From positions 1 through 64,000 of the forward strand of contig NZ_JAKGRW010000011.1 in assembly GCF_021555175.1 (NCBI RefSeq): a stretch of DNA of 64,000 nucleotides, in the 5' to 3' direction. This DNA comes from Nocardioides alcanivorans. GTDB taxonomy: Bacteria; Actinomycetota; Actinomycetes; Propionibacteriales; Nocardioidaceae. The notes under the pieces are model-generated. The model was not told the origin of the DNA and did not search any database. It saw nothing but the letters and a program-made list of their open reading frames with translations. The position numbers and the translations under genes are program-made. This document shows positions 1-64,000 of this stretch, piece after piece (positions within the stretch are counted from its first letter, which is position 1; every line of letters starts with the position of its first letter).

Positions 1-407
1 ACCTGCCCGACCTGCGCCGCCCCGACGTTGCCGAGGCGGCAGCAGCGAGGAGCCGCCGCGAAGGAACTTCCCCTGTCGCGCGGGCGCCACTCGCCACCAC
101 GATCGGGTGATCGCCACCGACGCGACCCTGACCGAGGCGCAGTGCCAGAAGATGGCGGGCATCGGCCACGACGGGCTGGCGCGCGCGATCAACCGGTGCA
201 CACCATGTTCGACGGCGACACCCTCTTGCGATGGCCACCGGCGCCCGCGAACCCCGTGACGTCTTCGGCTACCAGGAGCTCCTCACGCACGCCGACGCGG
301 TGGTGACCCGGGCCGTCGTACGCGCCGTCGTGGCTGCCACCTCGACCCCTGACTCCACCCCGCCGATGCGCTGTTACCGGGAGGCATTCGGCACCGCCTT
401 CGCATGA
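1..407 (+). pseudogene. P1-family (DmpA-like) peptidase, C-terminal part, frame-broken and cut by window edge
   Basis: The 3' end of a gene that enters from the left. Reading three frames in turn gives one continuous protein: LATTIG in frame 3, VIATDATLTEAQCQKM and GHDGLARAIN in frame 2, PVHTMFDGDT in frame 1, then MATGAREPRDVFGYQELL in frame 3 to the TGA at 405-407. These phrases are typical of P1/S58 self-processing aminopeptidases of the DmpA type as known in actinobacteria. Three single bases appear to be missing, near 110, 195 and 227. Because many other genes here show the same one-base losses, I think an assembly error is more likely than true decay, but a real pseudogene cannot be excluded. 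Confidence 0.6.
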
Positions 408-426
408 CCTCCCCGCAACGTCCTGC

Positions 427-1694
427 TCAGCGACTGCGGACCGACTTCCACACCTCACCGTCGGTGCTGACCAGCACCCGGTCACGGTCAGGGTCGCAGC
501 CACGAGAAGATGGGCATCGGAACTGACGTTGTGCATGTCGAGCTGCGTCCTCGAATCCGATCGGCTCGATCTCGCGAAGATCGCTGCCGTCGGGGAGAGC
601 CCTTGAAGAGCTGGGGCCGGTCATTCAGTTCCCGCCGAGCAACGCCATCACGAGCTCACCGTCTTCACGGATCATCCCGCCGAGATAGAACCGGGGGTCC
701 AGGTCCACGTCGCGCGCCGCGCTCGTGCCGTCCGGGAAGAGTCGGACGACTCGCTGCACCGGGAACAAGGTGGCTCCGTCGCCGCCGAGCAGGATCACCC
801 TGGTCCCGGGAGCCGCGCTCGGGACGAACGCCGTGAGATGTCCACCGCGGTCGGCGTCGTTGCGCATCCGGGTGTCACCGCCGTCGTCACTGGTCCACAT
901 CGAGTTCTCCCCCTCGGCGGTCAGGCCGCTCCGGTCGGCGAACACCGTGCGCAGCCTCTCACCCTCTGGCATCGGCACCGGATGGGTCGTCGCGGCGCGC
1001 GCATCCACTGCCCTCAGCGCCACGATGGGTACGCCGCTCCCATTGACCTGGGTCAGCAGCTCACCCTCCCCCAGTGGTCCCTCATCGGTCGACGCGTGCA
1101 GCATGATCTCGCCGTCCGCGTCGAACAGCCGAGGTTCGGCGCCGGGCTTGAACGGAGCAAACACGAACCTCCCCGCCCCCAGCAGCCGTCAACCTTCCTT
1201 CGGGCCGGATCGCGAACATCACGCGCTCGTCACCGGTCTTCACCACGAGCAGCTGCTTGAGTCCATCGCATGCCTTGGTGCACGCCCAGACTCCGGCCAC
1301 CACGTCCTCACCGGGGGCCAACGTGAACTGGGTGAGATAGGAGTCCTCACCCTCGAACCACGCGGGCTCCTGCGCCAATGGCCTCCCGTCGTCTGGCGGA
1401 CGCTCCCGGCCCTGCGTGGCCGACTCCTTCGGCTCGGTCGACGCCGTCTGGCTTGGCCCCTCGCTCCGGTGTCCCGGCCGGGGCACCGGCATCGTCATCC
1501 CCTCCGGCTCCGAGCCACACGCCGCCCAGCACCGCGAGCACGGCCAGGACCGAAGCGCCGCCCGCCAGCGCGTGCCGGCGGCGGCTGCGACCCACGCCTG
1601 CGGCTCGCAAGAGCCCGAAGGCCGGCGGTTGGACGTCGGCAGCCACATCGTGACCGAACTCGGGGTCGTTCAGCAGGTCGTCGATGTCAGGCAT
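427..1694 (-). CDS. Membrane-anchored extracytoplasmic protein, probable sigma-factor partner, frame-broken
   Basis: The start ATG at 1694 lies inside the end of the upstream sigma gene (ATGCCTGA overlap), so the two are coupled. The N-terminus (MPDIDDLLNDPEFG) is a short cytoplasmic stretch with a basic RSRRRH segment followed by one membrane helix (about residues 42-62), then a low-complexity linker and an extracytoplasmic domain rich in beta-type phrases (FTLAPGEDVVAGVWACTKACDG, then FAPFKPGAEPRLFDADG, ending VLVSTDGEVWKSVRSR). At least three frame changes (about 1480, 1165, 540) split it. Genes placed like this after ECF sigma factors are often anti-sigma factors or signal sensors; I see no zinc-binding HxxxCxxC motif, so the anti-sigma role is inferred from position only. 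Confidence 0.5.
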
Positions 1695-2192
1695 GGGTCT
1701 CCTCCTCGTTGGCGAGCAACGCAGCCAACGCCGTCCGCCCGCGGCTCAACCGAGCCTTGACCGTGCCGACAGGCACCCCAGCGTGTCGGCAACCTGCTGG
1801 ATCGGCAGGTCCGTCAGGTAGTGCAGGGCGAGGGCTTCGCGCTGCCCAGTCGGCAACGCCCGCAAGGCCTGGACGAGCGCCATCCGTTGAGTGGAGAGTT
1901 CCGGGTGCAGCGGTGCTATGGCGTGGGTGACTCCCAAGCGCTCACCGAGTTTGCGGCGCCGGTGTCGCGAACGTGCGCTGTTGACGGCCACCGTGCGCAG
2001 CCACGCTTCGGGGTTCTCGACACGAGCGAACTGCCCCGGCCTGGAGGCGGCCTGCACGAACGCCTCCGCAACGACCTCCTCCGCCTCGGTGAGGTCGCCG
2101 CACACGGCGTACAGCTGGCCGACGAGGCGGCGGTAGGAGGCCTCGAAGCACTCCTGCACCCGATCCATCCCCATGCCGGTCCTCTCCGTCAC
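1687..2192 (-). CDS. ECF sigma factor (SigE-like), C-terminal frameshift
   Basis: RNA polymerase sigma factor of the extracytoplasmic-function type. Region 2 is seen in CFEASYRRLVGQLYAV and AEEVVAEAFVQA, with WLRTVAVNSARSRHRR following; region 4 is the HTH around LPTGQREALALHYLTDLP. As written the frame stops at 1746 after TLGCLSARSRLG, but adding one G to the GGGG run near 1790 gives TLGVPVGTVKARLSRGR and a natural end at 1687, overlapping the next gene. Start could be 2192 or the internal ATG at 2168 (MGMDRVQE). Its target promoters cannot be told from the sequence. Confidence 0.8.
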
Positions 2193-2223
2193 GTCGACTC
2201 ACACCCCACACGACCCCCGAGCC

Positions 2224-2310
2224 GGGTGAAAGGTTGCGTCATCGTGTCGAGAACCGCGGGTTCGCGCGATCCAACTGAAGGTTGGCGCGATCCAACTGAA
2301 GGTTCGCGGG
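2224..2310. repeat. 21-bp-period repeat, CAACTGAAGGTT family
   Basis: CAACTGAAGGTT occurs at 2272-2283 and again at 2293-2304, exactly 21 bases apart, followed by CGCG; a diverged copy (TGAAAGGTTGCG) is near 2226. The same 12-mer family with the same 21-base period occurs on both sides of the DUF559 gene near 54 kb. If the hydrolase to the right is read as written, its frame runs through these copies (giving TFSWIA twice), which looks like run-on into intergenic DNA. Confidence 0.7.
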
Positions 2311-3247
2311 TCAGGAGGGGTGGTGGGGGTGAGGTGTCGGCGCAGGAAGTGCAGCGCATGCTCGACTGCGGGCTGGTGCCACGGCTTGCCGGGGAACACG
2401 TCGAAGTGGTCGCCCGGGTAGTGGCGTACCTCGGCGCGGGCCCTGACCGCTGCTGCCATCGAAGCCTGCGGCGGCGCGCTGCGGTCGAAATCGGCGACCT
2501 GGACCAGCACCGGGCAGGTGATCTGGGCAGCGGCCTCCAGCGGCGCCTTCGTGCCGAGCTCGAGGCTCACGTCGGCAGCGACCTCGTTGCGCCAGGTGGG
2601 GCCGGCAATCGACAGGTAGTCCTCGTAGGCACCCGAGAGGGTGAGCGCGCCCGGCTGCCCGGGGTGCGCCACGACGGGCATCATCACCGGTCCACGTCCG
2701 ACCTTGGTGGAGAGGCGGGAGCCGATGCCGGTCAGGCTCGAGCGCACCAGCTGCCCGACCGAGTGGTGCGGCAGTGCGTGCTTGGCCGCGGCCATGCCGT
2801 CGACCATCGGCACCACGCTGATCACCGCGGCGATGCCTTCGGTGTCGGCGGCGATCCGCAGCACGTGACCACCGGCCAGGGAGACGCCCCACAGCACGAT
2901 CCGTTGCGGGTCCACGCCGGGCAGCTGTGCCGCGGCACGTACGGCGGCGCGCCAGTCCTCGACCTGCGCCCGGGTCGACACCACTTGACGAGGCGTTCCC
3001 TCACTGGCGCCGAACCCTCGGTAGTCGAAAGCGAAGGCCTCCACGCCCGCCGCGGCGAAGGCGCTGGCGAAGGGCACCAGCCCGGAGTCGACCGTGCCGG
3101 CCAGCCCGTGGGCCAGCACGACCACGGGACGACCGGCCGCGGTGCCGAGTTCGTCGTGGGCGGCCGGGATGTGGAAGCCGGCGCACCGGGTGCCGCCGGA
3201 CTCGAAGGCGACCTCATGGGGGTCGCGATGTCGATGTCGATGCTCAT
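2311..3247 (-). CDS. Alpha/beta hydrolase, frame-broken
   Basis: Serine hydrolase of the alpha/beta fold. HGLAG forms the oxyanion loop, GVSLAGG carries the nucleophile serine, and GDHFDVFPG near the end supplies the likely histidine. The start is the ATG at 3247 (MSIDIDIATP), which overlaps the TetR stop as ATGA; one C is missing in the CCCCC run near 3218, after which the frame continues HEVAFESGG. A second missing C near 2318 would end the protein at 2311 (LTPTTPS); as written it runs on to 2199 through repeats. Third gene of an operon with the flavin monooxygenase and TetR regulator, so probably acts on an ester or lactone in the same pathway (Baeyer-Villiger oxidation followed by hydrolysis would fit). 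Confidence 0.75.
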
Positions 3248-3864
3248 GATCCGTAGATGCTCCTGACCCAGATGGCGACGAGCGCAGCGATCCGCTCGTC
3301 GGTGGTGTGTGCTCCAGCGCGCGCATGGCTCTCCATCGCGCGGTCGTTCAGGTCCAGCAGGGCCGTGGCCAGGGCCTCGGCGTCAGGCCCGTCGACAGCT
3401 CGGCCGCCCGACCTCTCGTCGCGGATCATCGCCGCGACCGCCGGGACGAACGAAGCCCGATCGGACTCCCACAGCTCGGTCACGACCGGGTTGGGGCCGC
3501 GAGCCGTCAACATGGCGAGGTAGAGCGGCAGCCGATCGCCGACCGACGCGAGCAGCGCTCGCAGTGCGGCCTCGATCCGTTCAGCAGGATCGCGGGAGAC
3601 GTCGAGCAGGATCTCCCCCGCGGCGGCGGACTCGGCATAGTGCTGGTCCATCAGCGCGGCGACTGCGATGGCCTTGCTCTCGAAGTAGAAGTAGAACGCC
3701 GACCGGGTCACCCCGGCCCGTCGGGAGATCTCTGCGATCTGCACGTCCTCCAGCCCGACACCCTCCTTCAGCATCTCCTCGAGGGCAGCCAGCAACGCCG
3801 TCCGTCGCTCGTCTCCCCGCTTGGGACCGCGACGGTCGAGGCGATCGGCAGCAGCGCTGCTCAT
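3244..3864 (-). CDS. TetR-family transcriptional regulator
   Basis: Repressor-type regulator of 206 residues. The N-terminal HTH is clear (VQIAEISRRAGVTRSAFYFYF, about residues 42-62), followed by an all-helical ligand domain ending GRAVDGPDAEALATALLDLNDR. It overlaps the upstream monooxygenase and the downstream hydrolase by four bases each (ATGA), so the three are cotranscribed. Likely operators are the dyads in the 5175-5313 gap. It carries no link to the AT-rich motif found further right, so it seems to run a separate small regulon. Confidence 0.85.
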   Translation of the reverse strand: MSSAAADRLDRRGPKRGDERRTALLAALEEMLKEGVGLEDVQIAEISRRAGVTRSAFYFYFESKAIAVAALMDQHYAESAAAGEILLDVSRDPAERIEAALRALLASVGDRLPLYLAMLTARGPNPVVTELWESDRASFVPAVAAMIRDERSGGRAVDGPDAEALATALLDLNDRAMESHARAGAHTTDERIAALVAIWVRSIYGS

Positions 3865-5174
3865 CGCACCCGGGCCCGACCCTGCGGCAGCTCCTTGGTG
3901 CGCAGGTCGTGCTCATAGATGAAGTAGTCGAGCTGTTGCGTGTGCCGCGCGCTGGGGACCATGTGGGCGGTGTACTTCTCCTGGTCGGCCGTGATGACGC
4001 GTTCCATCTCGTCGACGCCGGGCAGCTCGTAGTTGCCCGTGAGGTGCGCCGCCACCAGCCGCGCCTGCGCCTCCACGAAGGGGAACAGCGTCGGGGTCGC
4101 CTGCGCGAAGCCCACGAAGGCGAGGTCGTCGACACCGGGCTTGAAGATCCGCTTGAAGAGCCGGATCTGGTTGTCGGGTGCCGAGATGAACTCCGGGTCG
4201 AAGAACGGGAAGGTGATGTTGTAGCCGGTGGCGTGGATGATCACGTCGAAGTCGGCGCAGCTGCCGTCCTCGAAGTGCACCGTCTCGCCCTCGAAGCGGC
4301 TGATGTTGCCCTTGGCCGTGACGTCGCCGGAGCCGAGACGCAGCGGCAGCTCGACCGACTGCGTCGGGTGTGCCTCACCGAACTTGTGGTTGGGCTTGGG
4401 CAGGCCGTAGTTCTCCGGGCGTCCTGAGATGAACGGCTGGCCGACCTGCGACATCCAGCGCTGCCACGACAGCGGGATGTGCGGCGAGGTCTTGTAGTAC
4501 TTGTCGGCCGGGACCCCGGCGAGATACTTCGGCACCACCCATGCGCCGGAGCGCGTCGACAGGGTCACCTCGGTCTCGAGGGCCCGGGACGAGAGCTCGA
4601 CCGTGATGTCGGCCGCGCTGTTGCCGATGCCGATCACGAGGATCCGCAAACCGTGGAAGTCCATCGGCGTGCGCGGGTCGATGTAGTCGTGCGAGTGCAT
4701 CTGGATGCCGGTGAACTCACCGGGGAACGACGCCATCCGCGGGTCCCAGTGGTGCCCGTTGGCGACCACGAGGAACTCGAACTCCTCGACCGCGCCGTCG
4801 AACGTCTCGATCTCCCAGCCACCGCCTGCCTTCGGCCGCGCCTGCTCCACGCCGGTCTCGAAACGGATGTGGCGGCGTACGTCGAACGCATCGGCGTAGT
4901 CGTCGAGGTACTGCTTGACCAAGGTGTGGTGCGGGAAGTCCGGGTAGTGCTCCGGCATCGGGAAGTCCTTGAAGGACAACTGGTGCTTCGAGGTGTCGAT
5001 GTGCAGCGAGCGGTAGGCGCTGCTGTGACCGTTGGGGTTGCCGAAGGCCCAGTTTCCACCGACCCGGTCCGACGACTCGAAACAGGTGATCGGCACGCCG
5101 TAGTCGAGGAGCATCTTGCTTGTCGTCAGGCCACTGATGCCGGCGCCGATCACGGCGGTGCGAGGTGCGCTCAT
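3861..5174 (-). CDS. Flavin-containing monooxygenase (FMO / Baeyer-Villiger type)
   Basis: NADPH- and FAD-dependent monooxygenase of 437 residues. FAD Rossmann motif GAGISG (residues 10-15), FMO-type signature around FTGIQMHSHDY, a second nucleotide-binding motif VIGIGNSAADI for NADPH, and the late HATGYNITFPFF motif are all present. The ATG at 5174 is preferred over the TTG 12 bases upstream because GGGAG lies five bases before it. First gene of the operon with the TetR regulator and an esterase-type hydrolase; expressed away from the two SDR genes. Substrate is unknown; N-, S- or Baeyer-Villiger oxidation are all possible for the family. Confidence 0.85.
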   Translation of the reverse strand: MSAPRTAVIGAGISGLTTSKMLLDYGVPITCFESSDRVGGNWAFGNPNGHSSAYRSLHIDTSKHQLSFKDFPMPEHYPDFPHHTLVKQYLDDYADAFDVRRHIRFETGVEQARPKAGGGWEIETFDGAVEEFEFLVVANGHHWDPRMASFPGEFTGIQMHSHDYIDPRTPMDFHGLRILVIGIGNSAADITVELSSRALETEVTLSTRSGAWVVPKYLAGVPADKYYKTSPHIPLSWQRWMSQVGQPFISGRPENYGLPKPNHKFGEAHPTQSVELPLRLGSGDVTAKGNISRFEGETVHFEDGSCADFDVIIHATGYNITFPFFDPEFISAPDNQIRLFKRIFKPGVDDLAFVGFAQATPTLFPFVEAQARLVAAHLTGNYELPGVDEMERVITADQEKYTAHMVPSARHTQQLDYFIYEHDLRTKELPQGRARVR

Positions 5175-5242
5175 CGCGACTCCCAATCAGTTGGAGGGGC
5201 GAGTTCCGACCCCGCGGTGATGTCACCCTCGAAGCGTCAGGG

Positions 5243-5284
5243 GTGACGTGACTCACTTTAGGCACTAGAGTTGACACACGTCAA
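5243..5284. promoter_or_regulatory. Divergent control region with two dyads, probable TetR operators
   Basis: Between the divergent FMO and SDR genes there are two inverted repeats: GTGACGTGACTCAC at 5243-5256 (GTGA/TCAC arms) and TTGACACACGTCAA at 5271-5284 (perfect TTGAC/GTCAA arms with four bases between). Spacing and position fit operators for the TetR protein encoded in the left-hand operon. Binding is inferred. Confidence 0.5.
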
Positions 5285-5313
5285 TTAATCTCGACAAGAG
5301 TCAGGACCTGCAC

Positions 5314-6081
5314 ATGAGCAACCCGCGCACCACGGTCGTGATCGGTGGGGCCTCCGGCCTCGGGCGATCCACGGCAGCACACCTCGCCTCCCTCGGCCAC
5401 CGCGTGACCGTCGCCGATCTCGACGGCCCCGGAGCCGCCGACGTTGCTGCCGACCTGGACGGCAACCACCTCGGCGCAGCCGTCGACGTCACCGACGAGA
5501 CGAGCGTGGCCGCGCTCTTCGACCGGACCGTCGACCACTTCGGCGCCTTCGACGGCGTGGTCAACTGCGCTGGCGTGAGCACCCTGGCTCCCGTCGTCGA
5601 CCACGACGCGGCCGAGTTCCGTCGCACCGTCGACGTCTGTCTCAACGGCTCCTTCCTGGTGCTCAAGCACGGCGGCAAGCGGATCACCGACGGCGGCGCC
5701 CTGGTCTCGCTCGCCTCCCTCAACGCTCGCCAGCCCGGCCCCGGCCTGGCCGCCTACTGCGCCGCGAAGGCCGGTCTGGTGATGCTCAGCCAGGTCACCG
5801 CACTCGAGCTCGGGCCGCGGCGGGTGCGGGTCAACACCGTCTCCCCCGGCCTCGTCGTCACCCCGTTGACCGCTGGCGCCGTCGAGATCCCGGGCGTGCG
5901 CGACGACTACATCGACAACACCCCCTTGGGCCGCAGCGGGGAGCCCGACGAGATCGCCCGGGCCGTCGCCTACCTGCTCGACGCGGAGTGGGTCACCGGC
6001 GAGAACATCGACATCAACGGCGGTGCCCACCTCGCCCGCTACCCCGACCTCCCCGGCCTGATCACCAAGGCCTTCGGTTGA
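5314..6081 (+). CDS. SDR-family NAD(P)-dependent oxidoreductase
   Basis: Classical short-chain dehydrogenase of 255 residues: cofactor loop GGASGLG near the N-terminus, NCAG motif (VNCAGVS), catalytic serine in SLASLN, YCAAK, and a C-terminus ending in GGAHLARYPDLPG. The basic/acidic choice after strand 2 is ADLDG, which favours NAD. Starts divergently from the FMO operon and is followed at once by a second SDR (TGATG overlap), so the pair is probably TetR-controlled. Substrate is an alcohol or ketone not defined by sequence. Confidence 0.85.
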   Translation: MSNPRTTVVIGGASGLGRSTAAHLASLGHRVTVADLDGPGAADVAADLDGNHLGAAVDVTDETSVAALFDRTVDHFGAFDGVVNCAGVSTLAPVVDHDAAEFRRTVDVCLNGSFLVLKHGGKRITDGGALVSLASLNARQPGPGLAAYCAAKAGLVMLSQVTALELGPRRVRVNTVSPGLVVTPLTAGAVEIPGVRDDYIDNTPLGRSGEPDEIARAVAYLLDAEWVTGENIDINGGAHLARYPDLPGLITKAFG

Positions 6082-6851
6082 TGCAGTCCCCCTTCCGGAC
6101 CGACCTGCTGACCGGATCGGTGGCGCTGGTCACCGGCGGCGCCACCGGCCTGGGCCTCGAGGTGGCCCGGCAACTGGGCAGCCACGGCGCCGCCGTCGCG
6201 ATCTGCAGCCGCAAGGAGCCCAACCTGCGCGAGGCCGTGGCGACCTTGCACGCCGAAGGCATCCGTGCGACGTACGCCGTCTGCGACGTGCGCGACGCCG
6301 AGCAGGTGCGCGCGGCGATGGACGCCGTGCTCTCCGGGCACGGCAGGCTCGACATCGTGGTCAACAACGCAGCCGGCAACTTTCCTGCCGCGGTGGCCGA
6401 GATGAGCACGAACGGGTTCCGGGCGGTCGTCGACATCGACCTCGTCGGCACCTTCAACGTCTCGCAGGCCGCGTACGTCGCCTGGTTGCGCGAGCACGGC
6501 GGCTCGGTGGTGAACATCTCGGCGGCGACGCAGTACCGGGGCATGGCGCAGCAGGCCCATGTCACGGCTGCCAAGGCGGGCATCGATGCCTTCAGTCGCA
6601 GTTGCGCGATCGAGTGGGGCCCCGACGGCATCCGGGTCAATGTCGTCGCGCCGGGCGGCATGGCGGGCACCGAAGGGGTGCGGCGAGTCGCCGGTGGCGA
6701 CGAGAAGTCACGTTCCGGCAACGCTCCGCTCCGACGTCTCGGCACCACCACCGAGGTCGCTCGGGCCGTGCTCTACCTCGCCAGCGACGCCGCCTCCTAC
6801 GTCACGGGCGCAACGCTGGTCGTCGACGGCGGTGGCTGGCTCACGACCTGA
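6081..6851 (+). CDS. SDR of the peroxisomal 2,4-dienoyl-CoA reductase (DECR2) type
   Basis: 256 residues beginning MQSPFRTDLLTGS; the ATG shares a base with the stop of the previous SDR. GGATGLG cofactor loop, NNAAGNF motif and VVDIDLVGTFN, then QQAHVTAAKAG in place of the usual YxxxK. The lack of the catalytic Tyr and the NFPAA / SxNGF phrases match the DECR2 branch of the family, which reduces 2,4-dienoyl-CoA esters with NADPH. I infer a role in unsaturated acyl-CoA turnover. Its 3' end converges on and overlaps the next gene on the other strand by about 55 bases. Confidence 0.75.
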   Translation: MQSPFRTDLLTGSVALVTGGATGLGLEVARQLGSHGAAVAICSRKEPNLREAVATLHAEGIRATYAVCDVRDAEQVRAAMDAVLSGHGRLDIVVNNAAGNFPAAVAEMSTNGFRAVVDIDLVGTFNVSQAAYVAWLREHGGSVVNISAATQYRGMAQQAHVTAAKAGIDAFSRSCAIEWGPDGIRVNVVAPGGMAGTEGVRRVAGGDEKSRSGNAPLRRLGTTTEVARAVLYLASDAASYVTGATLVVDGGGWLTT

Positions 6852-8259
6852 TCCGCCAGACGCACCCCCAACAGCCGACCGAGCGTGAGCGCCGGCGTGA
6901 GCAGCATGCCGCCGCAGAAGCTGTTGCCGCAGGTGGCGGCAGCACCGATCACCTCACCGACGGCGAAGAGGCCGGGCACGACCACACCGGCCTCGTCACG
7001 CACTCCGCAGTCGGCGTCCGTGTCGAGGCCTTGGAAGGTGACCAGCGTGATCGCGTGGTTGCGGATCGCATAGAAGGGCCCCCGCTCGATGGGCGCCGGC
7101 AGGTGCATGCGCCCGAAGTCGGGGTCGACTCCCGTCACCACCGCGGCGTTGTAGGCGCGGACCGTGGCGGCCAACCCGTCGGGGTCGATGCCAGCGGCCT
7201 CGGCCAGGGCCGACACCGACTCGGCCGCATGCACACCGGGGCGCGCGTTGGCCATCGCCCGCACCTCCTCGGGCTCCTTCCCGACCACGATCTGCTGCTC
7301 CCCCGTGGCAGCAGCAAGTGCGCGGTCGTCGAAGACGGTCCAGAACGTCTGCTCGGGCACACTGGTCAGGGCACGCTCCTTCTCGTCGATCGAGGGCTCG
7401 TCCTCGGCCACCCAACGACTGCCCTCACGATCGACGTAGATCTCCCACGGCGGGCGCTCGCTCGTGAGCCGTTGCCGGTCGTGCCAGTTCGCTCGCCCCG
7501 GCGAGATCGGGTCGGGCAGGCCACCGAAGGTGGGCAGGTGGCTGCCCGCCCCCTGGAGCCCGGCACCGATCGACCGTCCGAGATGGATGCCGTCACCGGT
7601 CGAGGTGCGCGCCCCTGCCGACACCAGCGGCACCCCTCCAGCTCCTCGAACAGCTCCGGGTCGGCGGCGTAGCCTCCCGTCGCCAGCACGACGTACGCCG
7701 CCTCGACGGTCTGCTCCCGACCGCGGCGGAGCACCTCCACCCCGGTCACGGGTGACTCCCCGCCGCCGACGAGCCCGGTCACGGCGGCGCCGGTCCACAA
7801 CTCGAGGCCATGGGACGCGCGGACCTCGGCGACCTCGGCCTCGAGCACGGCGAGGATCGACAGTCCTTCGTCGACGCCATAGACGGTGCGGGGGATGCGG
7901 TAGGGCTCGTGGCCGTGAACGATCCGCGGCGTCGCGGGATCGAAGGCGAAGCCGCGGTCGGCCAGCCAGTCGACGGTCGCGGGTGCGTGCTCCGTGACCA
8001 CCTCGACGATGTCGTCGCGCGCCGTCCCGCGGCTGATCCGCGCGACGTCGGCCCGGTGTTCGGCGGGTGAGTCGACGATGCCGAACTCCCGCTGGCGACG
8101 CGATCCGCCCGCGGCGAGGTGGCCGCCGCTGAGGTGCAGCGTGCCGCCAACCCGGTCGTCCTTCTCGACCACCAGGACCCGTGCACCCCCGCGGGCCGCG
8201 TGCAGGGCGCACATCAGACCAGCTGCTCCGGCTCCGACCACGACTACATCAACCCGCAT
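6797..8259 (-). CDS. FAD-dependent oxidoreductase, 3-ketosteroid dehydrogenase / fumarate reductase type, frame-broken
   Basis: About 487 residues once one G is restored to the GGGG run near 7635 (EELEGGVPLVSAGART). N-terminal FAD motif VVGAGAAGLMCALHAA, a long insert domain, and the C-terminal FAD closure FAVGEVIGAAATCGNSFCGGM typical of the KstD/succinate dehydrogenase-like flavoprotein group. The start at 8259 is 27 bases from the divergent CoA-transferase start, with a palindromic AT-rich motif between them. Such enzymes introduce or reduce C=C bonds next to carbonyls; here it may act on a ring ketone or an unsaturated intermediate of the main pathway. Confidence 0.8.
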
Positions 8260-8267
8260 GGTCCTAG

Positions 8268-8279
8268 ATCATATATGAT
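8268..8279. promoter_or_regulatory. AT-rich regulon motif, site 1 (perfect palindrome)
   Basis: ATCATATATGAT, a perfect 12-base palindrome, fills the 27-base gap between two divergent starts (8259 and 8287). TATGAT reads as a -10 hexamer in both directions, 7-8 bases from each start codon, so both messages would be leaderless or nearly so. Core ATCATATAT at 8268-8276. Confidence 0.7.
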
Positions 8280-8286
8280 TCTTCTC

Positions 8287-9477
8287 ATGGGTCCTCTGCA
8301 CGGAGTCCGCGTCCTCGACGCGTCCACCATCCTGGCCGGTCCGCTGGCCTGCCAGCTGCTCGGCGACTTCGGCGCCGACGTCATCAAGATCGAGCACCCC
8401 ACCGCAGGCGACGGGATGCGCGGCCACGGTCCGTCGAAGGACGGTGTGCCGATCTGGTGGAAGGAGATCTCCCGCAACAAGCGCACACTCGGGTTGAGCC
8501 TCAGCAAGGAGGACGGCGCCGACATCTTCCGGGCCCTGGCCGCCCAAGCCGACGTGATCGTGGAGAACTTCCGCCCCGGCACCCTCGAACGATGGGGCGT
8601 CGGTCCGGACGTCCTGCATGCGATCAACCCGGGTCTGATCATCGTCCGGGTCACCGGCTTCGGGCAGACCGGGCCCTATGCCTCCCGCGCCGGATTCGGC
8701 ACCCTTGCCGAGGCAATGAGCGGATTTGCCCACCTCACCGGGCAACCCGAGGGACCACCCACCCTGCCGGCCTTCGGCCTGGCCGACTCGATCGCCGGCA
8801 TCGCCGCATCCTCGGCAGTGTCGATGGCGCTCTATGCCCGGGAGAAGAACGGCGGCACCGGTCAGGTCATCGACCTCAACCTGCTCAACCCGATCATGAC
8901 CGCGGTCGGCCCCGGCCCATCGGTCTTCCAGCAGACCGGCGTCATCGGCGAGCGTCACGGCAACCGCTCCACCAACAACGCGCCCCGCAACACCTACCGC
9001 ACCTCCGACGACCACTGGGTCGCGATCTCCACCTCCGCCCAGGCCATCGCCGAGCGGGTGATGCACCTGGTCGGCCACCCCGAGGTCATCGCCGAGCCGT
9101 GGTTCGCCGCCGGTCACTCCCGCGCCGAGCACGCGGACGAGCTCGACGAGATGGTCGGCTCGTGGATCGGTGCCCGCACCCGCGACGAGGTGGTCGACGC
9201 CTTCGCCGACGCCGGCGCTGCGATCGCCCCGATCTACACCGCCAAGGACATCGTCGAGGACCCGCATGTCCGGGAGACGGAACTGCTCGTCGAGGTCCCC
9301 GACGACGACTTCGGCTCCGTGCTCCAGCACAACGTGATGTGGGGGATGTCCGAGACCCCCGGCGCGATCCGCTTCACCGGCCGCGACCGCGGCCATGACA
9401 CCGACGAGGTGCTCGAGGCCCTCGGGCTCGACCGCGAGACCCGTGACCTCCTGCGCTCCCGCGGCGCCATCTCCTGA
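8287..9477 (+). CDS. CaiB/BaiF-type (family III) CoA-transferase
   Basis: 396 residues. Opens GVRVLDASTILAGPLACQLLGDFGADVIKIE, the hallmark of the family, with RNKRTLGLSL and VENFRPGTLERWG following. Moves CoA between acyl donors and carboxylates. The ATG at 8287 is taken; an in-frame ATG at 8275 lies inside the palindromic promoter motif. First gene of a five-gene run with a cyclase-type hydrolase, an MmgE/PrpD protein and a hydantoinase, so it may activate a dicarboxylate made by these hydrolases. A second paralogue is at 56.1-57.3 kb. Confidence 0.88.
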   Translation: MGPLHGVRVLDASTILAGPLACQLLGDFGADVIKIEHPTAGDGMRGHGPSKDGVPIWWKEISRNKRTLGLSLSKEDGADIFRALAAQADVIVENFRPGTLERWGVGPDVLHAINPGLIIVRVTGFGQTGPYASRAGFGTLAEAMSGFAHLTGQPEGPPTLPAFGLADSIAGIAASSAVSMALYAREKNGGTGQVIDLNLLNPIMTAVGPGPSVFQQTGVIGERHGNRSTNNAPRNTYRTSDDHWVAISTSAQAIAERVMHLVGHPEVIAEPWFAAGHSRAEHADELDEMVGSWIGARTRDEVVDAFADAGAAIAPIYTAKDIVEDPHVRETELLVEVPDDDFGSVLQHNVMWGMSETPGAIRFTGRDRGHDTDEVLEALGLDRETRDLLRSRGAIS

Positions 9478-9506
9478 TCCCGACCCGTGAGGAACTGAAC
9501 GCACCC

Positions 9507-10354
9507 ATGGCAGCCACCAACACCCCGGCCACCAACACCACCGCACTCCTCCTCGACGCCGCCGCCCGCGGGCTGGAGGTGCACGACCTGGGCCGCACCC
9601 TGACGGTCGGGATGCCCCAGTCGCCCAATCACCCGGCGTACTGGCACGCGATGCCGCGCCGCCATGGCGACATGGTCCGCCCCGACGGCGGGTCCGCGGC
9701 CAACGACATGATCTCGATGGGCACCCACGTCGGCACCCACGTCGATGCGCTGGCGCACGTCTCGCAGGATGGCAAGCTGCACGGCGGGACCGACGCCGAG
9801 GCGGCGCAGGTCGGTGGGAAGTTCGTCGATCACGGCGCGCACACGATCGCGCCGATGGTACGTCGCGGGGTGCTGCTCGACGTGCCCGGAGCGCTGGGCG
9901 TCGGTCGCCTCGAGCCCGGCGAGGAGATCACGGTCGCCGCCCTCGAGCGGACCCTCGCCGAGCAGGACACCGAGATCCGCGAGGGTGACGTCGTGCTGGT
10001 GCGCACCGGCTGGGGACAACACTTCGACAACGGTGACGGCGACACCTACCGCGGCCTGTCGACCGGGGTGCCGGGCGTCTCGGCCCCCGGCGCCACCTTC
10101 CTGGCCGACTTCGGCATCCACGCCACCGGCGCCGACACGATCGCCTACGAGCAGCTCAAGCCGGGTGCCGGTCACGGGCTGCTCCCGGCCCACCGGGTCC
10201 TGCTCGTCGAGCGCGGCATCTACATCATCGAGGCGATGGACCTCGAGGGCCTGGCGGCTGCCGGCGTCCACGAGTTCCTCTTCGTGATGAGCCCGCTCAA
10301 GTTCTTCGGCGCCACCGGCTCCCGGTCCGCCCGTTGGCGGTGGTCGGAGCATGA
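9507..10354 (+). CDS. Cyclase-family hydrolase (kynurenine-formamidase-like), C-terminal frameshift
   Basis: Metal-dependent hydrolase of about 281 residues. The metal-binding phrase GTHVGTHVDALAHV (HxGTHxDxxxH type) is intact, and LVRTGWGQHF and HRVLLVERGIYIIE follow. One C is missing near 10321; restored, the end reads GSPVRPLAVVGA and stops at 10354, overlapping the next ATG. Family members cleave formamides, amides or lactones; within this operon, opening or deamidation of an imide- or lactam-derived acid would fit (inference). Confidence 0.8.
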
Positions 10355-11840
10355 GCGCCTGGTCCCCCGCCGCCGATGCCCAGCTCGCGGGCAACCCGAC
10401 GTACACACCTGACGGTGGCCCCACGCTGTCCCAGCAGCTGGCGTCGTTCGCAGCGCACTGCGCAGCCGAGGGCGTGCCCGACGACGTCGTGCGTTCGGTC
10501 AGCCAACGCACCCTCGACGTGCTCGGCCTCTGCGTGGCCGCCCACCGGCTGCCGACCAGCGCCGCAGCCATCGGACACGTGCTCGACCAGGGCGGGCACC
10601 CGCAGGCGACCGTGGTCGGCGAGGGGACGTTGGTCAGCGCTGCCCAGGCAGCGTTCGCCAATGGCGTGCTGGCGCACTCCCTCGACTACGACGACACCCA
10701 CCTGCCGTCGGTACTGCACCCCAGCGCCAGCGTGGTTCCCGCAGCTCTGGCCGCGGCCGAGCATGCCGGCGCGTCGGGCGAGCTCACCGTCCGTGCGATC
10801 GCCGTCGGCCTCGAAGTCGCGGTGCGGCTGGGCATGGCCGGCTACGACGCCGACCTCGGCAACTCGGTCTTCTTCGAGCACGGGCAGCACGCCACGTCGA
10901 TCACCGGCGCGATGGGCGCTGCCGTCGCCGCTGCCATGGCCTACGGCCTCGACGAGCAGGGCATCGCCGATGCCCTGGGCCTCACCGCGTCCATGGCCTC
11001 CGGCGTCATCGAGGCCAACCGCACCGGCGGCACCGTCAAGCGGCTGCACTGCGGCCTGGCTGCGCAGGCGGGTGTCACCGCCGCCCAGCTGGTGCGGCGC
11101 GGCTTCACGGGTCCGCCGACGGTGCTCGAGGGCCGCTTCGGGTTCTTCGAGGCCTGGCTCCACGGCCAGTTCTTCCCCACTGCCGTGACCGACGGACTCG
11201 GCACCGAGTGGTCGGTGCCCGGGATCTTCTTCAAGCCCTACCCCGCCAACCACTTCACGCACACCACGGTCGACGCCGGGCGAGCCTTCCGGGAGCGCGG
11301 GGTCACCCCTCCGACGTGGCCCGGGTGGTCGTGGGGGTGGCCACCTCCACGGTGCGCACCATCGGCGAGCCCCTCGAGGTGAAGCGCAGCCCCGAGACCG
11401 GTTACCAGGCCCAGTTCTCCGGTCCCTACGCGTTTGCCGCCGGCCTGTTCGGCGGGGGCGGGCTGGGCACCGCACTCGACGACTACTCCGACGAACTCGC
11501 CCGGGACCCGGCCCGCCGGGCGCTGATGGCCAAGGTCGACGTGGTCGGCGACGAGCGGTGCAGCGCGATCTATCCCTTCCAGTTCCCGGCCGTGGTCACC
11601 GTGACCACCACCTCCGGCGAGGTGCTGGTCGAGGAGGTGCTGGCCAACCGCGGCGGCCCCGCCCGGCCGCTCTCCGACGAGGAGCTGGCCACCAAGTTCC
11701 GCGACAACGTCGCCGGGCGGCTGCCCGACGACGCTGCCGCAAAGGTGCGTGACGACGTACTCGCCCTGCAGCACGCCACCGACCTCACGTCGGTCCTTGA
11801 ACCACTCTCCACCACCTTCCAGCGAGGAGCAGCCCAGTGA
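10351..11840 (+). CDS. MmgE/PrpD-family protein (2-methylcitrate dehydratase-like), frame-broken
   Basis: About 496 residues after one C is restored near 11310 (RERGVTPSDVARVVVGV). MmgE/PrpD features: LGLCVAAHRLPTS, DYDDTHLPSVLHPSASVVPAALA, EANRTGGTVKRLHCGLAAQAG and KPYPANHFTH. The family dehydrates or isomerises tricarboxylates and substituted dicarboxylates (PrpD, itaconate decarboxylase). Overlaps the cyclase (ATGA) and the hydantoinase (GTGA). I infer action on an alkyl-substituted C4-C6 dicarboxylate in this pathway. Confidence 0.82.
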
Positions 11841-13309
11841 GTGAACTCGACCTGATCATCACCAACGTCTCGGTCGTCGTCGACGGCGAGAGCGAGCCGC
11901 AGTCGGTCGACATCGGCATCGTGGACGGAAGGTTCGTCCGGATCGAGGCCGGCCTCGATCCGGCGCTCGCCGTCGAGGTCGTGGACGGCGGCGGCAAGGT
12001 CGCCTTCCCCGGCGTCGTCGACGCGCACCAGCACTGGGGCATCTACAACCCGCTGCCGGAAGACGTGCGTACCGAGTCCCGCGCCTCTGCCCAAGGCGGT
12101 GTCACCACCTCGCTGTCCTACATGCGCAGCGGGCAGTACTACCTCAACAAGGGCGGCCCGTATGCCGACTTCTTCCCCGAGGTGCTCGCGTTGAGCGACG
12201 GCAATGCGCTGATCGACTACGCCTACCACCTGGCGCCGATGAGCAAGGAGCAGATCGGCGAGATCCCCGCGCTCGTCAGCGAGCACGGAGTGACCTCGTT
12301 CAAGGTCTTCATGTTCTACGGCAGCCACGGACTGCACGGACGCAGTGACGACCAGTCGGCGTTCCTCATGACGCCGCCCGGTGAGCGCTACGACTACGCG
12401 CACTTCGAGTTCGTGATGCGTGGCGTCCAGAAGGCACGCGAGGCGCACCCCGAGCTCGCCGACCAGATCTCGCTGTCGCTGCACTGCGAGACCGCCGAGA
12501 TCATGTCGGCCTACACCAAGCTGGTCGAGGAGGAGGGCTCCCTGACCGGGCTGCCGGCCTACTCCGCCTCGCGGCCGCCACACTCCGAGGGCCTGGCCGT
12601 GACCATCGCCTCCTACCTCGCCCACGAGACCCAGCTGCCGACGATCAACCTGCTGCACCTGACCTCGCGCAAGGCCGTCGAGGCCGCGCTGACGATGGCT
12701 GCGGCGTTCCCACACATCGACTTCCGTCGTGAGGTCACCGTGGGCCACCTGCTCGCGGACTGCGACACCGCGCACGGCGTCGGCGGCAAGGTCAATCCCC
12801 CGCTGCGCCCGCGCGAGGACGTCGAGGCACTGTGGGGCTTCCTGCTCGACGGCAAGATCGACTGGGTCGTCTCCGACCACGCCTGCTGCAAGGAGGAGCT
12901 GAAGTTCGGCGAGCCCAAGGAGGACGTGTTCCTCGCGAAGTCCGGCTTCGGTGGCGCCGAGTACCTGCTGGCCGGCATGGTCAGCGAGGGCCGCAAGCGC
13001 GGCCTGTCCTTCGCCCGCATCGCCGAGCTCACGGCGACCAACCCGGCGCAGCGCTACGGCCTGGGCGGGCGCAAGGGTGCGATCAGGATCGGCCTCGACG
13101 CCGACATCGCCCTCGTCGACACCGACCACACTTGGACGGTGCGTGCCGCGGAGTCCGAGTCGACGCAGGAGTACACGCCGTTCGAGGGCGCCGAGCTGAC
13201 CGCCAAGGTCACCGACACCTTCCTGCGGGGCAAGCAGATCATGACCGACGGCAAGGTCACCACCGACGAGCCCGGTGGCCTCTACCTCAACCGATCCGGC
13301 GTCAGCTGA
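11837..13309 (+). CDS. Hydantoinase / dihydropyrimidinase-type cyclic amidohydrolase (possible imidase)
   Basis: 490-residue binuclear-zinc amidohydrolase with all ligands in place: DAHQH (H64, H66), a lysine for carbamylation in SFKVFMF (K156), H216 in LHCETAE, H274 in LLHLTS and D347 in VSDHACC. Hydrolyses cyclic amides: hydantoins, dihydropyrimidines, allantoin or imides. GTG start overlaps the PrpD stop. The neighbours (cyclase-type hydrolase, CoA-transferase) and, elsewhere in the regulon, an isochorismatase-type amidase and a maleate isomerase, make a substituted maleimide or lactam a better guess than a pyrimidine (inference). Confidence 0.82.
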   Translation: MSELDLIITNVSVVVDGESEPQSVDIGIVDGRFVRIEAGLDPALAVEVVDGGGKVAFPGVVDAHQHWGIYNPLPEDVRTESRASAQGGVTTSLSYMRSGQYYLNKGGPYADFFPEVLALSDGNALIDYAYHLAPMSKEQIGEIPALVSEHGVTSFKVFMFYGSHGLHGRSDDQSAFLMTPPGERYDYAHFEFVMRGVQKAREAHPELADQISLSLHCETAEIMSAYTKLVEEEGSLTGLPAYSASRPPHSEGLAVTIASYLAHETQLPTINLLHLTSRKAVEAALTMAAAFPHIDFRREVTVGHLLADCDTAHGVGGKVNPPLRPREDVEALWGFLLDGKIDWVVSDHACCKEELKFGEPKEDVFLAKSGFGGAEYLLAGMVSEGRKRGLSFARIAELTATNPAQRYGLGGRKGAIRIGLDADIALVDTDHTWTVRAAESESTQEYTPFEGAELTAKVTDTFLRGKQIMTDGKVTTDEPGGLYLNRSGVS

Positions 13310-13329
13310 GGTAACCGGCGCGGCAGCAG

Positions 13330-13376
13330 GACAGCGGCAGTCTGGTGTCTCTGAGTGACACCAGACTGCCGCTGTC
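13330..13376. terminator. Bidirectional hairpin terminator
   Basis: Two perfect 20-base arms (13330-13349 and 13357-13376, beginning GACAGCGGCAG) around a 7-base loop, with TTT after the right arm. It lies between the convergent hydantoinase and VOC genes and would stop transcription from both sides. Confidence 0.9.
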
Positions 13377-13387
13377 TTTGGTGGGAG

Positions 13388-14314
13388 CTACTTCCGCTCC
13401 ACCACCAGGTGCGGGGAGCCGAAGGGCGCGTTGACGGTCGCCGCGCGCGTCAACCCGTACGGCGGGAAGTCGAGGTCCACGGTCGCCGCGCCCGCCGCGG
13501 TGACCACATCGTCCAGGTCGTCGGTGAGCACGGCGAGGCCCAGCAACCCACGGCGCGGTGCAACGCTGCGGCCGGCCAACGAGCCACCGGCATCGGTGGC
13601 CAGGCCGTAGTCGACGATGTTGACATAGGTCTGCTGCCGGCTCGGTCCGACGGTCACCGACCGCACTCGGAGCTCCTCCTCCACACCCATGAGGGCCGAG
13701 AACGAAGCGTCGACGAAGTCGTACTCGTAGACGACCTCCCAGCCGAAGGTCTCGCGATACCAGTCCACCGTGGGCGCGGCGTCGGTGAGCGGAAGCGAGA
13801 TGCTGATCGGCTCGCTCGCGATCCGGTCCCGCACCTCGGCGAAGTCGGTGAAGAAGCCGGCGTCGCCGTGCAGGAACGCGGTCACGACGTTGTCGGCACC
13901 CGTGTGGTGGGCCTCCTTGAAGGCCCCCTCGTTCGTCTCGTACGACGCCTCTTCGGTGTGCATCGCGAAGCCTGCGGCCGCCGCGTGATCGAGCGCCGCA
14001 GCAAAGTCGGGAACGTAGAAGTCGATGACCCGGAAGGCGTCACGGAGGATCCGGCCATCGGCGTCCCGCACCGGCTGCTGGGCCACGGGCGAGTCGGCGT
14101 CGAAGCGGACCAGCACCGCCCCCGTTTCGACGCCGGGCGTCTGCAGGGCGACCAGCTCGACGGGGCACTCGGTGCCGAAGAGGTGTCGGGCCTGCTCGGC
14201 GCCCAGGGAGGCGCCGCCAGTCACCTCCATGCCGAAGACATCGACCAGGAGGCGCTCGTGCTGGGCAATCTGCGCAGTGGAGATCAGCGGACCGTAGATC
14301 CTGGAACCCGTCAT
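13388..14314 (-). CDS. VOC-superfamily protein with two glyoxalase/dioxygenase-like domains
   Basis: 308 residues starting MTGSRIYGPLISTAQ at 14314. Two VOC-type halves: LISTAQIAQHERLLVDVFGMEV in the first and ISLPLTDAAPTVDWYRETFGWEVV in the second, each with the expected beta-alpha-beta-beta-beta rhythm. The family binds a metal and includes glyoxalases, epimerases and extradiol dioxygenases; I cannot fix the reaction, since metal ligands are not obvious in the usual places. The start codon directly abuts regulon motif 2, so the message is leaderless. Confidence 0.72.
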   Translation of the reverse strand: MTGSRIYGPLISTAQIAQHERLLVDVFGMEVTGGASLGAEQARHLFGTECPVELVALQTPGVETGAVLVRFDADSPVAQQPVRDADGRILRDAFRVIDFYVPDFAAALDHAAAAGFAMHTEEASYETNEGAFKEAHHTGADNVVTAFLHGDAGFFTDFAEVRDRIASEPISISLPLTDAAPTVDWYRETFGWEVVYEYDFVDASFSALMGVEEELRVRSVTVGPSRQQTYVNIVDYGLATDAGGSLAGRSVAPRRGLLGLAVLTDDLDDVVTAAGAATVDLDFPPYGLTRAATVNAPFGSPHLVVERK

Positions 14315-14331
14315 GTATATATTATATCTAC
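14315..14331. promoter_or_regulatory. AT-rich regulon motif, site 2: overlapping divergent leaderless promoters
   Basis: The whole gap between two divergent ATGs is 17 bases. On the minus strand TATAAT sits exactly 12 to 7 bases before the VOC start; on the plus strand TATTAT sits 12 to 7 bases before the reductase start. Both are ideal -10 positions for leaderless transcripts and they share the same bases. Core (minus strand) ATAATATAT at 14317-14325, one mismatch from the consensus. Confidence 0.8.
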
Positions 14332-15351
14332 ATGACATCTTTGCTTGGAATGACCTCCCGGGCCGTCGCCGTCGCACGCACACCCGATGGTGCGCCGTCC
14401 GCCGACGACTTCGAGGTCGTCGAGCTGGACCTTCCCGCACCGTCCGACGGTGAGGTGGTGGTCCAGGTCGAGGCGCTGTCGCTCGACCCCTACCTGCGCT
14501 CGCTGCTCGATGTCGGGCACCTCGGCGAGCCCGCCGTCGGCATCGGCCAGACCCTGCCCGGCCGGGGCGTCGGCACGGTGGTCGAGAGTTCCTCCCCGGC
14601 CTGGCGATCGGCACGCGAGTCATCGCCGACGTCGGGTGGCGCGAGCACGTCGTACTCCCGGCGACGCAGGCGCAGCCGGTCACCGTGCCCCCGGGCGTAG
14701 CGACCTCTGCCGTCCTCGGCGTGCTCGGCATGCCCGGCCTCACGGCGTACGCCGCCCACACCCGCCACCTGCAGCCGGAGGCGGGCGACACCGTCGTGAT
14801 CGGCTCGGCCACCGGTGGCGTCGGCTCCTCGCCGGCCAGCTCGCCAGGCTCGCCGGCGCTCGGACCGTGGCGCTCGTCGGCGACCGGGCGAAGGGTGAGA
14901 TCGCCACCTCGCTCGGCTACGACACAGTGGTGGTGCGCACCGCTCCCGATTGGGTCGAGCAACTGCGGGCGGCCGCGCCCGAGCGGATCGACGGTTACCT
15001 GCACATGGGCGACCAGGCAGTGCTCGACGGCGTCATGGAGCACCTGGCGATCGGCGCACGCGTCTCGCTGATCGGCCTGATCGACCAGAGCAACGGCGCT
15101 CCCCGACCCGGCTCCGCGCCGGAGCATTGATGGCGGCTCGCGCGACGGCCCACGGCATGGTCGTCTACGACCACCAGGACCTCGCCGCCGAGCACGTCAG
15201 TCGCGTGGCCCCGTTGCTGGCGGACGGCCGCATCCACGCACCCGAGGACCGCTACGACGGTCTCGAACTGGCCGGCGAAGCCTTCGCCGCACTCATGTCT
15301 GGCCGCAACCGCGGCAAGGTGATCGTCCAGGTCTCCCAGGAGGAGCAGTGA
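14332..15351 (+). CDS. MDR-family NADP-dependent oxidoreductase (2-alkenal / quinone reductase type), frame-broken
   Basis: Four reading-frame pieces join into one zinc-free medium-chain reductase: MTSRAVAVARTPDGAPSADD..EVEALSLDPYLRS, then AVLGVLGMPGLTAYAA, then GSATGGVGS..GQLARLAG (NADPH loop), then GYLHMGDQAVLDGVM and finally YDGLELAGEAFAALMSGRN. Breaks lie near 14600, 14835 and 15105. The LSLDPYLR and GLTAYAA phrases place it near the leukotriene B4 dehydrogenase / CurA group that reduces alpha,beta-unsaturated carbonyls. It is followed by an SDR with a GTGA overlap and driven from motif 2. Confidence 0.75.
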
Positions 15352-16151
15352 ACAACGTCGTCATCACCGGCAGCACCCAAGGGGTCGGCTTCGCACTGGC
15401 CCGCGAGTTCCGGCGCCGCGGCGCCGGCGTGGTCGTCACCGGCAGAAGACAGTCCAGCGTCGATGAGGCTGCCGAACGCCTGCGTCAGGAGCCCGGCTCC
15501 GGCACGGTCGTCGGCCGTACCGTCGACGTGAGCGACCCGGAGTCGCCCGTCGCCCTCTGGGAGGCGGCCATCGACGCCCTGGGCCACGTCGACATCTGGG
15601 TCAACAACGCCGGCTATGCGCACACCACCACGCCGATCGTCGACACCCCGACCGACGCCGTGCGCACGATGGTCGAGACCAACATGCTCGGCACCATCTT
15701 CGGGGCGCAGGCCGCCGTGCGCGGCATGAGCGCGCAAGGATCCGGCAAGGTCTTCAACGTGCTCGGCGGTGGCAGCGACGGCAAGGTCCGCCCCAACATG
15801 GGCGTGTACGGCTCCACCAAGCGCGGGCTCGACTTGTTCACTCGCGCGCTGGCCAAGGAGGTCGAAGGCACCGGGGTGAGCGTCGGCCAGGTCCGGCCGG
15901 GGATCCTGATCACCGAAGGATGGTTGCGCGAGGCCGCTGCCGACCCGGAGAGCGTGCGCTCGCAGCGCAGGATCCTCAACATCCTCACCGACCACGTCGA
16001 TGACGTTGCACCGGAGTTGGTGGCACGGATGCTGGCCAGCACGAAGAACGGCGACGAGATCGCCTGGTTGACCACCAGCCGGATCGCGCGGCGCTTCATG
16101 ACTCCCGGCATCAGCCGCAAGCGCGACGTCCTCGCCCGCTACGGCCTCTGA
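15348..16151 (+). CDS. SDR-family oxidoreductase
   Basis: 267 residues, GTG start overlapping the MDR stop. GSTQGVG cofactor loop with TGRR after strand 2 (NADP preference), NNAGYAH, a serine-poor GGGSDG stretch where the catalytic Ser usually lies, then YGSTKRG (YxxxK intact). The C-terminal half (ILNILTDHVDDVAPELVARMLAS, WLTTSRIARRFM, RKRDVLARYGL) is closely matched by the SDR at 36.3-37.1 kb, so the two are paralogues in the same regulon, probably handling related intermediates. Confidence 0.82.
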   Translation: MNNVVITGSTQGVGFALAREFRRRGAGVVVTGRRQSSVDEAAERLRQEPGSGTVVGRTVDVSDPESPVALWEAAIDALGHVDIWVNNAGYAHTTTPIVDTPTDAVRTMVETNMLGTIFGAQAAVRGMSAQGSGKVFNVLGGGSDGKVRPNMGVYGSTKRGLDLFTRALAKEVEGTGVSVGQVRPGILITEGWLREAAADPESVRSQRRILNILTDHVDDVAPELVARMLASTKNGDEIAWLTTSRIARRFMTPGISRKRDVLARYGL

Positions 16152-16206
16152 CTCTCACCCCTGCCCCGATCCCGTCGAGCCGGACCCTCCGCCGCCCCAC
16201 CCCGCC

Positions 16207-16725
16207 GTTGGTCGAGCTTGTCGAGACCCCTGCCGCACCCCCGCTGGTCGAGCTTGTCGAGACCCTGCCCCGGGCCGTGCCGTCCGGGGCAGCCTCCTCG
16301 CTGGGGCGGCGCGTCGTGCGCACGGCTCTTTGGGTGGGTTGCGTGGGGTGGGCGCCCGCCGCGGCCAAGCCCCTTGACGCTCCGTCGGCAACCCCGGACG
16401 TCCCACCCCGCCCCTGTACTCCGTTGGTCGGCCTGTACCCCGTTGGTCGGCCTGTACCCCGTTGGTCGGCCTGTACCCCGTTGGTCGGCCTGTACCCCGT
16501 TGGTCGGCCTGTACCCCGTTGGTCGAGCTTGTCGAGACCATGTACGCCTGTTGGGTCGACCTGTACGCCGTTGGTCGAGCCTGTCGAGACCTTTCCCCGC
16601 GGGTCAGAGGGGTCTCGACAGGCTCGACCACCGGCATCCTGTTCTCGAACCCACGCCATCCCCGCTGGTCGAGCTTGTCGAGACCACCCCGCCGCCCCAC
16701 CTCGTTGGTCGAGCCTGTCGAGACC
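16207..16725. repeat. Left block of GGTCGAGCTTGTCGAGACC-type repeats next to the HNH nuclease
   Basis: The 687-base gap between the SDR and the HNH gene holds no gene but at least seven copies of a 19-22-base element (GTTGGTCGAGCTTGTCGAGA plus CC; variant with GCC for GCT), at about 16207, 16243, 16518, 16569, 16662 and 16703, plus one in inverse orientation at 16609. The same element in the opposite orientation forms three copies on the other side of the nuclease (18509-18595). Confidence 0.85.
16423..16517. repeat. Five tandem copies of a 19-bp unit
   Basis: Unit GTTGGTCGGCCTGTACCCC starts at 16423, 16442, 16461, 16480 and 16499 without a break, then runs into a full GTTGGTCGAGCTTGTCGAGA element at 16518. 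The unit shares its first eight bases with that element, so the array looks like an expansion of a damaged copy. Confidence 0.95.
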
Positions 16726-16838
16726 TGCCTCCGGTGTGTGGGCGTGCCTGTGCCCCGGGAGAGCGTGTGTTCTCCCGGGGTGGGCGGGTGGTGCTTGTTT
16801 GGCAGGCGCTGCTTGTGACCTGTGCTGCTCAGCTGGGC

Positions 16839-18422
16839 TCAGCTGGTGTTGGTGGTGGTGGTGTCGAGGGTTCCCTGTGGGGTGACCAGCCAGGTCCTGC
16901 CGTGCTGGCTGGTCCAGATATAGGTTCCGTCCCTGGTCCGGCGGTAGCGCCAGTGGCCGTGGGTTTTCATCAGGTGGTGACGTCGACACAACGGCGCGAG
17001 GTTCTCGGGCCGGGTTTGTCCGGGTGGGCCACCCTCACCGGGTGGTTGGTAGGGGTCGATGTGGTCCAGATCGGCGTCCCAGCTGGAACGTTCACAGTTG
17101 GGATACACACAGTGTGGGTCACGGAGTCGGACGAGGGTGTCCATCCATTCGGGTGGATCGTGACGATCCACCGCATCGGTGCGGTTCAGGTCGACGACTG
17201 GGGTGATGGTCGCAAGGGAACCGTGGCGGGTGATCCAGTCTCGTAGCTGGGTGGTGAGGACCTGCCCCAACCGGTCGGTGGAGGTGATCCCGTCGCCGTC
17301 CAACCCCAACTCGTGGGGGTCGAGGCCCAACGCGAACAGGTCCGCGAGGTTGACGTGGGCCATCACCCGCAACCCACGACGGCGTCCGAACGGGCCCGGT
17401 GTCGTCACCAACCGACCCGGCTTCACCCCAATCACCAGCTCGCCCAGCACCGGGTTGCCCAGCACCGGCTCGCCACCCGCCGCCGCAACGGCGGAAGAGG
17501 TGCCGGTACCGGTGCTGCTGCCGGTGCCGCTCTCGCTGTCGCCGATACCCGCGTCGATACCGATGTCGGTGCTGTCGGTGCTGCTGTCGTCGTCGGTGAG
17601 GGTGGGGTAGGTGAGGGTGGGTTGTTCGGTGTCGTCGGTGAGCCGCCCGATCGCCTTCGCACGCCGCTGGTTCACGTCGTCGGTGTCACCGAGGCGCCGC
17701 ATGGCTTCGGCCTCGGAGTTGAGGAGATCCATGAACCGGGTGAGATCCAGCGAGTCGCCGACGGCTTGCAGCTCGGAGGTGCCGGCGATGCCGCCGGCTC
17801 CTTCTTCGTGTCCGGCGTGGGGGTGGTGCAGCCACACACCCCAATCCGCCTTCCCCTTCGCCGCGCTGGGGTCCTTCACCAGTTCGGGGTGGAACTTCGC
17901 GATCGCCATCGCCAACCACTTCTCAATCGTCGGCCACCCCGACAGGCCGGTCGCAGCGAGCTGCTCGTCGAACCACCGTGCAGCGGCGTACGACAACTTC
18001 CTCGTGAGTAGCGCGACACGGCGGGCGTTCCACCCCGGAACCTCCAGGGCCTCGACCTTCGCCCACAGCTGCGGCAACCGGTGCACCAGATCGAGGGCGT
18101 CGGCGACCAACGCGAACCCAGCAGCACGCGACATCCCACCTGATGCGGCGAGCTCCTCCACCGCGAACAACGCGACATCAGGAGTGCCGTCACCCGAGAT
18201 CCTGTCTTCACAGTCGGTGGGGAACAGGGTCTCGTCACCCACCACCGCCTTCGGCTTGTCCGGAGACGGCGGGTGCATGATCGCCCACTGATAAGCCAAA
18301 CGCAGCTTCTTGCGGACCATCTTCAACTCGACGACCCGGTCTTCGGCCAGGAAGCCGAGCAGCGTCCCGCCATCAAGGTCAGAGACCTCGTACGGCTGGT
18401 GCCGGGCGTCGATTTCGATCAT
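16839..18422 (-). CDS. DUF222 / HNH endonuclease (13E12 repeat family)
   Basis: 527 residues. The long N-terminal DUF222 region is followed by a low-complexity D/S/T/G linker (about 275-310) and a C-terminal HNH nuclease: CVYPNC, then DADLDHIDPY, then NLAPLCRRHHLMKTHGHW. Both cysteines and the HH pair are intact. This family is found in many copies in Mycobacterium and Nocardioides-type genomes and is often tied to repeats. Here the gene splits the regulon and is bracketed by short repeats facing opposite ways, which suggests a transposable or repeat-associated unit. It has no regulon motif. Confidence 0.88.
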   Translation of the reverse strand: MIEIDARHQPYEVSDLDGGTLLGFLAEDRVVELKMVRKKLRLAYQWAIMHPPSPDKPKAVVGDETLFPTDCEDRISGDGTPDVALFAVEELAASGGMSRAAGFALVADALDLVHRLPQLWAKVEALEVPGWNARRVALLTRKLSYAAARWFDEQLAATGLSGWPTIEKWLAMAIAKFHPELVKDPSAAKGKADWGVWLHHPHAGHEEGAGGIAGTSELQAVGDSLDLTRFMDLLNSEAEAMRRLGDTDDVNQRRAKAIGRLTDDTEQPTLTYPTLTDDDSSTDSTDIGIDAGIGDSESGTGSSTGTGTSSAVAAAGGEPVLGNPVLGELVIGVKPGRLVTTPGPFGRRRGLRVMAHVNLADLFALGLDPHELGLDGDGITSTDRLGQVLTTQLRDWITRHGSLATITPVVDLNRTDAVDRHDPPEWMDTLVRLRDPHCVYPNCERSSWDADLDHIDPYQPPGEGGPPGQTRPENLAPLCRRHHLMKTHGHWRYRRTRDGTYIWTSQHGRTWLVTPQGTLDTTTTNTS

Positions 18423-18508
18423 GGAACCAGTCCAACATTTGACTCCGACACAACCCGACGATCACGAACTCAACCTGTGGACAACCACCGGCCGCGCTGC
18501 CGGAACGA

Positions 18509-18595
18509 GGTCTCGACAAGCTCGACCAACGGCGGCGGGGTCTCGACAAGCTCGACCAACGGGGTAGGCGCGGGGTCTCGACAGGCTCGACCAAC
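18509..18595. repeat. Right block of GGTCTCGACAAGCTCGACC repeats
   Basis: Three copies of GGTCTCGACA(A/G)GCTCGACCAA at about 18509, 18539 and 18574. This is the reverse complement of the left-block element, so the HNH gene is bracketed by inverted copies. No gene is visible in 18423-18758 beyond these repeats and the terminator. Confidence 0.9.
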
Positions 18596-18655
18596 GAACC
18601 GGGCTCGACATCCGAGGGGTGGGGCGGGGTGGTCACGAGGGGCGCGACCACTCGG

Positions 18656-18689
18656 CAAGGGCCCCGGAGCTGTTGCTCCGGGGCCCTTG
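18656..18689. terminator. Strong hairpin terminator of the secreted-protein gene
   Basis: Perfect 15-base arms (CAAGGGCCCCGGAGC, loop TGTT, matching arm) just downstream of the minus-strand gene ending at 18759. Confidence 0.88.
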
Positions 18690-18758
18690 GCCTTGTCTCG
18701 CGTGCCGCCAGCGTCGATCAACGGCGCTTCGGGCTTGTCCCTCCCGAGGGGGTGGGTG

Positions 18759-20521
18759 TCACTTGACCTTGAAGTTCACGTTGGTCTTGGACTTCTTGAA
18801 CTGCTTGTTGCCCTGGTAGACGGCGTTGACCTTGTACTTGCCCTTCTTCTTCAGCTTGGCCTTCTTGAGGACCAGCTTGGCAACGCCCTTCTTGTTGACC
18901 TTGACGTTCTTGGCGACGACCTTCTTCTTGCCGGCCTTGACGACGATCTTGACCTTGCCATTGGGGGTGCCGGAAGCGGCCTTGACCTTGATCTTGATGG
19001 TCGCCTTCTTGGCCTTCTTCGCGTACTTCGCCGTGGCCTTGCTGCTGGTCTTGACGGCCTTGGGGGCGGGCGGCTGCGGCGCTGCAGTCACGGGCACGTT
19101 GAACTCGGCCGGCGTCGCAAGGGTGCAGGGAATGGTCGCGGCAGAGCCAACGGCGAGGGTGAACTCTTCGACCGACACCGCAAGAGTGTCACCGGCCCCG
19201 GCAACAGCACCGGTCATCGTCGGGATCGCCACCGGAGTGCCGCCCTGGAAGTCACCCGTGCGGGTGCCGGTCAGGTCACCGAGATCGGTGCCGAGCGTGG
19301 CCACGAACTCCTGCCCGGGGAGGCTGACGAACGGCGGCGCAGTGTTGGGCATGTCCTCGAGGTCGGCGGAGAGTTGGACCGAGCCGCCGTTGGTCGCCTG
19401 AGCGCTGAACTGGACGTCCGTGTCATACGCGAAGTCGTTGCCCGAGAACGTGCAGTTCAGGGCGAGGTCCTTCACGATCGGCTCCACCGGGAGCTCAGTC
19501 ACCGGCACCTCGAACTCCACGGGAGCCTCGAGGGTGCACGGAATGCTGGCCGACGAGCCCACGGCGAGGTCGAACTCCTCAACCGCAATGGCCAACGAAT
19601 CGCCCGAGCCGGCAACCGAACCGCTCATCACGGGGATCGCGACGGGGGTCCCGCCTTGGAAGTCACCCGTCCGGGTGCCGGTCAGGTCACCGAGATCGGT
19701 ACCGAGCGTGGCCACGAACTCCTGTCCCGGGAGGCTGACGAACGGCGGCGCTGTGTTCGGCATGTCCTCCAGCTCCGCAGTCAGGTCGACACCGGTCTCG
19801 GTGGCCTGCGCTGCGAATGTCACGTCCGTCTCGTAGGCGAACTCATTGGAACCGAAAGCACAGTTGAGGTTGAGGTCCTTCTCGATCGACGGCTCTTCGT
19901 CCTCGATCGCACCGACGGTGTCGATGATCGTGGCCTCCCCGAGTCCGGGGTGCAGACGGTCGGGACGGTCGTGTTGCTCGGGCTGAAGGAGGTGCCGATG
20001 TAGAGGTCACCCTCCAGGGTCGAGACGCCGAGTTCGATGTCGGTGGCACCACCGGTGATCACGGACCAGCTCCCGGTCCCGACCAGGTCGAAGGCCTCCA
20101 CGTCGGTGCCCATCGCACCCTCGCGGTCCCACTGCGCGAAGGTGAGCTCGGCGCTACCAGCAACGCCGGAAGTGTCGGTCGTGGCCGTCATCGTGCCACC
20201 CATCCGGTTGACCGGACTGGGCTTGAACAGATCGATGTAGGCCTGGTCGAAGCGCAGTGCCGCAGTCAGCGTCGGCGTCGCGGTGTCGCCGTCGGCCAAC
20301 TCGTCCGGGGCGTCCGTGTCGAATGTCAGCGTGGCTGCTCGCTCCCCGCCGTAGGAGGCGAAGCCGCCAGCCAGCTGAAGGTCACAGGTGTAGCTGATCG
20401 GGCCAGCCGCTGCCTGCGCCGGGGCGGCCAACAGGACTGCAGGCACAGCAAGCGCGCCTGCAGCCAGGGCAGTGGTCGCGAACGCCGCCACTCCCCTGCG
20501 CTTGTTTGATCGGAACTGCAT
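18759..20521 (-). CDS. Secreted repeat protein with lysine-rich C-terminal Ig-like domain, frame-broken
   Basis: Start ATG at 20521 (MQFRSNKRRG) follows GAGGAGGAAAC; the longer frame start at 20542 lacks a ribosome site. Signal peptide VAAFATTALAAGALAVPAVLLAAPAQA, then a domain opening YTCDLQLAGG, then two near-identical domains of about 130 residues each containing LEDMPNTAPPFVSLPGQEFV and GTDLGDLTGTRTGDFQGGTP. One G is missing near 19945 between the first and second domain. The last 100 residues form a very basic Ig-like domain (many AAG lysines, ending NVNFKVK). No LPxTG, so retention at the cell wall may be by charge. Driven by regulon motif 3; probably a surface binding protein for the regulon substrate (inference). 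Confidence 0.7.
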
Positions 20522-20575
20522 GTTTCCTCCTCGGGCGGCCACGACTCGGGTGTGGCCTACGTCTCACGAGGGAGA

Positions 20576-20584
20576 ATATACGAT
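20576..20584 (-). promoter_or_regulatory. AT-rich regulon motif, site 3
   Basis: Core ATCGTATAT (minus strand) within GAATATACGATATCTGATAG at 20574-20593. TATATT on the minus strand is a plausible -10 about 50 bases before the secreted-protein ATG at 20521. Confidence 0.7.
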
Positions 20585-20639
20585 ATCTGATAGTAGGCAT
20601 AGCCCCAGTCAAACGTTCCCCGCAACTTTTCGTACGTCG

Positions 20640-21490
20640 TCAGCGACCGGCCCGCGCCAGCACCAGCCGGGCCTGCCTGGCCACGGCTTCGTCAAGCATT
20701 CGACCCCGGGAGTCCAGCGCGATCCCCGAGCCAGCGGCAGCCATGGCGGCCAGCACGTCCCGCGCCTCGGCGACGACCTCCTCGCCCGGAGTGAAGACGT
20801 CGTTGACGACCGCGACCTGCGCAGGATGGATGCACGCCCGCCCGACGAACCCCAGGCGCGCCAACGCCTCGGTCGAGGTCCGCAACGCATCGAGATCACG
20901 GAAGTCGGTGGACACCGGAGCGATCGGCGGCGCGATGCCCGCCGCCGCCGACGCCACCACGATCTGCGAGCGCACCCACAACAGCTCACGCTCGTCAGGC
21001 CCGAGCGTCACACCGAGGTCGGCCCTCAGGTCGGCCTCCCCACCTGGAGTCGGTGCACCCGGGGAGCCGCTGCGATCTCGGCAGCCCGCAGGATCGCGGC
21101 ACCACTCTCCAGGAGCGGCACGATGCGCGCCCCGGATCCGAGCGAGTCCAACAGCCGCGCGGCCGCGACCACGTCGTCGCGGACCTCGGCCTTCGCGAGT
21201 ACGACGCCAGACAGCGCACCGGACGTCGCAATCGCGCGAATGTCATCGAGGCCAACCGCCCCCGAGTTGACCCGCACCCAGACCCCCACGTCGGTGTTCG
21301 GCAGCCCGTCGAGCCACGCCGCCACGATGTCGCGCGCCAGCTCCTTGCGGTCCGGCAGCACCGCGTCCTCGAGGTCGACGATGAGCTCGTCGGCGCCGCG
21401 CCCGAGCGCGGAGCGCAGCTTGTCGGGAGCATCCCCGGGCACGTAGAGCGCAGAGCGGGCGACTCGCGGAGGCACGGCTTCGGTGGTCAT
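20640..21490 (-). CDS. HpcH/HpaI (CitE-like) CoA-ester lyase, frame-broken
   Basis: About 283 residues once one G is restored to the GGGG run near 21030 (LQVGEADLRADLGVTLGPDE). Features of CitE-type lyases: ALYVPGDAPDKL, LIVDLEDAVLPDRK (metal-binding Asp), WVRVNS (substrate-binding Arg), VVLAKAEV, then GRACIHPAQV. The family cleaves citryl-, malyl-, citramalyl- or beta-methylmalyl-CoA. Start at 21490 shares bases with the hydrolase stop. It could split an alkyl-malyl-CoA made from the CoA-activated dicarboxylate in this regulon (inference). Confidence 0.85.
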
Positions 21491-22187
21491 CAGGAACCTT
21501 TCGGGGAGACGGCGGCAGCCAGCTCGAGCAGCAGGAGTGCCACCTCGGCAGGGGCGGTGATCGGGGCGTCGTGGCCGGACTCGAGCGTGCGGTGGGTGCG
21601 CCCCGCGGCGGTGAGGCGCGCCCGAGTGACCTCCGACGGGTAGCCGGCGGGAGTGCGAGCACAGAACACGTACTCCTCCGCCACATCCGGCGGAACGGCA
21701 GGAACCGGATCGAGCGCCGGGCCCACGGGAGAGCGGGTCATCCGGGCATCCACCCATGCGGAGAGCTCGGCGCCGTACTCGCCCGCATCCGCCTGTCGTG
21801 GCGCCATCGACATGTCGCGCGGAGGATCGCCGCCGGGTCTGGGCAACAGATCGACCGCCCGCTGGCCCGGCACCGGCACGGCTCCGTCGAGATGCACCAG
21901 CAGACCGACCCGGCCGGGGAGGCGAGCAGCGACGCCAGTCGTCACCAGGGCACCTTGGCTGTGGCCGACGAGGACCGCGTCGCGCAGGTCCTCCAGCTCG
22001 ACCAACCTCGCGACCTGGTCGACCCAGACGTCGAGCGACGTGACCTCCGCGAGCCGAGCCACGTGCTCCCCGCTCCGATCAGGCTCGGCGCGTGCACGTC
22101 ATGACCGGCTGCGATCAGCAACGGCCTGACGCGCGACCACGCCCAGCCGCCACGGAAGGCGCCGTGCACCAGCACGAAGGCCGTCAC
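21490..22187 (-). CDS. Alpha/beta hydrolase (methylesterase / hydroxynitrile-lyase-like), frame-broken
   Basis: About 232 residues. N-terminus MTAFVLVHGAFRGGWAWSRV, nucleophile motif LVGHSQGA, and C-terminal ESGHDAPITAP with the catalytic His. One G is missing in the GGGG run near 22068 (SLIGAGEHVARLAEV). The HGAFxGGWxW start is shared with plant methylesterases and hydroxynitrile lyases. Overlaps both neighbours. An ester-removal step is likely; a methyl ester such as the chlorophyll ring-E carboxymethyl group is one speculative target. Confidence 0.78.
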
Positions 22188-22507
22188 GGTCGCCGCGGAT
22201 CCGGCTCGTCGAGCACGATCTCGAGGTATTCACGCGGGTAGGAGTCGTAGGGCTCGAGGTGCTCATACATCAGTTCGGTGTGGGCGACGTACCCGTCGGC
22301 CTTCGTGCACTCCTCGTAGCTCTCGACCGAGTCGAAGAAGCGCAGGTGAGTGAAGTGCTGACGGTCCTCGACCCCGCGTACCAAGCGGCGACCCCGAAAG
22401 CCCGGGTGGGCCCGGAAGAAGCGGCCGAACCGTTGGTTCAGCTCGATGTAGGCGAGAGCATGCTCCTCGCCGTCCTTCGTGCGTGCCTGACTCACCACGA
22501 CGATCAT
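22184..22507 (-). CDS. Antibiotic-biosynthesis-monooxygenase / EthD-like dimeric alpha-beta barrel protein
   Basis: 107 residues, MIVVVSQARTKDGEEHALAYIE at the start, then FFRAHPGFRGRRLVRG and HFTHLRFFDSVESYEECT, the rhythm of the ABM/EthD fold. Members oxidise quinols or polycyclic substrates without cofactors and include IsdG-type haem-degrading enzymes. I cannot assign the reaction. The AGGAGG ribosome site is in the leader, and regulon motif 4 lies about 35 bases upstream. First gene of the operon with the esterase and CitE-like lyase. Confidence 0.68.
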   Translation of the reverse strand: MIVVVSQARTKDGEEHALAYIELNQRFGRFFRAHPGFRGRRLVRGVEDRQHFTHLRFFDSVESYEECTKADGYVAHTELMYEHLEPYDSYPREYLEIVLDEPDPRRP

Positions 22508-22542
22508 CAGCAGCCTCCTAGCGCAGATCCCTGGCAGAATAG

Positions 22543-22551
22543 ATCATATAT
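22543..22551 (+). promoter_or_regulatory. AT-rich regulon motif, site 4
   Basis: Core ATCATATAT inside ATAGATCATATATGTATAG (22539-22557), in the 59-base gap between the divergent ABM gene (22507) and RCCR-like gene (22567). On the minus strand TATGAT is a good -10. Confidence 0.75.
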
Positions 22552-22566
22552 GTATAGCCTGCACGG

Positions 22567-23394
22567 GTGACCAGCAGCAGACAGACCAAGACCATTCCCG
22601 AATTCCTTGCCGAAGCGCCCGACGTCGACAGCCATGACCTGTGGCGTCAGTTCTGGGAGATCCTCAGCGAAGCGAAGGACAAGATCACCGCCGTCCTGCC
22701 CGTGCAGCCCCACCCCAGCTCGGCAGGGCTGGGGGCGTGGGACACCGGCGACGGCAACTACGAAGGTTCGCTCAACACCTTCAGCGGCGACCCCGACAAC
22801 GGCGCCGAGTGGCTCGTGCACTCGTGGATCGGCAACCGGAGCGCGTCGATCCTCGACATGAACCTCCAGGTCTGGCTCGGTCCACACATCGACGTCCCGC
22901 ACCTGATCATCGTCTTCGGCACCGTGCCCAACGTCTTCCACTACAGCGACCTCGTGCCGCGCCACGACCTGATGGTCGACCTCGACCATCTGCACCGCTA
23001 CTACGAGCCCCAGAACGAGGAGTGGCTCGGCCTGCGCGGCGACGACCGGTTCACCTGGTCGGTCAGCCACGGCACCTACATGCGTGCCTTCCTCTCCCCC
23101 TTGGGCAACTCCTATTTCGCCGACCGGAACGACGACGTGGTCGAGACGCTCCGCAAGGCCGTCCACCGGCGTGTCGACACCTGGTTGCAGTGGGTCGCCG
23201 AAGCCGAGCCCGTGCCGGTCGAGGAGCGCGCGGCACTGCGCGCCCGCGACCACGCCGTGCGCGTCAACGGCTACACCCTCGACCCGATGAACGAGCTCTC
23301 GAAACGCTTCCTCGGCGCCGAGCGCGTCGACGAGCTCGTCGCGGTCCGCGCAGGTCTCTCGCAGATCGCCGAGATCGAAGGACGTGCCCGATGA
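22567..23394 (+). CDS. Red chlorophyll catabolite reductase (RCCR)-like protein 1
   Basis: 275 residues, GTG start. From memory of plant RCCR, the order of motifs agrees: EWLVHSWIGNR with the following LQVWLG strand, then VPHLIIVFG, then DLVPRHDLMVDLDHLHRYYE (plant: LPHRKDLVLNPDYLKEYY), then SHGTYMRAFLSPLG (plant: SPSLFVRSAFSPTA), VDTWLQWVAEAEPV and a charged tail ending in ELSKRFLGAERVDELV (plant: LQFPRMFGEEVSSRVV). RCCR belongs to the ferredoxin-dependent bilin reductase fold and reduces an open-chain tetrapyrrole. A second copy at 41.1-41.9 kb is closer to the plant motifs. Cotranscribed with an epimerase-like gene (ATGA). Confidence 0.65.
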   Translation: MTSSRQTKTIPEFLAEAPDVDSHDLWRQFWEILSEAKDKITAVLPVQPHPSSAGLGAWDTGDGNYEGSLNTFSGDPDNGAEWLVHSWIGNRSASILDMNLQVWLGPHIDVPHLIIVFGTVPNVFHYSDLVPRHDLMVDLDHLHRYYEPQNEEWLGLRGDDRFTWSVSHGTYMRAFLSPLGNSYFADRNDDVVETLRKAVHRRVDTWLQWVAEAEPVPVEERAALRARDHAVRVNGYTLDPMNELSKRFLGAERVDELVAVRAGLSQIAEIEGRAR

Positions 23395-24251
23395 AGGTGC
23401 TCGTGATCGGAGCCGGTTTCGTCGGCTCCGCAGCTGCCACCAGACTCGTCGAACTCGGCCATGAAGTGACCGTCACCGCCACCAGTGCCGAGAAGGTGGC
23501 CGCCCTGCGCGAGCGCTTCGACAACGCCGTACTCCTCCGTGGCTCGGAGGCCGACACCGTCCGCGGCGCCGTGGCGGGCCAGGATGCGGTGGTCGTCACC
23601 GCAGGCCCGTCCGCCCAGGGCTCGATGACCCCCGAGGGTCGCGCCAGGACCTACCACGACGTGCTCGTGAGGACGGCGGAGAACGTCGCCGCCAACGTGG
23701 GCCCGCAGACGCGCGTGGTCTCCTTGTCGTCGCTCTCCGTCTACGGCAACGCGGCGAACCACCTGCCACGCATCGACGAAGGATCGCCGGTCACCGACTC
23801 GGACGACCCCAGCCCGAGCAACTTCTTGGCAATGGAGAAGACCTACTCCGCGTTGGGCGAGCGTGCAGTCGTGCTGCGCTGCGGAGACATCTTCGGGCCC
23901 GGCGACCCGCCGATCGCCGAGAAGGTCGCGATGGCGCACGAGTACCTCGGTGGCTCGGTGCCGTTCTCGGGCGACGCCCTGCTCTATCGGTTGTACGTCG
24001 AGGATGCGGCTGACGCTGTCGTCCACGCGCTCGAGCACGACTTGTCGGGCGTCTTCAACCTGACCCATCCGGAGCTGCCGCCGACCAACGCCGCCCTCTT
24101 CGACACGTTGTCCGCCGACCAGGGCCTACCGGCACTGGTCTATCGCGACGAGATCGCCTCCCCCGCGTCACCGATCTCGGTCGCACGACTGACCGAGGCC
24201 GGCTTCACTGCCACGCGCTCCTTCGATCCCGCACTCGCCGACCTAGGTTGA
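23391..24251 (+). CDS. NAD(P)-dependent epimerase/dehydratase-family (atypical SDR) protein
   Basis: 286 residues; MKVLVIGAGFVGSAAATRLVELGH is a GxGxxG Rossmann start, SSLSVYG and RCGDIFGPGDPP follow, and YRLYVEDAADAVVHAL lies near the C-terminus as in extended SDRs. The YxxxK is altered: the Tyr is in MEKTYSALGE, without the usual spacing. It overlaps the RCCR-like gene and may be a reductase working on the same substrate (inference). Confidence 0.75.
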   Translation: MKVLVIGAGFVGSAAATRLVELGHEVTVTATSAEKVAALRERFDNAVLLRGSEADTVRGAVAGQDAVVVTAGPSAQGSMTPEGRARTYHDVLVRTAENVAANVGPQTRVVSLSSLSVYGNAANHLPRIDEGSPVTDSDDPSPSNFLAMEKTYSALGERAVVLRCGDIFGPGDPPIAEKVAMAHEYLGGSVPFSGDALLYRLYVEDAADAVVHALEHDLSGVFNLTHPELPPTNAALFDTLSADQGLPALVYRDEIASPASPISVARLTEAGFTATRSFDPALADLG

Positions 24252-24282
24252 CACTTCGCTGGAATGAACTTCCATCGAAGGC

Positions 24283-24323
24283 AGAAGCCCCGGACCTCGA
24301 TCGGGTGAGGTCCGGGGGCTTCT
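24283..24323. terminator. Bidirectional hairpin terminator
   Basis: Arms AGAAGCCCCGGACCTC (24283-24298) and GAGGTCCGGGGGCTTCT (24307-24323; one extra G) around an 8-base loop, between the convergent epimerase and LPxTG genes. Confidence 0.88.
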
Positions 24324-24342
24324 GGCTCTCAGGCCAACGGAG

Positions 24343-25584
24343 TCAGGCTTCGTTGCGGCGCCGTGGCAGGAAGAGGAAGAGCGCTCCACCCAGCAGCACG
24401 AAGGCGCTGGCCCACAGCCCGAACATGAGCAGCGGTGCCCCGGATCCGGTCTTCGGCAGCGACGACGTGCTCGTCGAGGTGGTGTTGGTGTCCCCGGTGT
24501 CGCCGGGGTCGTCACCACCGTCGTCACCGATGCCGACGACCATCTTGCTCAGCTTTCCGCTGCCCTTGCACTCGGAATAGATCTTGACGCCGGCCATCTC
24601 ACCGAAGTCGAAGTCGAAGCCGGTGATCTCGACGTCCAACTCGTCCTCATCGGTGGTGATCGACGCAGTCATCGTCGGCACCGCAACCTCGCCGTAGGAA
24701 GGAGCATTGACCGTGGAGGTCTCAGCGAAGGAGACCTTCTTCCCGCCGACCTCGGCCTTCGCGGTGACCTTCATCCGCCCGTTCTCGATGGGCAATGGCG
24801 CCAGGCCCGGGATCTTCGAGAAGTTGAGCCGCAGGCTCACCTTGCTGTCGTCGGCCGAGGCCCGGGAACCCGACATCGTGACCGTCGGCTTGTAGTCGAA
24901 GGGACTGCCGAGCTCCTGCAGGACGCAGCTGAACGAGACCTTGCCCTTGGCGGGCGTCCCCTTCTTGTTGCCCTTGTCCGTGGGCTCGTCCGTCGGCGTG
25001 GCGGTGGGGGTCGGCGAAGCGGTGTCGGTCGGAGTGGGCACGACGACCGTGCCGTCCTCCACCGTGATCGGGTCGAGTGCCCAGTCACCCGTGCCCGTCA
25101 CCGGGCACTTGGTGGTGAGTCCGGACACCGTGAATGCGACGCTCTTCACGGTCACGTCCAACGTGTCGTGGGTGTCGTCGAGGATCCCGACGACCGGCGG
25201 CACGGGCACTGGAGCGTTGGGGGCCGCGGTGACCGCCGCGGATCCGGTGAGCGTGACCGTCGAGGTGACCCCGTCGACCTCGACGACGACTTCGCCGGTC
25301 ATCGGAAGACCGTTGATCGCCACCGGCGCGATTCCCGGCAGGTTGCTGAACTGCAACGACAGCGACGTCGTGGCGCCGTCGGTGATCGCCTCGGCGTCCA
25401 CCGTCGCGTCCCAGCCGAAGGCAGGGAACGTGGCGGTCTGGCAGTTCATCGTCATGCCACCGGCAGGGGCCGGAGCGGCAGTGGCCGCACCGCTGCCGAG
25501 CCCGACCGTGGACGTCACCAGGCCGACCGTCGCCAGCGCGACCGCAGCGGGACGACGCCAGCGAGGAGTTGGAGTCACCGTCAT
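24343..25584 (-). CDS. LPxTG-anchored surface protein
   Basis: 413 residues from the ATG at 25584 (MTVTPTPRWRRP), which overlaps the repaired stop of the gene before. Signal peptide through GSGAATAAPAPA, two beta-rich domains (first with CQTATFPAFGWDA and SLQFSNLPGIAPVAING, second with CVLQELGSPFDYKPTVTMSG and RLNFSKIPGLAPLPIENG) joined by a T/P-rich linker, then a sorting signal SLPKTGSGAP, a membrane helix and the basic tail RRRNEA. The two domains resemble each other and the domain in the secreted protein at 18.8-20.5 kb. Last gene of the ABC importer operon; probably a wall-held binding protein (inference). Confidence 0.8.
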   Translation of the reverse strand: MTVTPTPRWRRPAAVALATVGLVTSTVGLGSGAATAAPAPAGGMTMNCQTATFPAFGWDATVDAEAITDGATTSLSLQFSNLPGIAPVAINGLPMTGEVVVEVDGVTSTVTLTGSAAVTAAPNAPVPVPPVVGILDDTHDTLDVTVKSVAFTVSGLTTKCPVTGTGDWALDPITVEDGTVVVPTPTDTASPTPTATPTDEPTDKGNKKGTPAKGKVSFSCVLQELGSPFDYKPTVTMSGSRASADDSKVSLRLNFSKIPGLAPLPIENGRMKVTAKAEVGGKKVSFAETSTVNAPSYGEVAVPTMTASITTDEDELDVEITGFDFDFGEMAGVKIYSECKGSGKLSKMVVGIGDDGGDDPGDTGDTNTTSTSTSSLPKTGSGAPLLMFGLWASAFVLLGGALFLFLPRRRNEA

Positions 25585-26188
25585 GCCACACCCCCGGGCG
25601 ACGGAAGGCAACGCGCAGGGCACCACCGGCGAGCAACAGGACGCCGCCGCCGATGACGAGGATCGGCAGCAGGTCGCCGGCACCGGTCTTGGGCAGCTCA
25701 CCGGCCGCCTCGTCGTCGGACGGCGCCTCCGGCTCCGGGTCGGTCGGCGCCGGCGCGGCGGCCCCGAAGGTCACCGGCTGGTCGTGGGAGTTGGCCGCAA
25801 TCGTGGCGGCATCCGACGTGGTGGGCAAGGGGCCGATGCCGATCACGCACTTGTCGACACCGCAGTCGATGCCGGAGAACTTCTGCATCACGGTGATCTC
25901 GAACTCGCCGATCGAGCCGTTGGCGTCCGCGTTGCGGAACGTCGCGCCCGACAGGTAGCAGTCGCCCGGACCGGTGTAGCCGTCCTTGCACAGGCCGACC
26001 GCGATCTGCTTGAGGTTGGGTTCGAACCCCGTCCCGCTGACCGTGATCTTCTGGCCGTCACTCAGCCCGTCGAACGCGCTGATCTGGACCGACGGGGCCG
26101 CAAGGCTCGGCGGCGCACAGATGATCGCGACGACGAACAGCGCGATGGTTCCCGCCAGGAACTTGGTCAGTCTCTTTGCGCTTCTCAC
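25581..26188 (-). CDS. LPxTG-anchored neocarzinostatin-like protein, C-terminal frameshift
   Basis: About 201 residues. GTG start behind GAGGAGAAACAC, signal peptide (FLAGTIALFVVAIICAPPSLA), then a domain with the neocarzinostatin pattern: GLSDGQKITVSGTGF, VGLCKDG, NADANGSIGEFEITV and FSGIDCGVDKCVIGIG, with paired cysteines in the expected places. A P/E/D linker, sorting motif ELPKTGAGD, a hydrophobic helix and RRPGGVA end it once one G is restored near 25597; as written the frame runs on. Neocarzinostatin-fold proteins bind flat hydrophobic chromophores, which would suit capture of a pigment at the wall (inference). Confidence 0.78.
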
Positions 26189-26214
26189 GTGTTTCTCCTC
26201 GGTGGGACGGAACT

Positions 26215-29096
<2,882 letters not shown>

Positions 29097-29100
<4 letters not shown>

Positions 29101-29837
29101 GCCACCTCACCTCCGAGCATCAGAGCCTGGATCCGACTGGGGTCGGCACTGAGCACCGCCGCCGATTCCTCGGCGATGATCGCGCCCTTCTCCATGACGT
29201 AGGCGCGGTGCACCAGCGAGAGCGCAACGTTGACCGACTGCTCCACCACCAGCACCGAGGTACCGCGCTCGTTGAGCCGACGGACGAGCTCGCACAGGCC
29301 ACCCACCACGACGGGTGCGAGGCCGAGGGAGAACTCGTCGATGACGAGCAGCTTGGGATCGTTGACGACAGCCTTGGCGAGGGCGAGCATCTGACGTTCA
29401 CCGCCGGAGAGCGTCGACGCCGGTTGGTTCCGGCGCGCATTGAGCCGTGGAAAGATCGCCAGCGCGGCCTCGACTGCTTCGCGGACCCACTTCTGGTCCT
29501 TCGTCGCATAGCCGTGCATACGGAGGTTGTCGACCACGGTGAGCGAGCCGAACGAGGCCTGACCGATCACCTGACCGAGCCCCTTCTCCACCCGCTTGCG
29601 AGGCGACCAGTACGTGCTGTCCCACCCGCCGATGTGCACGGACCCCGAGTCGGGCTTGAGCAGTCCACCGATCACCCGGAGCGTCGTCGACTTGCCCACC
29701 CCGTTGGGGCCGAGCAGGGCCACCATCTCGCCCTGCTCGACGTACAGGCTCGTGCCGAAGAGGACCTGCACCGGTCCGTAGGAGGCGTTGACATCGGCCA
29801 GGCTCAGCGCCGGCGCTTCACTTCGAGAAAGAGACAT
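29097..29837 (-). CDS. LivF-like ABC transporter ATPase
   Basis: 246 residues. Walker A GPNGVGKST, signature LSGGERQMLA, Walker B KLLVIDEFSLGLAP (DEFS where LivF usually has DEPS), D-loop and H-region VLVVEQSVNVAL. The partner ATPase is fused to the permeases downstream. The ATG at 29837 lies inside the last codons of the binding-protein gene (20-base overlap). Confidence 0.9.
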
Positions 29838-31181
29838 CTTCGCCCTCGTAGACGAAGCAGGCGCAGCCTTCGTCGAAGCGCATCATCCGGTAGGCACCCG
29901 CGGCCGCACGGCTACCGCCACCGAGGCCGTTGCCGAAGCCGGAGGCCGTCTCGAAGGCGGCACCGTCCCGGTCCACGGCCGCGCTCCACGTCGTCGCGTT
30001 GAACGTGCCGTCGCCGACCCCGTCGCTGCCGAGCTTCAACAGTCGCGCCGCGTCGCAATAGGGAATCGCGAACCGCGCGTTCTCCCGGGTCTCGAAGGTG
30101 ATGCCGCCTTCGGCGTAGATGTCGAGGCACTCCTGCTCGGCGCCCGGCTGGGGAAGCTCAGCTGCTCGTCCGCCAGGTCCTGCGCCGGCTGGAACCCGAT
30201 GCCGACCATGCCGACCATCGTCTCGGCCGGGACCGTCTTGGGGTTGTTGACGAAGAACGACGGGTTGTCGAACGTCGAGATGCCGTACGTCGCATCGAGG
30301 CCCTTCGACCCGGCGATCGTCGCGAAGATCGAGGCCAGCCGGGAACCACCGAGGAAGAACACCCGGTCGATTCCCTTGCTGGCGAACGTGATCGCCGCCT
30401 GCTCCTCGCCCATGAAGATGGTCCCCATGTCGGTGGTGTCGACCCACCCGACCTCGACATCGAGGCCGAGTTCCTCGAGCTGCTTGACGGCCTTGCCCTC
30501 GACGGCTCGACGATTGACCGGGTTGTCGGCCGCCACGATCGCGACCTGGTCACGTCCGTCGAAGAATCCCTGCGCGTCCATCGCTTCGATGTAGGAGCGG
30601 GTGAAGGCGTCGTACTCGGGGTAGCTGGCGGTCCACAGGTGGGGGTCGAGCTCCGCGTAGAGCTTGGCGTCGCTCGCGACCAGCGTTGCGTCGAGCACCA
30701 AGGTGTTGCGCTCGTCGTAGCACGGACGGGCATTGGACTGGAACTGTCCGGTCAGCACCACGGCGAAGGCCTGGTCGTCCTGACTGACCTGGTTGCAGAG
30801 CTGCTCCTCCGCGGCCGGCGAGTCCACCTCGGCGTTGTACCAGCGGAAGACCGCGTCGAGTTCGCGTCCACCGAGCCCGCCGTTGTCGTTGACCCACTTC
30901 TCCAGGGCCTCGACCTGCTTCTCCGGATCGCCGATCGACGCGGTGTTGAACCCCGTGGCGTCCTGGACCCCACTCAGGTCCACACCCACGAAGACGACCT
31001 TCACGCTGTCGTCGGTGACGCCCGGACCCGCGACCGTGGGGTCGGCGCTGCCACCGCCGCCGGGCATCAGCGCGCCGCAGCCCGCCAGTGCCAGCGCGGC
31101 GACCGACCCTGCCGCGGCAGTGCGCAACCAAAGGGCGTTGTCGCGACGCCGTGTGGCGTTGCGCTCCGCTGCCTGTGCCAT
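29818..31181 (-). CDS. ABC substrate-binding lipoprotein (LivJ/PBP1 type), frame-broken
   Basis: About 454 residues; the ATG at 31181 (MAQAAERN) has GAGAGGGAG just upstream and is preferred to the start at 31202. Lipobox ALALAGC after a basic segment, then the periplasmic type-1 fold (VKVVFVGVDLSG, VEALEKWVNDNGGLGGREL, RVFFLGGSRLASI). One C is missing near 30153; restored, the end continues FPQPGAEQECLDIYAEGG to VSFSK at 29818. First gene of the importer operon, driven by regulon motif 5. Confidence 0.85.
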
Positions 31182-31219
31182 GTGCTCCCTCTCGTCCGAC
31201 ACCGTGGACGGACCAAACT

Positions 31220-31228
31220 ATATACGAT
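31220..31228 (-). promoter_or_regulatory. AT-rich regulon motif, site 5
   Basis: Core ATCGTATAT (minus strand) inside CTATATACGATATCTACT (31218-31235). TATAGT on the minus strand is a likely -10 for the importer operon starting at 31181. Confidence 0.75.
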
Positions 31229-31262
31229 ATCTACTTGCGGGACGAGACTCCCGTCACAGATT

Positions 31263-33232
31263 TCACAGCTGGGTGAGATCGCGCTCTCGACAACGCTCGA
31301 TCCACCGGTCGACGGCCCCCTCGTCGACCACCGCATCGGCGGCCTCTCCGCTCGTGGCGACCTGCAGGGCCCACCAGCGTTCGAGCGTGTCGAGGTCGAT
31401 GACCGCTTCGCCATCAGCGACCCCGAGGGTCTCGGTCACCGGCGGGGTGCCAGCTGCGATCAACGGCGCGGCGGGCGCCATGAAGCGGCGCTGGAGCGCC
31501 CAGGCGACCAGGAGCACCCCGAGCCCGTTGAGGCCGAGGAGACCCCAGGGGTAGGTCTCCCAGGTGAGTCCGAACTCGCCCCTCTCACCGTCGCCGACTC
31601 GACCGGTGATCGTGTAGGTGCCGTGGGCACCGACCGGAAGTGCGATCGGCACCGTGATGCGCGCGACCTGCCCCGGCTCGAGCCGGCCGATGCCGTCGCT
31701 GAGGAACACCGGCTCCGGGTCTCCCTTGCCCACCGCGATGCTCAGCCCCGGCGCGGTGATCGCGACGTCGCCGAGGTTCTCGACGGTCAGGCGCAGCTCC
31801 CGCTCCGGCGCAGCACCGAAGAGATCCTGGATGCGGGTGGCCCCACGAAGCTCGGCCGAGGTGACGGCCACGTCGCCCTGGGCCGCAGGCAGGTCTGCAC
31901 CGGGAGCCGGGACCTCGTTGACCGGCAGGTCGACCGTCGGCGGGGTCTCCATGGATGGCGCCGCCTGCGACGTCGTCGACGGGCTGCTGCTGGCAGAGGT
32001 GTTGGGGCTGGCGGTGCTGCCCTTGCTCTCGTCATCACCACCCTCCTTGCCGGGGGCGCAGTGCCTCCGAGGTCAACGTCGATGGCCGCCTCCAGGGCGC
32101 CGCCGGCACGCGCCTGCTGGGCACGCAGCTCACTCACCTCGATGCCCTTCTTGACCTTGACCACCCCGGCGACCCTGCCGAGCCCACCGGCACGCAACCG
32201 ACGCTGGCCGACCTGCTTGCCGTTGTCGTCGAAGGCACGCACGCGCACGTGGCGGGTCGGATCCCAGTCGGCGCCGGCGAAGCGCAGTCGGGTGGCCTTC
32301 GCGTTGTCGCGCAGGGAGAGGGTCGGCGCCCCGAGCAGTCGAAGTGGAGCGACCGCCTCGTTGCCGAGCTCATCCTTGACCGCGACCGTTCCCCCTCCCG
32401 GCACGACCGAGGCGATCACGGGCAACGTGGCCTGACCGGCGCCGTCGGCCGAGGAGGTCGGCGTGCTGACCGGCTCACAGGTCGCGGCGTCGCACACGGC
32501 GGCACTGACTGCACCGTCCGAGGCAAGCCCGGACCAGCTGATGCTCACCGCATCACCAGCGCGGGCGGCGTACCGGACGTCCTGCCCCTGCACGGAGTCG
32601 ATGGCGACCGATGGAGCCGGAGCGACGTCGAAGGCTGCCGTCACGTTGGTGTCGAGCGGGTCCGTGGCGGGATTGCTCCCGCCGACGTCACTGGCCTCCG
32701 GGTTCGTCTGGCCGTTGCAGACGACACGCTGATCGAGATCGGCGACAGTGAAGACCACGTTGCGGAGCACCAGGGTGGTGCCACCCGGAGCCGCGAGCTC
32801 GACCGCACCCTCGACACTCACCTCGGGCAGCGACTCCGTCGCATCCTCGGCAGTGAGGTCCACGGACACCGGCGGCAGTTCGGTACGCACCTGGTCCGCT
32901 CCGACGAGGTCGAACCAGTACGTCGCCGAGTCAGCTTCCTCGAGTCCCGTCGGAAGGGTCATGGCGAGGGCGAAGGTGCGTTGACCCCCGACCGACGTGG
33001 CTCCGGAGGTCGTGAGGTCGAGCAGGTTCTCGCTCCCCCACGGGATCTGCGGGTCTGCGGCATCGATGCCACCGGTGGCGTCGTCGAGGTCCGTGCCCGC
33101 CGCGGGCACGTAGCTCCAGCACCCGCCTTCCAGCGCGACTGGCGCAGCAGAGGCACTGGCCACGAACCCCGGCAGCGCGGATCCCAGCACCACCCCCATC
33201 ACGAGCAGGGGCCTTACGCTTCGGTCCAGCAT
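31263..33232 (-). CDS. Large membrane-anchored surface protein, frame-broken
   Basis: About 656 residues from ATG 33232 (CTGGAGGATTGCTCG upstream). Signal peptide VRPLLVMGVVLGSALPGFVASASA, an N-terminal beta domain (CWSYVPAAGTDLDDATGG, ending near RVVCNGQ), Ig-like middle parts, then after one restored C near 32055 a Ser/Thr-rich linker (GSTASPNTSASSSPSTTSQA) and a DUF-like domain with LRLTVENLGDVAITAPG. One membrane helix (GLLGLNGLGVLLVAWALQ) is followed by a cytoplasmic tail of about 85 residues. Function unrecognised; its place opposite the sortase and beside the importer suggests a surface receptor or scaffold. Confidence 0.65.
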
Positions 33233-33287
33233 CGAGCAATCCTCCAGCGGTCGTCCTGCGGATCCACCCGGATCACTGACGCCTAGA

Positions 33288-33296
33288 TGATATATC
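33288..33296 (+). promoter_or_regulatory. AT-rich regulon motif, site 6
   Basis: Core ATGATATAT (one mismatch) within CTAGATGATATATCTGTTTC, between the divergent surface-protein gene (33232) and sortase (33304). On the minus strand TATCAT serves as -10; on the plus strand the GTG start lies only seven bases beyond the motif, implying a leaderless sortase message. Confidence 0.7.
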
Positions 33297-33303
33297 TGTT
33301 TCT

Positions 33304-33963
33304 GTGAGGAGTGCATCAGGTCACATCATTTCGGCAGTGGCCCGCGTCGTGGCGGAGCTGCTGCTGACCGTCGGCCTGCTCTTCGCCGCCCTCGCCTTCT
33401 ACCTCCTGGTCTGGACCAATGTGCAGACGCAGGCGGCCCAACGCGACCTGCTCCAGGAGTTCCGGTCCCAGCAGGAGAAGAGTCCCGGGCGCAGCACCGA
33501 ACCGAGCACCGGCGAGGGCGTCAACGTGCTGCACATCCCTCGCCTGGGCAAGGACTGGGAGTGGGTCGTGGTCGAGGGCGTCGACCTGGACACGCTCAAC
33601 GACGGCCCCGGACACTTCCCCGACACCGCCCTCCCGGGCGAGAAGGGCAACTTCGCGGTCGCCGGTCACCGGGCCACGCACGGCGAACCGTTCGCGCACC
33701 TGGACACGCTCGTCGAGGGCGACAAGATCCATGTCGAGGCTCCGGACGGCTGGTACACCTACCAGGTGACCTGGAGCCAGATCATCGCCCCGACCAGCAC
33801 CGAGGTGCTGGCTCCGTCCCCTGGACAACCCGGCAAGAAGCCCAAGGTCCAGTCGATGACGCTCATCACCTGTCATCCCCGCTGGGGCTCGACCGAGCGC
33901 CTGGTCGTCGGGGCCCAGCTGGTCGAGCACCGCGCCCTCGGCGCTGGCGCTCCCCGGACCTGA
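33304..33963 (+). CDS. Class E sortase
   Basis: 219 residues with an N-terminal membrane helix (about 15-36). Catalytic residues are H122 (AGHRATHG), C190 (TLITC) and R199 (STERLVV). Class E sortases in high-GC Gram-positives attach LAxTG/LPxTG proteins to peptidoglycan. The two LPKTG proteins in the importer operon are the obvious clients. GTG start directly after regulon motif 6. Confidence 0.9.
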   Translation: MRSASGHIISAVARVVAELLLTVGLLFAALAFYLLVWTNVQTQAAQRDLLQEFRSQQEKSPGRSTEPSTGEGVNVLHIPRLGKDWEWVVVEGVDLDTLNDGPGHFPDTALPGEKGNFAVAGHRATHGEPFAHLDTLVEGDKIHVEAPDGWYTYQVTWSQIIAPTSTEVLAPSPGQPGKKPKVQSMTLITCHPRWGSTERLVVGAQLVEHRALGAGAPRT

Positions 33964-33976
33964 AGGACTGAACGCC

Positions 33977-34147
33977 GTGTATGCCTTCCTCTGGCGCCAC
34001 CTGCCCGGCCCCACCCCCGTCAAGGTCATCGAGGCCCTCGCACTCCTGGTCCTCGTCTTCCTCCTGCTCATGCACGTCGTCTTCCCCGCCCTCGAACCCC
34101 ACCTCCCCCTCGACGAGGTCACGGTCGGCCAGGGCTCCCCCACCTGA
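33977..34147 (+). CDS. Small membrane protein paired with class E sortase
   Basis: 56 residues, GTG start 13 bases after the sortase stop with GAAGGA nine bases upstream. It begins VYAFLWRHLPGPTPVKVIE, has one helix (ALALLVLVFLLLMHVVFPAL), and ends LDEVTVGQGSPT. Small proteins of this WRxLPGP type commonly follow class E sortase genes in actinobacteria; role unknown. Confidence 0.75.
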   Translation: MYAFLWRHLPGPTPVKVIEALALLVLVFLLLMHVVFPALEPHLPLDEVTVGQGSPT

Positions 34148-34271
34148 CCCGACCTCGACGTCACCGGGGCTGCCGTTGCCGGCGTGGCCGACTCCGGCTC
34201 GGCGCGCACGCGCAGATGAGAAGCGGTGCCGGCAGTAGTCTGGGCGCGGGGGTCCTCGAGGGAGCAACGAG

Positions 34272-34834
34272 ATGAGACCACTTCGATACTCGATCAACGT
34301 CACGCTCGACGGCTGCTGCCATCACGAAGCAGGCCTCCCCCGGACGAGGAGTCGATGCGCCACTGGACCGCCGAGATGGCGCGGGCCGATGCCCTGCTGT
34401 TCGGCCGGGTGACCTACGAGATGATGGAGTCGGCGTGGCGCCGGCCGGACACGGGCACGTGGCCCGAGTGGATGGATGAGTGGGAGATCCCGTTCGCCGA
34501 GACCATCGACCGGGCAAGGAAGTACGTCGTGTCGAGCACCTTGCGCGGGGTCGACTGGAATGCCGAGCTGGTACGTGGCGACTTGGGTCAAGCGGTTCAG
34601 CGGCTCAAGCAGGAGCCGGGCGGTGGCCTGTGGGCGGGCGGGGTCACGCTTCCCCTGGCGTTGGCGGACCTCGGGCTGATCGACGAGTACGAGTTCGTCG
34701 TGCAGCCGGTCCTTGCCGGACACGGGCCGACCCTGCTCGCCGGTCTGCGCGAGCGGGTCCAGCTCGAGCTCGTGGATCGCCAGGAGTTCCGGTCGGGAGC
34801 AGTCGTCCTGCGGTACCGGCCCACGGGTCAGTGA
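34272..34834 (+). CDS. Dihydrofolate-reductase-family (RibD C-terminal-like) protein, frame-broken
   Basis: About 187 residues from ATG 34272 (GAGGGAGCAACGAG upstream): MRPLRYSINVTLDG, then one C missing near 34335, then RADALLFGRVTYEMME, KYVVSSTL, GGGLWAGGVTLPLALADLGLIDE and PVLAGHGPTLLAG. These are standard phrases of the actinobacterial dihydrofolate reductase family, NADPH-binding reductases of mostly unknown substrate. It has no regulon motif and converges on the maleate-isomerase gene with a few bases of overlap, so it may be a bystander. Confidence 0.8.
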
Positions 34835-35577
34835 TCGCGCAGGAGACTGCCGTAGCCGTGGAGCTTGTCGTCGATCCCGTTGTCACGCAGCGCCATCCAC
34901 CAGGTGGCGGCGTTGATGGCGATGACGGGCTTGTCGAGCCAGCGCTCGGCCTCATCGGCGAGCTCGGTCATGCACAGGTTGGTGCCGCACTGCACGATCG
35001 CGTCCACGTCCGGGTCGTTGACGGCCAGCATCGACTCGCGCAACGTCTGCTCCGAGACGTGGGCGATCGACACGGCGCTGGGGCAGCTGAGGCCCTTGAC
35101 CTCCCCCACGTCGAACCCGAGTTCGGTGAAGAACTTGCGCACGTTGGCATCACCGATCGGCGTGTAGGGAGTGACGACACCGATCTTCCTCACCCCGAAG
35201 AGCTTGAGGGCACGCTCGCACGCCTCCGCCCCGGTCGCCACTCCGAGGCCACCGGAGAGATCCTGGATCTGCTTCACGAACTCGCGGTTGCCCTCGACGC
35301 CGTCCCAGAAGGTCTCGGCACTCATGCCCATGACCATGTAGTCGGGTTCCATGGTCATGATGCCCTCGACGCAGTCGGCCATCGAGGCGCGAATCTGCTC
35401 GAGGAGCGCCTCCATGCCCTCGTCATCACCGATGCGACCATCACGGATCAGGATCCGCCCGTAGTGGGAGGTCACCCCGGGCACCCGCATCATGTCGAAC
35501 TCGGGCTGCACGATCGTGTTGGTGCTCGGCGCGATGACGCCGAACTTGCGGCGCCAACCCAGTCGGTCCACGCTCAC
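34828..35577 (-). CDS. Maleate cis-trans isomerase / arylmalonate decarboxylase-family protein
   Basis: 249 residues. GVIAPSTNTIVQPEFDMM at the N-terminus is the signature of the maleate isomerase/AMDase group of the Asp/Glu racemase superfamily. The second cysteine region reads VQCGTNLCMTELADEAE (C in GTNLC); in the first half the usual cysteine position reads MVMGMSAETFW, so one of the pair seems replaced by Met/Ser. GTG start overlaps the membrane-protein stop. Last gene of the Rieske/RCCR-like operon. Isomerising a substituted maleate would follow naturally from imide hydrolysis (inference). Confidence 0.8.
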   Translation of the reverse strand: MSVDRLGWRRKFGVIAPSTNTIVQPEFDMMRVPGVTSHYGRILIRDGRIGDDEGMEALLEQIRASMADCVEGIMTMEPDYMVMGMSAETFWDGVEGNREFVKQIQDLSGGLGVATGAEACERALKLFGVRKIGVVTPYTPIGDANVRKFFTELGFDVGEVKGLSCPSAVSIAHVSEQTLRESMLAVNDPDVDAIVQCGTNLCMTELADEAERWLDKPVIAINAATWWMALRDNGIDDKLHGYGSLLRDH

Positions 35578-36299
35578 GCGGGCACTCCTGACTGCTCGTC
35601 GGCGGAGCTCTCGTCCGCCTTGTCGGACAGGTGGTCACGCAGCCACAGTGCTCCCAGCAGGAAGCAGAGCTGGACCGCGGAGTTGGTCAGCTGTTCGGCC
35701 CACTGCAACTCCAGCGACTGGTTCGGCTGAGCGGCCAGCGGCGGCAGGATGTTGGTGCCGAGCGTGTAGATCACGAACAGGTAGCCGACCGACTTCTTGC
35801 CCGCCCGGAAGGCGATGACCGCCAAGCTGATGGCCATCACGCAGGCCGCGACCGCAGCGGCGATCAGCAGGGGCCAGTTCTTGTACTCACCGGCAGACCA
35901 GCTCATCCAGCCGGCACCCAGTCCGGCAGCGAGCGGGAAGAGGACGAACGGCCACGGGCCGACCTCGCGCCCCTTCGCCAGACTCAACGACGCCCACGCC
36001 ACGGCTGAGAATCCGAACGCCAGGCACGGGAAGAGCAGGTTCTCCAGCACCGGGTAGTCCCAGCAGTTGCTCGCCACCAGGATCTTCCACAGCGCCTTGC
36101 ACAACCCGCCCAGGGTGACCAGCAGGCCACCCACCAACGCCACCGAGTAGGCCCGGGGCACTCGGAGCCGGACCGCACCGGCCAGGATCCAGAACGCGGC
36201 TCCGGCAAGCAGGACCGGGACGAAGTCCTCCACCGCCAACGGAACGTTGTATTCGGTGCAGACGTCCACACCGCGAGCGAGCACCACCTGTGTCGACAC
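35574..36299 (-). CDS. Integral membrane protein, six to seven helices
   Basis: 241 residues from the GTG at 36299 (VSTQVVLARGVDVCTEYNV), five bases after the SDR stop. Hydrophobic helices include FVPVLLAGAAFWILAGAVRL, SVALVGGLLVTLGGLCKALW, ENLLFPCLAFGFSAVAWASL, WPLLIAAAVAACVMAISLAV and VGYLFVIYTLGTNILPPLAA. A conserved-looking NQSLELQWAEQLTN loop precedes the last helix. I do not recognise a family; it may move or sense the pathway substrate. Confidence 0.65.
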   Translation of the reverse strand: MSTQVVLARGVDVCTEYNVPLAVEDFVPVLLAGAAFWILAGAVRLRVPRAYSVALVGGLLVTLGGLCKALWKILVASNCWDYPVLENLLFPCLAFGFSAVAWASLSLAKGREVGPWPFVLFPLAAGLGAGWMSWSAGEYKNWPLLIAAAVAACVMAISLAVIAFRAGKKSVGYLFVIYTLGTNILPPLAAQPNQSLELQWAEQLTNSAVQLCFLLGALWLRDHLSDKADESSADEQSGVPA

Positions 36300-36304
36300 G
36301 ATTC

Positions 36305-37120
36305 TCAGGCCTCCCCGGTGGCGAAGATGTCGCGCTTGCGGAAGCCTGCCGACATGAAGCGACCCATCGCCTTCGGCTTGGTCAACCACGCGACCCGGGT
36401 GCCGTGCTTGGTGGCGCCGAGCATCTGGTCGACGAGCCACGGCGTCACGGTCTCCACGCGGTCGCCCAAGATGTTGAACACGCGCCTGACCTTCTCGAAG
36501 CCCTCCGGGTCACCCGCGTAGTCACCGACCAACAGGTCGGTCGCCACGATGCCCGGCGACAGGAAACCCACCTTCACGGGCGTTCCCTTGGCGTCCTTCA
36601 CGAGCGCCTCGGTGAGATAGTGCACGGCGCGCTTCGAGGCGCCGTACGTCGCCATGCCCGGCTGGTGCTCACCACGCGAGCCGAAGCCCTCCATGTTCCA
36701 GATCCAGCCGCCGCCGGCCTGCTCCGCCATGCCCGCCTGAGCGATGGCCGAGCCGTTGAACGCACCGATCAGATTGGTCTGCACCACGGCGTCCACGGTT
36801 GCCGGCAGTTGGGCGACCAGCGGACCACGAGGCGCGGACAACCCAGCGTTGTTGATCCACAGGTCGACACGTCCGAAGTGCGCAGACACCGCGTCCCAGA
36901 GCGCCTGCACCGCAGCGCGGTCGGACACGTCGGTGACGAGGCCGAGCACCCGGCCCGGGTCGGCCAGGCCCGCACGCAGGACGGTGACTCCCTCGTCGAT
37001 CGACGCCTGCGAACGAGCGCAGACCGCCACCTGGTGCCCCCGAGCCAGCAGCTCGCGCGACAGGCCGAGGCCGATCCCGCGCGTGCCGCCGGTGACGACG
37101 ACGACCCGTGCGGCACTCAC
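36305..37120 (-). CDS. SDR-family oxidoreductase
   Basis: 271 residues. GGTRGIGLGLSREL cofactor loop, CARSQ after strand 2, NNAGLS, a non-standard NMEGFGS where the catalytic Ser lies, and YGASKRA (YxxxK). The C-terminal half (VFNILGDRVETVTPWLVDQML, WLTKPKAMGRFM, RKRDIF) pairs with the SDR at 15.3-16.1 kb. Overlaps the next upstream gene by four bases. Plant chlorophyll b reductase (NYC1/NOL) is also an SDR with a similar general layout, but I cannot claim that activity. Confidence 0.8.
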   Translation of the reverse strand: MSAARVVVVTGGTRGIGLGLSRELLARGHQVAVCARSQASIDEGVTVLRAGLADPGRVLGLVTDVSDRAAVQALWDAVSAHFGRVDLWINNAGLSAPRGPLVAQLPATVDAVVQTNLIGAFNGSAIAQAGMAEQAGGGWIWNMEGFGSRGEHQPGMATYGASKRAVHYLTEALVKDAKGTPVKVGFLSPGIVATDLLVGDYAGDPEGFEKVRRVFNILGDRVETVTPWLVDQMLGATKHGTRVAWLTKPKAMGRFMSAGFRKRDIFATGEA

Positions 37121-38071
37121 CGCGGCTCCCAGGCCAACGACCCGTGCACGAAGTGCGTGGTGGTCTCGCCGTGCAACAGCTGCCAGACGATGGCGAGCTC
37201 ACGGGTCTCGGGATCGATCAGGAACTCGCGACCGCGGATCTTCTCGACACCGGTCTTGTCGGCGCCGACGAGGTGCTGGACCGTGAAGAGGGCTCGACCG
37301 TAGGACGTGGCGTTGCCGAAGACCTCAGGGCCCTCGAACATCGTGCGGGCGCCGTCGCGGTGGCGGTCGAACGTGTAGGCCCGCTCGAGGTCGCCACTCC
37401 AGGTGATCGTGTGCCGGGCCGAACGCAGCGACGTGGGCTCGTGCTCGATGCGCACCCGCACCTCCCCTCGGTCGTCTGATCGGCGCCGTTGAGGAAGAGG
37501 GTGCCGGTCCAGGCACCCGCCTGCTTGGTCGGGAGCACCTGGGGACGCGGGCCCCGCTCCACCTCGAGCTCGCGCCAGTCGTCGACCAACTGCTGCGTGG
37601 CCGGGTTGGTCTCCCGGTCGGTGGTGCGCTTGTAGACACCGTTGAAGACGGCGCAGACGGCCCAGCCGTCGTGCAGCACGGACGAGTAGACCTGCGTCTC
37701 CCCGTCTGCAAGCACCTGGTTCCAGGTGCGCAGGTCGGCCTGCCAGCCCGGCGAGTAGTAGTTGGCCTCGACGAAGAGGCCGTAGGGCTGCCCGGTGCCG
37801 TAGAAGTCGGGGCCGGTGTAGACCCGGTTCTCGTCGGAGTCGACGACCCCGAAGTCGAACTGCGCACCGAGCTCGAAGCGGTTGCGCAGCGGACCGGCTC
37901 CGGAGAGCTTGGAGTCCATCCAGTAGCGGGCGCCTTCGGCGGTCACCTCGCTCGCGCGGGCGATGTGCTCGAACCCGACGTGGTTGCCCTGGGCGTCGAA
38001 GAGGCCCGGGATCCCGTGCCACTCCCCTCGATCCGCTTCTGCCACTCGCTGGTCTCGACAGCCTCACTCAC
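37117..38071 (-). CDS. Beta-rich protein, possible calycin-like barrel, frame-broken
   Basis: About 318 residues. GTG at 38071 overlaps the preceding stop; VSEAVETSEWQKRIEG runs into EWHGIPGLFDAQGNHVG after one G is restored near 38018, and a second break lies near 37475 (TTEGEVRVRIEHEP). Two similar halves with alternating strands and Trp/Tyr-rich turns (YTGPDFYGTGQPYG, ANYYSPGWQADLRTW, HTITWSGDLERAYTF). The EWxG start and strand rhythm recall DUF3598/calycin proteins such as bilin-lyase relatives, but this is a weak visual resemblance. Position between RCCR-like and SDR genes suggests substrate handling. Confidence 0.45.
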
Positions 38072-38808
38072 CGGACGACCTCGTTGGTGACGAGTTGGAG
38101 GCGCACGCTCTCGGCGACGTCCTCGCCGAGCAGTCGGCTGATCTGCGCCCACACCTTGTCGACGTCGGCGCTGAAGAGCAGGCTCCGGTTGCGCGCGTCG
38201 CGCACGGCGAGGTCGGTGTCGGCCAGGTCGTCGCGTACGTCGGCCGGCACGTCGCCCTCGACCAGCGAGAACCAGTGCTCGAGGTAGGCTTCGACCGGAC
38301 CGTCGAGCTGCCCAAAGGCCTCTTCACTGGCGCGGTTGGCGAGCATCCACGACGACATGACGGTGAGCTGGCGCGGATCGAGCTGCGCCCTGGAGAGTCC
38401 CTCCATCTCGTGCACCTGGTGGAACGTCTCCGTCAACGGGGTGTGCGCCCAGTCGTTGTAGACCATGTGGGTGCCCGCGTCAGCTCGCTGGACCAGGTCA
38501 AGGTGGAACGCGTAGTAGTCACCCGAGTGGACCGAGTCCAAGGTGAAGTGCGGCACCGGCGATCCGTCGGGCATGAACGCGAAGACCATGTGGCTGTCGA
38601 GTCCGATCTGGGGCACCACGATGCCGACGTAGACCGCCTTGGCGATCCGCTCGCCCCGGAAGATCCGCACGGAGCCGACCGGGTCTGGCCCCATCACGGA
38701 GACCAGCGTCTGGAAGGGACCGCCGTCGGCTCCCTCCACCTCGGTGAGCCCGGTCCGGGCCACGATCTTCTCGACGGTGCTGACACACAGCTTCTCGGGC
38801 AGGCTCAC
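38068..38808 (-). CDS. RCCR / bilin-reductase-fold candidate protein 2
   Basis: 246 residues, GTG overlapping the Rieske stop. Layout parallels the other two RCCR-like proteins: a central block VPHFTLDSVHSGDYYAFHLDLV, then a helical block TVMSSWMLANRASEEAFGQL, VEAYLEHWFSLVEG, and an ending RNRSLLFSADVDKVWAQ..LLGEDVAESVRLQL (compare RRNIAE..RFFGPDMTQQLVRAL in the copy at 41.1 kb). Similarity is fainter than for the other copies and I call it by structure-like pattern only. Directly coupled to the Rieske oxygenase, so it may process its product. Confidence 0.45.
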   Translation of the reverse strand: MSLPEKLCVSTVEKIVARTGLTEVEGADGGPFQTLVSVMGPDPVGSVRIFRGERIAKAVYVGIVVPQIGLDSHMVFAFMPDGSPVPHFTLDSVHSGDYYAFHLDLVQRADAGTHMVYNDWAHTPLTETFHQVHEMEGLSRAQLDPRQLTVMSSWMLANRASEEAFGQLDGPVEAYLEHWFSLVEGDVPADVRDDLADTDLAVRDARNRSLLFSADVDKVWAQISRLLGEDVAESVRLQLVTNEVVR

Positions 38809-40094
38809 GCCTTGGCCTCCTCGTTCTCACTCTTCACGGCAGATTCGGTGGAGCCTTCCGGCTCGTCGCCGGCCCCACCGGCCGGTACGTCGGCACTCGG
38901 CTCCGGGTCGGGCATCACCAGGCGGCGCTCGACGCGGGGCTTCACGTCGGGCGAACCGGCGAGGATCTCGCGGCTACGCACCTCCTTGAAGTTCCACGCG
39001 CTGGCGAGTTCGGGCACTTCCTTGCGGATCGGCGACGGGATGACGCGGGCCTCGACCCGCGCTGGCCCCTCGCCGACGATCGTGTTGCCCTCGACGCTCC
39101 AGCCCTGGTCGATGAGCTCCTGGCGACGACGGCGATAGAGCACTGCGTTGTAGTCGCTCTTCACGTGCAGCTCCGACGAGAGGTCGAACGGCAGCAGCTC
39201 CGGTCGGACCGCGTCGACGATGCCTTGGTCCTCGCGCAACACCTTGAAGATGCGGCGCTTCGCGTCGAGATCGGCCCACGCGCCCTTGAAGAAGCCGCGC
39301 AGGGCGACGAACTTGACCAGCGTGGTCTCTTCGTCGATCGGGATGTTGGTGTCGAAGATCTTCATCGGCCCCATCGGGGTGTTGACCTCGATGAGCACCA
39401 TGTTGGGCAGGAACCAGGTGGTCGACACCTCCACCGGGGGCCGGTTGGCGAGGTCCTGCTTGTTGGGGTTGATGAGCCCCCACAGTCCCTTGGACCGCGG
39501 CGGGTGCAGGGTCACCGAGGCCTTGCAGTGCCACGGCGACTCCTCGGTCCGGAACTCCGGCACCTCGGGCTTCTCGCGGTTGCCGAAGACGCCTCCGTGC
39601 ACGAACGGGGTGTGTGCGACGTCGACACCGTTCTCGAGGATCCGCTCGTAGTTGGACTTCCACAGGAACGAGCCGGTGACGGCGCGGTAGTTCACGGTGT
39701 CGTCGATCGCGGACCAGTCGGGGATCGGCGGCCGCTCCTCCTCGGGGAGGTCACCCATGTAGACCCACACGAAGGAGTAGCGCTCAACGACCGGGTAGGA
39801 GTCGACGCGCGCCTTGCGCGGGATGCCTCGGTCGGGGTGGGCGGGGATCTTCACGACCTCGCCACCCGGGTTGTACTGCCAGCCGTGGTAGGGACACACG
39901 ATGCAGTCGTCCTTCACCTCACCGCCCGACAGCGCGGCACCGCGGTGCACGCACAGGTCGGAGAGGGCGACGATCGAGCCGTCGCTGCCCTTGCGATAGA
40001 GCACCAGCTGCTGGCCCAGGATCTTGATCTTCTTGGGCTTCCCTGCGACGACGTCCTTGCTGAACTCGACGGCGTACCAGAAGTTCTTGAACAT
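38805..40094 (-). CDS. Rieske-type oxygenase alpha subunit (VanA / pheophorbide-a-oxygenase-like class)
   Basis: 429 residues. [2Fe-2S] ligands C48, H50, C67, H70 (CVHRG and CPYHGW) and mononuclear iron site GVDVAHTPFVH with D158, H161 and H166. No beta subunit, reductase or ferredoxin gene is next to it. FWYAVEFSKDV..GQQLVLYR at the N-terminus is the style of single-component Rieske monooxygenases (vanillate demethylase, PAO, choline monooxygenase). In plants PAO opens the chlorin ring and its product goes to RCCR; here the oxygenase is flanked by two RCCR-like genes. The extended acidic tail after VMPDPEPSADV is unusual. Confidence 0.88.
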   Translation of the reverse strand: MFKNFWYAVEFSKDVVAGKPKKIKILGQQLVLYRKGSDGSIVALSDLCVHRGAALSGGEVKDDCIVCPYHGWQYNPGGEVVKIPAHPDRGIPRKARVDSYPVVERYSFVWVYMGDLPEEERPPIPDWSAIDDTVNYRAVTGSFLWKSNYERILENGVDVAHTPFVHGGVFGNREKPEVPEFRTEESPWHCKASVTLHPPRSKGLWGLINPNKQDLANRPPVEVSTTWFLPNMVLIEVNTPMGPMKIFDTNIPIDEETTLVKFVALRGFFKGAWADLDAKRRIFKVLREDQGIVDAVRPELLPFDLSSELHVKSDYNAVLYRRRRQELIDQGWSVEGNTIVGEGPARVEARVIPSPIRKEVPELASAWNFKEVRSREILAGSPDVKPRVERRLVMPDPEPSADVPAGGAGDEPEGSTESAVKSENEEAKA

Positions 40095-40106
40095 GAGGGG
40101 CTCCTC

Positions 40107-41104
40107 CTAGCGTCGACGGGCGTCGGCGATTTCAGGTTGGTGATGGCCCAGCCATCGGTCTCGGGCCGCCAACGCCGAGGGGTCATCGCCAAGCGTGGCA
40201 GCAAAGAAGGTGACGAGGAGGTCGAACAGCACCTCTCGCAGGTGATCCTGGTCGGCTGCCGGCGGAGCCTCGAGGAAGCCGCGGGCCGAGGTCGGGTCTT
40301 CGGGGGCTGCCGGCAGCATGTGGCCGGCGTCGGCGAGTTCCACCAACCAGGCTTCGGTGGTCTCGGGCAGCGCCTCGCTCCAGGTGCGCTCGATCGGGTC
40401 GTGTCCCGGCGCGCCGGCCTCCTCGCCGTAGCGGATCGCACTGGCGGCCACGATTCCGTCAGCAGTGCCACCCACCAGCAGCACCGGCACCTCGACCGGT
40501 GCCGGCAGCAACGTCCCGGGGGCGTGCCCCAGTTGCTGCGACGCCATCGTGTGGGAACCGTAGGTCGCCACTGCCCGGACCTGCGGAAACCACTGCGGGC
40601 GTGCTGACTGCAGCGCCACGGTGCCACCGGCCGAGTGCCCGAAGAGACCGATGTTGCCGAGGTCGAGCAGCCCGGCCAACGGGCCGGCCTCCTGCGCCTG
40701 GGCGACCGCGTCGAGCACGGCAGCCAGGGCGGGGGTGGTCGGCTTGCTCCCGTAGGTGTCGGGCCCGACCGCGCTCAGGTCGACCCCGGGCGTCAGGCCG
40801 ACCTGGCCCGGGAACAGCTCGGCCACCCAGTCGAAGGTGACCGCGACGATCCCGGCGCGCGCCAGTGCCACGGCAAGGTCGAGATAGCCGACGGACGCGA
40901 CGTTGATGCCCGGCAGCACGATCACCACGGGGTACGGCGCTCCGGCAGGATCAGCGGCCAGCATGCCGCTCATCCGCTCGATGTCGTTGCTCGCCTCGAG
41001 CGCCGGGTGGCGCATCGTGAGGTGCACGGTGTCGAGGGAGCCGCGGCGCCGGGCACCCGGACAGCCGTCCGGTGGGTCCGGACCAGCGCGGGCTCAGCAG
41101 GCAT
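40107..41104 (-). CDS. Alpha/beta hydrolase, chlorophyllase-like, N-terminal frameshift
   Basis: About 332 residues. The ATG at 41104 (MPAEPALVRTHRTAVRVPG) has GAGGAAG overlapping the previous stop; one base is missing near 41050 before RRRGSLDTVHLTMRHPAL. PYPVVIVLPGINVASVGYLD (oxyanion loop), FDWVAELFPGQVGLTPGVDL, LFGHSAGGTVALQSA (nucleophile), LLVGGTADGIVAAS (Asp) and LADAGHMLPAAP (His). The layout matches dienelactone-hydrolase/chlorophyllase-type enzymes; plant chlorophyllase has GHSRGG. Removing phytol or another ester before ring opening by the adjacent Rieske enzyme is an attractive role (inference). Confidence 0.72.
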
Positions 41105-41112
41105 CGTCTTCC

Positions 41113-41922
41113 TCAGCGCTCGTGTGGGCGGGGCAGGGTGCGGTCGCCACCCCAGAGCGCGCGCACCAGTTGCTGGGTCATGTCGGGTCCGAAGAACCGC
41201 TCACCCATCTCGTTGGCCGGGTCGCGCTCGGCGATGTTGCGTCGGGTGGCCTCGTCACTCGCTGCCAGGGCGGCCTGCTCCTCGAGTGGCACCCGCTCGG
41301 CCTCGTCGACCCACTGCAGCCACCGGTCGAGATGGCGCTCGGCCACCTCGGTGACCAGCTTGGTGGTGCGCTCGTCGCCCGGTGCCATGAAGCACATCGC
41401 GGTCGGCGACAAGCTGGCGCGGACGAAGGCACTGCGACTGACGAACGGCTGCAGGAAGTCGTTCTCGGCGGCGATCTGCTCCCACTCGTCGTTGAGTGGG
41501 CCGTAGTAGCGGTCGAAGGAGTCGGTGTCGACCAGGATGTTGGAGCGTGGCACCGAGTCCAGGAACATCCAACCCTGCGGAAAGGCGCCGAGCGCCATCC
41601 CGAAGTGCGGGACCTTGACCTGCGGCCCGAGCCAGATCGTCAGGTGCACGTTGACGAAGCCGAGGGCCGCGTTCTCCATGTGCGAGTGGATCATCCAGTC
41701 GATCTCGGGACCGGCATAACCTCGCACGCTGCCGGAGGGACCACCCTCCGAGCTGAACGACTCGAGCACCTCGGTCGAGGGGTCGCGCTCCAGGTCGAAA
41801 CGATCGGCGACCTTGGTCGCCATCCGGTCGACCAGCGCCTTCCAGTCGGCAAGGAGTGCGGTGACGTCGGTCGGACCTGCCTCGTCGAAGTACTCCTGCA
41901 CCGACTTCAGGTTCTGGCTCAT
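41113..41922 (-). CDS. Red chlorophyll catabolite reductase (RCCR)-like protein 3
   Basis: 269 residues; ATG 41922 (MSQNLKSVQEYFDEAG) is chosen over upstream GTG/ATG because of GAGG at a good distance. Agreement with plant RCCR motifs as I remember them is strong: EIDWMIHSHMENA (plant IDFVIGSWIH), VPHFGMALG, SVPRSNILVDTDSFDRYYG (plant LPHRKDLVLNPDYLKEYY), FVSRSAFVRASLSPTAM (plant VSPSLFVRSAFSPTAS), ERHLDRWLQWVDEAE, and RRNIAERDPANEMGERFFG (plant RRKSIEDD..RMFGEE). First gene of the eight-gene operon under regulon motif 7. RCCR uses reduced ferredoxin on an open tetrapyrrole. Confidence 0.72.
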   Translation of the reverse strand: MSQNLKSVQEYFDEAGPTDVTALLADWKALVDRMATKVADRFDLERDPSTEVLESFSSEGGPSGSVRGYAGPEIDWMIHSHMENAALGFVNVHLTIWLGPQVKVPHFGMALGAFPQGWMFLDSVPRSNILVDTDSFDRYYGPLNDEWEQIAAENDFLQPFVSRSAFVRASLSPTAMCFMAPGDERTTKLVTEVAERHLDRWLQWVDEAERVPLEEQAALAASDEATRRNIAERDPANEMGERFFGPDMTQQLVRALWGGDRTLPRPHER

Positions 41923-41960
41923 GCGGTTCCTCATCCCTCCATCAAGAGCATGTGACACAG

Positions 41961-41969
41961 ATAATATAT
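41961..41969 (+). promoter_or_regulatory. AT-rich regulon motif, site 7
   Basis: Core ATAATATAT (one mismatch) within CAGATAATATATTCTATCTA (41958-41977). On the minus strand TAGAAT/TATTAT gives the -10 for the RCCR-Rieske operon. Nothing else is visible in the 41980-42030 gap. Confidence 0.72.
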
Positions 41970-42030
41970 TCTATCTACTCCGGAAGTGCGAGGGAATCAC
42001 CCAACCTTCGAGCGGTGTCTCGCGATCCGG

Positions 42031-43463
42031 TCATGGCGTCGGATAGGCGCTGGCTGCCAGCCCGGCGGCGCCCGCCCGAAAGGCGCCGGGAGCGTGGATG
42101 ACGCAGGGTTGCACATATTCGAGGAGACCCTCGTCGCCGTACTCCCGTCCCCAGCCCGATCGCTTCACTCCCCCGAAGGGGGCATGCAGCGCCATGCCGG
42201 TGCGGTTGTGGGTGTTGACGAAGGTGAAGCCGGCCTCCAGCCGGGCCGCCACCTCGAAGGCGCGGTCCTCGTCGGCGGACCACACCGAGGCGCCCAACCC
42301 CAGCTCGCCGGCGTTCGCACGCGCCACGACCTCGTCGAGCGACCCGTAGCCGAGCACCGGCAGGGTCGGGCCGAACTGCTCGGTGACCACGATCGGGTCG
42401 TCGTCCGCAGCGCCGAGCACGAGGGTGGGGCGGACGAAGTGTCCGCGGGCCAGGTCTCCGACCACCGTGCCCAGCTCGCGTACGTCGGCTCCTGCGGCCC
42501 GCGCTCCGTCGACGAGCTCGCGGATGCGGTCGGCCGAGGCAGCGCTGACCACGGGCCCCATCGTGACCCCCGGGGTGAGCGGGTCGCCGACGTGCAGCAC
42601 CCGCTGCGCCGCTGCCTCCAGCCCGGTCACGACCTCCCCAGTCGAGCGGCGGGCACATAGAGACGCTTGATCGCCATGCAGACCTGACCGCTGGTCGCGA
42701 AGGCCGCCATCAGCATCCGCTCGTAGGCGGCGTCGTCGAGATCGGCGTCGTCGAGCACCACGGCAGGATCGTTGCCACCGAGCTCGAGCACGCTCGGCGT
42801 CAGCGACCTGCCAGCGAGCGACGCGATGGCACGACCCGCCGACTCCCCGCCGGTGAACGCCACCCGAGCCACCTGCTCGTGGGTGACCAGTGCGGTGGCG
42901 GTCGCGGCCTCGCCGTGCACGACCTGCACGAGCCCTGCGGGCAGTGCGCCGGCGATCACGTCGAGCATCCGCGCAACTCCGAAGGGTGCCAGCGGGGAGG
43001 GCTTGACCACGATCGCGTTGCCGGCGACCAACGCCGGTGCCACCTTGAGGGTCGTGAGGATCAGCGGGGCATTCCAGGGCGTGATGGCGCCAACCACTCC
43101 GAAGGGACGGTGACGGACGGAGAGGCGACCGCGTTGCTCGTCGCTGGCCCGCTCCCGGAGCAGCTCCTCACCACGGCCGGCGTAGAAACGCAGGACGGTG
43201 GCGGCGAACCCGGCCTCCCCGCGGGCGTCGCCGAGCACCTTCCCGGTCTCTCGAGCGGTGAGCTCGGCAATCGAGTCGAGTTCCGGGTCGAGCAGGTCGA
43301 CGGCAGCCCGCACCAGGCGGGTCCGTTCGGCGACCGGTGTCGCCGCCCACAGCAGCTGGGCCTCCGCCGCGGTCCTGACCGCGACGTCGACTGCGTCCGA
43401 GTCGGAGACCTCGACCGTGCCGACCACCTCGTCGGTGCGCGCCGGGTTCTCGCGGGCGATCAC
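42031..43463 (-). CDS. Aldehyde dehydrogenase, frame-broken
   Basis: About 477 residues. GTG at 43463 overlaps the stop of the preceding monooxygenase. GVVGAITPWNAPLILTTLKV, active-site Glu in LELGGNDPAVV, catalytic Cys in TSGQVCMAIKRLYV, C-terminal PFGGVKRSGWGREYG. One G is missing in the run near 42637 (ARLGEVVTGLEAA). NAD(P)-dependent oxidation of an aldehyde to an acid. Last gene of the flavin-monooxygenase operon; a paralogue sits at 45.6-47.1 kb. Confidence 0.88.
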
Positions 43464-44680
43464 GCCCCAGCTCCTCCGAGCACGGCAACGGGCCTGCCGC
43501 TGCGCAGGGAGTTGATCATCGACGTGTTGAGCAGGTGTGCTCGCATCCGCTCCCGGTCGGCGGCCAGCGCGCGCAGTTCGTCGTGGTAGGCCCTCTGGGC
43601 ATCCGGGTCGGTCTGGCGCAATCGTTCCCAGTTGTCGTGGGTGATGGTCTTGACGTAGGACAACGCCACCTGACGCCGTCCCTCGCACGCAGCGTCGAGG
43701 TCGTCGAGGTGGCCGTTGCCGTCGAGGAGCGCGAGCAGCGCCCGCGCCTCGATGACCGCGTCGTGGACGCCGCTGTTCATGCCCATCCCGCCGAGCGGGT
43801 TGTTGATGTGCGCGGCGTCGCCCATGAGCACCAGCCGGCCCTTGCGGAAGGTGTCGGCGACACGCTGGTGCACGCGGTAGAGCGTGGTGTGCAACACCTC
43901 CCAGTCACGGCCGAGGTCGGCCACCCCGGCGAGCCGTACCTGGATCCGGGTCGGGTCGATCTCGACCTCGTCGGCCGTGTCCTGGTCGGTCGGGAAGAGC
44001 ACCCGCCAGTGCTCCGGGGTCCGCAGCACCACCAGCCACTCGCTCGGGTCGAAGACGTAGTTGACCGCCGCGATCCCGGGCAGGATGCTCTCGAGGTCCT
44101 CGGTGGTGGAGGCCACCAGGAAGCGCTCCGGATAGGTCATCCCCTCGAAGGTGAAGCCGGCGCTCTGGCGCACCTGGGAATTCGAGCCGTCGGCGCCGAT
44201 GACCCAGTCTGCCGTGAAGGTGTCGCCGACCTCGGTCGTCACGCTCGCAGAGGTGTCGGTGGTCGTCGCCTGCACCACCCGCTGCCCGAAGCGCACGGTG
44301 ACCTGGGGCAACGCCTGCAGCGCCTCGAGCAGGATCGGCGTGAGCTTGCTCTGCTCGCACTGCACCCGGAAGGGGAAGCGGGTGTCCTCCGCCAGGATCC
44401 CCAGATCGAGGTCGGCGATGGGGCCGGTCTGCCGGTCCCGGTACTGGAAGCCCGTCGACACGATGCCGCGCGCCATCAGCGCATCGAGCACGCCGAGGTC
44501 GTCGAGCATCTCCAGCGACGGCGGGTGGAAGGTCGAGGCCCGCGACTCGGTCGCCAGTGCGTCTCCGGCTTCGAGCACGGTGACCCGGACCCCGCCCCGG
44601 GCCAGCACGAGTGCAGCCGTCAGTCCCACCGCACCGGCTCCTGCCACGATCACCTCGGTGGCGTTGCGCTGCTGGCTCAT
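43460..44680 (-). CDS. FAD-dependent class A aromatic monooxygenase (PHBH/UbiH family)
   Basis: 406 residues. FAD motif VAGAGAVGLTAALVLARGG, VIGADGSNSQVRQ (DG motif) and LMGDAAHINNPLGGMGMNSG (GD motif) are intact. Such enzymes hydroxylate phenolic or other electron-rich rings using NAD(P)H. ATGA overlap with the upstream lyase-family gene. In this operon it would add a hydroxyl to a ring piece such as a pyrrole or phenol intermediate (inference). Confidence 0.87.
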   Translation of the reverse strand: MSQQRNATEVIVAGAGAVGLTAALVLARGGVRVTVLEAGDALATESRASTFHPPSLEMLDDLGVLDALMARGIVSTGFQYRDRQTGPIADLDLGILAEDTRFPFRVQCEQSKLTPILLEALQALPQVTVRFGQRVVQATTTDTSASVTTEVGDTFTADWVIGADGSNSQVRQSAGFTFEGMTYPERFLVASTTEDLESILPGIAAVNYVFDPSEWLVVLRTPEHWRVLFPTDQDTADEVEIDPTRIQVRLAGVADLGRDWEVLHTTLYRVHQRVADTFRKGRLVLMGDAAHINNPLGGMGMNSGVHDAVIEARALLALLDGNGHLDDLDAACEGRRQVALSYVKTITHDNWERLRQTDPDAQRAYHDELRALAADRERMRAHLLNTSMINSLRSGRPVAVLGGAGA

Positions 44681-45591
44681 GAACCCTCCATCTCCCGGGC
44701 AGCCGTGGGGACGGCGTACCGCAATTCGTCTCTCAGTAGTTCGGGGAGCCCGACCAGGGCGGTCAGGTCGTCCCAGGGCATGCGCTCCACTGCTGCCGCG
44801 TGCCCGGTGCCGACGATCGCGGTCATGGTGCGTCGCACCGCGGCGGCCGCAGCCAACACCGCGGAGACCGGATGGATCACCAGCCGTACGCCGGCACGCG
44901 CCAGCTGCTCGTCGCTCGGCCCGGCGTCGATCGGCCCACCGGCCTCGGACCGGTTGTAGACCTGCGGCAACGGACGTCCGTCGGCCGCCAGCGCAGAGCG
45001 GACGCTCAGCAACACGTCGAGCGTTGCCCCCTCCACGAAGACGGCGTCAGCACCTGCCTCCGCGAAGGCGCGACAGCGGTGCACCACCGCGTCGACTCCT
45101 CGCACCGACAGGGCGTCGGTGCGGGCAACGATCACCAGGCCGGTGCCGGAGTCGGCGGCGGCCCGCACCCGATTCGCAGCCTCGTCGACGTCGACGACCT
45201 CCTTGCCGCCCAGGTGACCGCAACGCTTCGGCGCGACCTGGTCCTCCAGGTGAAGGCCGGCGACACCGGCGGCTGCATAGACCTGCGTGGTGCGCCGGGC
45301 CTGCAACGCGTTGCCGTAGCCGGTGTCGGCATCGGCCAGCAACGGCACCGCGCCCAACGCCGGCACCAAGGAGCTGGCCCTGGCCGCGATGTCGGTGCCG
45401 TGCACGAAGCCGAGGTCGGGCAGGCCGAGGTCGATCGCGGAGACGGTCGCACCCGACAGGCAGGCCCCACGGGCCCCCGCCGCCACCGCCAACGCAGCCG
45501 AGACGGCGTCGTACACCCCGGGCAACCGGACCACGTCGGGGCCGGCGAGCAACTCCCGCAGTCGGACCGCGTTGGGGCTCGCGACGCTCAT
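44677..45591 (-). CDS. Isocitrate lyase / PEP mutase-family protein
   Basis: 304 residues. LPGVYDAVSAALAVAAGA, DADTGYGN (metal-binding), GLHLEDQVAPKRCGHLGGK (catalytic KRCGH loop) and VIVARTDAL are the core motifs. The KxCGH loop is that of C-C lyases such as methylisocitrate lyase rather than phosphonate enzymes. It probably cleaves a substituted malate/isocitrate-type acid. Four-base overlaps on both sides. Confidence 0.85.
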   Translation of the reverse strand: MSVASPNAVRLRELLAGPDVVRLPGVYDAVSAALAVAAGARGACLSGATVSAIDLGLPDLGFVHGTDIAARASSLVPALGAVPLLADADTGYGNALQARRTTQVYAAAGVAGLHLEDQVAPKRCGHLGGKEVVDVDEAANRVRAAADSGTGLVIVARTDALSVRGVDAVVHRCRAFAEAGADAVFVEGATLDVLLSVRSALAADGRPLPQVYNRSEAGGPIDAGPSDEQLARAGVRLVIHPVSAVLAAAAAVRRTMTAIVGTGHAAAVERMPWDDLTALVGLPELLRDELRYAVPTAAREMEGS

Positions 45592-47086
45592 CGCCCGTGC
45601 AGCGCGAAGCCGCCCTCGACCCCGACGACGCGGGTGCCGGTGAAGACGCGAATCGTCTCGACCGTGCCCTCCTCGCCCATGCCGGAGAGTCCCCAGGCAG
45701 GACGCGGGGTCATCAGGTGCAGGCTCATGATCGTCGAACCGTTGACCTTGACCTCTCCGGCACGGACTCGGCGTGCTGCAGCGAGCGCGGCGTCGGTGTC
45801 CGTGCCGACCACGTAGCCCTCGAGGCCGAAGGGGTCGCGTTGGCGAGCCGCACCGCCTCGTCGAGGTCGCCGTAGGTGTGAACCGTGGCGACGGGGCCGA
45901 AGACCTCGTGCACCGCGGACCCGCTCGGCACTGCTGAGATCAGCGTGGGTGCGAGAAAGTTTCCGCCCGCGGGCAGGTCAGTGCTGACGTGTGCCTTGCC
46001 CCCGGCGGCCAACCGCTCGTCGATCTGCTCCAGCAACCGGTCCCGGTGCCCCGCATGGACGATCGGCCCGAACTCGGTGGCCGGGTCGAGCGGGTCGCCG
46101 ACGCGCAGGTCGGCCAGTCGCTCACCGATCCGTTCGAGCACCTCGTCGGCCCGGTCGGCAGGGAGCACGAGTCGACCGAGGGCACGGCACCACTGTCCGT
46201 TGAGCGTGGTGAGCAGGTCGGCGGCGGCCCTGGCTGCCGCGTCGACGTCGGCGTCGGGCATGACGAGCAGGGGGTTGTTGCCGCCGAGCTCGAGCTGCAG
46301 TGCGGTGAAGTTGGCAGCGCAGGCGGCGGCGATGGCCCGACCCGCCTCCAGGCCTCCGGTGAAGGAGACCGCGCGGACCCGCTGGTCGTTGACCAACTGG
46401 CCACCGACCCTGGCACCACCCTGCAGCAGCTGGAAGGTTCCGGCCGGAGCGCCTTGTTCGGTCAGCACCCGCTCGACCACCTCGGCCAACGCAGTCGTCC
46501 CCCAGGCGGCGTACTCGCTGGGCTTCAGCAACGACGGGGCGCCGGCAGCCAGCGAGCTCGCGATCTTGTGGGCAGCCATGGGGGCCGGGGCGTTCCACGG
46601 GACCAGGCTCAGCGCGGGCCCGAGCGGCAGCCGGTGCACCTCGACCTCGTTGCCGTGCTCACCGACGGTCGTGTCGAGGAGTACGCCGTCGCGCAGTTGC
46701 TGCGCCGCGAGGTGGAACGCACCGGGAACGATCACGCCGACGATGCTGGTCTGGGTGACCGGCACCCCGGTGGCCATGGCCTCGAGTGCGGCGATCCGGG
46801 GCACCTCGGCGCCCAGTGCCGCGCCGATCGCGTCGAGGATCTCCGCCCGGCGCTCCGTCGGCACTGCCTGCCACGCCTCGGCGACGTGCACCCGGTGGGC
46901 AGCCGCGAGCGCCTGCTCCACCTGGTCACTGCTGCTGGCCCGGGCACGGCCCAGCGACTCCCCCGTGAACGGGTCGGCCAGGGCCAGCTCGAGCGTCTCG
47001 GCCGGGTCGCTCCAAGCGCCGTCGACCAGTTGCCGCAGACGCGGGACCTCGAGGTCGCCGCGGCCGACACCGGTCTCGTCGCTCAC
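45588..47086 (-). CDS. Aldehyde dehydrogenase, C-terminal frameshift
   Basis: About 499 residues after one C is restored near 45833 (LANATPFGLEGYVVGTDTDAA). SLVPWNAPAPMAAHKIASSL, LLKPSEYA, LELGGNNPLLV (Glu) and LLTTLNGQWCRALGRLV (catalytic Cys). Rather diverged from the paralogue at 42.0 kb, so it may take a different aldehyde. GTG start overlaps the acyl-CoA-dehydrogenase-like stop. Confidence 0.86.
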
Positions 47087-48411
47087 TTGCCCTCCCCGCC
47101 CTTCGTGAAGCTGTCAGTGGTGGTGAGACCGGCCCATCCCTCGTTGTCGACCAGCATCTTGGCGAGATCGAGTTTGCCGCGTTCAGCCGGGAAGGCCTGG
47201 ACGAGTCCCATTGTGGTGTCGCGCAGGGCGCGACCAATCTGATTGCCCATCAGCGCACCCGAGGTGCCGCACATCTTGAGGGCCAGGAGCGCCACCTCAT
47301 GAGAGTGCTCGCAGATCGCGCCCTTGGCAAGCTTCCACGACTGCACGACCTCCTGCTTGGGCAGGAGGGGCGGGTCGCTCGCCTCGAGATCAACCTGGCG
47401 ACGCAGCCACAGGTTGGCCTCGGCCAGGTGCTTCTCGCCCTCACCGATCATGACCTGGTGCATCGGGCTGGATGCGATCGGCTTGCCGGTGTCGGCGAAC
47501 TTCGCCCCCATCGTGCGGTCGATGGCGTAGCCCCACACGCCCTGGGCGATGCCGGCATAGATCGCCGCGATCGCGATCTGGTTGCCGACCCATGAGCCAC
47601 GCGACATCTGGGTGGCGCGGGTGAAGGCACCGGGCACGGCGAGCGACAGCTCGTCGGGGACGAAGCAGTCCTCCATGACCAGGCCGTTGTTGTCGGAGGC
47701 GCGCATGCCCAGACCGACCCATGCGGCGCGCGGCCGCGCACCCGGGGTGTTGCGTGGCACCAGGAAGAGGGTGAGCGAATCCATGCCCTCGATGTCGTCG
47801 CGACGAGCAGTCACGAGGTAGTAGTCGGCCGAGCCGGAGAGGCAGCCGAACGACTTCTCCCCGTTGAGCACCCAGCCACCGTCGGCGCGGGTGGCCGTGG
47901 TGCGGATCAGCACGTTCGCGTTGGAGGCCTTGACCGCCTCGCTGGCGAAGTTCCCGATCGCCTTCTTGTCGCTGCCCATCAGACGGAGCACCTTCTCGGC
48001 AAAGGCACGTACGACGGGTGCCTCCTCCTCGTCGTAGAGCCCGGCGTCGAGCGCAGCCAACGGGAGCATGCCGCGCGACGACGAGGAGCAGTGGAAGAAG
48101 TAGGCCAGAGCGGTGGAGCCGCACACCGTGCCGAGGGCATAGGTGGTGGCGGCGAGGTCGCGCAGGCCGCCGCCGAGACCGCCGTACTCCTTGGGCACGA
48201 CGAGCCCGAGCAGGCCTGCATCACCGAGCAGCTTGAGGTGCCCGTGGGGCAGCGCCCCCGCTTCATCGGCCGACTCGGCCGCGTCCGCAATCGCGGGCAG
48301 GACCGATTCGACCAGACTGGCCCGCCACCGCTCCTCCTGCGTGAGGTCTGGGAAGACTCGTTCGGCGGTCAGCCTCGGGGTCTCGGTCTCTTCCACGAGC
48401 TTGGCGGTCAT
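47083..48411 (-). CDS. Acyl-CoA-dehydrogenase-fold flavin monooxygenase or dehydrogenase
   Basis: 442 residues from ATG 48411 (GGAGCAGCAGG upstream). ACAD fold: LGLVVPKEYGGLGGGLRDLA, NGEKSFGCLSGSADYYLVTARR, LGMRASDNNGLVMEDCFVP, then helical C-terminal domain with LALKMCGTSGALMGNQIGRALRD. The catalytic Glu of true dehydrogenases is not evident, and the partner gene upstream encodes a flavin reductase, so a group-D FMNH2-dependent monooxygenase (HsaA/DszC style) is likely. Second gene of the operon from motif 8. Confidence 0.78.
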   Translation of the reverse strand: MTAKLVEETETPRLTAERVFPDLTQEERWRASLVESVLPAIADAAESADEAGALPHGHLKLLGDAGLLGLVVPKEYGGLGGGLRDLAATTYALGTVCGSTALAYFFHCSSSSRGMLPLAALDAGLYDEEEAPVVRAFAEKVLRLMGSDKKAIGNFASEAVKASNANVLIRTTATRADGGWVLNGEKSFGCLSGSADYYLVTARRDDIEGMDSLTLFLVPRNTPGARPRAAWVGLGMRASDNNGLVMEDCFVPDELSLAVPGAFTRATQMSRGSWVGNQIAIAAIYAGIAQGVWGYAIDRTMGAKFADTGKPIASSPMHQVMIGEGEKHLAEANLWLRRQVDLEASDPPLLPKQEVVQSWKLAKGAICEHSHEVALLALKMCGTSGALMGNQIGRALRDTTMGLVQAFPAERGKLDLAKMLVDNEGWAGLTTTDSFTKGGEGK

Positions 48412-48421
48412 CCTGCTGCTC

Positions 48422-49699
48422 CTACGATCTGTGGGGTGCCGACCCGGGTCGGCACGGTGGGGGCTGGGCGGTGCCGCTGCCGTTGGGGGCAGGACCTCGC
48501 AAGGTCTGGGCAAGCTGGACAAGGGCCTCTGCGTCGACGGGGGTGTCGACGTCCACTTCGTCGAGCAGCCGGATCAGGTCTTCGGTGGCGACCGCCTCGT
48601 CGAGACCAGCAACCGTGGTGTCGAAGTGGCGCACCCCGCTCTTGAGGGCAGTGAGCGCCTTGACCAGTCCCAGCCGGTCGCGGTCGTGCAGCCCCAGTCG
48701 CAGCGGCACCGGGCGAGCCAGTGCCACGGCTTCCTGGAGCAGGCCACGCACCGTCAGTGGGGTCGCCCCTCCGGCCGTGTCGGGGAGCGCGATCTCGGCC
48801 ACTCCGGCGCGGGCGAACTGTTGCACCGCGGAGAGCACCAGATCGAGCCGGACGGCGTCGAACGGATCGATGACCGTGACCGCAGCGCGGTCGGCGATGC
48901 CGTCCAGGGCCTCGACGGTGCGGGTGACGGCGGCAGGATCGGTGGGGTCGACGATGAACTCGACGGTGCCGATCCCCGATGCCAACACCCGGTCCGCCTG
49001 GGCACGGTCGGCGACCACCACACTGGCGCGATCCATCGCGACGAAGCGTGGGAGCACACCCTCGACGGGCGTCCGGCCGTCGGAGATGTCGGCGACCCGC
49101 ACCCGCACCCCGGCATCGGCCACCTGGCCGGCGATCCGGGCGGTCTCCGGTCCGTGGCCCGCGGCGACCAGACCGGACACCACGCCACTGTCGGAGAGGG
49201 TGGCCACGTCGGGGAGCACATCGGCGAACTGTCCCCAGCCACGCGAGTGGAAGAGCAGCGGCGCAGACTTGCGCGCAGCGTGGCCCTCCATCACCTCGCC
49301 GACGAAGATCGTGTGGTCGCCGCCCGGATAGGCGTGCACCACCCGACAGTCGAACCAGCCGAGCGCCGAGTCGAGCAGCGGTACGCCGGTGTCAGCAGTG
49401 GTCCAGCTCTCGCCGGCAAACCTGTCCTCGACCTTGTCCATGCCCGCGAACCGTCGACCGACATCGATCTGGTCCTTGGCCAGGACGTTGATGCCGAAGA
49501 CACCGCTCGCGCTGATCAGCTGGTGGCTGTAGAGCGTCTTCGTCAGGCAGATCGACACCAGTGGCGGGTCGAGACTGACGCTGGAGAACGAACTGGCAGT
49601 CATCCCGTGCCAGGCGTCGCCCTCCCCCAGTGTCGTCACCACCGTCACACCGCTGGGCCACTGCGACATCACGTCGCGAAACGTTGCTGGATCAACCAC
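48422..49699 (-). CDS. Flavin reductase fused to an HMG-CoA-lyase-like domain
   Basis: 425 residues, GTG start behind AGAGGAGGTGACCT. Residues 1-165 are a flavin reductase of the HpaC type (FRDVMSQWPSGVTVVTT, GMTASSFSSVSLDPPLVSIC, GDHTIFVGEV). Residues about 185-400 resemble an HMGL-type TIM barrel (VADISDGRTPVEG, GVAEIALPDTAGGATP, RLGLHDRDRLGLVKALTALK, HFDTTVAGLDEA). The lyase part lacks the usual SPRDGLQ metal motif at its start, so it may be inactive or regulatory. The reductase would feed FMNH2 to the neighbouring monooxygenase. Confidence 0.8.
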   Translation of the reverse strand: MVDPATFRDVMSQWPSGVTVVTTLGEGDAWHGMTASSFSSVSLDPPLVSICLTKTLYSHQLISASGVFGINVLAKDQIDVGRRFAGMDKVEDRFAGESWTTADTGVPLLDSALGWFDCRVVHAYPGGDHTIFVGEVMEGHAARKSAPLLFHSRGWGQFADVLPDVATLSDSGVVSGLVAAGHGPETARIAGQVADAGVRVRVADISDGRTPVEGVLPRFVAMDRASVVVADRAQADRVLASGIGTVEFIVDPTDPAAVTRTVEALDGIADRAAVTVIDPFDAVRLDLVLSAVQQFARAGVAEIALPDTAGGATPLTVRGLLQEAVALARPVPLRLGLHDRDRLGLVKALTALKSGVRHFDTTVAGLDEAVATEDLIRLLDEVDVDTPVDAEALVQLAQTLRGPAPNGSGTAQPPPCRPGSAPHRS

Positions 49700-49722
49700 A
49701 GGTCACCTCCTCTGGTAACAGA

Positions 49723-49731
49723 ATATACGAT
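49723..49731 (-). promoter_or_regulatory. AT-rich regulon motif, site 8
   Basis: Core ATCGTATAT (minus strand) within GAATATACGATATCTACT, almost identical to sites 3 and 5. TATATT is the -10 on the minus strand, about 20 bases before the flavin-reductase ribosome site. Confidence 0.78.
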
Positions 49732-49789
49732 ATCTACTCTGATGTGAGAAGACCCGCGCACCCAGGTGCGCCTAAATGAGGGCCCCGGA

Positions 49790-49798
49790 ATATATGAT
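49790..49798 (-). promoter_or_regulatory. AT-rich regulon motif, site 9 (gntR promoter)
   Basis: ATATATGAT inside GGAATATATGATCC; the outer bases form a near-dyad (GGA..TCC). TATGAT on the plus strand is the likely -10 of gntR, so the regulator would control its own gene. Confidence 0.75.
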
Positions 49799-49817
49799 CC
49801 GAAGGGAGGACTGCCCC

Positions 49818-49862
49818 GTGGCAGTCGCCGTCCCGCAAGCCACAGACTGGGGAGCCCCATGA
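49818..49862 (+). CDS. 14-codon leader ORF coupled to gntR (or the true gntR N-terminus)
   Basis: GTG at 49818 has GGGAGG eight bases upstream and encodes MAVAVPQATDWGAP, ending in TGA that overlaps the gntR ATG (ATGA). It is either a translated leader, or, if one C is missing from the CCCC run at 49855, the real N-terminal extension of the regulator. The strong ribosome site favours real translation here. Confidence 0.45.
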   Translation: MAVAVPQATDWGAP

Positions 49863-50569
49863 GCCGACGTAGCAACGGCGCCGCCGGTGTCCGCCCGATC
49901 GCACACCAGTCGCTGGTTGACCGGGTGACCGACGAACTGCACCGCGCGATCCTCAACGGGGACCTGGCCCCGGGGTCGACGGTCTCCATCGTCGACCTGT
50001 GCGAGCGGTTCAGCATCAGCCACATCCCCGTGCGGGAGGCACTGCGCCGCCTCGAGAGTGAAGGCGTGATCAGCCTGCGGCCCGGCCGTTCCGCGCTCGT
50101 CGCCTCGGTGACGTCGGAGGAACTGCGCAACATCTATGCGTTGCGCAAGCTGATCGAGGGCGACCTCTGCCTGCGTGCGAGCAAGGCGATGACCGAGGAG
50201 CGTCTCGCCGACGCCCGCGAGGCGCTGGCCGAATACATCGAGATCGAGCGGGAGCCCGCCGCTCTGGCGGCCAAGCACCACGCCTTCCACGAAGCGATGC
50301 TGCTGGACGAGATCGGCCCCGCCGACGCCAACGTGCTGCGGCTGTTGTGGAAGGCCTCCGACCGCTACCTGCACCTGCTGATGGCCGACCTCGACCACCA
50401 GCCCGAGACGCAGAAGAGCCGCATCGACGAGCACACCGAGCTCCTCGACCTCGCCGAGGCCGGCAAGGTCGAGGAGTTCCGCGACTCCTGGGTGGCCCAC
50501 CTCGAGAGCACCGAGAAGGCCCTCCTGGCCGCACTCACCCGCCGCGAGGTCGAGACCGGATCCGCCTGA
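49859..50569 (+). CDS. GntR-family regulator, FadR/FCD subfamily; probable master regulator
   Basis: 236 residues. Winged HTH (VDRVTDELHRAILNGDLAPG, SIVDLCERFSISHIPVREALRRLESEGVISLRPGRSA, residues about 20-80) followed by an all-helical FCD ligand domain (LRKLIEGDLCLRASKAM, HHAFHEAMLL, RIDEHTELLDLAEAG) with metal/ligand-type His residues. Two AT-rich motifs flank its promoter side and ten more lie before other operons, which makes it the best candidate to bind them. FCD proteins usually release DNA on binding a pathway acid or CoA ester. No other regulator gene lies between 6.8 and 62 kb. Confidence 0.88.
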   Translation: MSRRSNGAAGVRPIAHQSLVDRVTDELHRAILNGDLAPGSTVSIVDLCERFSISHIPVREALRRLESEGVISLRPGRSALVASVTSEELRNIYALRKLIEGDLCLRASKAMTEERLADAREALAEYIEIEREPAALAAKHHAFHEAMLLDEIGPADANVLRLLWKASDRYLHLLMADLDHQPETQKSRIDEHTELLDLAEAGKVEEFRDSWVAHLESTEKALLAALTRREVETGSA

Positions 50570-50575
50570 GGCGGC

Positions 50576-52248
50576 TCAGCGGCTCGGCTCACCCACCAGC
50601 ACGGCGGCCAGCTCCCACGGCCGACCGTCGACGACGTCCGTGCCCTTGCTGACCAGGCGATTGGTGGCGCACGCCGGACGCAGGGTGGCGATCTCGACGG
50701 CCCCCGCGGCGAACACCGGCTCCGGTCGACTGATCACGCCGGCGAACGGGTTCTCCCAGTCGCCCCACAGCGTGAAGTCACCGGAGAGGGGCACCAGCAC
50801 CGAGCCGCCGTACGCATCGTGCCAGCGGGAGGCGACCGCCAGGTTGACCCGGTTCTCCGCCGCCCGCTCGAGGAGCAGCAGATCGGTGTCGTGCGGCTCC
50901 GCCACCGCGAAAGGCACTGCGACCACGTCGGCGTCGCCGAACGCCGCCAGGCGGAAGGTCTCCGGATAGAGGGCGTCGTCACCGACGATCACCGCCAGGC
51001 GTCCCCACGGCGCCTCGTGGACGACGAGCCCGGCCGGCCCCGGCTCGAGGGCTGATCACCGTGGCGAACGCTGCGGTGCAGCTGCGGTTGGACCAGCTCG
51101 ACCCCGGAGGCGCTGAGCACGGCTCCGACATGCCTGCCGGAATCCGCGAGGAGGCTGGTGACGACGAGCGTCTCCGTGCCCGAGAGCGCGGCGACGACAG
51201 CCTCCGGGAGCAACGCCGCATCCGCCGGCTGCGCAACGTCCCCACCCGGGTGGGCAGCAAGCTCCGGCAGCACGACCAGCTCGACACCGGCGGCGATCGC
51301 CTCGTCGAGGAGCGGGCGGATCGACTCCCCCGCCTTCGGACTGAGTACGGCGGCGCGCACCTGCGCGGCACCGGCTGCGGCGGTGCGGCCCGTCGGGGCG
51401 TCCCGCGATCGGGGCATAGGCCTCCGGGCGCCGTGCCGCCATGACGTCGGTGCCGTCGGGGCGGGTCTTGACGTCCGCCAGGTCGATGTCGATGTCGGCG
51501 ACGACCACGGCCTCACCGCTGCGCGGACCGATCGCCACGATCGTGCCGTCGGGCGCCACGATCTGGCTCTCCCCGCCCCGTGCAGACGATCGACCGGCAC
51601 ACCCACCTTGCTCGCCACCTGGTCGATGCTGTGCGCAGGCACCAGCGGACCGACCTTGTTGGCCGCCACGACCCAGACCTTGTTCTCGACCGCGCGCACG
51701 GGCACGTGCAGCGACGCCTCGTCGAGCGCGAAGGAGTTGAGGCTGTTGAGCAGCACCTGTGCGCCTTCGACGGCCAGCATCCGCGGGGTCTCGAAGATGA
51801 CGCCGTCCATGCAGGAATAGAGGCCGAGTCGCCCGATCCCGGTGTCGATGACGCCGGCGCGATCGACGGCAGGGTCGAGGTGGTCGCGCTCGGAGCCCAT
51901 CAGCACCTGCTTGTCGCTGACGGCCAGCACCGCGCCGTCGGGCCCGAACAGGATGTTGCTGCCGGTCACCCGCCCGTCGTCCTTGAGCAGGGTCACGTTG
52001 GCCATCAGGTGGAGTGAGTGCTCGGCGGCCTTTGCCGACAGGCGCTGCACGAAGCCACCGTCGAGGCGCTGGGCGAAGCGGCGCGCGTGCTCCCGGTCGG
52101 CATACCACGAGACGTGGTTGCCGAACTCGGGCAGCACCACGAGCTGAGCTCCCTGCTCCACGGCGGCGTCGATCATCCGCAGCGCGGTGGCGAGATTGGC
52201 CTCGACGTCCTCACCCACGGCGTACTGCACGGCAGCTGCGCGAATCAT
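50576..52248 (-). CDS. Double nitrilase-domain amidohydrolase, frame-broken
   Basis: About 557 residues in one gene with breaks near 51585, 51400 and 51035. First domain has a full nitrilase triad: E41 (VVLPEFGNH), K113 (SDKQVLMG) and C146 (LGLYSCMDGV). The second (VRAAVLSPKAGESIRPLLDE, VVLPELAAH, then VIVGDDALYPETFRLAAFGDADVV) keeps the Glu but shows D/G where the Cys should be, so it is probably inactive and structural. Start ATG at 52248 with GAGGG upstream. Likely hydrolyses an omega-amide such as a half-amide from imide opening (inference). Confidence 0.8.
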
Positions 52249-52259
52249 CGCACCCTCAT

Positions 52260-52268
52260 TTCATATAT
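52260..52268 (+). promoter_or_regulatory. AT-rich regulon motif, site 10
   Basis: Core TTCATATAT (one mismatch), followed by CGTCTACGATC, in the gap between the divergent nitrilase (52248) and MFS transporter genes. Confidence 0.65.
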
Positions 52269-52297
52269 CGTCTACGATCTTGCTACATGGTAGCCAC

Positions 52298-53713
52298 ATG
52301 GCCGGCCCCACGAGTGCGAGGAACACGGTTTTGACCGACATCCAGCCCGAGACCAACCCAACCGCATCGACGGTCTCCCTGCAGGTGCATGCGCGCGGCG
52401 GACGAGAACGCGTCGACCTGGCCGAGGACGCGCCCTTCGGCTGGTGGCCGGCCATCGTGATCGGCCTGGTCGCCTTCATCGACCGCGTGGAGATCAACCT
52501 CATCGCCGGGGCACTGCCCGCGATCCAGGACCACTTCGGCTTCAGCGACACGATGGCCGGCGCCATCCCGACCGCGGCCAGCATTGCGGCCGCCGCGCTC
52601 CTCCTGCCGGCAGGACGCCTGGCCGACCGCGCACCTCGCGTCGCAACCGTGGTCGTCGTGGTGCTCACCTGGTCGCTCTTCTCGGTGCTCAGCGGACTGG
52701 CCACCACGTTCGTGATGTTCTTCCTGGTGCGCATCGCGATCGGGGCGGCGGGTCAGCTCTACAACCCGCCCGCATCGAGCCTGCTGGCCGACTACTACCC
52801 CAACACCAGTCGTGGCAAGGCATTCGGGATCGAGCGCGCCGGCTACTACATGGGCCTGCCGGCAGGCGTCATCATCGGCGGTGCGGTCGCCGAGGCCCTC
52901 GACTGGCGGGCTGTCTTCTTCATAGCCGCCGTCCCCGGCGTGGTGATCGCGCTGCTGATGGCCACCGTCAAGGAGCCGCTGCGCGGCCTGGGCGACGCCA
53001 TCGACCGCATGCGCGCCGCACGCGAGGAGACCGGCGCGGTCGGGGCGCCCGACGGCGCACAGGTGCCCGAACACCCGACCAGCAGTGCCGGCCTGCTCAC
53101 CGATGCGAAGGCACTGCTGCGGATCGGCACCCTCAAGGGCGTGATCCTCACCCAGGCGATCCTCGCCCTCGGGGTCGCCGGGCTCTTCTACTGGCTCCCG
53201 ACCTTCCTGGAGCGGGTGGAGGGGCTCGACGTCGATGCCGCCTCCGGCCTCGCCGGAGGGGTCGGCGGCACCGGCATCGTGGTCGGCATCATCATCGGCT
53301 CACGCCTGGGCGACCACGATCGCGGCACCGGTTGGCGGATCCGCCTCTCGGCGGCGTGCCTGCTGATCGGGGCCATCGGCCTCACCGTGGCGGTCACCGT
53401 GCCCGGTCTCGGGCTCCGCCTGGCCATGATCACGCTGGCCTGCGTGGGCTTCGCGGGCGCGATGCCCAATCTGACGGCGGCGGCCGCCAACGTGGTGCCC
53501 TCGAGCACCCGCGGGATGGGCTTCGCCCTGCTGCAGTTCCTCACCACCCTCGGTGGCGCCTTCGGCCCACTGTTGGTCGGAGCGATGTCGGACGCCTTCG
53601 GCGACATCGGCACCGGCATGCTCTTCCTGCTGCCGCCGGTCTTCCTGGCCGTGATCATCCTCTGGGCGGTCCGGGGAAGTTACGAACGCGACGCATCCGC
53701 CGCCTCCGCCTAG
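52298..53713 (+). CDS. MFS transporter
   Basis: 471 residues if the ATG at 52298 is used; the TTG at 52331 (LTDIQPE) with GAGGAAC upstream is an alternative. Twelve-helix profile, starting WWPAIVIGLVAFIDRVEINL, with LLLPAGRLADRAPRVATVVV (loop 2-3 motif), FFLVRIAIGAAGQLYNPPAS and the second half beginning LKGVILTQAILALGVAGLFY. NPPASSLLADYYP resembles sugar-phosphate/aromatic-acid permeases. Could import or export a pathway acid. Confidence 0.85.
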   Translation: MAGPTSARNTVLTDIQPETNPTASTVSLQVHARGGRERVDLAEDAPFGWWPAIVIGLVAFIDRVEINLIAGALPAIQDHFGFSDTMAGAIPTAASIAAAALLLPAGRLADRAPRVATVVVVVLTWSLFSVLSGLATTFVMFFLVRIAIGAAGQLYNPPASSLLADYYPNTSRGKAFGIERAGYYMGLPAGVIIGGAVAEALDWRAVFFIAAVPGVVIALLMATVKEPLRGLGDAIDRMRAAREETGAVGAPDGAQVPEHPTSSAGLLTDAKALLRIGTLKGVILTQAILALGVAGLFYWLPTFLERVEGLDVDAASGLAGGVGGTGIVVGIIIGSRLGDHDRGTGWRIRLSAACLLIGAIGLTVAVTVPGLGLRLAMITLACVGFAGAMPNLTAAAANVVPSSTRGMGFALLQFLTTLGGAFGPLLVGAMSDAFGDIGTGMLFLLPPVFLAVIILWAVRGSYERDASAASA

Positions 53714-53717
53714 CGCC

Positions 53718-53773
53718 AACCTTCACTCAGCACCCGCGAACCTTCAGTTGGAAGAAGCGAACCCTCAGTTGCG
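53718..53773. repeat. 21-bp-period repeats left of the DUF559 gene
   Basis: Three units start at 53718 (AACCTTCACTCAG), 53739 (AACCTTCAGTTGG) and 53760 (AACCCTCAGTTGCG), exactly 21 bases apart. They are the reverse complement of the CAACTGAAGGTT copies near 2.3 kb and of the right-hand copies at 54.82 kb. Confidence 0.9.
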
Positions 53774-54714
53774 TCGCCGCGGACCGCGCTCCGTCACCGA
53801 CCGGGGAAACGTACGGCGGAACTCGGGAGCGCGTTCGGCGACCGCGGCTCGGACCTCGGCGATCCACTGCTCCCGCGCACCGGCGGCGAGATCCTCCTTC
53901 TCCACCACGATCACGATCCATCCCTCTCGGCGCAGTGCCTCACGGCGCAACCTGTCGTGCTCCTTTCGTTCCGGGTCCCGGTGGAACTCCTTGCCGTCGT
54001 ACTCGACGGCGATCTTGAGCAACGGATAGCTCAGGTCGAGTCGCACCTCGCCCCAGCCATCGACCTGCAACCTCCACTGTGGTTCGGGGAGAGGCAGTCC
54101 GGCTTCGACCAGATACCACTTGGTCATGGACTCGCCGGGCGACTCCACTCTCGACGAGGCGATCTCGACGAGCCGGCGCGCCTGGATCACTCCACGTCGG
54201 CCACGGTGACGGCGAAGCTGCCGCTCGAGATCAACCCGCACCAGGGAACACTCCCGCATGATCGCCTCGAGGGCCGCCAACGCCAACGCGGGACCGCGCA
54301 GGCAGGCAAGGTCGATCGCCGTACGCAACGGCGTGGTCACGGGTACGCCGTTGACGACGGTGATCTCATCGGGCCGGAGATCTCGCTCGCCGCCGTACAT
54401 CTCCTTGCGGCGCGTGGGAGATCCTGCTGCGCTCACGACCTCCAGCGGTGGCGGTGCCTCGGTCTCGAAGTAGCGCAGACAATCGACTCCGTGGAGCCAG
54501 GCTGCCGAACGGTCCGCAACCACGACGTGCGCGGGAAGCACCAAGGCCGCACACGCCGCACGCGTGGCCAGGTCGTCGGGCAGTGCGGAAGGCAAGTAGA
54601 CCCCCGGCAGGGATGCCGGAGCTCACCGTGCTCGGTCAGGCGCTGCAGGGCCGGCTTGTCGAGGCCCATGTCGTGCGCTTGTTTCGTGGTGAAGGGCCGA
54701 TCAGGAAGCATCAT
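53765..54714 (-). CDS. DUF559 nuclease-like protein with N-terminal winged helix, frame-broken
   Basis: About 316 residues. ATG at 54714 (MMLPDRPFTTKQAHDMG); a further ATG at 54795 is possible. N-terminal HTH (FTTKQAHDMGLDKPALQRL), then after one missing base near 54600 VYLPSALPDDLATRAACAAL, a middle AbiEi-like region, and a C-terminal Vsr/DUF559 fold with LDLSYPLLKIAVEYDGKEFH, KEHDRLRREALRREGWIVIVV. The D..ExDGxxxH pattern is that of PD-(D/E)xK-type nucleases. It sits between two inverted sets of 21-base repeats inside the regulon. Confidence 0.75.
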
Positions 54715-54820
54715 GCCCGCCGATGTTGCCCGGTTCTTGACGATCGCGCCGGCGTCATCCACAGGGCTCGTCAGCAGCGACACGATCGAGCCCATGCCCA
54801 AGTGCAGGCTCGATCGTGCT

Positions 54821-54854
54821 GAGTGAAGGTTCGCGGCTTCTGAGTGAAGGTTCG
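54821..54854. repeat. 21-bp-period repeats right of the DUF559 gene
   Basis: GAGTGAAGGTTCG at 54821 and 54842, 21 bases apart, in the opposite orientation to the left-hand set at 53718-53773. The rest of the 54715-54820 gap shows only a CGATCGTG/CACGATCG dyad around 54780-54820 and no gene. Confidence 0.88.
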
Positions 54855-55439
54855 TCAGTAGGTGTGGACGAGCGCGAAGCCGGGGATCGTCGGCACCGCG
54901 GAGCCAACGGGGACGAACGCCCATCTCCGCGCCTCGAGCCAGAGCACCTCGACGTCACCGTCGAAGCGCGCGCCAGCAACGTCGTCCCGTCCGACCAGGT
55001 TGCCGACGAGGCCCGGCACCGGGCCACGGTCGAGGGCGGCGTCAGCGGTCAGCACCCTGACCTCACCCGCATCGTCGGCCTCCCCGTCGGCCCAGCCGCC
55101 GCCCGGGCCGGAGAACCACACGACAGCGAGCGTGCCGTCGCCGGTGACGGTCGCTGAGCGTGTCGCTCGCGGAGCGACGACCAGCACCTGGCCCACGGCG
55201 CAGGCATGACCGCTCATCGTCAGGCTGCCCGCGAGCAGGACCATCTCCTCCCCGGCTGGCTGGTTGCCGGTGCTGTCGCGACGCCAGCCATCGGGAAACC
55301 GCACCATGACACTGCGGGTGCCCCGTCGGGCGTCGGCGTGCAGCATCACGATTCCTGCTGGCTGGTCGGCACCGGCAATGGCGTGCTCGCCCCAAGCGAG
55401 GTCATCGGCATCGAGGTCGACAACGGTCAGGTCAGTCAT
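54855..55439 (-). CDS. Cupin-like protein
   Basis: 194 residues from the ATG at 55439 (MTDLTVVDLDADDLAWGEHA), which shares one base with the preceding stop (TGATG, AGGAG upstream). Double-stranded beta-helix pattern: RSVMVRFPDGWRRD, EEMVLLAGSLTMSG, VVAPRATRSATV, LAVVWFSGPGGGW, then WLEARRWAFVP near the end. The usual cupin His residues are sparse, so metal binding is doubtful. Last gene of the CoA-transferase/isochorismatase operon. Role unknown. Confidence 0.6.
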   Translation of the reverse strand: MTDLTVVDLDADDLAWGEHAIAGADQPAGIVMLHADARRGTRSVMVRFPDGWRRDSTGNQPAGEEMVLLAGSLTMSGHACAVGQVLVVAPRATRSATVTGDGTLAVVWFSGPGGGWADGEADDAGEVRVLTADAALDRGPVPGLVGNLVGRDDVAGARFDGDVEVLWLEARRWAFVPVGSAVPTIPGFALVHTY

Positions 55440-56093
55440 CACGCACTCCTTCGGAGCAGCTCGTGGATCTCGGTCTCCGACATCACGTCGGCATACTTGG
55501 CATCGAGGTCGAAGAGGTTCGAATCGTGGACGGCCTCGTCACGGTCGCCGCAGGCCTCGCGGGCCACCAGCGACCGGAAGCCACTCTGGGTGGCATCGAG
55601 CGCGGTCGCGCGCACGCAGCCGCTGGTCGAGAAGCCCAACGTGATCGTGGTGTCGACCCCCAGGGAACGCAGCGTCGGGGCGAGCGTCGTACCGAAGAAC
55701 GCCGAGGCGTACTGCTTCGTCACCACCACCTCACCCCCACAGGGCGCGGTGCCGCAGGGAAATCGACGTACGGCGATCCCTCGGCGAACGCCCTCAGGCC
55801 CGGCACCTTGACGGCGAAGAAGCCCGCGTCCACCAGGTCCGGCGCGAGCAGGACCCGCGTGAAGACGACGGGCACACCGGCACGGCGGGCGGCGTCGACG
55901 ATGCGCGCAGCGCTGGCCCGGGCCGCTTCGAAACGGCCTCCGGCATCGGCGAACGGACCGTCATCGAGATAGGCACGACAGACGTCGACAACGATCACGG
56001 CCGGACGCTCCCCGGACCGATCCGGCTGGCGAAGCCGACGGACTCGTAGTCGGCGGCACGCGAGGTGGCGCATGCGGCGTCGTGACTGCTCAT
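55439..56093 (-). CDS. Isochorismatase-family cysteine hydrolase (maleamate-amidase-like), frame-broken
   Basis: About 218 residues from ATG 56093 (MSSHDAACATSRAADY), one base after the CoA-transferase stop. Triad: Asp in AVIVVDVCRAYLD, Lys in EVVVTKQYASAFFGT, Cys in LGFSTSGCVRATALDA. Breaks of one base near 56012 (RIGPGERPAVIV) and 55738. The family includes maleamate amidohydrolase, N-carbamoylsarcosine amidase and nicotinamidase; GFSTSGCVRATALDA is the style of the first two. Together with the imidase and maleate isomerase it would turn a maleamate into a maleate (inference). Confidence 0.8.
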
Positions 56094-56094
56094 G

Positions 56095-57299
56095 TCAGAT
56101 GATCCCTCGACCGGCCAGCGCGGCCCGGGTCTCCGGGGAAGGCCGAGCAGGTCTCCGTAGACCTCGTCGTTGTGCTGGCCCAGGTCGGGGCCGGTCCACC
56201 GGATGGTGCCGGGCGTCGCCGAGAGCTTCGGCACCACGTTCTGCATGCGCAGCTGGCCGAAGGTCTGGTCGGGCACCTGCACGATCGACTCGCGAGCCCG
56301 GAAGTGCGGGTCCTCGAGCATGTCGGCTGCCTTGTAGATGCGGCCCGCGGGCACACCGCCGGTGTCCATCAGCGCCAACAACTCCTCGGCGTCGACGGTC
56401 TTCGTCCATTCCGAGATCAGGTCGTCGAGCTCCTGTTGTGCCTGACCACGCCCGACGTGCGTGGAGTACTGGTGCCCGGGCTCCGACCACTCCGGATGGC
56501 CCATCAGCGCGAACAGCCGCGAGGAGACGCTGTCCTGGTTGGCGGCGATCAGCACCAGCTGGCCGTCCCTGCTGGGATATACGTTGGACGGAGCCACGTT
56601 GGGCAGGACCGCCCCGGTGCGCTCGCGCTGGTAGCCGACGACGTCCCACTCGGTCACCAGCGACTCCATCATCGCCAGCACCGACTCGTAGATCGATGCG
56701 TCGACGACCTGCCCCTCGCCGGTGACGTTGCGGTGCTGCAGAGCCGAGAGGGCGCCGACGGTGGCGTGCATGGCGGCGAGCGAGTCACCGATGGAGATCC
56801 CGGCGCGCGAAGGCTGCCGATCGGGATCACCGAGGACGTAGCGCAGGCCGCCCATCGCCTCACCGATCGAGCCGTAGCCGGCTCGGTTGGAGTAGGGACC
56901 GGTCTGGCCGTAGCCGCTGACCCGCACGAAGATGATGCCGGGATTGACCGCCCTGAGCCGCTCGTAGGAGAGGTTCCACTTCTCGAACGTCCCGGCCCGG
57001 AAGTTCTCGACCACGATGTCTGCCTCGGCGACCAGCCTCAGGAACAGCTCCTGCCCCTCCTCCTCACGGAGGTTGAGGGTCACGGCCCGCTTGTTGCGGC
57101 CGACGACCGGCCACCACAACGAGTTGCCGTCGGTGCGTCCCCACTCGCGCATCGGGTCGCCCGTGCCGGGAGCCTCGATCTTGATCACGTCGGCGCCTTG
57201 GTCGGCCAGGAGAGTCGCCGCGAAGGGGCCGGCGAGCAGCTGACCCGCCTCGAGCACACGTACGCCGGCCAGGGATCCGGAAGGAGAAGCCTCAGTCAT
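56095..57299 (-). CDS. CaiB/BaiF-type (family III) CoA-transferase, C-terminal frameshift
   Basis: About 401 residues, ATG 57299. LAGVRVLEAGQLLAGPFAATLL, DVIKIEAPGTGDPMREWG, GRNKRAVTLNL and VENFRAGTFEKW are the family motifs. One base is missing near 56140, after which it ends LSPETRAALAGRGII at 56095. On the minus strand TATGAT lies exactly 12 to 7 bases before the ATG, so the message is leaderless. Paralogue of the enzyme at 8.3 kb. Confidence 0.88.
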
Positions 57300-57305
57300 G
57301 AGCAA

Positions 57306-57314
57306 ATCATATAT
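57306..57314 (+). promoter_or_regulatory. AT-rich regulon motif, site 11
   Basis: Core ATCATATAT, then TCGATAGGAT, between the divergent CoA-transferase (57299) and HMG-CoA-lyase-like gene. TATGAT (minus) and TAGGAT (plus, 57319-57324) are the two -10 candidates. Confidence 0.78.
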
Positions 57315-57357
57315 TCGATAGGATACTTTGACAGCCCCACTTCCCGAGGGATGGACC

Positions 57358-58302
57358 ATGACAACCGCACCGAGCATCCAGACCCCGATCGAGATCGTGG
57401 AGGTCTCACCCCGCGACGGCCTCCAGAACGAGGCCCGCCTCCTGCCCACGGCGACCAAGGTCGAGCTGGTACGCCGCAGCGTCGCCGCCGGCATCGGCCG
57501 CGTCGAGGTCACTGCGTTCGCCCGTCCCGATCGCGTGCCCCAGATGGCGGATGCCGAGGAGGTGCTCGCCGAGCTGCGCCACGACGACGGCCTGACCCGC
57601 ATCGGCCTGGTCCTCAACCGACGCGGCCTGGACCGTGCCGTGGCCGCCGGGTGCGACGAGATCACCGCAGTCGTGGTCGCCTCCGACGGGCTCGCACTCA
57701 AGAACCAGGGTGTCGACACCGCAGCCCAGGTCGCCACCTGGAAGCAGGTCGCCGCCGACGCCCGTCAGGCCGGGGTCCGAACCAGCGTCATCATCGCTGC
57801 CGCCTTCGGTTGCCCCTTCGACGGTGAGGTGAGCACCGAGCGTGTCCTCGAGGTCGCCCGCGGCGTGCTCGACGGCGGCCCGGACGAACTCGCGATCGCC
57901 GACACGATCGGCGTGGGTGTGCCGCCCCAGGTCACCGAGATCGTGACCGGCCTGCGCCGACTCAATGATGACATCGCGCTGCGCGCGCACTTCCACAACA
58001 CCCGCAACACCGGCTATGCCAACGCCGTCGCCGCGGTCGCCGCCGGCGTGACAGTGCTCGACGCCTCTGCCGGCGGCATCGGAGGGTGCCCCTTCGCGCC
58101 CGGCGCCACCGGCAACATCGCGACCGAGGACCTGCTCCACCTGCTCGGCCGCAGCGGGCAGCCGGTGCGCTCGACCCGAGCAGATGGCCGACCCGTCGAG
58201 GCGGTGGAGGTCGCAGCCACCGGCACCTGGATCTCCGAGCAACTCGGCCTGCCGCAGGCACCCGCGATGCTGGGCCGTGCCGGGATCTTTCCTCCGCCCT
58301 GA
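57358..58302 (+). CDS. HMG-CoA lyase-like aldolase
   Basis: 314 residues from ATG 57358 (GAGGG seven bases upstream); a TTG at 57328 is the longer alternative. All signature pieces are present: SPRDGLQNE (metal/catalytic), HFHNTRNTGYAN (HxH metal ligands) and GGIGGCPFAPGATGNIATEDL with the catalytic Cys. It cleaves 3-hydroxy-3-methylglutaryl-CoA or related branched hydroxyacyl-CoA. Followed by an acyl-CoA ligase. Confidence 0.9.
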   Translation: MTTAPSIQTPIEIVEVSPRDGLQNEARLLPTATKVELVRRSVAAGIGRVEVTAFARPDRVPQMADAEEVLAELRHDDGLTRIGLVLNRRGLDRAVAAGCDEITAVVVASDGLALKNQGVDTAAQVATWKQVAADARQAGVRTSVIIAAAFGCPFDGEVSTERVLEVARGVLDGGPDELAIADTIGVGVPPQVTEIVTGLRRLNDDIALRAHFHNTRNTGYANAVAAVAAGVTVLDASAGGIGGCPFAPGATGNIATEDLLHLLGRSGQPVRSTRADGRPVEAVEVAATGTWISEQLGLPQAPAMLGRAGIFPPP

Positions 58303-58352
58303 CCGGCCCCACCCCACCGCCCTACCCAAGAAAGACCCCGCGAGGAGCACAC

Positions 58353-59897
58353 ATGGCCATCCAGCCCGGCGGCGCGCCGCTCTCCATCGTCAGCGGCCTG
58401 CGCGAGTTCGCCGGCGCCACCCCCGACGCGACCGCTGTCATCGACGGCGACCGCCGCCTCACGTTCGCCCAGGCCGACGACCGCGCCAGCCGACTGGGAC
58501 GCCACCTGCAGTCACTCGGTCTCACTGTCGGCGATCGGGTCGCGGCGCTGATCGGCAACCGGCTCGAGTACCCCGAGGTGGCGGCCGGCATCGCCAAGGC
58601 CGGTCTCGTCATGGTGCCCCTCAACCCGCGCCTGACCGCACCCGAGGCGGGGTTCATCCTCGAGCACAGCGGCGCCACCGCCCTGGTTCTCGACGACGCA
58701 CTGGCGCCGATCGTCGCTGCGCACGTCGCCACCACCGACCTGCCCTGCCTCTCGCTCGTGACCGCCGGCAGCACCGCGACCCTTGGGACGTCGTACGACG
58801 AAGCCCTGGCGGCCGCGGACGACCGCGACCCGGGCATCGTGGTGGGCGAGCGGGATCCCTTCTGCATCGCCTACACCTCCGGGACGACCGGCCGCCCCAA
58901 GGGTGTGGTGATCTCCCATCGCAGCCGGGCCCTGACCTTCATGATGAGCTCGCTCGAGTGGGGCCTCGGCTCGGGCCGGGTCTCCGCTGCCGTGGCACCG
59001 ATGTATCACGGCGCGGGCTTCGCCTTCGGTTATGCGCCGGTGCACACCGGCGGCACCGTGAGCATGCTGCGCGGCTGGGACCCAGCTGCGTTCCTCGACC
59101 TGGTCGAGCGCGACCGCGTCCAATCGGCCTTCCTCGTGCCCACCCACGCACAGGGCCTGCGGGCGTTGGGCGACGAGGCGTTCGAGAGCCGCGACCTGTC
59201 GAGCCTCGACACCCTCTACTTCAACGCGGCCGCCCTCCCGTGGGCACTCAAGCAGTGGGTGATGGAGCGCTTCCCCCAGTGCGGCGTGCACGAGCTCTAC
59301 GGCTCCACCGAGTCCGGCATCATCACCAACCTCCGGCCGGTGCACATGCGCGAGCGCCCCGGCTCCGTCGGCCACCCCTGGTACCTCACCGAGGTGCGAG
59401 TGGTCGACGGCGAGGGCAAGGAGGTCGCCCCGGGTGAACCCGGCGAGCTCTTCAGCCGCTCCCCGTTCCTGATGAACGGCTACCTGGACGACGACGAGGC
59501 GACTGCCGCCTGCACCACCGACGACGGCTTCGTGACCTGCGGCGACATCGCCGTACGCGACGAGGACGGATTCATCTCGATCGTCGACCGCCTGAAGGAC
59601 CTGATCATCTCCGGCGGCACCAACGTGTATCCGCGCGAGGTCGAGGAGGTGCTGGCCAGCCACCCCGACGTGGCCGAGTGCGCCGTGGTCGGCGAGGCCG
59701 ACGAGCAGTGGGGCGAGACCGTGGTGGCCCACGTCGTACTGCGCGACGGTGCCACGTTCGACCCGGAGCTACTCGACCAGCACTGTCGCACCGCCTTGGC
59801 GGGCTACAAGCTGCCCCGACGCTGGTACGCCGTCCCGCCGCTCCCACGCAACGCAGGCGGCAAGGTGCTCAAGCGGGAGCTCACCGCGCCCCGTTGA
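58353..59897 (+). CDS. AMP-binding acyl-CoA synthetase
   Basis: 514 residues; ATG 58353 behind GAGGAG. A3 motif IAYTSGTTGRPKGVVISH, A5 ELYGSTESG, A7/A8 TCGDIAVRDEDGFISIVDRL and KDLIISGGTNVYPREVEEVL, and A10 lysine in NAGGKVLKREL. Activates a carboxylic acid to its CoA ester via an adenylate. Cotranscribed with the HMG-CoA-lyase-like gene. Confidence 0.9.
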   Translation: MAIQPGGAPLSIVSGLREFAGATPDATAVIDGDRRLTFAQADDRASRLGRHLQSLGLTVGDRVAALIGNRLEYPEVAAGIAKAGLVMVPLNPRLTAPEAGFILEHSGATALVLDDALAPIVAAHVATTDLPCLSLVTAGSTATLGTSYDEALAAADDRDPGIVVGERDPFCIAYTSGTTGRPKGVVISHRSRALTFMMSSLEWGLGSGRVSAAVAPMYHGAGFAFGYAPVHTGGTVSMLRGWDPAAFLDLVERDRVQSAFLVPTHAQGLRALGDEAFESRDLSSLDTLYFNAAALPWALKQWVMERFPQCGVHELYGSTESGIITNLRPVHMRERPGSVGHPWYLTEVRVVDGEGKEVAPGEPGELFSRSPFLMNGYLDDDEATAACTTDDGFVTCGDIAVRDEDGFISIVDRLKDLIISGGTNVYPREVEEVLASHPDVAECAVVGEADEQWGETVVAHVVLRDGATFDPELLDQHCRTALAGYKLPRRWYAVPPLPRNAGGKVLKRELTAPR

Positions 59898-59946
59898 CGG
59901 TCGAGGTGCGGACCGCCCCCTTGACGCAATCGCCCTGTCCTCCGAT

Positions 59947-59955
59947 ATCATATAT
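59947..59955 (+). promoter_or_regulatory. AT-rich regulon motif, site 12
   Basis: Core ATCATATAT inside GATATCATATATACATT, upstream of the cupin gene. TACATT (59955-59960) can act as the plus-strand -10. Confidence 0.75.
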
Positions 59956-59985
59956 ACATTCATCACCCCTATCGACGGAGGCGCT

Positions 59986-61281
59986 GTGCGACCGCATGTG
60001 GAACTCATCCAGGAAGACGACTACGTCTGGCACGGTGCCGAACTGCCGGGCGGCGAGGGCCGGGCCAGCGAACGGCGGCTGTCGGTCGACGAGGAGGACG
60101 GTTCGTCCTCGTTGCGCGTCGACTTCCACACCGAGTGGGGCCGCGGCCCGGGCATCCATCACGCCAACAGCGAGTACTACGTGCTCGACGGCGAGATCGA
60201 CTACGGCGGCCGGAAGATCGGCAAGGGCGGCTACCTGTACGCCCCCAAAGGGGTGCCCAACGACTACCTGAAGGTCGCCGAGGGCACGAAGCTGCTGCAC
60301 TACCGCGAGTACGGCGATGCCGGCTTCGACCCGGTCGACTCGTTGGGGTCCGCCCAACGCTGGGCCGATGCCCGTGAGGACGTCATCGTCATCGACTCCG
60401 AGGCGATGAACTGGGATGCGGTGCCCAACCCGGGGCCGATGCCCGGTCTCTTCATCAAGTACCTGCACGTGGACCCGGTGACCGGCTTCTACACCCGGCT
60501 CGTGCACGCCCAGGAGGGCTGGTCGGACCACCGCCTGGCCCATCACCCGTGCTACGAGGAGGCCTACACCGTCCAGGGGCACATGGAGTACAACTTCGGC
60601 ACCCTCGACCTGGGCACCTACTTCTTCCGCCCCGCGCGGGTGAAGCACGGCCACTTCACCACGATGGAGGGCGGCGCCACCTGGCTGCTGCGCTCCGACG
60701 GCGAGCTGAAGAACTGGTACACCCAGAACGAGTGGGTGCGCTGGGGTGGCGACGGCGTCAACTATGGCGGCCCGCAAGGTCTCGACGAGTCGGTGCACCC
60801 CGCCGTCCGGCACTCGCACTCCACCCACGACATGGCCGAGCCGTGGCGAACCGAGGAGGATCTTCGCCAGCTCACCGCCTCGTGGCAGTTCCAGATCGAC
60901 CAAGGACACCAGAACACCCCGATCAAGCATCAGGGCACCGGTGCCGACCCCTCGATCATCGCGATGATGAAGGCGATGGACGCGGCCAACCTGCAGGGCG
61001 GTCATGGTGGGGAGCACGACCACTCGCACGATCACGACCACTCGCACGACCATGACCACGCACACGAGGAGGCGGCGACGCCCGAGCGCGAGGTCATCCG
61101 TCTCGATTGGGGTTGGTCGGGGCGCGACGTCGAGGACCCGGAGGAGCGCACCGCGGAGGACTCCCACAACTGGGGCCGCCTGATCAACTGGAAGGACGGC
61201 GACCCCATCCCCGCCCCGATCATCTCGAGTCTGCCCGTCCGCAGCCGCTCGCGCGGCCGCTGGGACGGCGACGGAATGTGA
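59986..61281 (+). CDS. Double-cupin protein with histidine-rich metal-binding segment
   Basis: 431 residues; GTG 59986 with GGAGG four bases upstream. First cupin half: GPGIHHANSEYYVLDGEIDYG and LYAPKGVPNDYL; second: DHRLAHHPCYEEAYTVQGHMEY and FFRPARVKHGHFTT, with His/Glu residues placed as metal ligands. Around residues 345-365 there is a run of alternating His and Asp (HDHSHDHDHSHDHDH) of the kind seen in metal chaperones. Function unknown: a metal-dependent dioxygenase or a carrier for Mg, Ni or Zn are options. Metal released from a tetrapyrrole would be a reason for the His tract (speculative). Confidence 0.72.
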   Translation: MRPHVELIQEDDYVWHGAELPGGEGRASERRLSVDEEDGSSSLRVDFHTEWGRGPGIHHANSEYYVLDGEIDYGGRKIGKGGYLYAPKGVPNDYLKVAEGTKLLHYREYGDAGFDPVDSLGSAQRWADAREDVIVIDSEAMNWDAVPNPGPMPGLFIKYLHVDPVTGFYTRLVHAQEGWSDHRLAHHPCYEEAYTVQGHMEYNFGTLDLGTYFFRPARVKHGHFTTMEGGATWLLRSDGELKNWYTQNEWVRWGGDGVNYGGPQGLDESVHPAVRHSHSTHDMAEPWRTEEDLRQLTASWQFQIDQGHQNTPIKHQGTGADPSIIAMMKAMDAANLQGGHGGEHDHSHDHDHSHDHDHAHEEAATPEREVIRLDWGWSGRDVEDPEERTAEDSHNWGRLINWKDGDPIPAPIISSLPVRSRSRGRWDGDGM

Positions 61282-61295
61282 TCGGGCGTCCCTGA

Positions 61296-62075
61296 GTGTC
61301 TTCTCCCCTGCTCACGGGTGCAGCGCATGCGGCGGCCGAGGTCACCTCGGCCGCCGCCGGCGAACCCACGCACGGACTGTCAATGTTCACCGTGGCGGTC
61401 GTGCTGCACATCGTCCTCTTCGTCTACTGGCTCGGCGGCGACCTCGGCGTCTACTACTCGAGCCGCTTCATCATCAAGCCCGAGCTGCAGCCCGAGACCC
61501 GGGCGATCGCCGCCAAGATCATGGTCGGCTGCGACATGGCACCGCGCTTCTCCCTCATCCTCTTCGGGGCGAGCGGGGTCACGCTCATGTACTACGGCCC
61601 GCTGGGTGACAAGTTCTTCTTCACCTGGTGGATGCTGGCCCTGGTCTGGATCGCGACCCTCGCCTGGGCCCTTCTCTCCCTCCAGGAGGCGCGCAGCGGC
61701 GGCACGCCGTCGCACGGCTTCTACCACCGCGCCGACCTGGCCATCCGCTACCTCGCCGCGTTCGCCCTCGTCGGGTTCGGCGCCTACGCGATCATCGTCT
61801 CCGAGCCGTTCGGCGTGGACACCAATCCGAAGTGGCTCGGCGGCAAGGTCGCGGCGTACGGCGCGACGATCTTCTGCGGCATCATGATCCGCCGCGCCCT
61901 CAAGCCCTTCGGCCCGACCTTCGGCGCCCTGATGACGACCGGCTCCACCCCTGAGGTCGAGGACGGCATCGTCGGCTCGATCCGCCGCAGCGAACCCTGG
62001 GTCTACGCCATCTGGTTCCTCGTCCTCCTGGCCGCGGTCCTCGGCGTCGTCAAACCGGGCCAACTCGCTTTCTGA
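61296..62075 (+). CDS. Integral membrane protein (CopD-like / DUF-type)
   Basis: 259 residues from a GTG at 61296; an ATG at 61383 (MFTVAVVLHIVLFVYWLGGDLG) is a good alternative. Six or so helices: TVAVVLHIVLFVYWLGGDLG, FSLILFGASGVTLMYYG, WWMLALVWIATLAWALLSL, YLAAFALVGFGAYAIIVS, YGATIFCGIMIRRAL and YAIWFLVLLAAVLGVV. LHIVLFVYWLGGDLGVYYSS resembles membrane proteins of the CopD/DUF2269 kind with a conserved His in helix 1 that may bind haem or metal. Pairs with the His-rich cupin. Confidence 0.68.
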   Translation: MSSPLLTGAAHAAAEVTSAAAGEPTHGLSMFTVAVVLHIVLFVYWLGGDLGVYYSSRFIIKPELQPETRAIAAKIMVGCDMAPRFSLILFGASGVTLMYYGPLGDKFFFTWWMLALVWIATLAWALLSLQEARSGGTPSHGFYHRADLAIRYLAAFALVGFGAYAIIVSEPFGVDTNPKWLGGKVAAYGATIFCGIMIRRALKPFGPTFGALMTTGSTPEVEDGIVGSIRRSEPWVYAIWFLVLLAAVLGVVKPGQLAF

Positions 62076-62090
62076 CCGGGGCGAAGCGCG

Positions 62091-62151
62091 GTAGTCCCGG
62101 ACAAACTTGTAGTGAAATCGACGAAAGCGCTACAAATTCGTCCGGGACTAC
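62091..62151. repeat. Inverted-repeat element, copy A, left of nuclease-like gene
   Basis: Arms of 22 bases (62091-62112, beginning GTAGTCCCGGACAAACTTG; 62130-62151) with two mismatches, loop of 17 bases. Copy B is on the other side of the next gene. Confidence 0.92.
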
Positions 62152-62227
62152 CCGCCTTTGACCGGCGGACCGCGGAGCCTGTGGAGAACCGGAGCGAAGT
62201 GTCGGTCCGGCCGTCCAGCATGGCGGC

Positions 62228-63304
62228 ATGGAGACAACGCGGCCCTGGAACGACGGCGCGCTGGTCTGCGACCTTCCCGGCGGGGTCCGGCCAGGCCTGG
62301 TGTTGCCGACGCGCGCTGATCCACACGGTCAGGCAGGCCCGACCCCGGGGCAGGTCCGCGGCCCCAACTGGCGGCGTACGACGTGGGGCCGGTTCGTGCC
62401 GGCAGACACCTCGATCGACAGTCCGGAACAACGCATCCTCGAGGCGAGCATGGTGCTTCCGTTCGCTGGCTGCGTCAGCGGGTGGTCAGCCCTGCGCTGG
62501 GTCGGCGGATTCTGGTTCACCGGCACCCGCGCCGATGGATCCCACCTGCCCGTGCAACTGCACACCGGTGACCACAACATTCGCGAACAGACCGGCTTCA
62601 CGGTGAGCGAGGAACGCATCAGCTTCCTCGACATGCGCGTCGTCGACGGGGTACCTGTCGCGTCTCCCGCTTTCGCCGCAGCCTTCGAGATGCGCTACGC
62701 ACCCCACCCACGCGAAGCGCAGGTCGTCTTCGAGATGGCCGCCTACAACGACCTCGTCTCGAAGGCAGAACTTGCTGACCTCCTCGTGATGCTGAACGGC
62801 TGGACCGGCATCCCCCAAGCGCGCGCAACGCTCCCGCATCTCGACGAGAACCACTGGTCACCCCAGGAGGTCCGCCTGCACCAGATCTGGTGCCACGACG
62901 CCGACCTTCCGCCCATGCTGGCCAATCACCCGATCTTCGACCGCGCCGGCAACCACATCGCCACCCCTGACCTCCTCGACGAGGAGGCAGGACTCGTCGT
63001 CGAATACCACGGTGCGCACCACCTGGACCTGCACCAGCACCGGAGCGATCGGAACCGCGAAGAGCGCATCCGCCATGTCGGTCTCGAATACCTGAGTACT
63101 GCCGCAGGCGACAGCCACGACGTCCCCACCCTCGTCGGACGCTTCCGTCGATCCCGGGCACGCGCCCGCTTCGCCGCCCCCGCCGAACGGGCCTGGAGCA
63201 CCCACCTTCCCCACTGGTGGGTCCCCACCTTCACCGTCGACCAGCGCCGAGAGCTTCGGGGCAGCAGCCACGAGTCCTGGCTCGCGCTACGTCGTACCGC
63301 CTGA
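62228..63304 (+). CDS. Nuclease-like protein of the DUF559/Vsr type
   Basis: 358 residues, ATG 62228. N-terminal part has WSALRWVGGFWFTG as in AbiEi/DUF559 proteins; middle helices follow; the C-terminal third has PDLLDEEAGLVVEYHGAHHL, then RSDRNREERIRHVGLEYLST, which parallels LDLSYPLLKIAVEYDGKEFH in the gene at 53.8 kb. The D..VVEYHG pattern suggests a PD-(D/E)xK nuclease core. It sits between two copies of a 61-65-base inverted repeat and has no regulon motif, so it is probably an independent unit beyond the right end of the regulon. Confidence 0.68.
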   Translation: METTRPWNDGALVCDLPGGVRPGLVLPTRADPHGQAGPTPGQVRGPNWRRTTWGRFVPADTSIDSPEQRILEASMVLPFAGCVSGWSALRWVGGFWFTGTRADGSHLPVQLHTGDHNIREQTGFTVSEERISFLDMRVVDGVPVASPAFAAAFEMRYAPHPREAQVVFEMAAYNDLVSKAELADLLVMLNGWTGIPQARATLPHLDENHWSPQEVRLHQIWCHDADLPPMLANHPIFDRAGNHIATPDLLDEEAGLVVEYHGAHHLDLHQHRSDRNREERIRHVGLEYLSTAAGDSHDVPTLVGRFRRSRARARFAAPAERAWSTHLPHWWVPTFTVDQRRELRGSSHESWLALRRTA

Positions 63305-63325
63305 GGCCCCAGGGTTCACGACCAG

Positions 63326-63390
63326 GGATAGTCCCGGACAAACTTGTAGTGAGATCGGCGATTTCCCTACAAGTTTGTCCGGGACTATCC
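63326..63390. repeat. Inverted-repeat element, copy B, right of nuclease-like gene
   Basis: Perfect 24-base arms (63326-63349 and 63367-63390) around a 17-base loop; inner 21 bases start TAGTCCCGGACAAACTTG as in copy A. Could also act as a terminator for the convergent genes around it. Confidence 0.95.
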
Positions 63391-63420
63391 CGCCGGGGGC
63401 GGGGCCGCGCCGGCTGTTGC

Positions 63421-64000
63421 TCAGACGTCGGTGGGCATCACGTTGGTGCCGGACTTCATCCGTTCCCGGAAGGAGCCGGTGGGCCACTCACGATCGACCA
63501 GCTTCTCCATGAAGCCGCGCAGGGTCCGGGTGCCGTACGCCGGGGCGACGTGGTCAACGACCGACCAGTACTTCGCGGCCTCCAGGTAGTAGGCGACCGG
63601 CTTGAGCTGCTTGCTGACCTTGCCCAGGCGGGTGAGGCGGGCGATCTTCCGGTCCCACGACGCCATGGTGACGACCTCCCAGTCGGGGGTGCGGCCGTTG
63701 AGCTCGAACATCATCCGACCGGCGTCCTTGAGGGTCACCACGTTGTCCTCGACCCAGGGGCCACCGACGGGGAGCACCCTGCCGAGTGCGTCGTCACAGA
63801 GCACCTGGTTGGTGATGAACTCCGCCAGGTCCTCCCGGGCGATCGGGTTGACCACGTTGTATTCGCCGTGGTCGAAGATCCGGTACTTCAGGCCGTTCTT
63901 GACGTCACCGAAGGTCATCGACAGGTAGGGGTAGTAGGCGGTGGGGCGGATGATCGTCCAGGGCAGCGCACCGTGGTGCTGGCCGATCAGTTCACCCTCG
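63421..64000 (-). CDS. Atypical SDR resembling divinyl chlorophyllide 8-vinyl reductase (DVR), N-terminus cut by window edge
   Basis: At least 192 residues; the frame is open to the window end (LIGQHHGALPWTIIRPTAYYP upstream of the internal Met at 63918). Compared from memory with DVR: WTIIRPTAYYPYLS (plant STIVRPTAFFKSL), NVVNPIAREDLAEFI (plant CKPISEQDLAAFI), VLCDDALGRVLPVGGP (plant VLSEDKINQVLPIGGP), and YYLEAAKYWSVVD..APAYGTRTLRGFMEKLV (plant YYAAESMLVLD..TPSYGKDTLEDFFAKVI). The cofactor loop lies outside the window. Reduction of a vinyl group on a tetrapyrrole would suit the pathway proposed here, but the gene has no visible regulon motif in the window. Confidence 0.65.
   Translation of the reverse strand, partial: EGELIGQHHGALPWTIIRPTAYYPYLSMTFGDVKNGLKYRIFDHGEYNVVNPIAREDLAEFITNQVLCDDALGRVLPVGGPWVEDNVVTLKDAGRMMFELNGRTPDWEVVTMASWDRKIARLTRLGKVSKQLKPVAYYLEAAKYWSVVDHVAPAYGTRTLRGFMEKLVDREWPTGSFRERMKSGTNVMPTDV

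What the first reader, a model, noticed from the sequence alone, without database searches (positions are those of the whole stretch)
34828..41979. Candidate bacterial operon for chlorophyll or bilin breakdown
One overlapping operon encodes, in order, an RCCR-like protein, a chlorophyllase-like hydrolase, a Rieske monooxygenase, a second bilin-reductase-like protein, a possible calycin barrel, an SDR, a membrane protein and a maleate-isomerase-type enzyme. In plants chlorophyllase or pheophytinase, pheophorbide a oxygenase (Rieske) and RCCR act in this order. Seen: the gene order, Rieske ligands, and RCCR-type motif strings. Known: the plant pathway. Inferred: that this organism opens and consumes a tetrapyrrole. 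I know of no described bacterial chlorophyll-catabolite operon of this make-up.
Basis: partly seen in the sequence, partly recalled or inferred. Interest (0 to 1): 0.95.

Follow-up and report, generated by a model that had tools for sequence, protein, structure and literature searches.

The report
Bacterial pigment-breakdown gene island with RCCR trio
Certain actinobacteria carry a conserved gene cluster with relatives of the plant enzyme that acts on opened chlorophyll rings, next to oxygenases and hydrolases, and it likely lets them break down chlorophyll- or heme-derived linear pigments for food, a process for which our literature searches found no described bacterial gene cluster.

Summary
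The proteins at 41113-41934 and 22567-23394 match the plant RCCR family (PF06405, E 6e-16 and 5e-14). The one at 38068-38808 has no Pfam match, but its predicted structure (pLDDT 96.5) has the RCCR/bilin-reductase fold. In 13 other genomes of the order, 28 of 28 gene pieces keep order and strand over 28-39 kb. In 78 of 80 named loci RCCR1, Rieske, 38068 and a double-barrel protein form one ordered run. The system is scattered but linked: PF06405 and 38068 occur in the same genomes (14 of 293 in the order; 3 of 396 in the phylum).

Three labels fail. The Rieske enzyme lacks the PAO-type domain, the hydrolase is not a recognisable chlorophyllase, and the 'maleate isomerase' lacks that enzyme's first catalytic cysteine in 66 of 66 sequences and looks like a single-cysteine arylmalonate-type decarboxylase. 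RCCR1 also lacks plant RCCR's Glu154.

Best reading: aerobic catabolism of a linear tetrapyrrole. The substrate is inferred; chlorophyll-derived, heme-derived and non-tetrapyrrole substrates remain open. Ten full-text searches of open-licence papers (listings only) showed no described system of this make-up.

The parts
41113..41934 (-). RCCR1: red chlorophyll catabolite reductase family protein (PF06405), 273 aa
   Evidence: Pfam E 5.6e-16 over cut-off; profile against PDB plant RCCR E 5.4e-18; Asp291 of the plant enzyme kept as D238, Glu154 replaced by A114
40107..41027 (-). alpha/beta hydrolase (dienelactone-hydrolase-like), GHSAGG motif; possible esterase
   Evidence: PF01738 E 8e-5, 22.7 bits against 21; no PF07224 chlorophyllase match at E<=1; G130-H131-S132-A133-G134-G135 in >=95% of 78 sequences
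38805..40094 (-). Rieske non-heme iron monooxygenase, VanA_C type
   Evidence: PF00355 E 2.9e-25, PF19112 E 7e-22, no PaO domain; closest solved sequences SxtDIOX and SxtT; C48 H50 C67 H70 and D158 H161 H166 in >=95% of 80 sequences
38068..38808 (-). third RCCR-fold protein, of a family without a Pfam match
37117..38045 (-). double calycin-barrel protein (DUF3598-like fold), split by a frameshift in the window
   Evidence: ORFs 37218-38045 and 37117-37461; one open frame in 13 of 13 relatives; AF2 of the L067 relative pLDDT 88.5; matches BFA1 and 2o62
36305..37120 (-). short-chain dehydrogenase/reductase
   Evidence: PF00106 E 3e-37; in 69 of 72 far loci
35574..36287 (-). membrane protein, no family
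   Evidence: no Pfam match better than E 0.4; 13 of 13 in the order, 35 of 72 far loci
34828..35577 (-). arylmalonate-decarboxylase/maleate-isomerase superfamily enzyme with the decarboxylase-type single cysteine C197
   Evidence: PF17645 E 6e-17; C197 in 66/66 and Met at the maleate-isomerase first-Cys position in 66/66
42031..43463 (-). aldehyde dehydrogenase, frameshifted in the window
   Evidence: PF00171 for the 42627-43688 part; both halves in one open frame in 13 of 13 relatives
43460..44680 (-). FAD-dependent monooxygenase (PF01494)
   Evidence: E 9e-60; 11 of 13 in the order, 48 of 72 far loci
44677..45591 (-). methylisocitrate-lyase/PEP-mutase family C-C lyase
   Evidence: PF13714 E 2.8e-37; prpB-like E 6e-60 but below the equivalog cut-off; 11 of 13 in the order
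45725..47086 (-). second aldehyde dehydrogenase
   Evidence: PF00171 E 3.5e-91
47083..48411 (-). acyl-CoA dehydrogenase-fold enzyme, possibly a flavin monooxygenase (HsaA/DszC-like)
   Evidence: Pfam; NCBIfam matches below cut-off to true dehydrogenases and, more weakly, to HsaA and DszC
48422..49669 (-). flavin reductase with HMGL-like C-terminal part
   Evidence: PF01613 E 1e-45, PF00682 E 5e-12
49859..50569 (+). GntR-family regulator (FCD type)
   Evidence: PF00392 E 6e-16; 13 of 13 in the order
50576..52248 (-). nitrilase-superfamily amidase, frameshifted in the window; directly upstream of RCCR1 in most far loci
   Evidence: PF00795 E 1.4e-32; one open frame in 13 of 13 relatives; just before RCCR1 in 65 of 72 far and 0 of 8 near loci
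52331..53713 (+). MFS transporter
   Evidence: PF07690 E 3e-49; 13 of 13
55439..55729 (-). isochorismatase-family amidase (C-terminal part)
   Evidence: PF00857 E 9.5e-20; 12 of 13 in the order
55995..57257 (-). family III CoA-transferase
   Evidence: PF02515 E 5.5e-123; clear relative in 12 of 13
57358..58302 (+). HMG-CoA-lyase-like enzyme
   Evidence: PF00682 E 4e-34; 12 of 13, one of them cut by the end of the fetched stretch
22567..23394 (+). RCCR2: second PF06405 protein, about 18 kb from RCCR1 and on the other strand
   Evidence: Pfam E 4.6e-14; every PF06405-positive genome of the order sample has exactly two copies (14 of 14)
22184..22507 (-). ABM-domain small protein beside RCCR2
   Evidence: PF03992 E 1.3e-5; 13 of 13
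23391..24251 (+). NAD-dependent epimerase-family oxidoreductase after RCCR2
   Evidence: PF01370 E 1e-16; 13 of 13
24343..25701 (-). secreted protein with an LPxTG sortase signal
   Evidence: C-terminal LPKTG, hydrophobic stretch and RRR tail; LPxTG in all 13 relatives as well; no Pfam match
26215..31202 (-). branched-chain-amino-acid-type ABC importer: fused permease/ATPase (26215-29100), ATPase (29097-29837), putative substrate-binding protein (30036-31202)
   Evidence: PF02653 and PF00005 (30036 has no Pfam match and its role rests on position); 13 of 13
33337..33963 (+). sortase
   Evidence: PF04203 E 4e-33; 13 of 13
8287..13309 (+). CoA-transferase, cyclase (PF04199), MmgE/PrpD (frameshifted) and allantoinase/dihydropyrimidinase-like amidohydrolase
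   Evidence: Pfam, NCBIfam (below cut-offs); the amidohydrolase is within the fetched region in 5 of 13 order genomes and within 10 kb of RCCR1 in 11 of 72 far loci

Best explanation
This is a conserved actinobacterial gene island with three RCCR-family or predicted RCCR-fold proteins beside a Rieske oxygenase and hydrolases, and it is predicted to break down a linear tetrapyrrole (a bilin or chlorophyll catabolite) for carbon and nitrogen. Shown: RCCR1 and RCCR2 are homologous to plant RCCR, 38068 is related to them by profile and predicted fold, and the unit is inherited together in scattered lineages of Actinomycetota. Inferred, in likely order: (1) capture and uptake by the sortase-anchored surface protein and the ABC importer; (2) binding by the DUF3598-like double barrel; (3) ferredoxin-dependent reduction of methine or pyrrole double bonds by the RCCR-type proteins; (4) hydroxylation or bridge cleavage by the Rieske enzyme and the flavin monooxygenases; (5) ester hydrolysis by the alpha/beta hydrolase, then decarboxylation by the single-cysteine arylmalonate-decarboxylase-like enzyme, which would suit removal of a beta-keto or malonyl carboxyl such as the one on ring E of chlorophyll; (6) oxidation of formyl fragments by the aldehyde dehydrogenases; (7) lactam or imide opening and ammonia release by the nitrilase, the allantoinase-like and the isochorismatase-like hydrolases; (8) CoA transfer and C-C lyases that would feed the branched dicarboxylates into central metabolism.
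Confidence: 0.52

Rival explanations
1. The island degrades a substrate that is not a tetrapyrrole (for example a lactam, alkaloid or polyketide), and the RCCR-fold proteins have been recruited to reduce or bind it.
For: Rieske, flavin monooxygenases, aldehyde dehydrogenases, nitrilase and CoA enzymes are general catabolic tools. Glu154 of plant RCCR is lost in RCCR1 and RCCR2. The fold also occurs in plastid FtsHi motor complexes. Nocardioides has other N-heterocycle operons, such as the lumichrome pathway (PMC12746152, passages read).
Confidence: 0.28
2. The system is for heme-derived bilins only: heme oxygenase makes biliverdin and the island reduces and recycles it for iron or nitrogen.
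For: All 14 island genomes carry a heme oxygenase against 94 of 293 in the order.
Against: In all 14 the heme oxygenase lies outside the island stretch (coordinates), and the enrichment is confounded by kinship: 50 of the 94 are same-genus and 22 same-family genomes. The esterase and decarboxylase have no obvious role on biliverdin.
Confidence: 0.1
3. The RCCR-type proteins make a bilin chromophore or antioxidant, as pre-PcyA enzymes do, and the neighbours are a separate catabolic cluster.
For: Distant heterotrophic bacteria have active bilin reductases in conserved clusters (PMC10151467, passages read). Phytochrome PHY domains occur in 7 of 14 island genomes.
Against: No PHY domain found in the window's own genome or in 6 of the other 13; no globin, V4R or phycobiliprotein match among the 49 of my 60 listed genes that were scanned; tight linkage to an importer and degradative enzymes.
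Confidence: 0.07

Closest known systems
Plant red chlorophyll catabolite reductase (RCCR; PDB 2zxk, 3aga)
   Same: Pfam family of RCCR1 and RCCR2, fold of 38068, Asp291 position kept in RCCR1
   Different: Glu154 replaced by Ala (RCCR1), Val (RCCR2) or Asp (38068); bacterial, operonic, in two or three copies; activity unknown
Ferredoxin-dependent bilin reductases (PcyA, PebA/B/S, HY2) and bacterial pre-PcyA
   Different: neighbours are catabolic; none of the BBAG globin or V4R partners described for pre-PcyA (PMC10151467, passages) was seen among the genes scanned
Pheophorbide a oxygenase pathway of plants (PAO, PPH/CLH, RCCR, MES16)
   Same: a Rieske oxygenase, an alpha/beta hydrolase and RCCR relatives together
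   Different: VanA_C instead of PaO domain; no chlorophyllase match; extra amidases, decarboxylase and lyases
Bacterial Mg-dechelatase (Staygreen) homologs (PMC8531759, seen only in the search listing)
   Same: a bacterial relative of a plant chlorophyll-breakdown enzyme
   Different: a different step and protein; no Staygreen match in this genome, though no control genome rang
Cyanobacterial DUF3598 protein (2o62) and plastid BFA1 (5yvf)
   Different: no Pfam match by sequence; operonic with RCCR genes
Arylmalonate decarboxylase / maleate isomerase superfamily
   Same: 34828-35577 belongs to it and keeps the decarboxylase-type Cys and following Gly
   Different: lacks the first Cys of maleate isomerase in 66 of 66; very strongly conserved sequence of its own

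Membership tests
RCCR (PF06405) | Match of RCCR1 and RCCR2 to the family model over its curated cut-off | tested here: met
   58.9 and 52.7 bits against 24.9
RCCR (PF06405) | Same model match for 38068-38808 | tested here: not met
   no Pfam family at E<=1; relationship only by profile and fold
RCCR (PF06405) | Asp291 of the plant enzyme (role recalled) | tested here: met
   aligned to D238 of RCCR1, invariant in 20 of 20 rows of A1; in 38068 the nearest invariant Asp (D217) is two columns off
RCCR (PF06405) | Glu154 of the plant enzyme (role recalled) | tested here: not met
   A114 in RCCR1 (>=95% of 81), Val in RCCR2; Asp91 in 38068, >=95% of 80
RCCR (PF06405) | Ferredoxin-dependent reduction of red chlorophyll catabolite | not testable with these tools
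   needs purified enzyme and substrate
Ferredoxin-dependent bilin reductase / RCCR fold | fold of 38068 | tested here: met
   [not shown]
Pheophorbide a oxygenase | Rieske domain with [2Fe-2S] and mononuclear iron ligands | tested here: met
   PF00355 E 2.9e-25; C48 H50 C67 H70 and D158 H161 H166
Pheophorbide a oxygenase | PaO C-terminal domain (PF08417) | tested here: not met
   VanA_C instead, no PaO at E<=1; none in the genome although two control genomes ring, one over the cut-off
Chlorophyllase (PF07224) | Family model match of 40107-41027 | tested here: not met
   not among matches at E<=1; best is DLH
Maleate isomerase | Two catalytic cysteines (recalled) | tested here: not met
   the position of the first Cys in 2xed is Met in 66 of 66; C197 in 66 of 66 lies at or beside the second
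Arylmalonate decarboxylase | Single catalytic Cys in the second position, Gly after it (recalled) | tested here: met
   C197-G198 in 66 of 66, aligned to CG of 3dtv; activity not testable here
DUF3598 (calycin double barrel) | Double-barrel fold | tested here: met
   [not shown]
DUF3598 (calycin double barrel) | Sequence-model match | tested here: not met
   no Pfam family at E<=1 for the L067 relative
pre-PcyA / BBAG cluster | Bilin-binding globin and V4R partners | tested here: not met
   no such domain among 49 of 60 listed genes scanned; 11 were not scanned

The most novel reading that the evidence does not exclude
This is a genetic system by which bacteria eat the linear remains of chlorophyll: an actinobacterial pathway with a dedicated three-member RCCR-type reductase set, a tetrapyrrole-binding double barrel and a cofactor-free decarboxylase that together take phyllobilins down to ammonia and central metabolites, and the bacterial lineage from which the plant RCCR step may have come.
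Probability: 0.28. Interest if true: 0.93.

Novelty: new variant of a known kind. Interest (0 to 1): 0.78.

Why it matters
Chlorophyll is made and degraded on a scale of about 10^12 kg a year (PMC7318184, passage read). The plant half of its breakdown is known. For the microbial half, the listings of my ten searches (open-licence papers only) showed a bacterial Mg-dechelatase homolog (PMC8531759) but no gene cluster for the linear products. A conserved, linked set of about eight genes, found in culturable genera such as Streptomyces, Micromonospora, Actinoplanes and Nocardioides, makes the question testable in the laboratory. It also gives bacterial RCCR-type diversity for studying where the plant enzyme and the bilin reductases came from, and a protein family (38068 type) without a Pfam match in the 120 members listed.

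Tried and rejected
Maleimide-to-fumarate ending: I expected maleimide hydrolysis followed by maleate isomerisation; dropped as a specific step because 34828-35577 lacks the first catalytic Cys in 66 of 66. Lumichrome/riboflavin operon of Nocardioides: the passages read describe P450, xanthine oxidase, multi-component Rieske and catechol dioxygenase; none of these except a single Rieske oxygenase was seen here. Bilin biosynthesis for phytochrome: PHY domain in only 7 of 14 island genomes and not found in the window's own. Heme-oxygenase link: 14 of 14 against 94 of 293, but confounded by kinship. Staygreen (Mg-dechelatase): none found in the genome, but no control genome rang, so uninformative. 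PDB search with the double-barrel profile found nothing by sequence. The HpcH/RipC-like gene at 21026 is within reach in 9 of 13 order genomes but not at a fixed place, so it was left out of the core. Secreted hydrolases beside two far loci: L075 one just under the chlorophyllase cut-off (25.1 against 26 bits), L095 one with no clear family; not pursued. Literature: one search returned nothing, several returned more papers than were listed (for example 167,429,159), so only the rows listed were seen; one paper was not held.

Limits: the 13 order genomes and the 80 named loci overlap. The 80 loci are the best 80 of 228 relatives, hence biased to close ones. The system is rare: 3 of 396 in an even phylum sample. 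In one search a 35% identity filter was set but removed no sequence.
Full report
What was checked. The finding claims an operon at 34828-41979 with RCCR-like, hydrolase, Rieske, second bilin-reductase-like, calycin, SDR, membrane and maleate-isomerase-type genes, and a further RCCR-like gene at 22567-23394. ORF listing and a codon-usage model place all of them where stated. The minus-strand run has gaps of -4, 17, -4, 22, -4, 12 and 85 bp and continues through aldehyde dehydrogenase, FAD monooxygenase, C-C lyase, second aldehyde dehydrogenase, acyl-CoA-dehydrogenase-fold enzyme and flavin reductase to about 49669.

Residues. Numbering of the plant chain was fixed by the F218V mutant sequences that the same call aligns. 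On that numbering Asp291 falls on D238 of RCCR1 (invariant in the 20 rows) and Glu154 on A114 (>=95% of 81 sequences). RCCR2 has Val there. In 38068 the position is Asp91 (>=95% of 80), while its nearest invariant Asp to the Asp291 position (D217) is two columns off. The catalytic roles of Glu154 and Asp291 are recalled, not read. The plant reaction should therefore not be assumed for RCCR1.

Conservation. Of 293 genomes sampled in the order, 14 (window genome included) have PF06405, each exactly two copies, and the same 14 have the 38068 family. In an even phylum sample the same 3 of 396, window genome included, have both, so the system is rare but linked. In the 13 other order genomes 28 of 28 gene pieces from 21490 to 53713 are present in the same order and on consistent strands over 28-39 kb; the FAD monooxygenase and C-C lyase are in 11 of 13, the isochorismatase, CoA-transferase and HMGL genes in 12. 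The ORFs at 625, 2199, 3244, 3861, 34355, 53765, 62396 and 63421 have no match at E 1e-10 in any fetched stretch. Among 80 named loci (best 80 of 228), the full order RCCR1-hydrolase-Rieske-38068-barrel-SDR on one strand holds in 8 of 8 near and 57 of 72 far loci; RCCR1-Rieske-38068-barrel in 8 of 8 and 70 of 72; the nitrilase directly precedes RCCR1 in 65 of 72 far and 0 of 8 near loci. Of the 15 far exceptions to the full order, 13 are loci of Acidimicrobiia or unnamed MAGs of the same make-up (hydrolase and SDR about 6-8 kb downstream of RCCR1 in 11; both missing from the stretch held in L086 and L108); L079 is rearranged and L125 has RCCR1 without the core partners. All 16 far genomes tested whole have one PF06405 gene, so RCCR2 looks like an addition in the window's relatives.

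Catabolic surroundings. The CoA-transferase, cyclase, MmgE/PrpD and allantoinase-like block of 8287-13309 lies within 10 kb of RCCR1 in 11 of 72 far loci, titled Acidimicrobiia or unnamed/marine MAGs (maps), and near the island in 5 of 13 order genomes (allantoinase-like gene). Together with lyases resembling methylisocitrate lyase and itaconate-degradation RipC, all below equivalog cut-offs, amidases, an importer, a sortase and an LPxTG protein (LPxTG in 14 of 14) this looks degradative. Published fragments of chlorophyll and heme oxidation are maleimides, hematinic acid and mono/dipyrroles (PMC7318184, passages; in its own leaf samples maleimides were not detected), which such amidases and lyases could handle; that link is inference.

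Organism. G222 and G088 have contigs of the same lengths as Nocardioides sp. CGMCC 1.13656 and Mumia sp. zg.B17, and G222 is listed as the same genus as the window, so the window is probably a Nocardioides.

Sequence quality. Five genes of the window (barrel, aldehyde dehydrogenase, MmgE/PrpD, nitrilase, Zn-dehydrogenase) are split by frameshifts that no relative checked shows: 13/13, 13/13, 5/5, 13/13 and 4/4 are open through. So many in one region look like sequencing error rather than decay; this was not tested.

Known or new. [quoted passage not shown] Schekmanbacteria sequences in that outgroup, and describes heterotroph bilin reductases with globin clusters; the passages do not describe this operon, and its supplement was not read. 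The listings of searches showed no bacterial operon of this make-up in the open-licence library; a bacterial Mg-dechelatase homolog (PMC8531759) was listed. Subscription papers and preprints were not searched. Source databases already name single members 'red chlorophyll catabolite reductase', for RCCR1 relatives and for one member of the 38068 family (P0172).

Verdict. Observation confirmed; interpretation partly supported. The strong new facts are the RCCR-type trio, the double barrel and the conserved operon in scattered actinobacterial lineages. The substrate is the open point; a linear tetrapyrrole is the best guess (0.52).

Noticed in passing
window 37117-38045, 42031-43463, 10351-11840, 50576-52248, 14387-15351: Five genes are split by frameshifts that none of the relatives checked shows, which suggests an error-prone assembly rather than pseudogenes.
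   Followed up: partly
L083:13623-16451 and L088:13702-16343: Acidimicrobiia-type loci carry four extra genes inside the RCCR operon: one DUF3891 protein and three without Pfam matches whose sequences look like further barrel proteins.
   Followed up: partly
L095:6358-6960: A neocarzinostatin-family secreted protein lies near the operon in Nocardia terrae; similar-looking secreted proteins are seen in Micromonospora (L091) and another Nocardia (L142) locus, not scanned.
   Followed up: partly
L075:18658-19644: A secreted PETase-type hydrolase with a near-threshold chlorophyllase match lies beside the operon in Streptomyces sp. G-G2.
   Followed up: partly
L125 (Nonomuraea corallina): RCCR1 present without any of the five core partners within the 10 kb held on each side.
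   Followed up: no
window 59998-61281: DUF4437/ChrR-type cupin protein next to an AMP-ligase; relatives of this pair (63-65% identical) follow the operon in L142 (Nocardia transvalensis).
   Followed up: no
G000:C13:26935-27540: The window genome's single heme oxygenase lies on another contig; all 14 island genomes carry one, against 94 of 293 in the order.
   Followed up: partly
[not shown]
   Followed up: no
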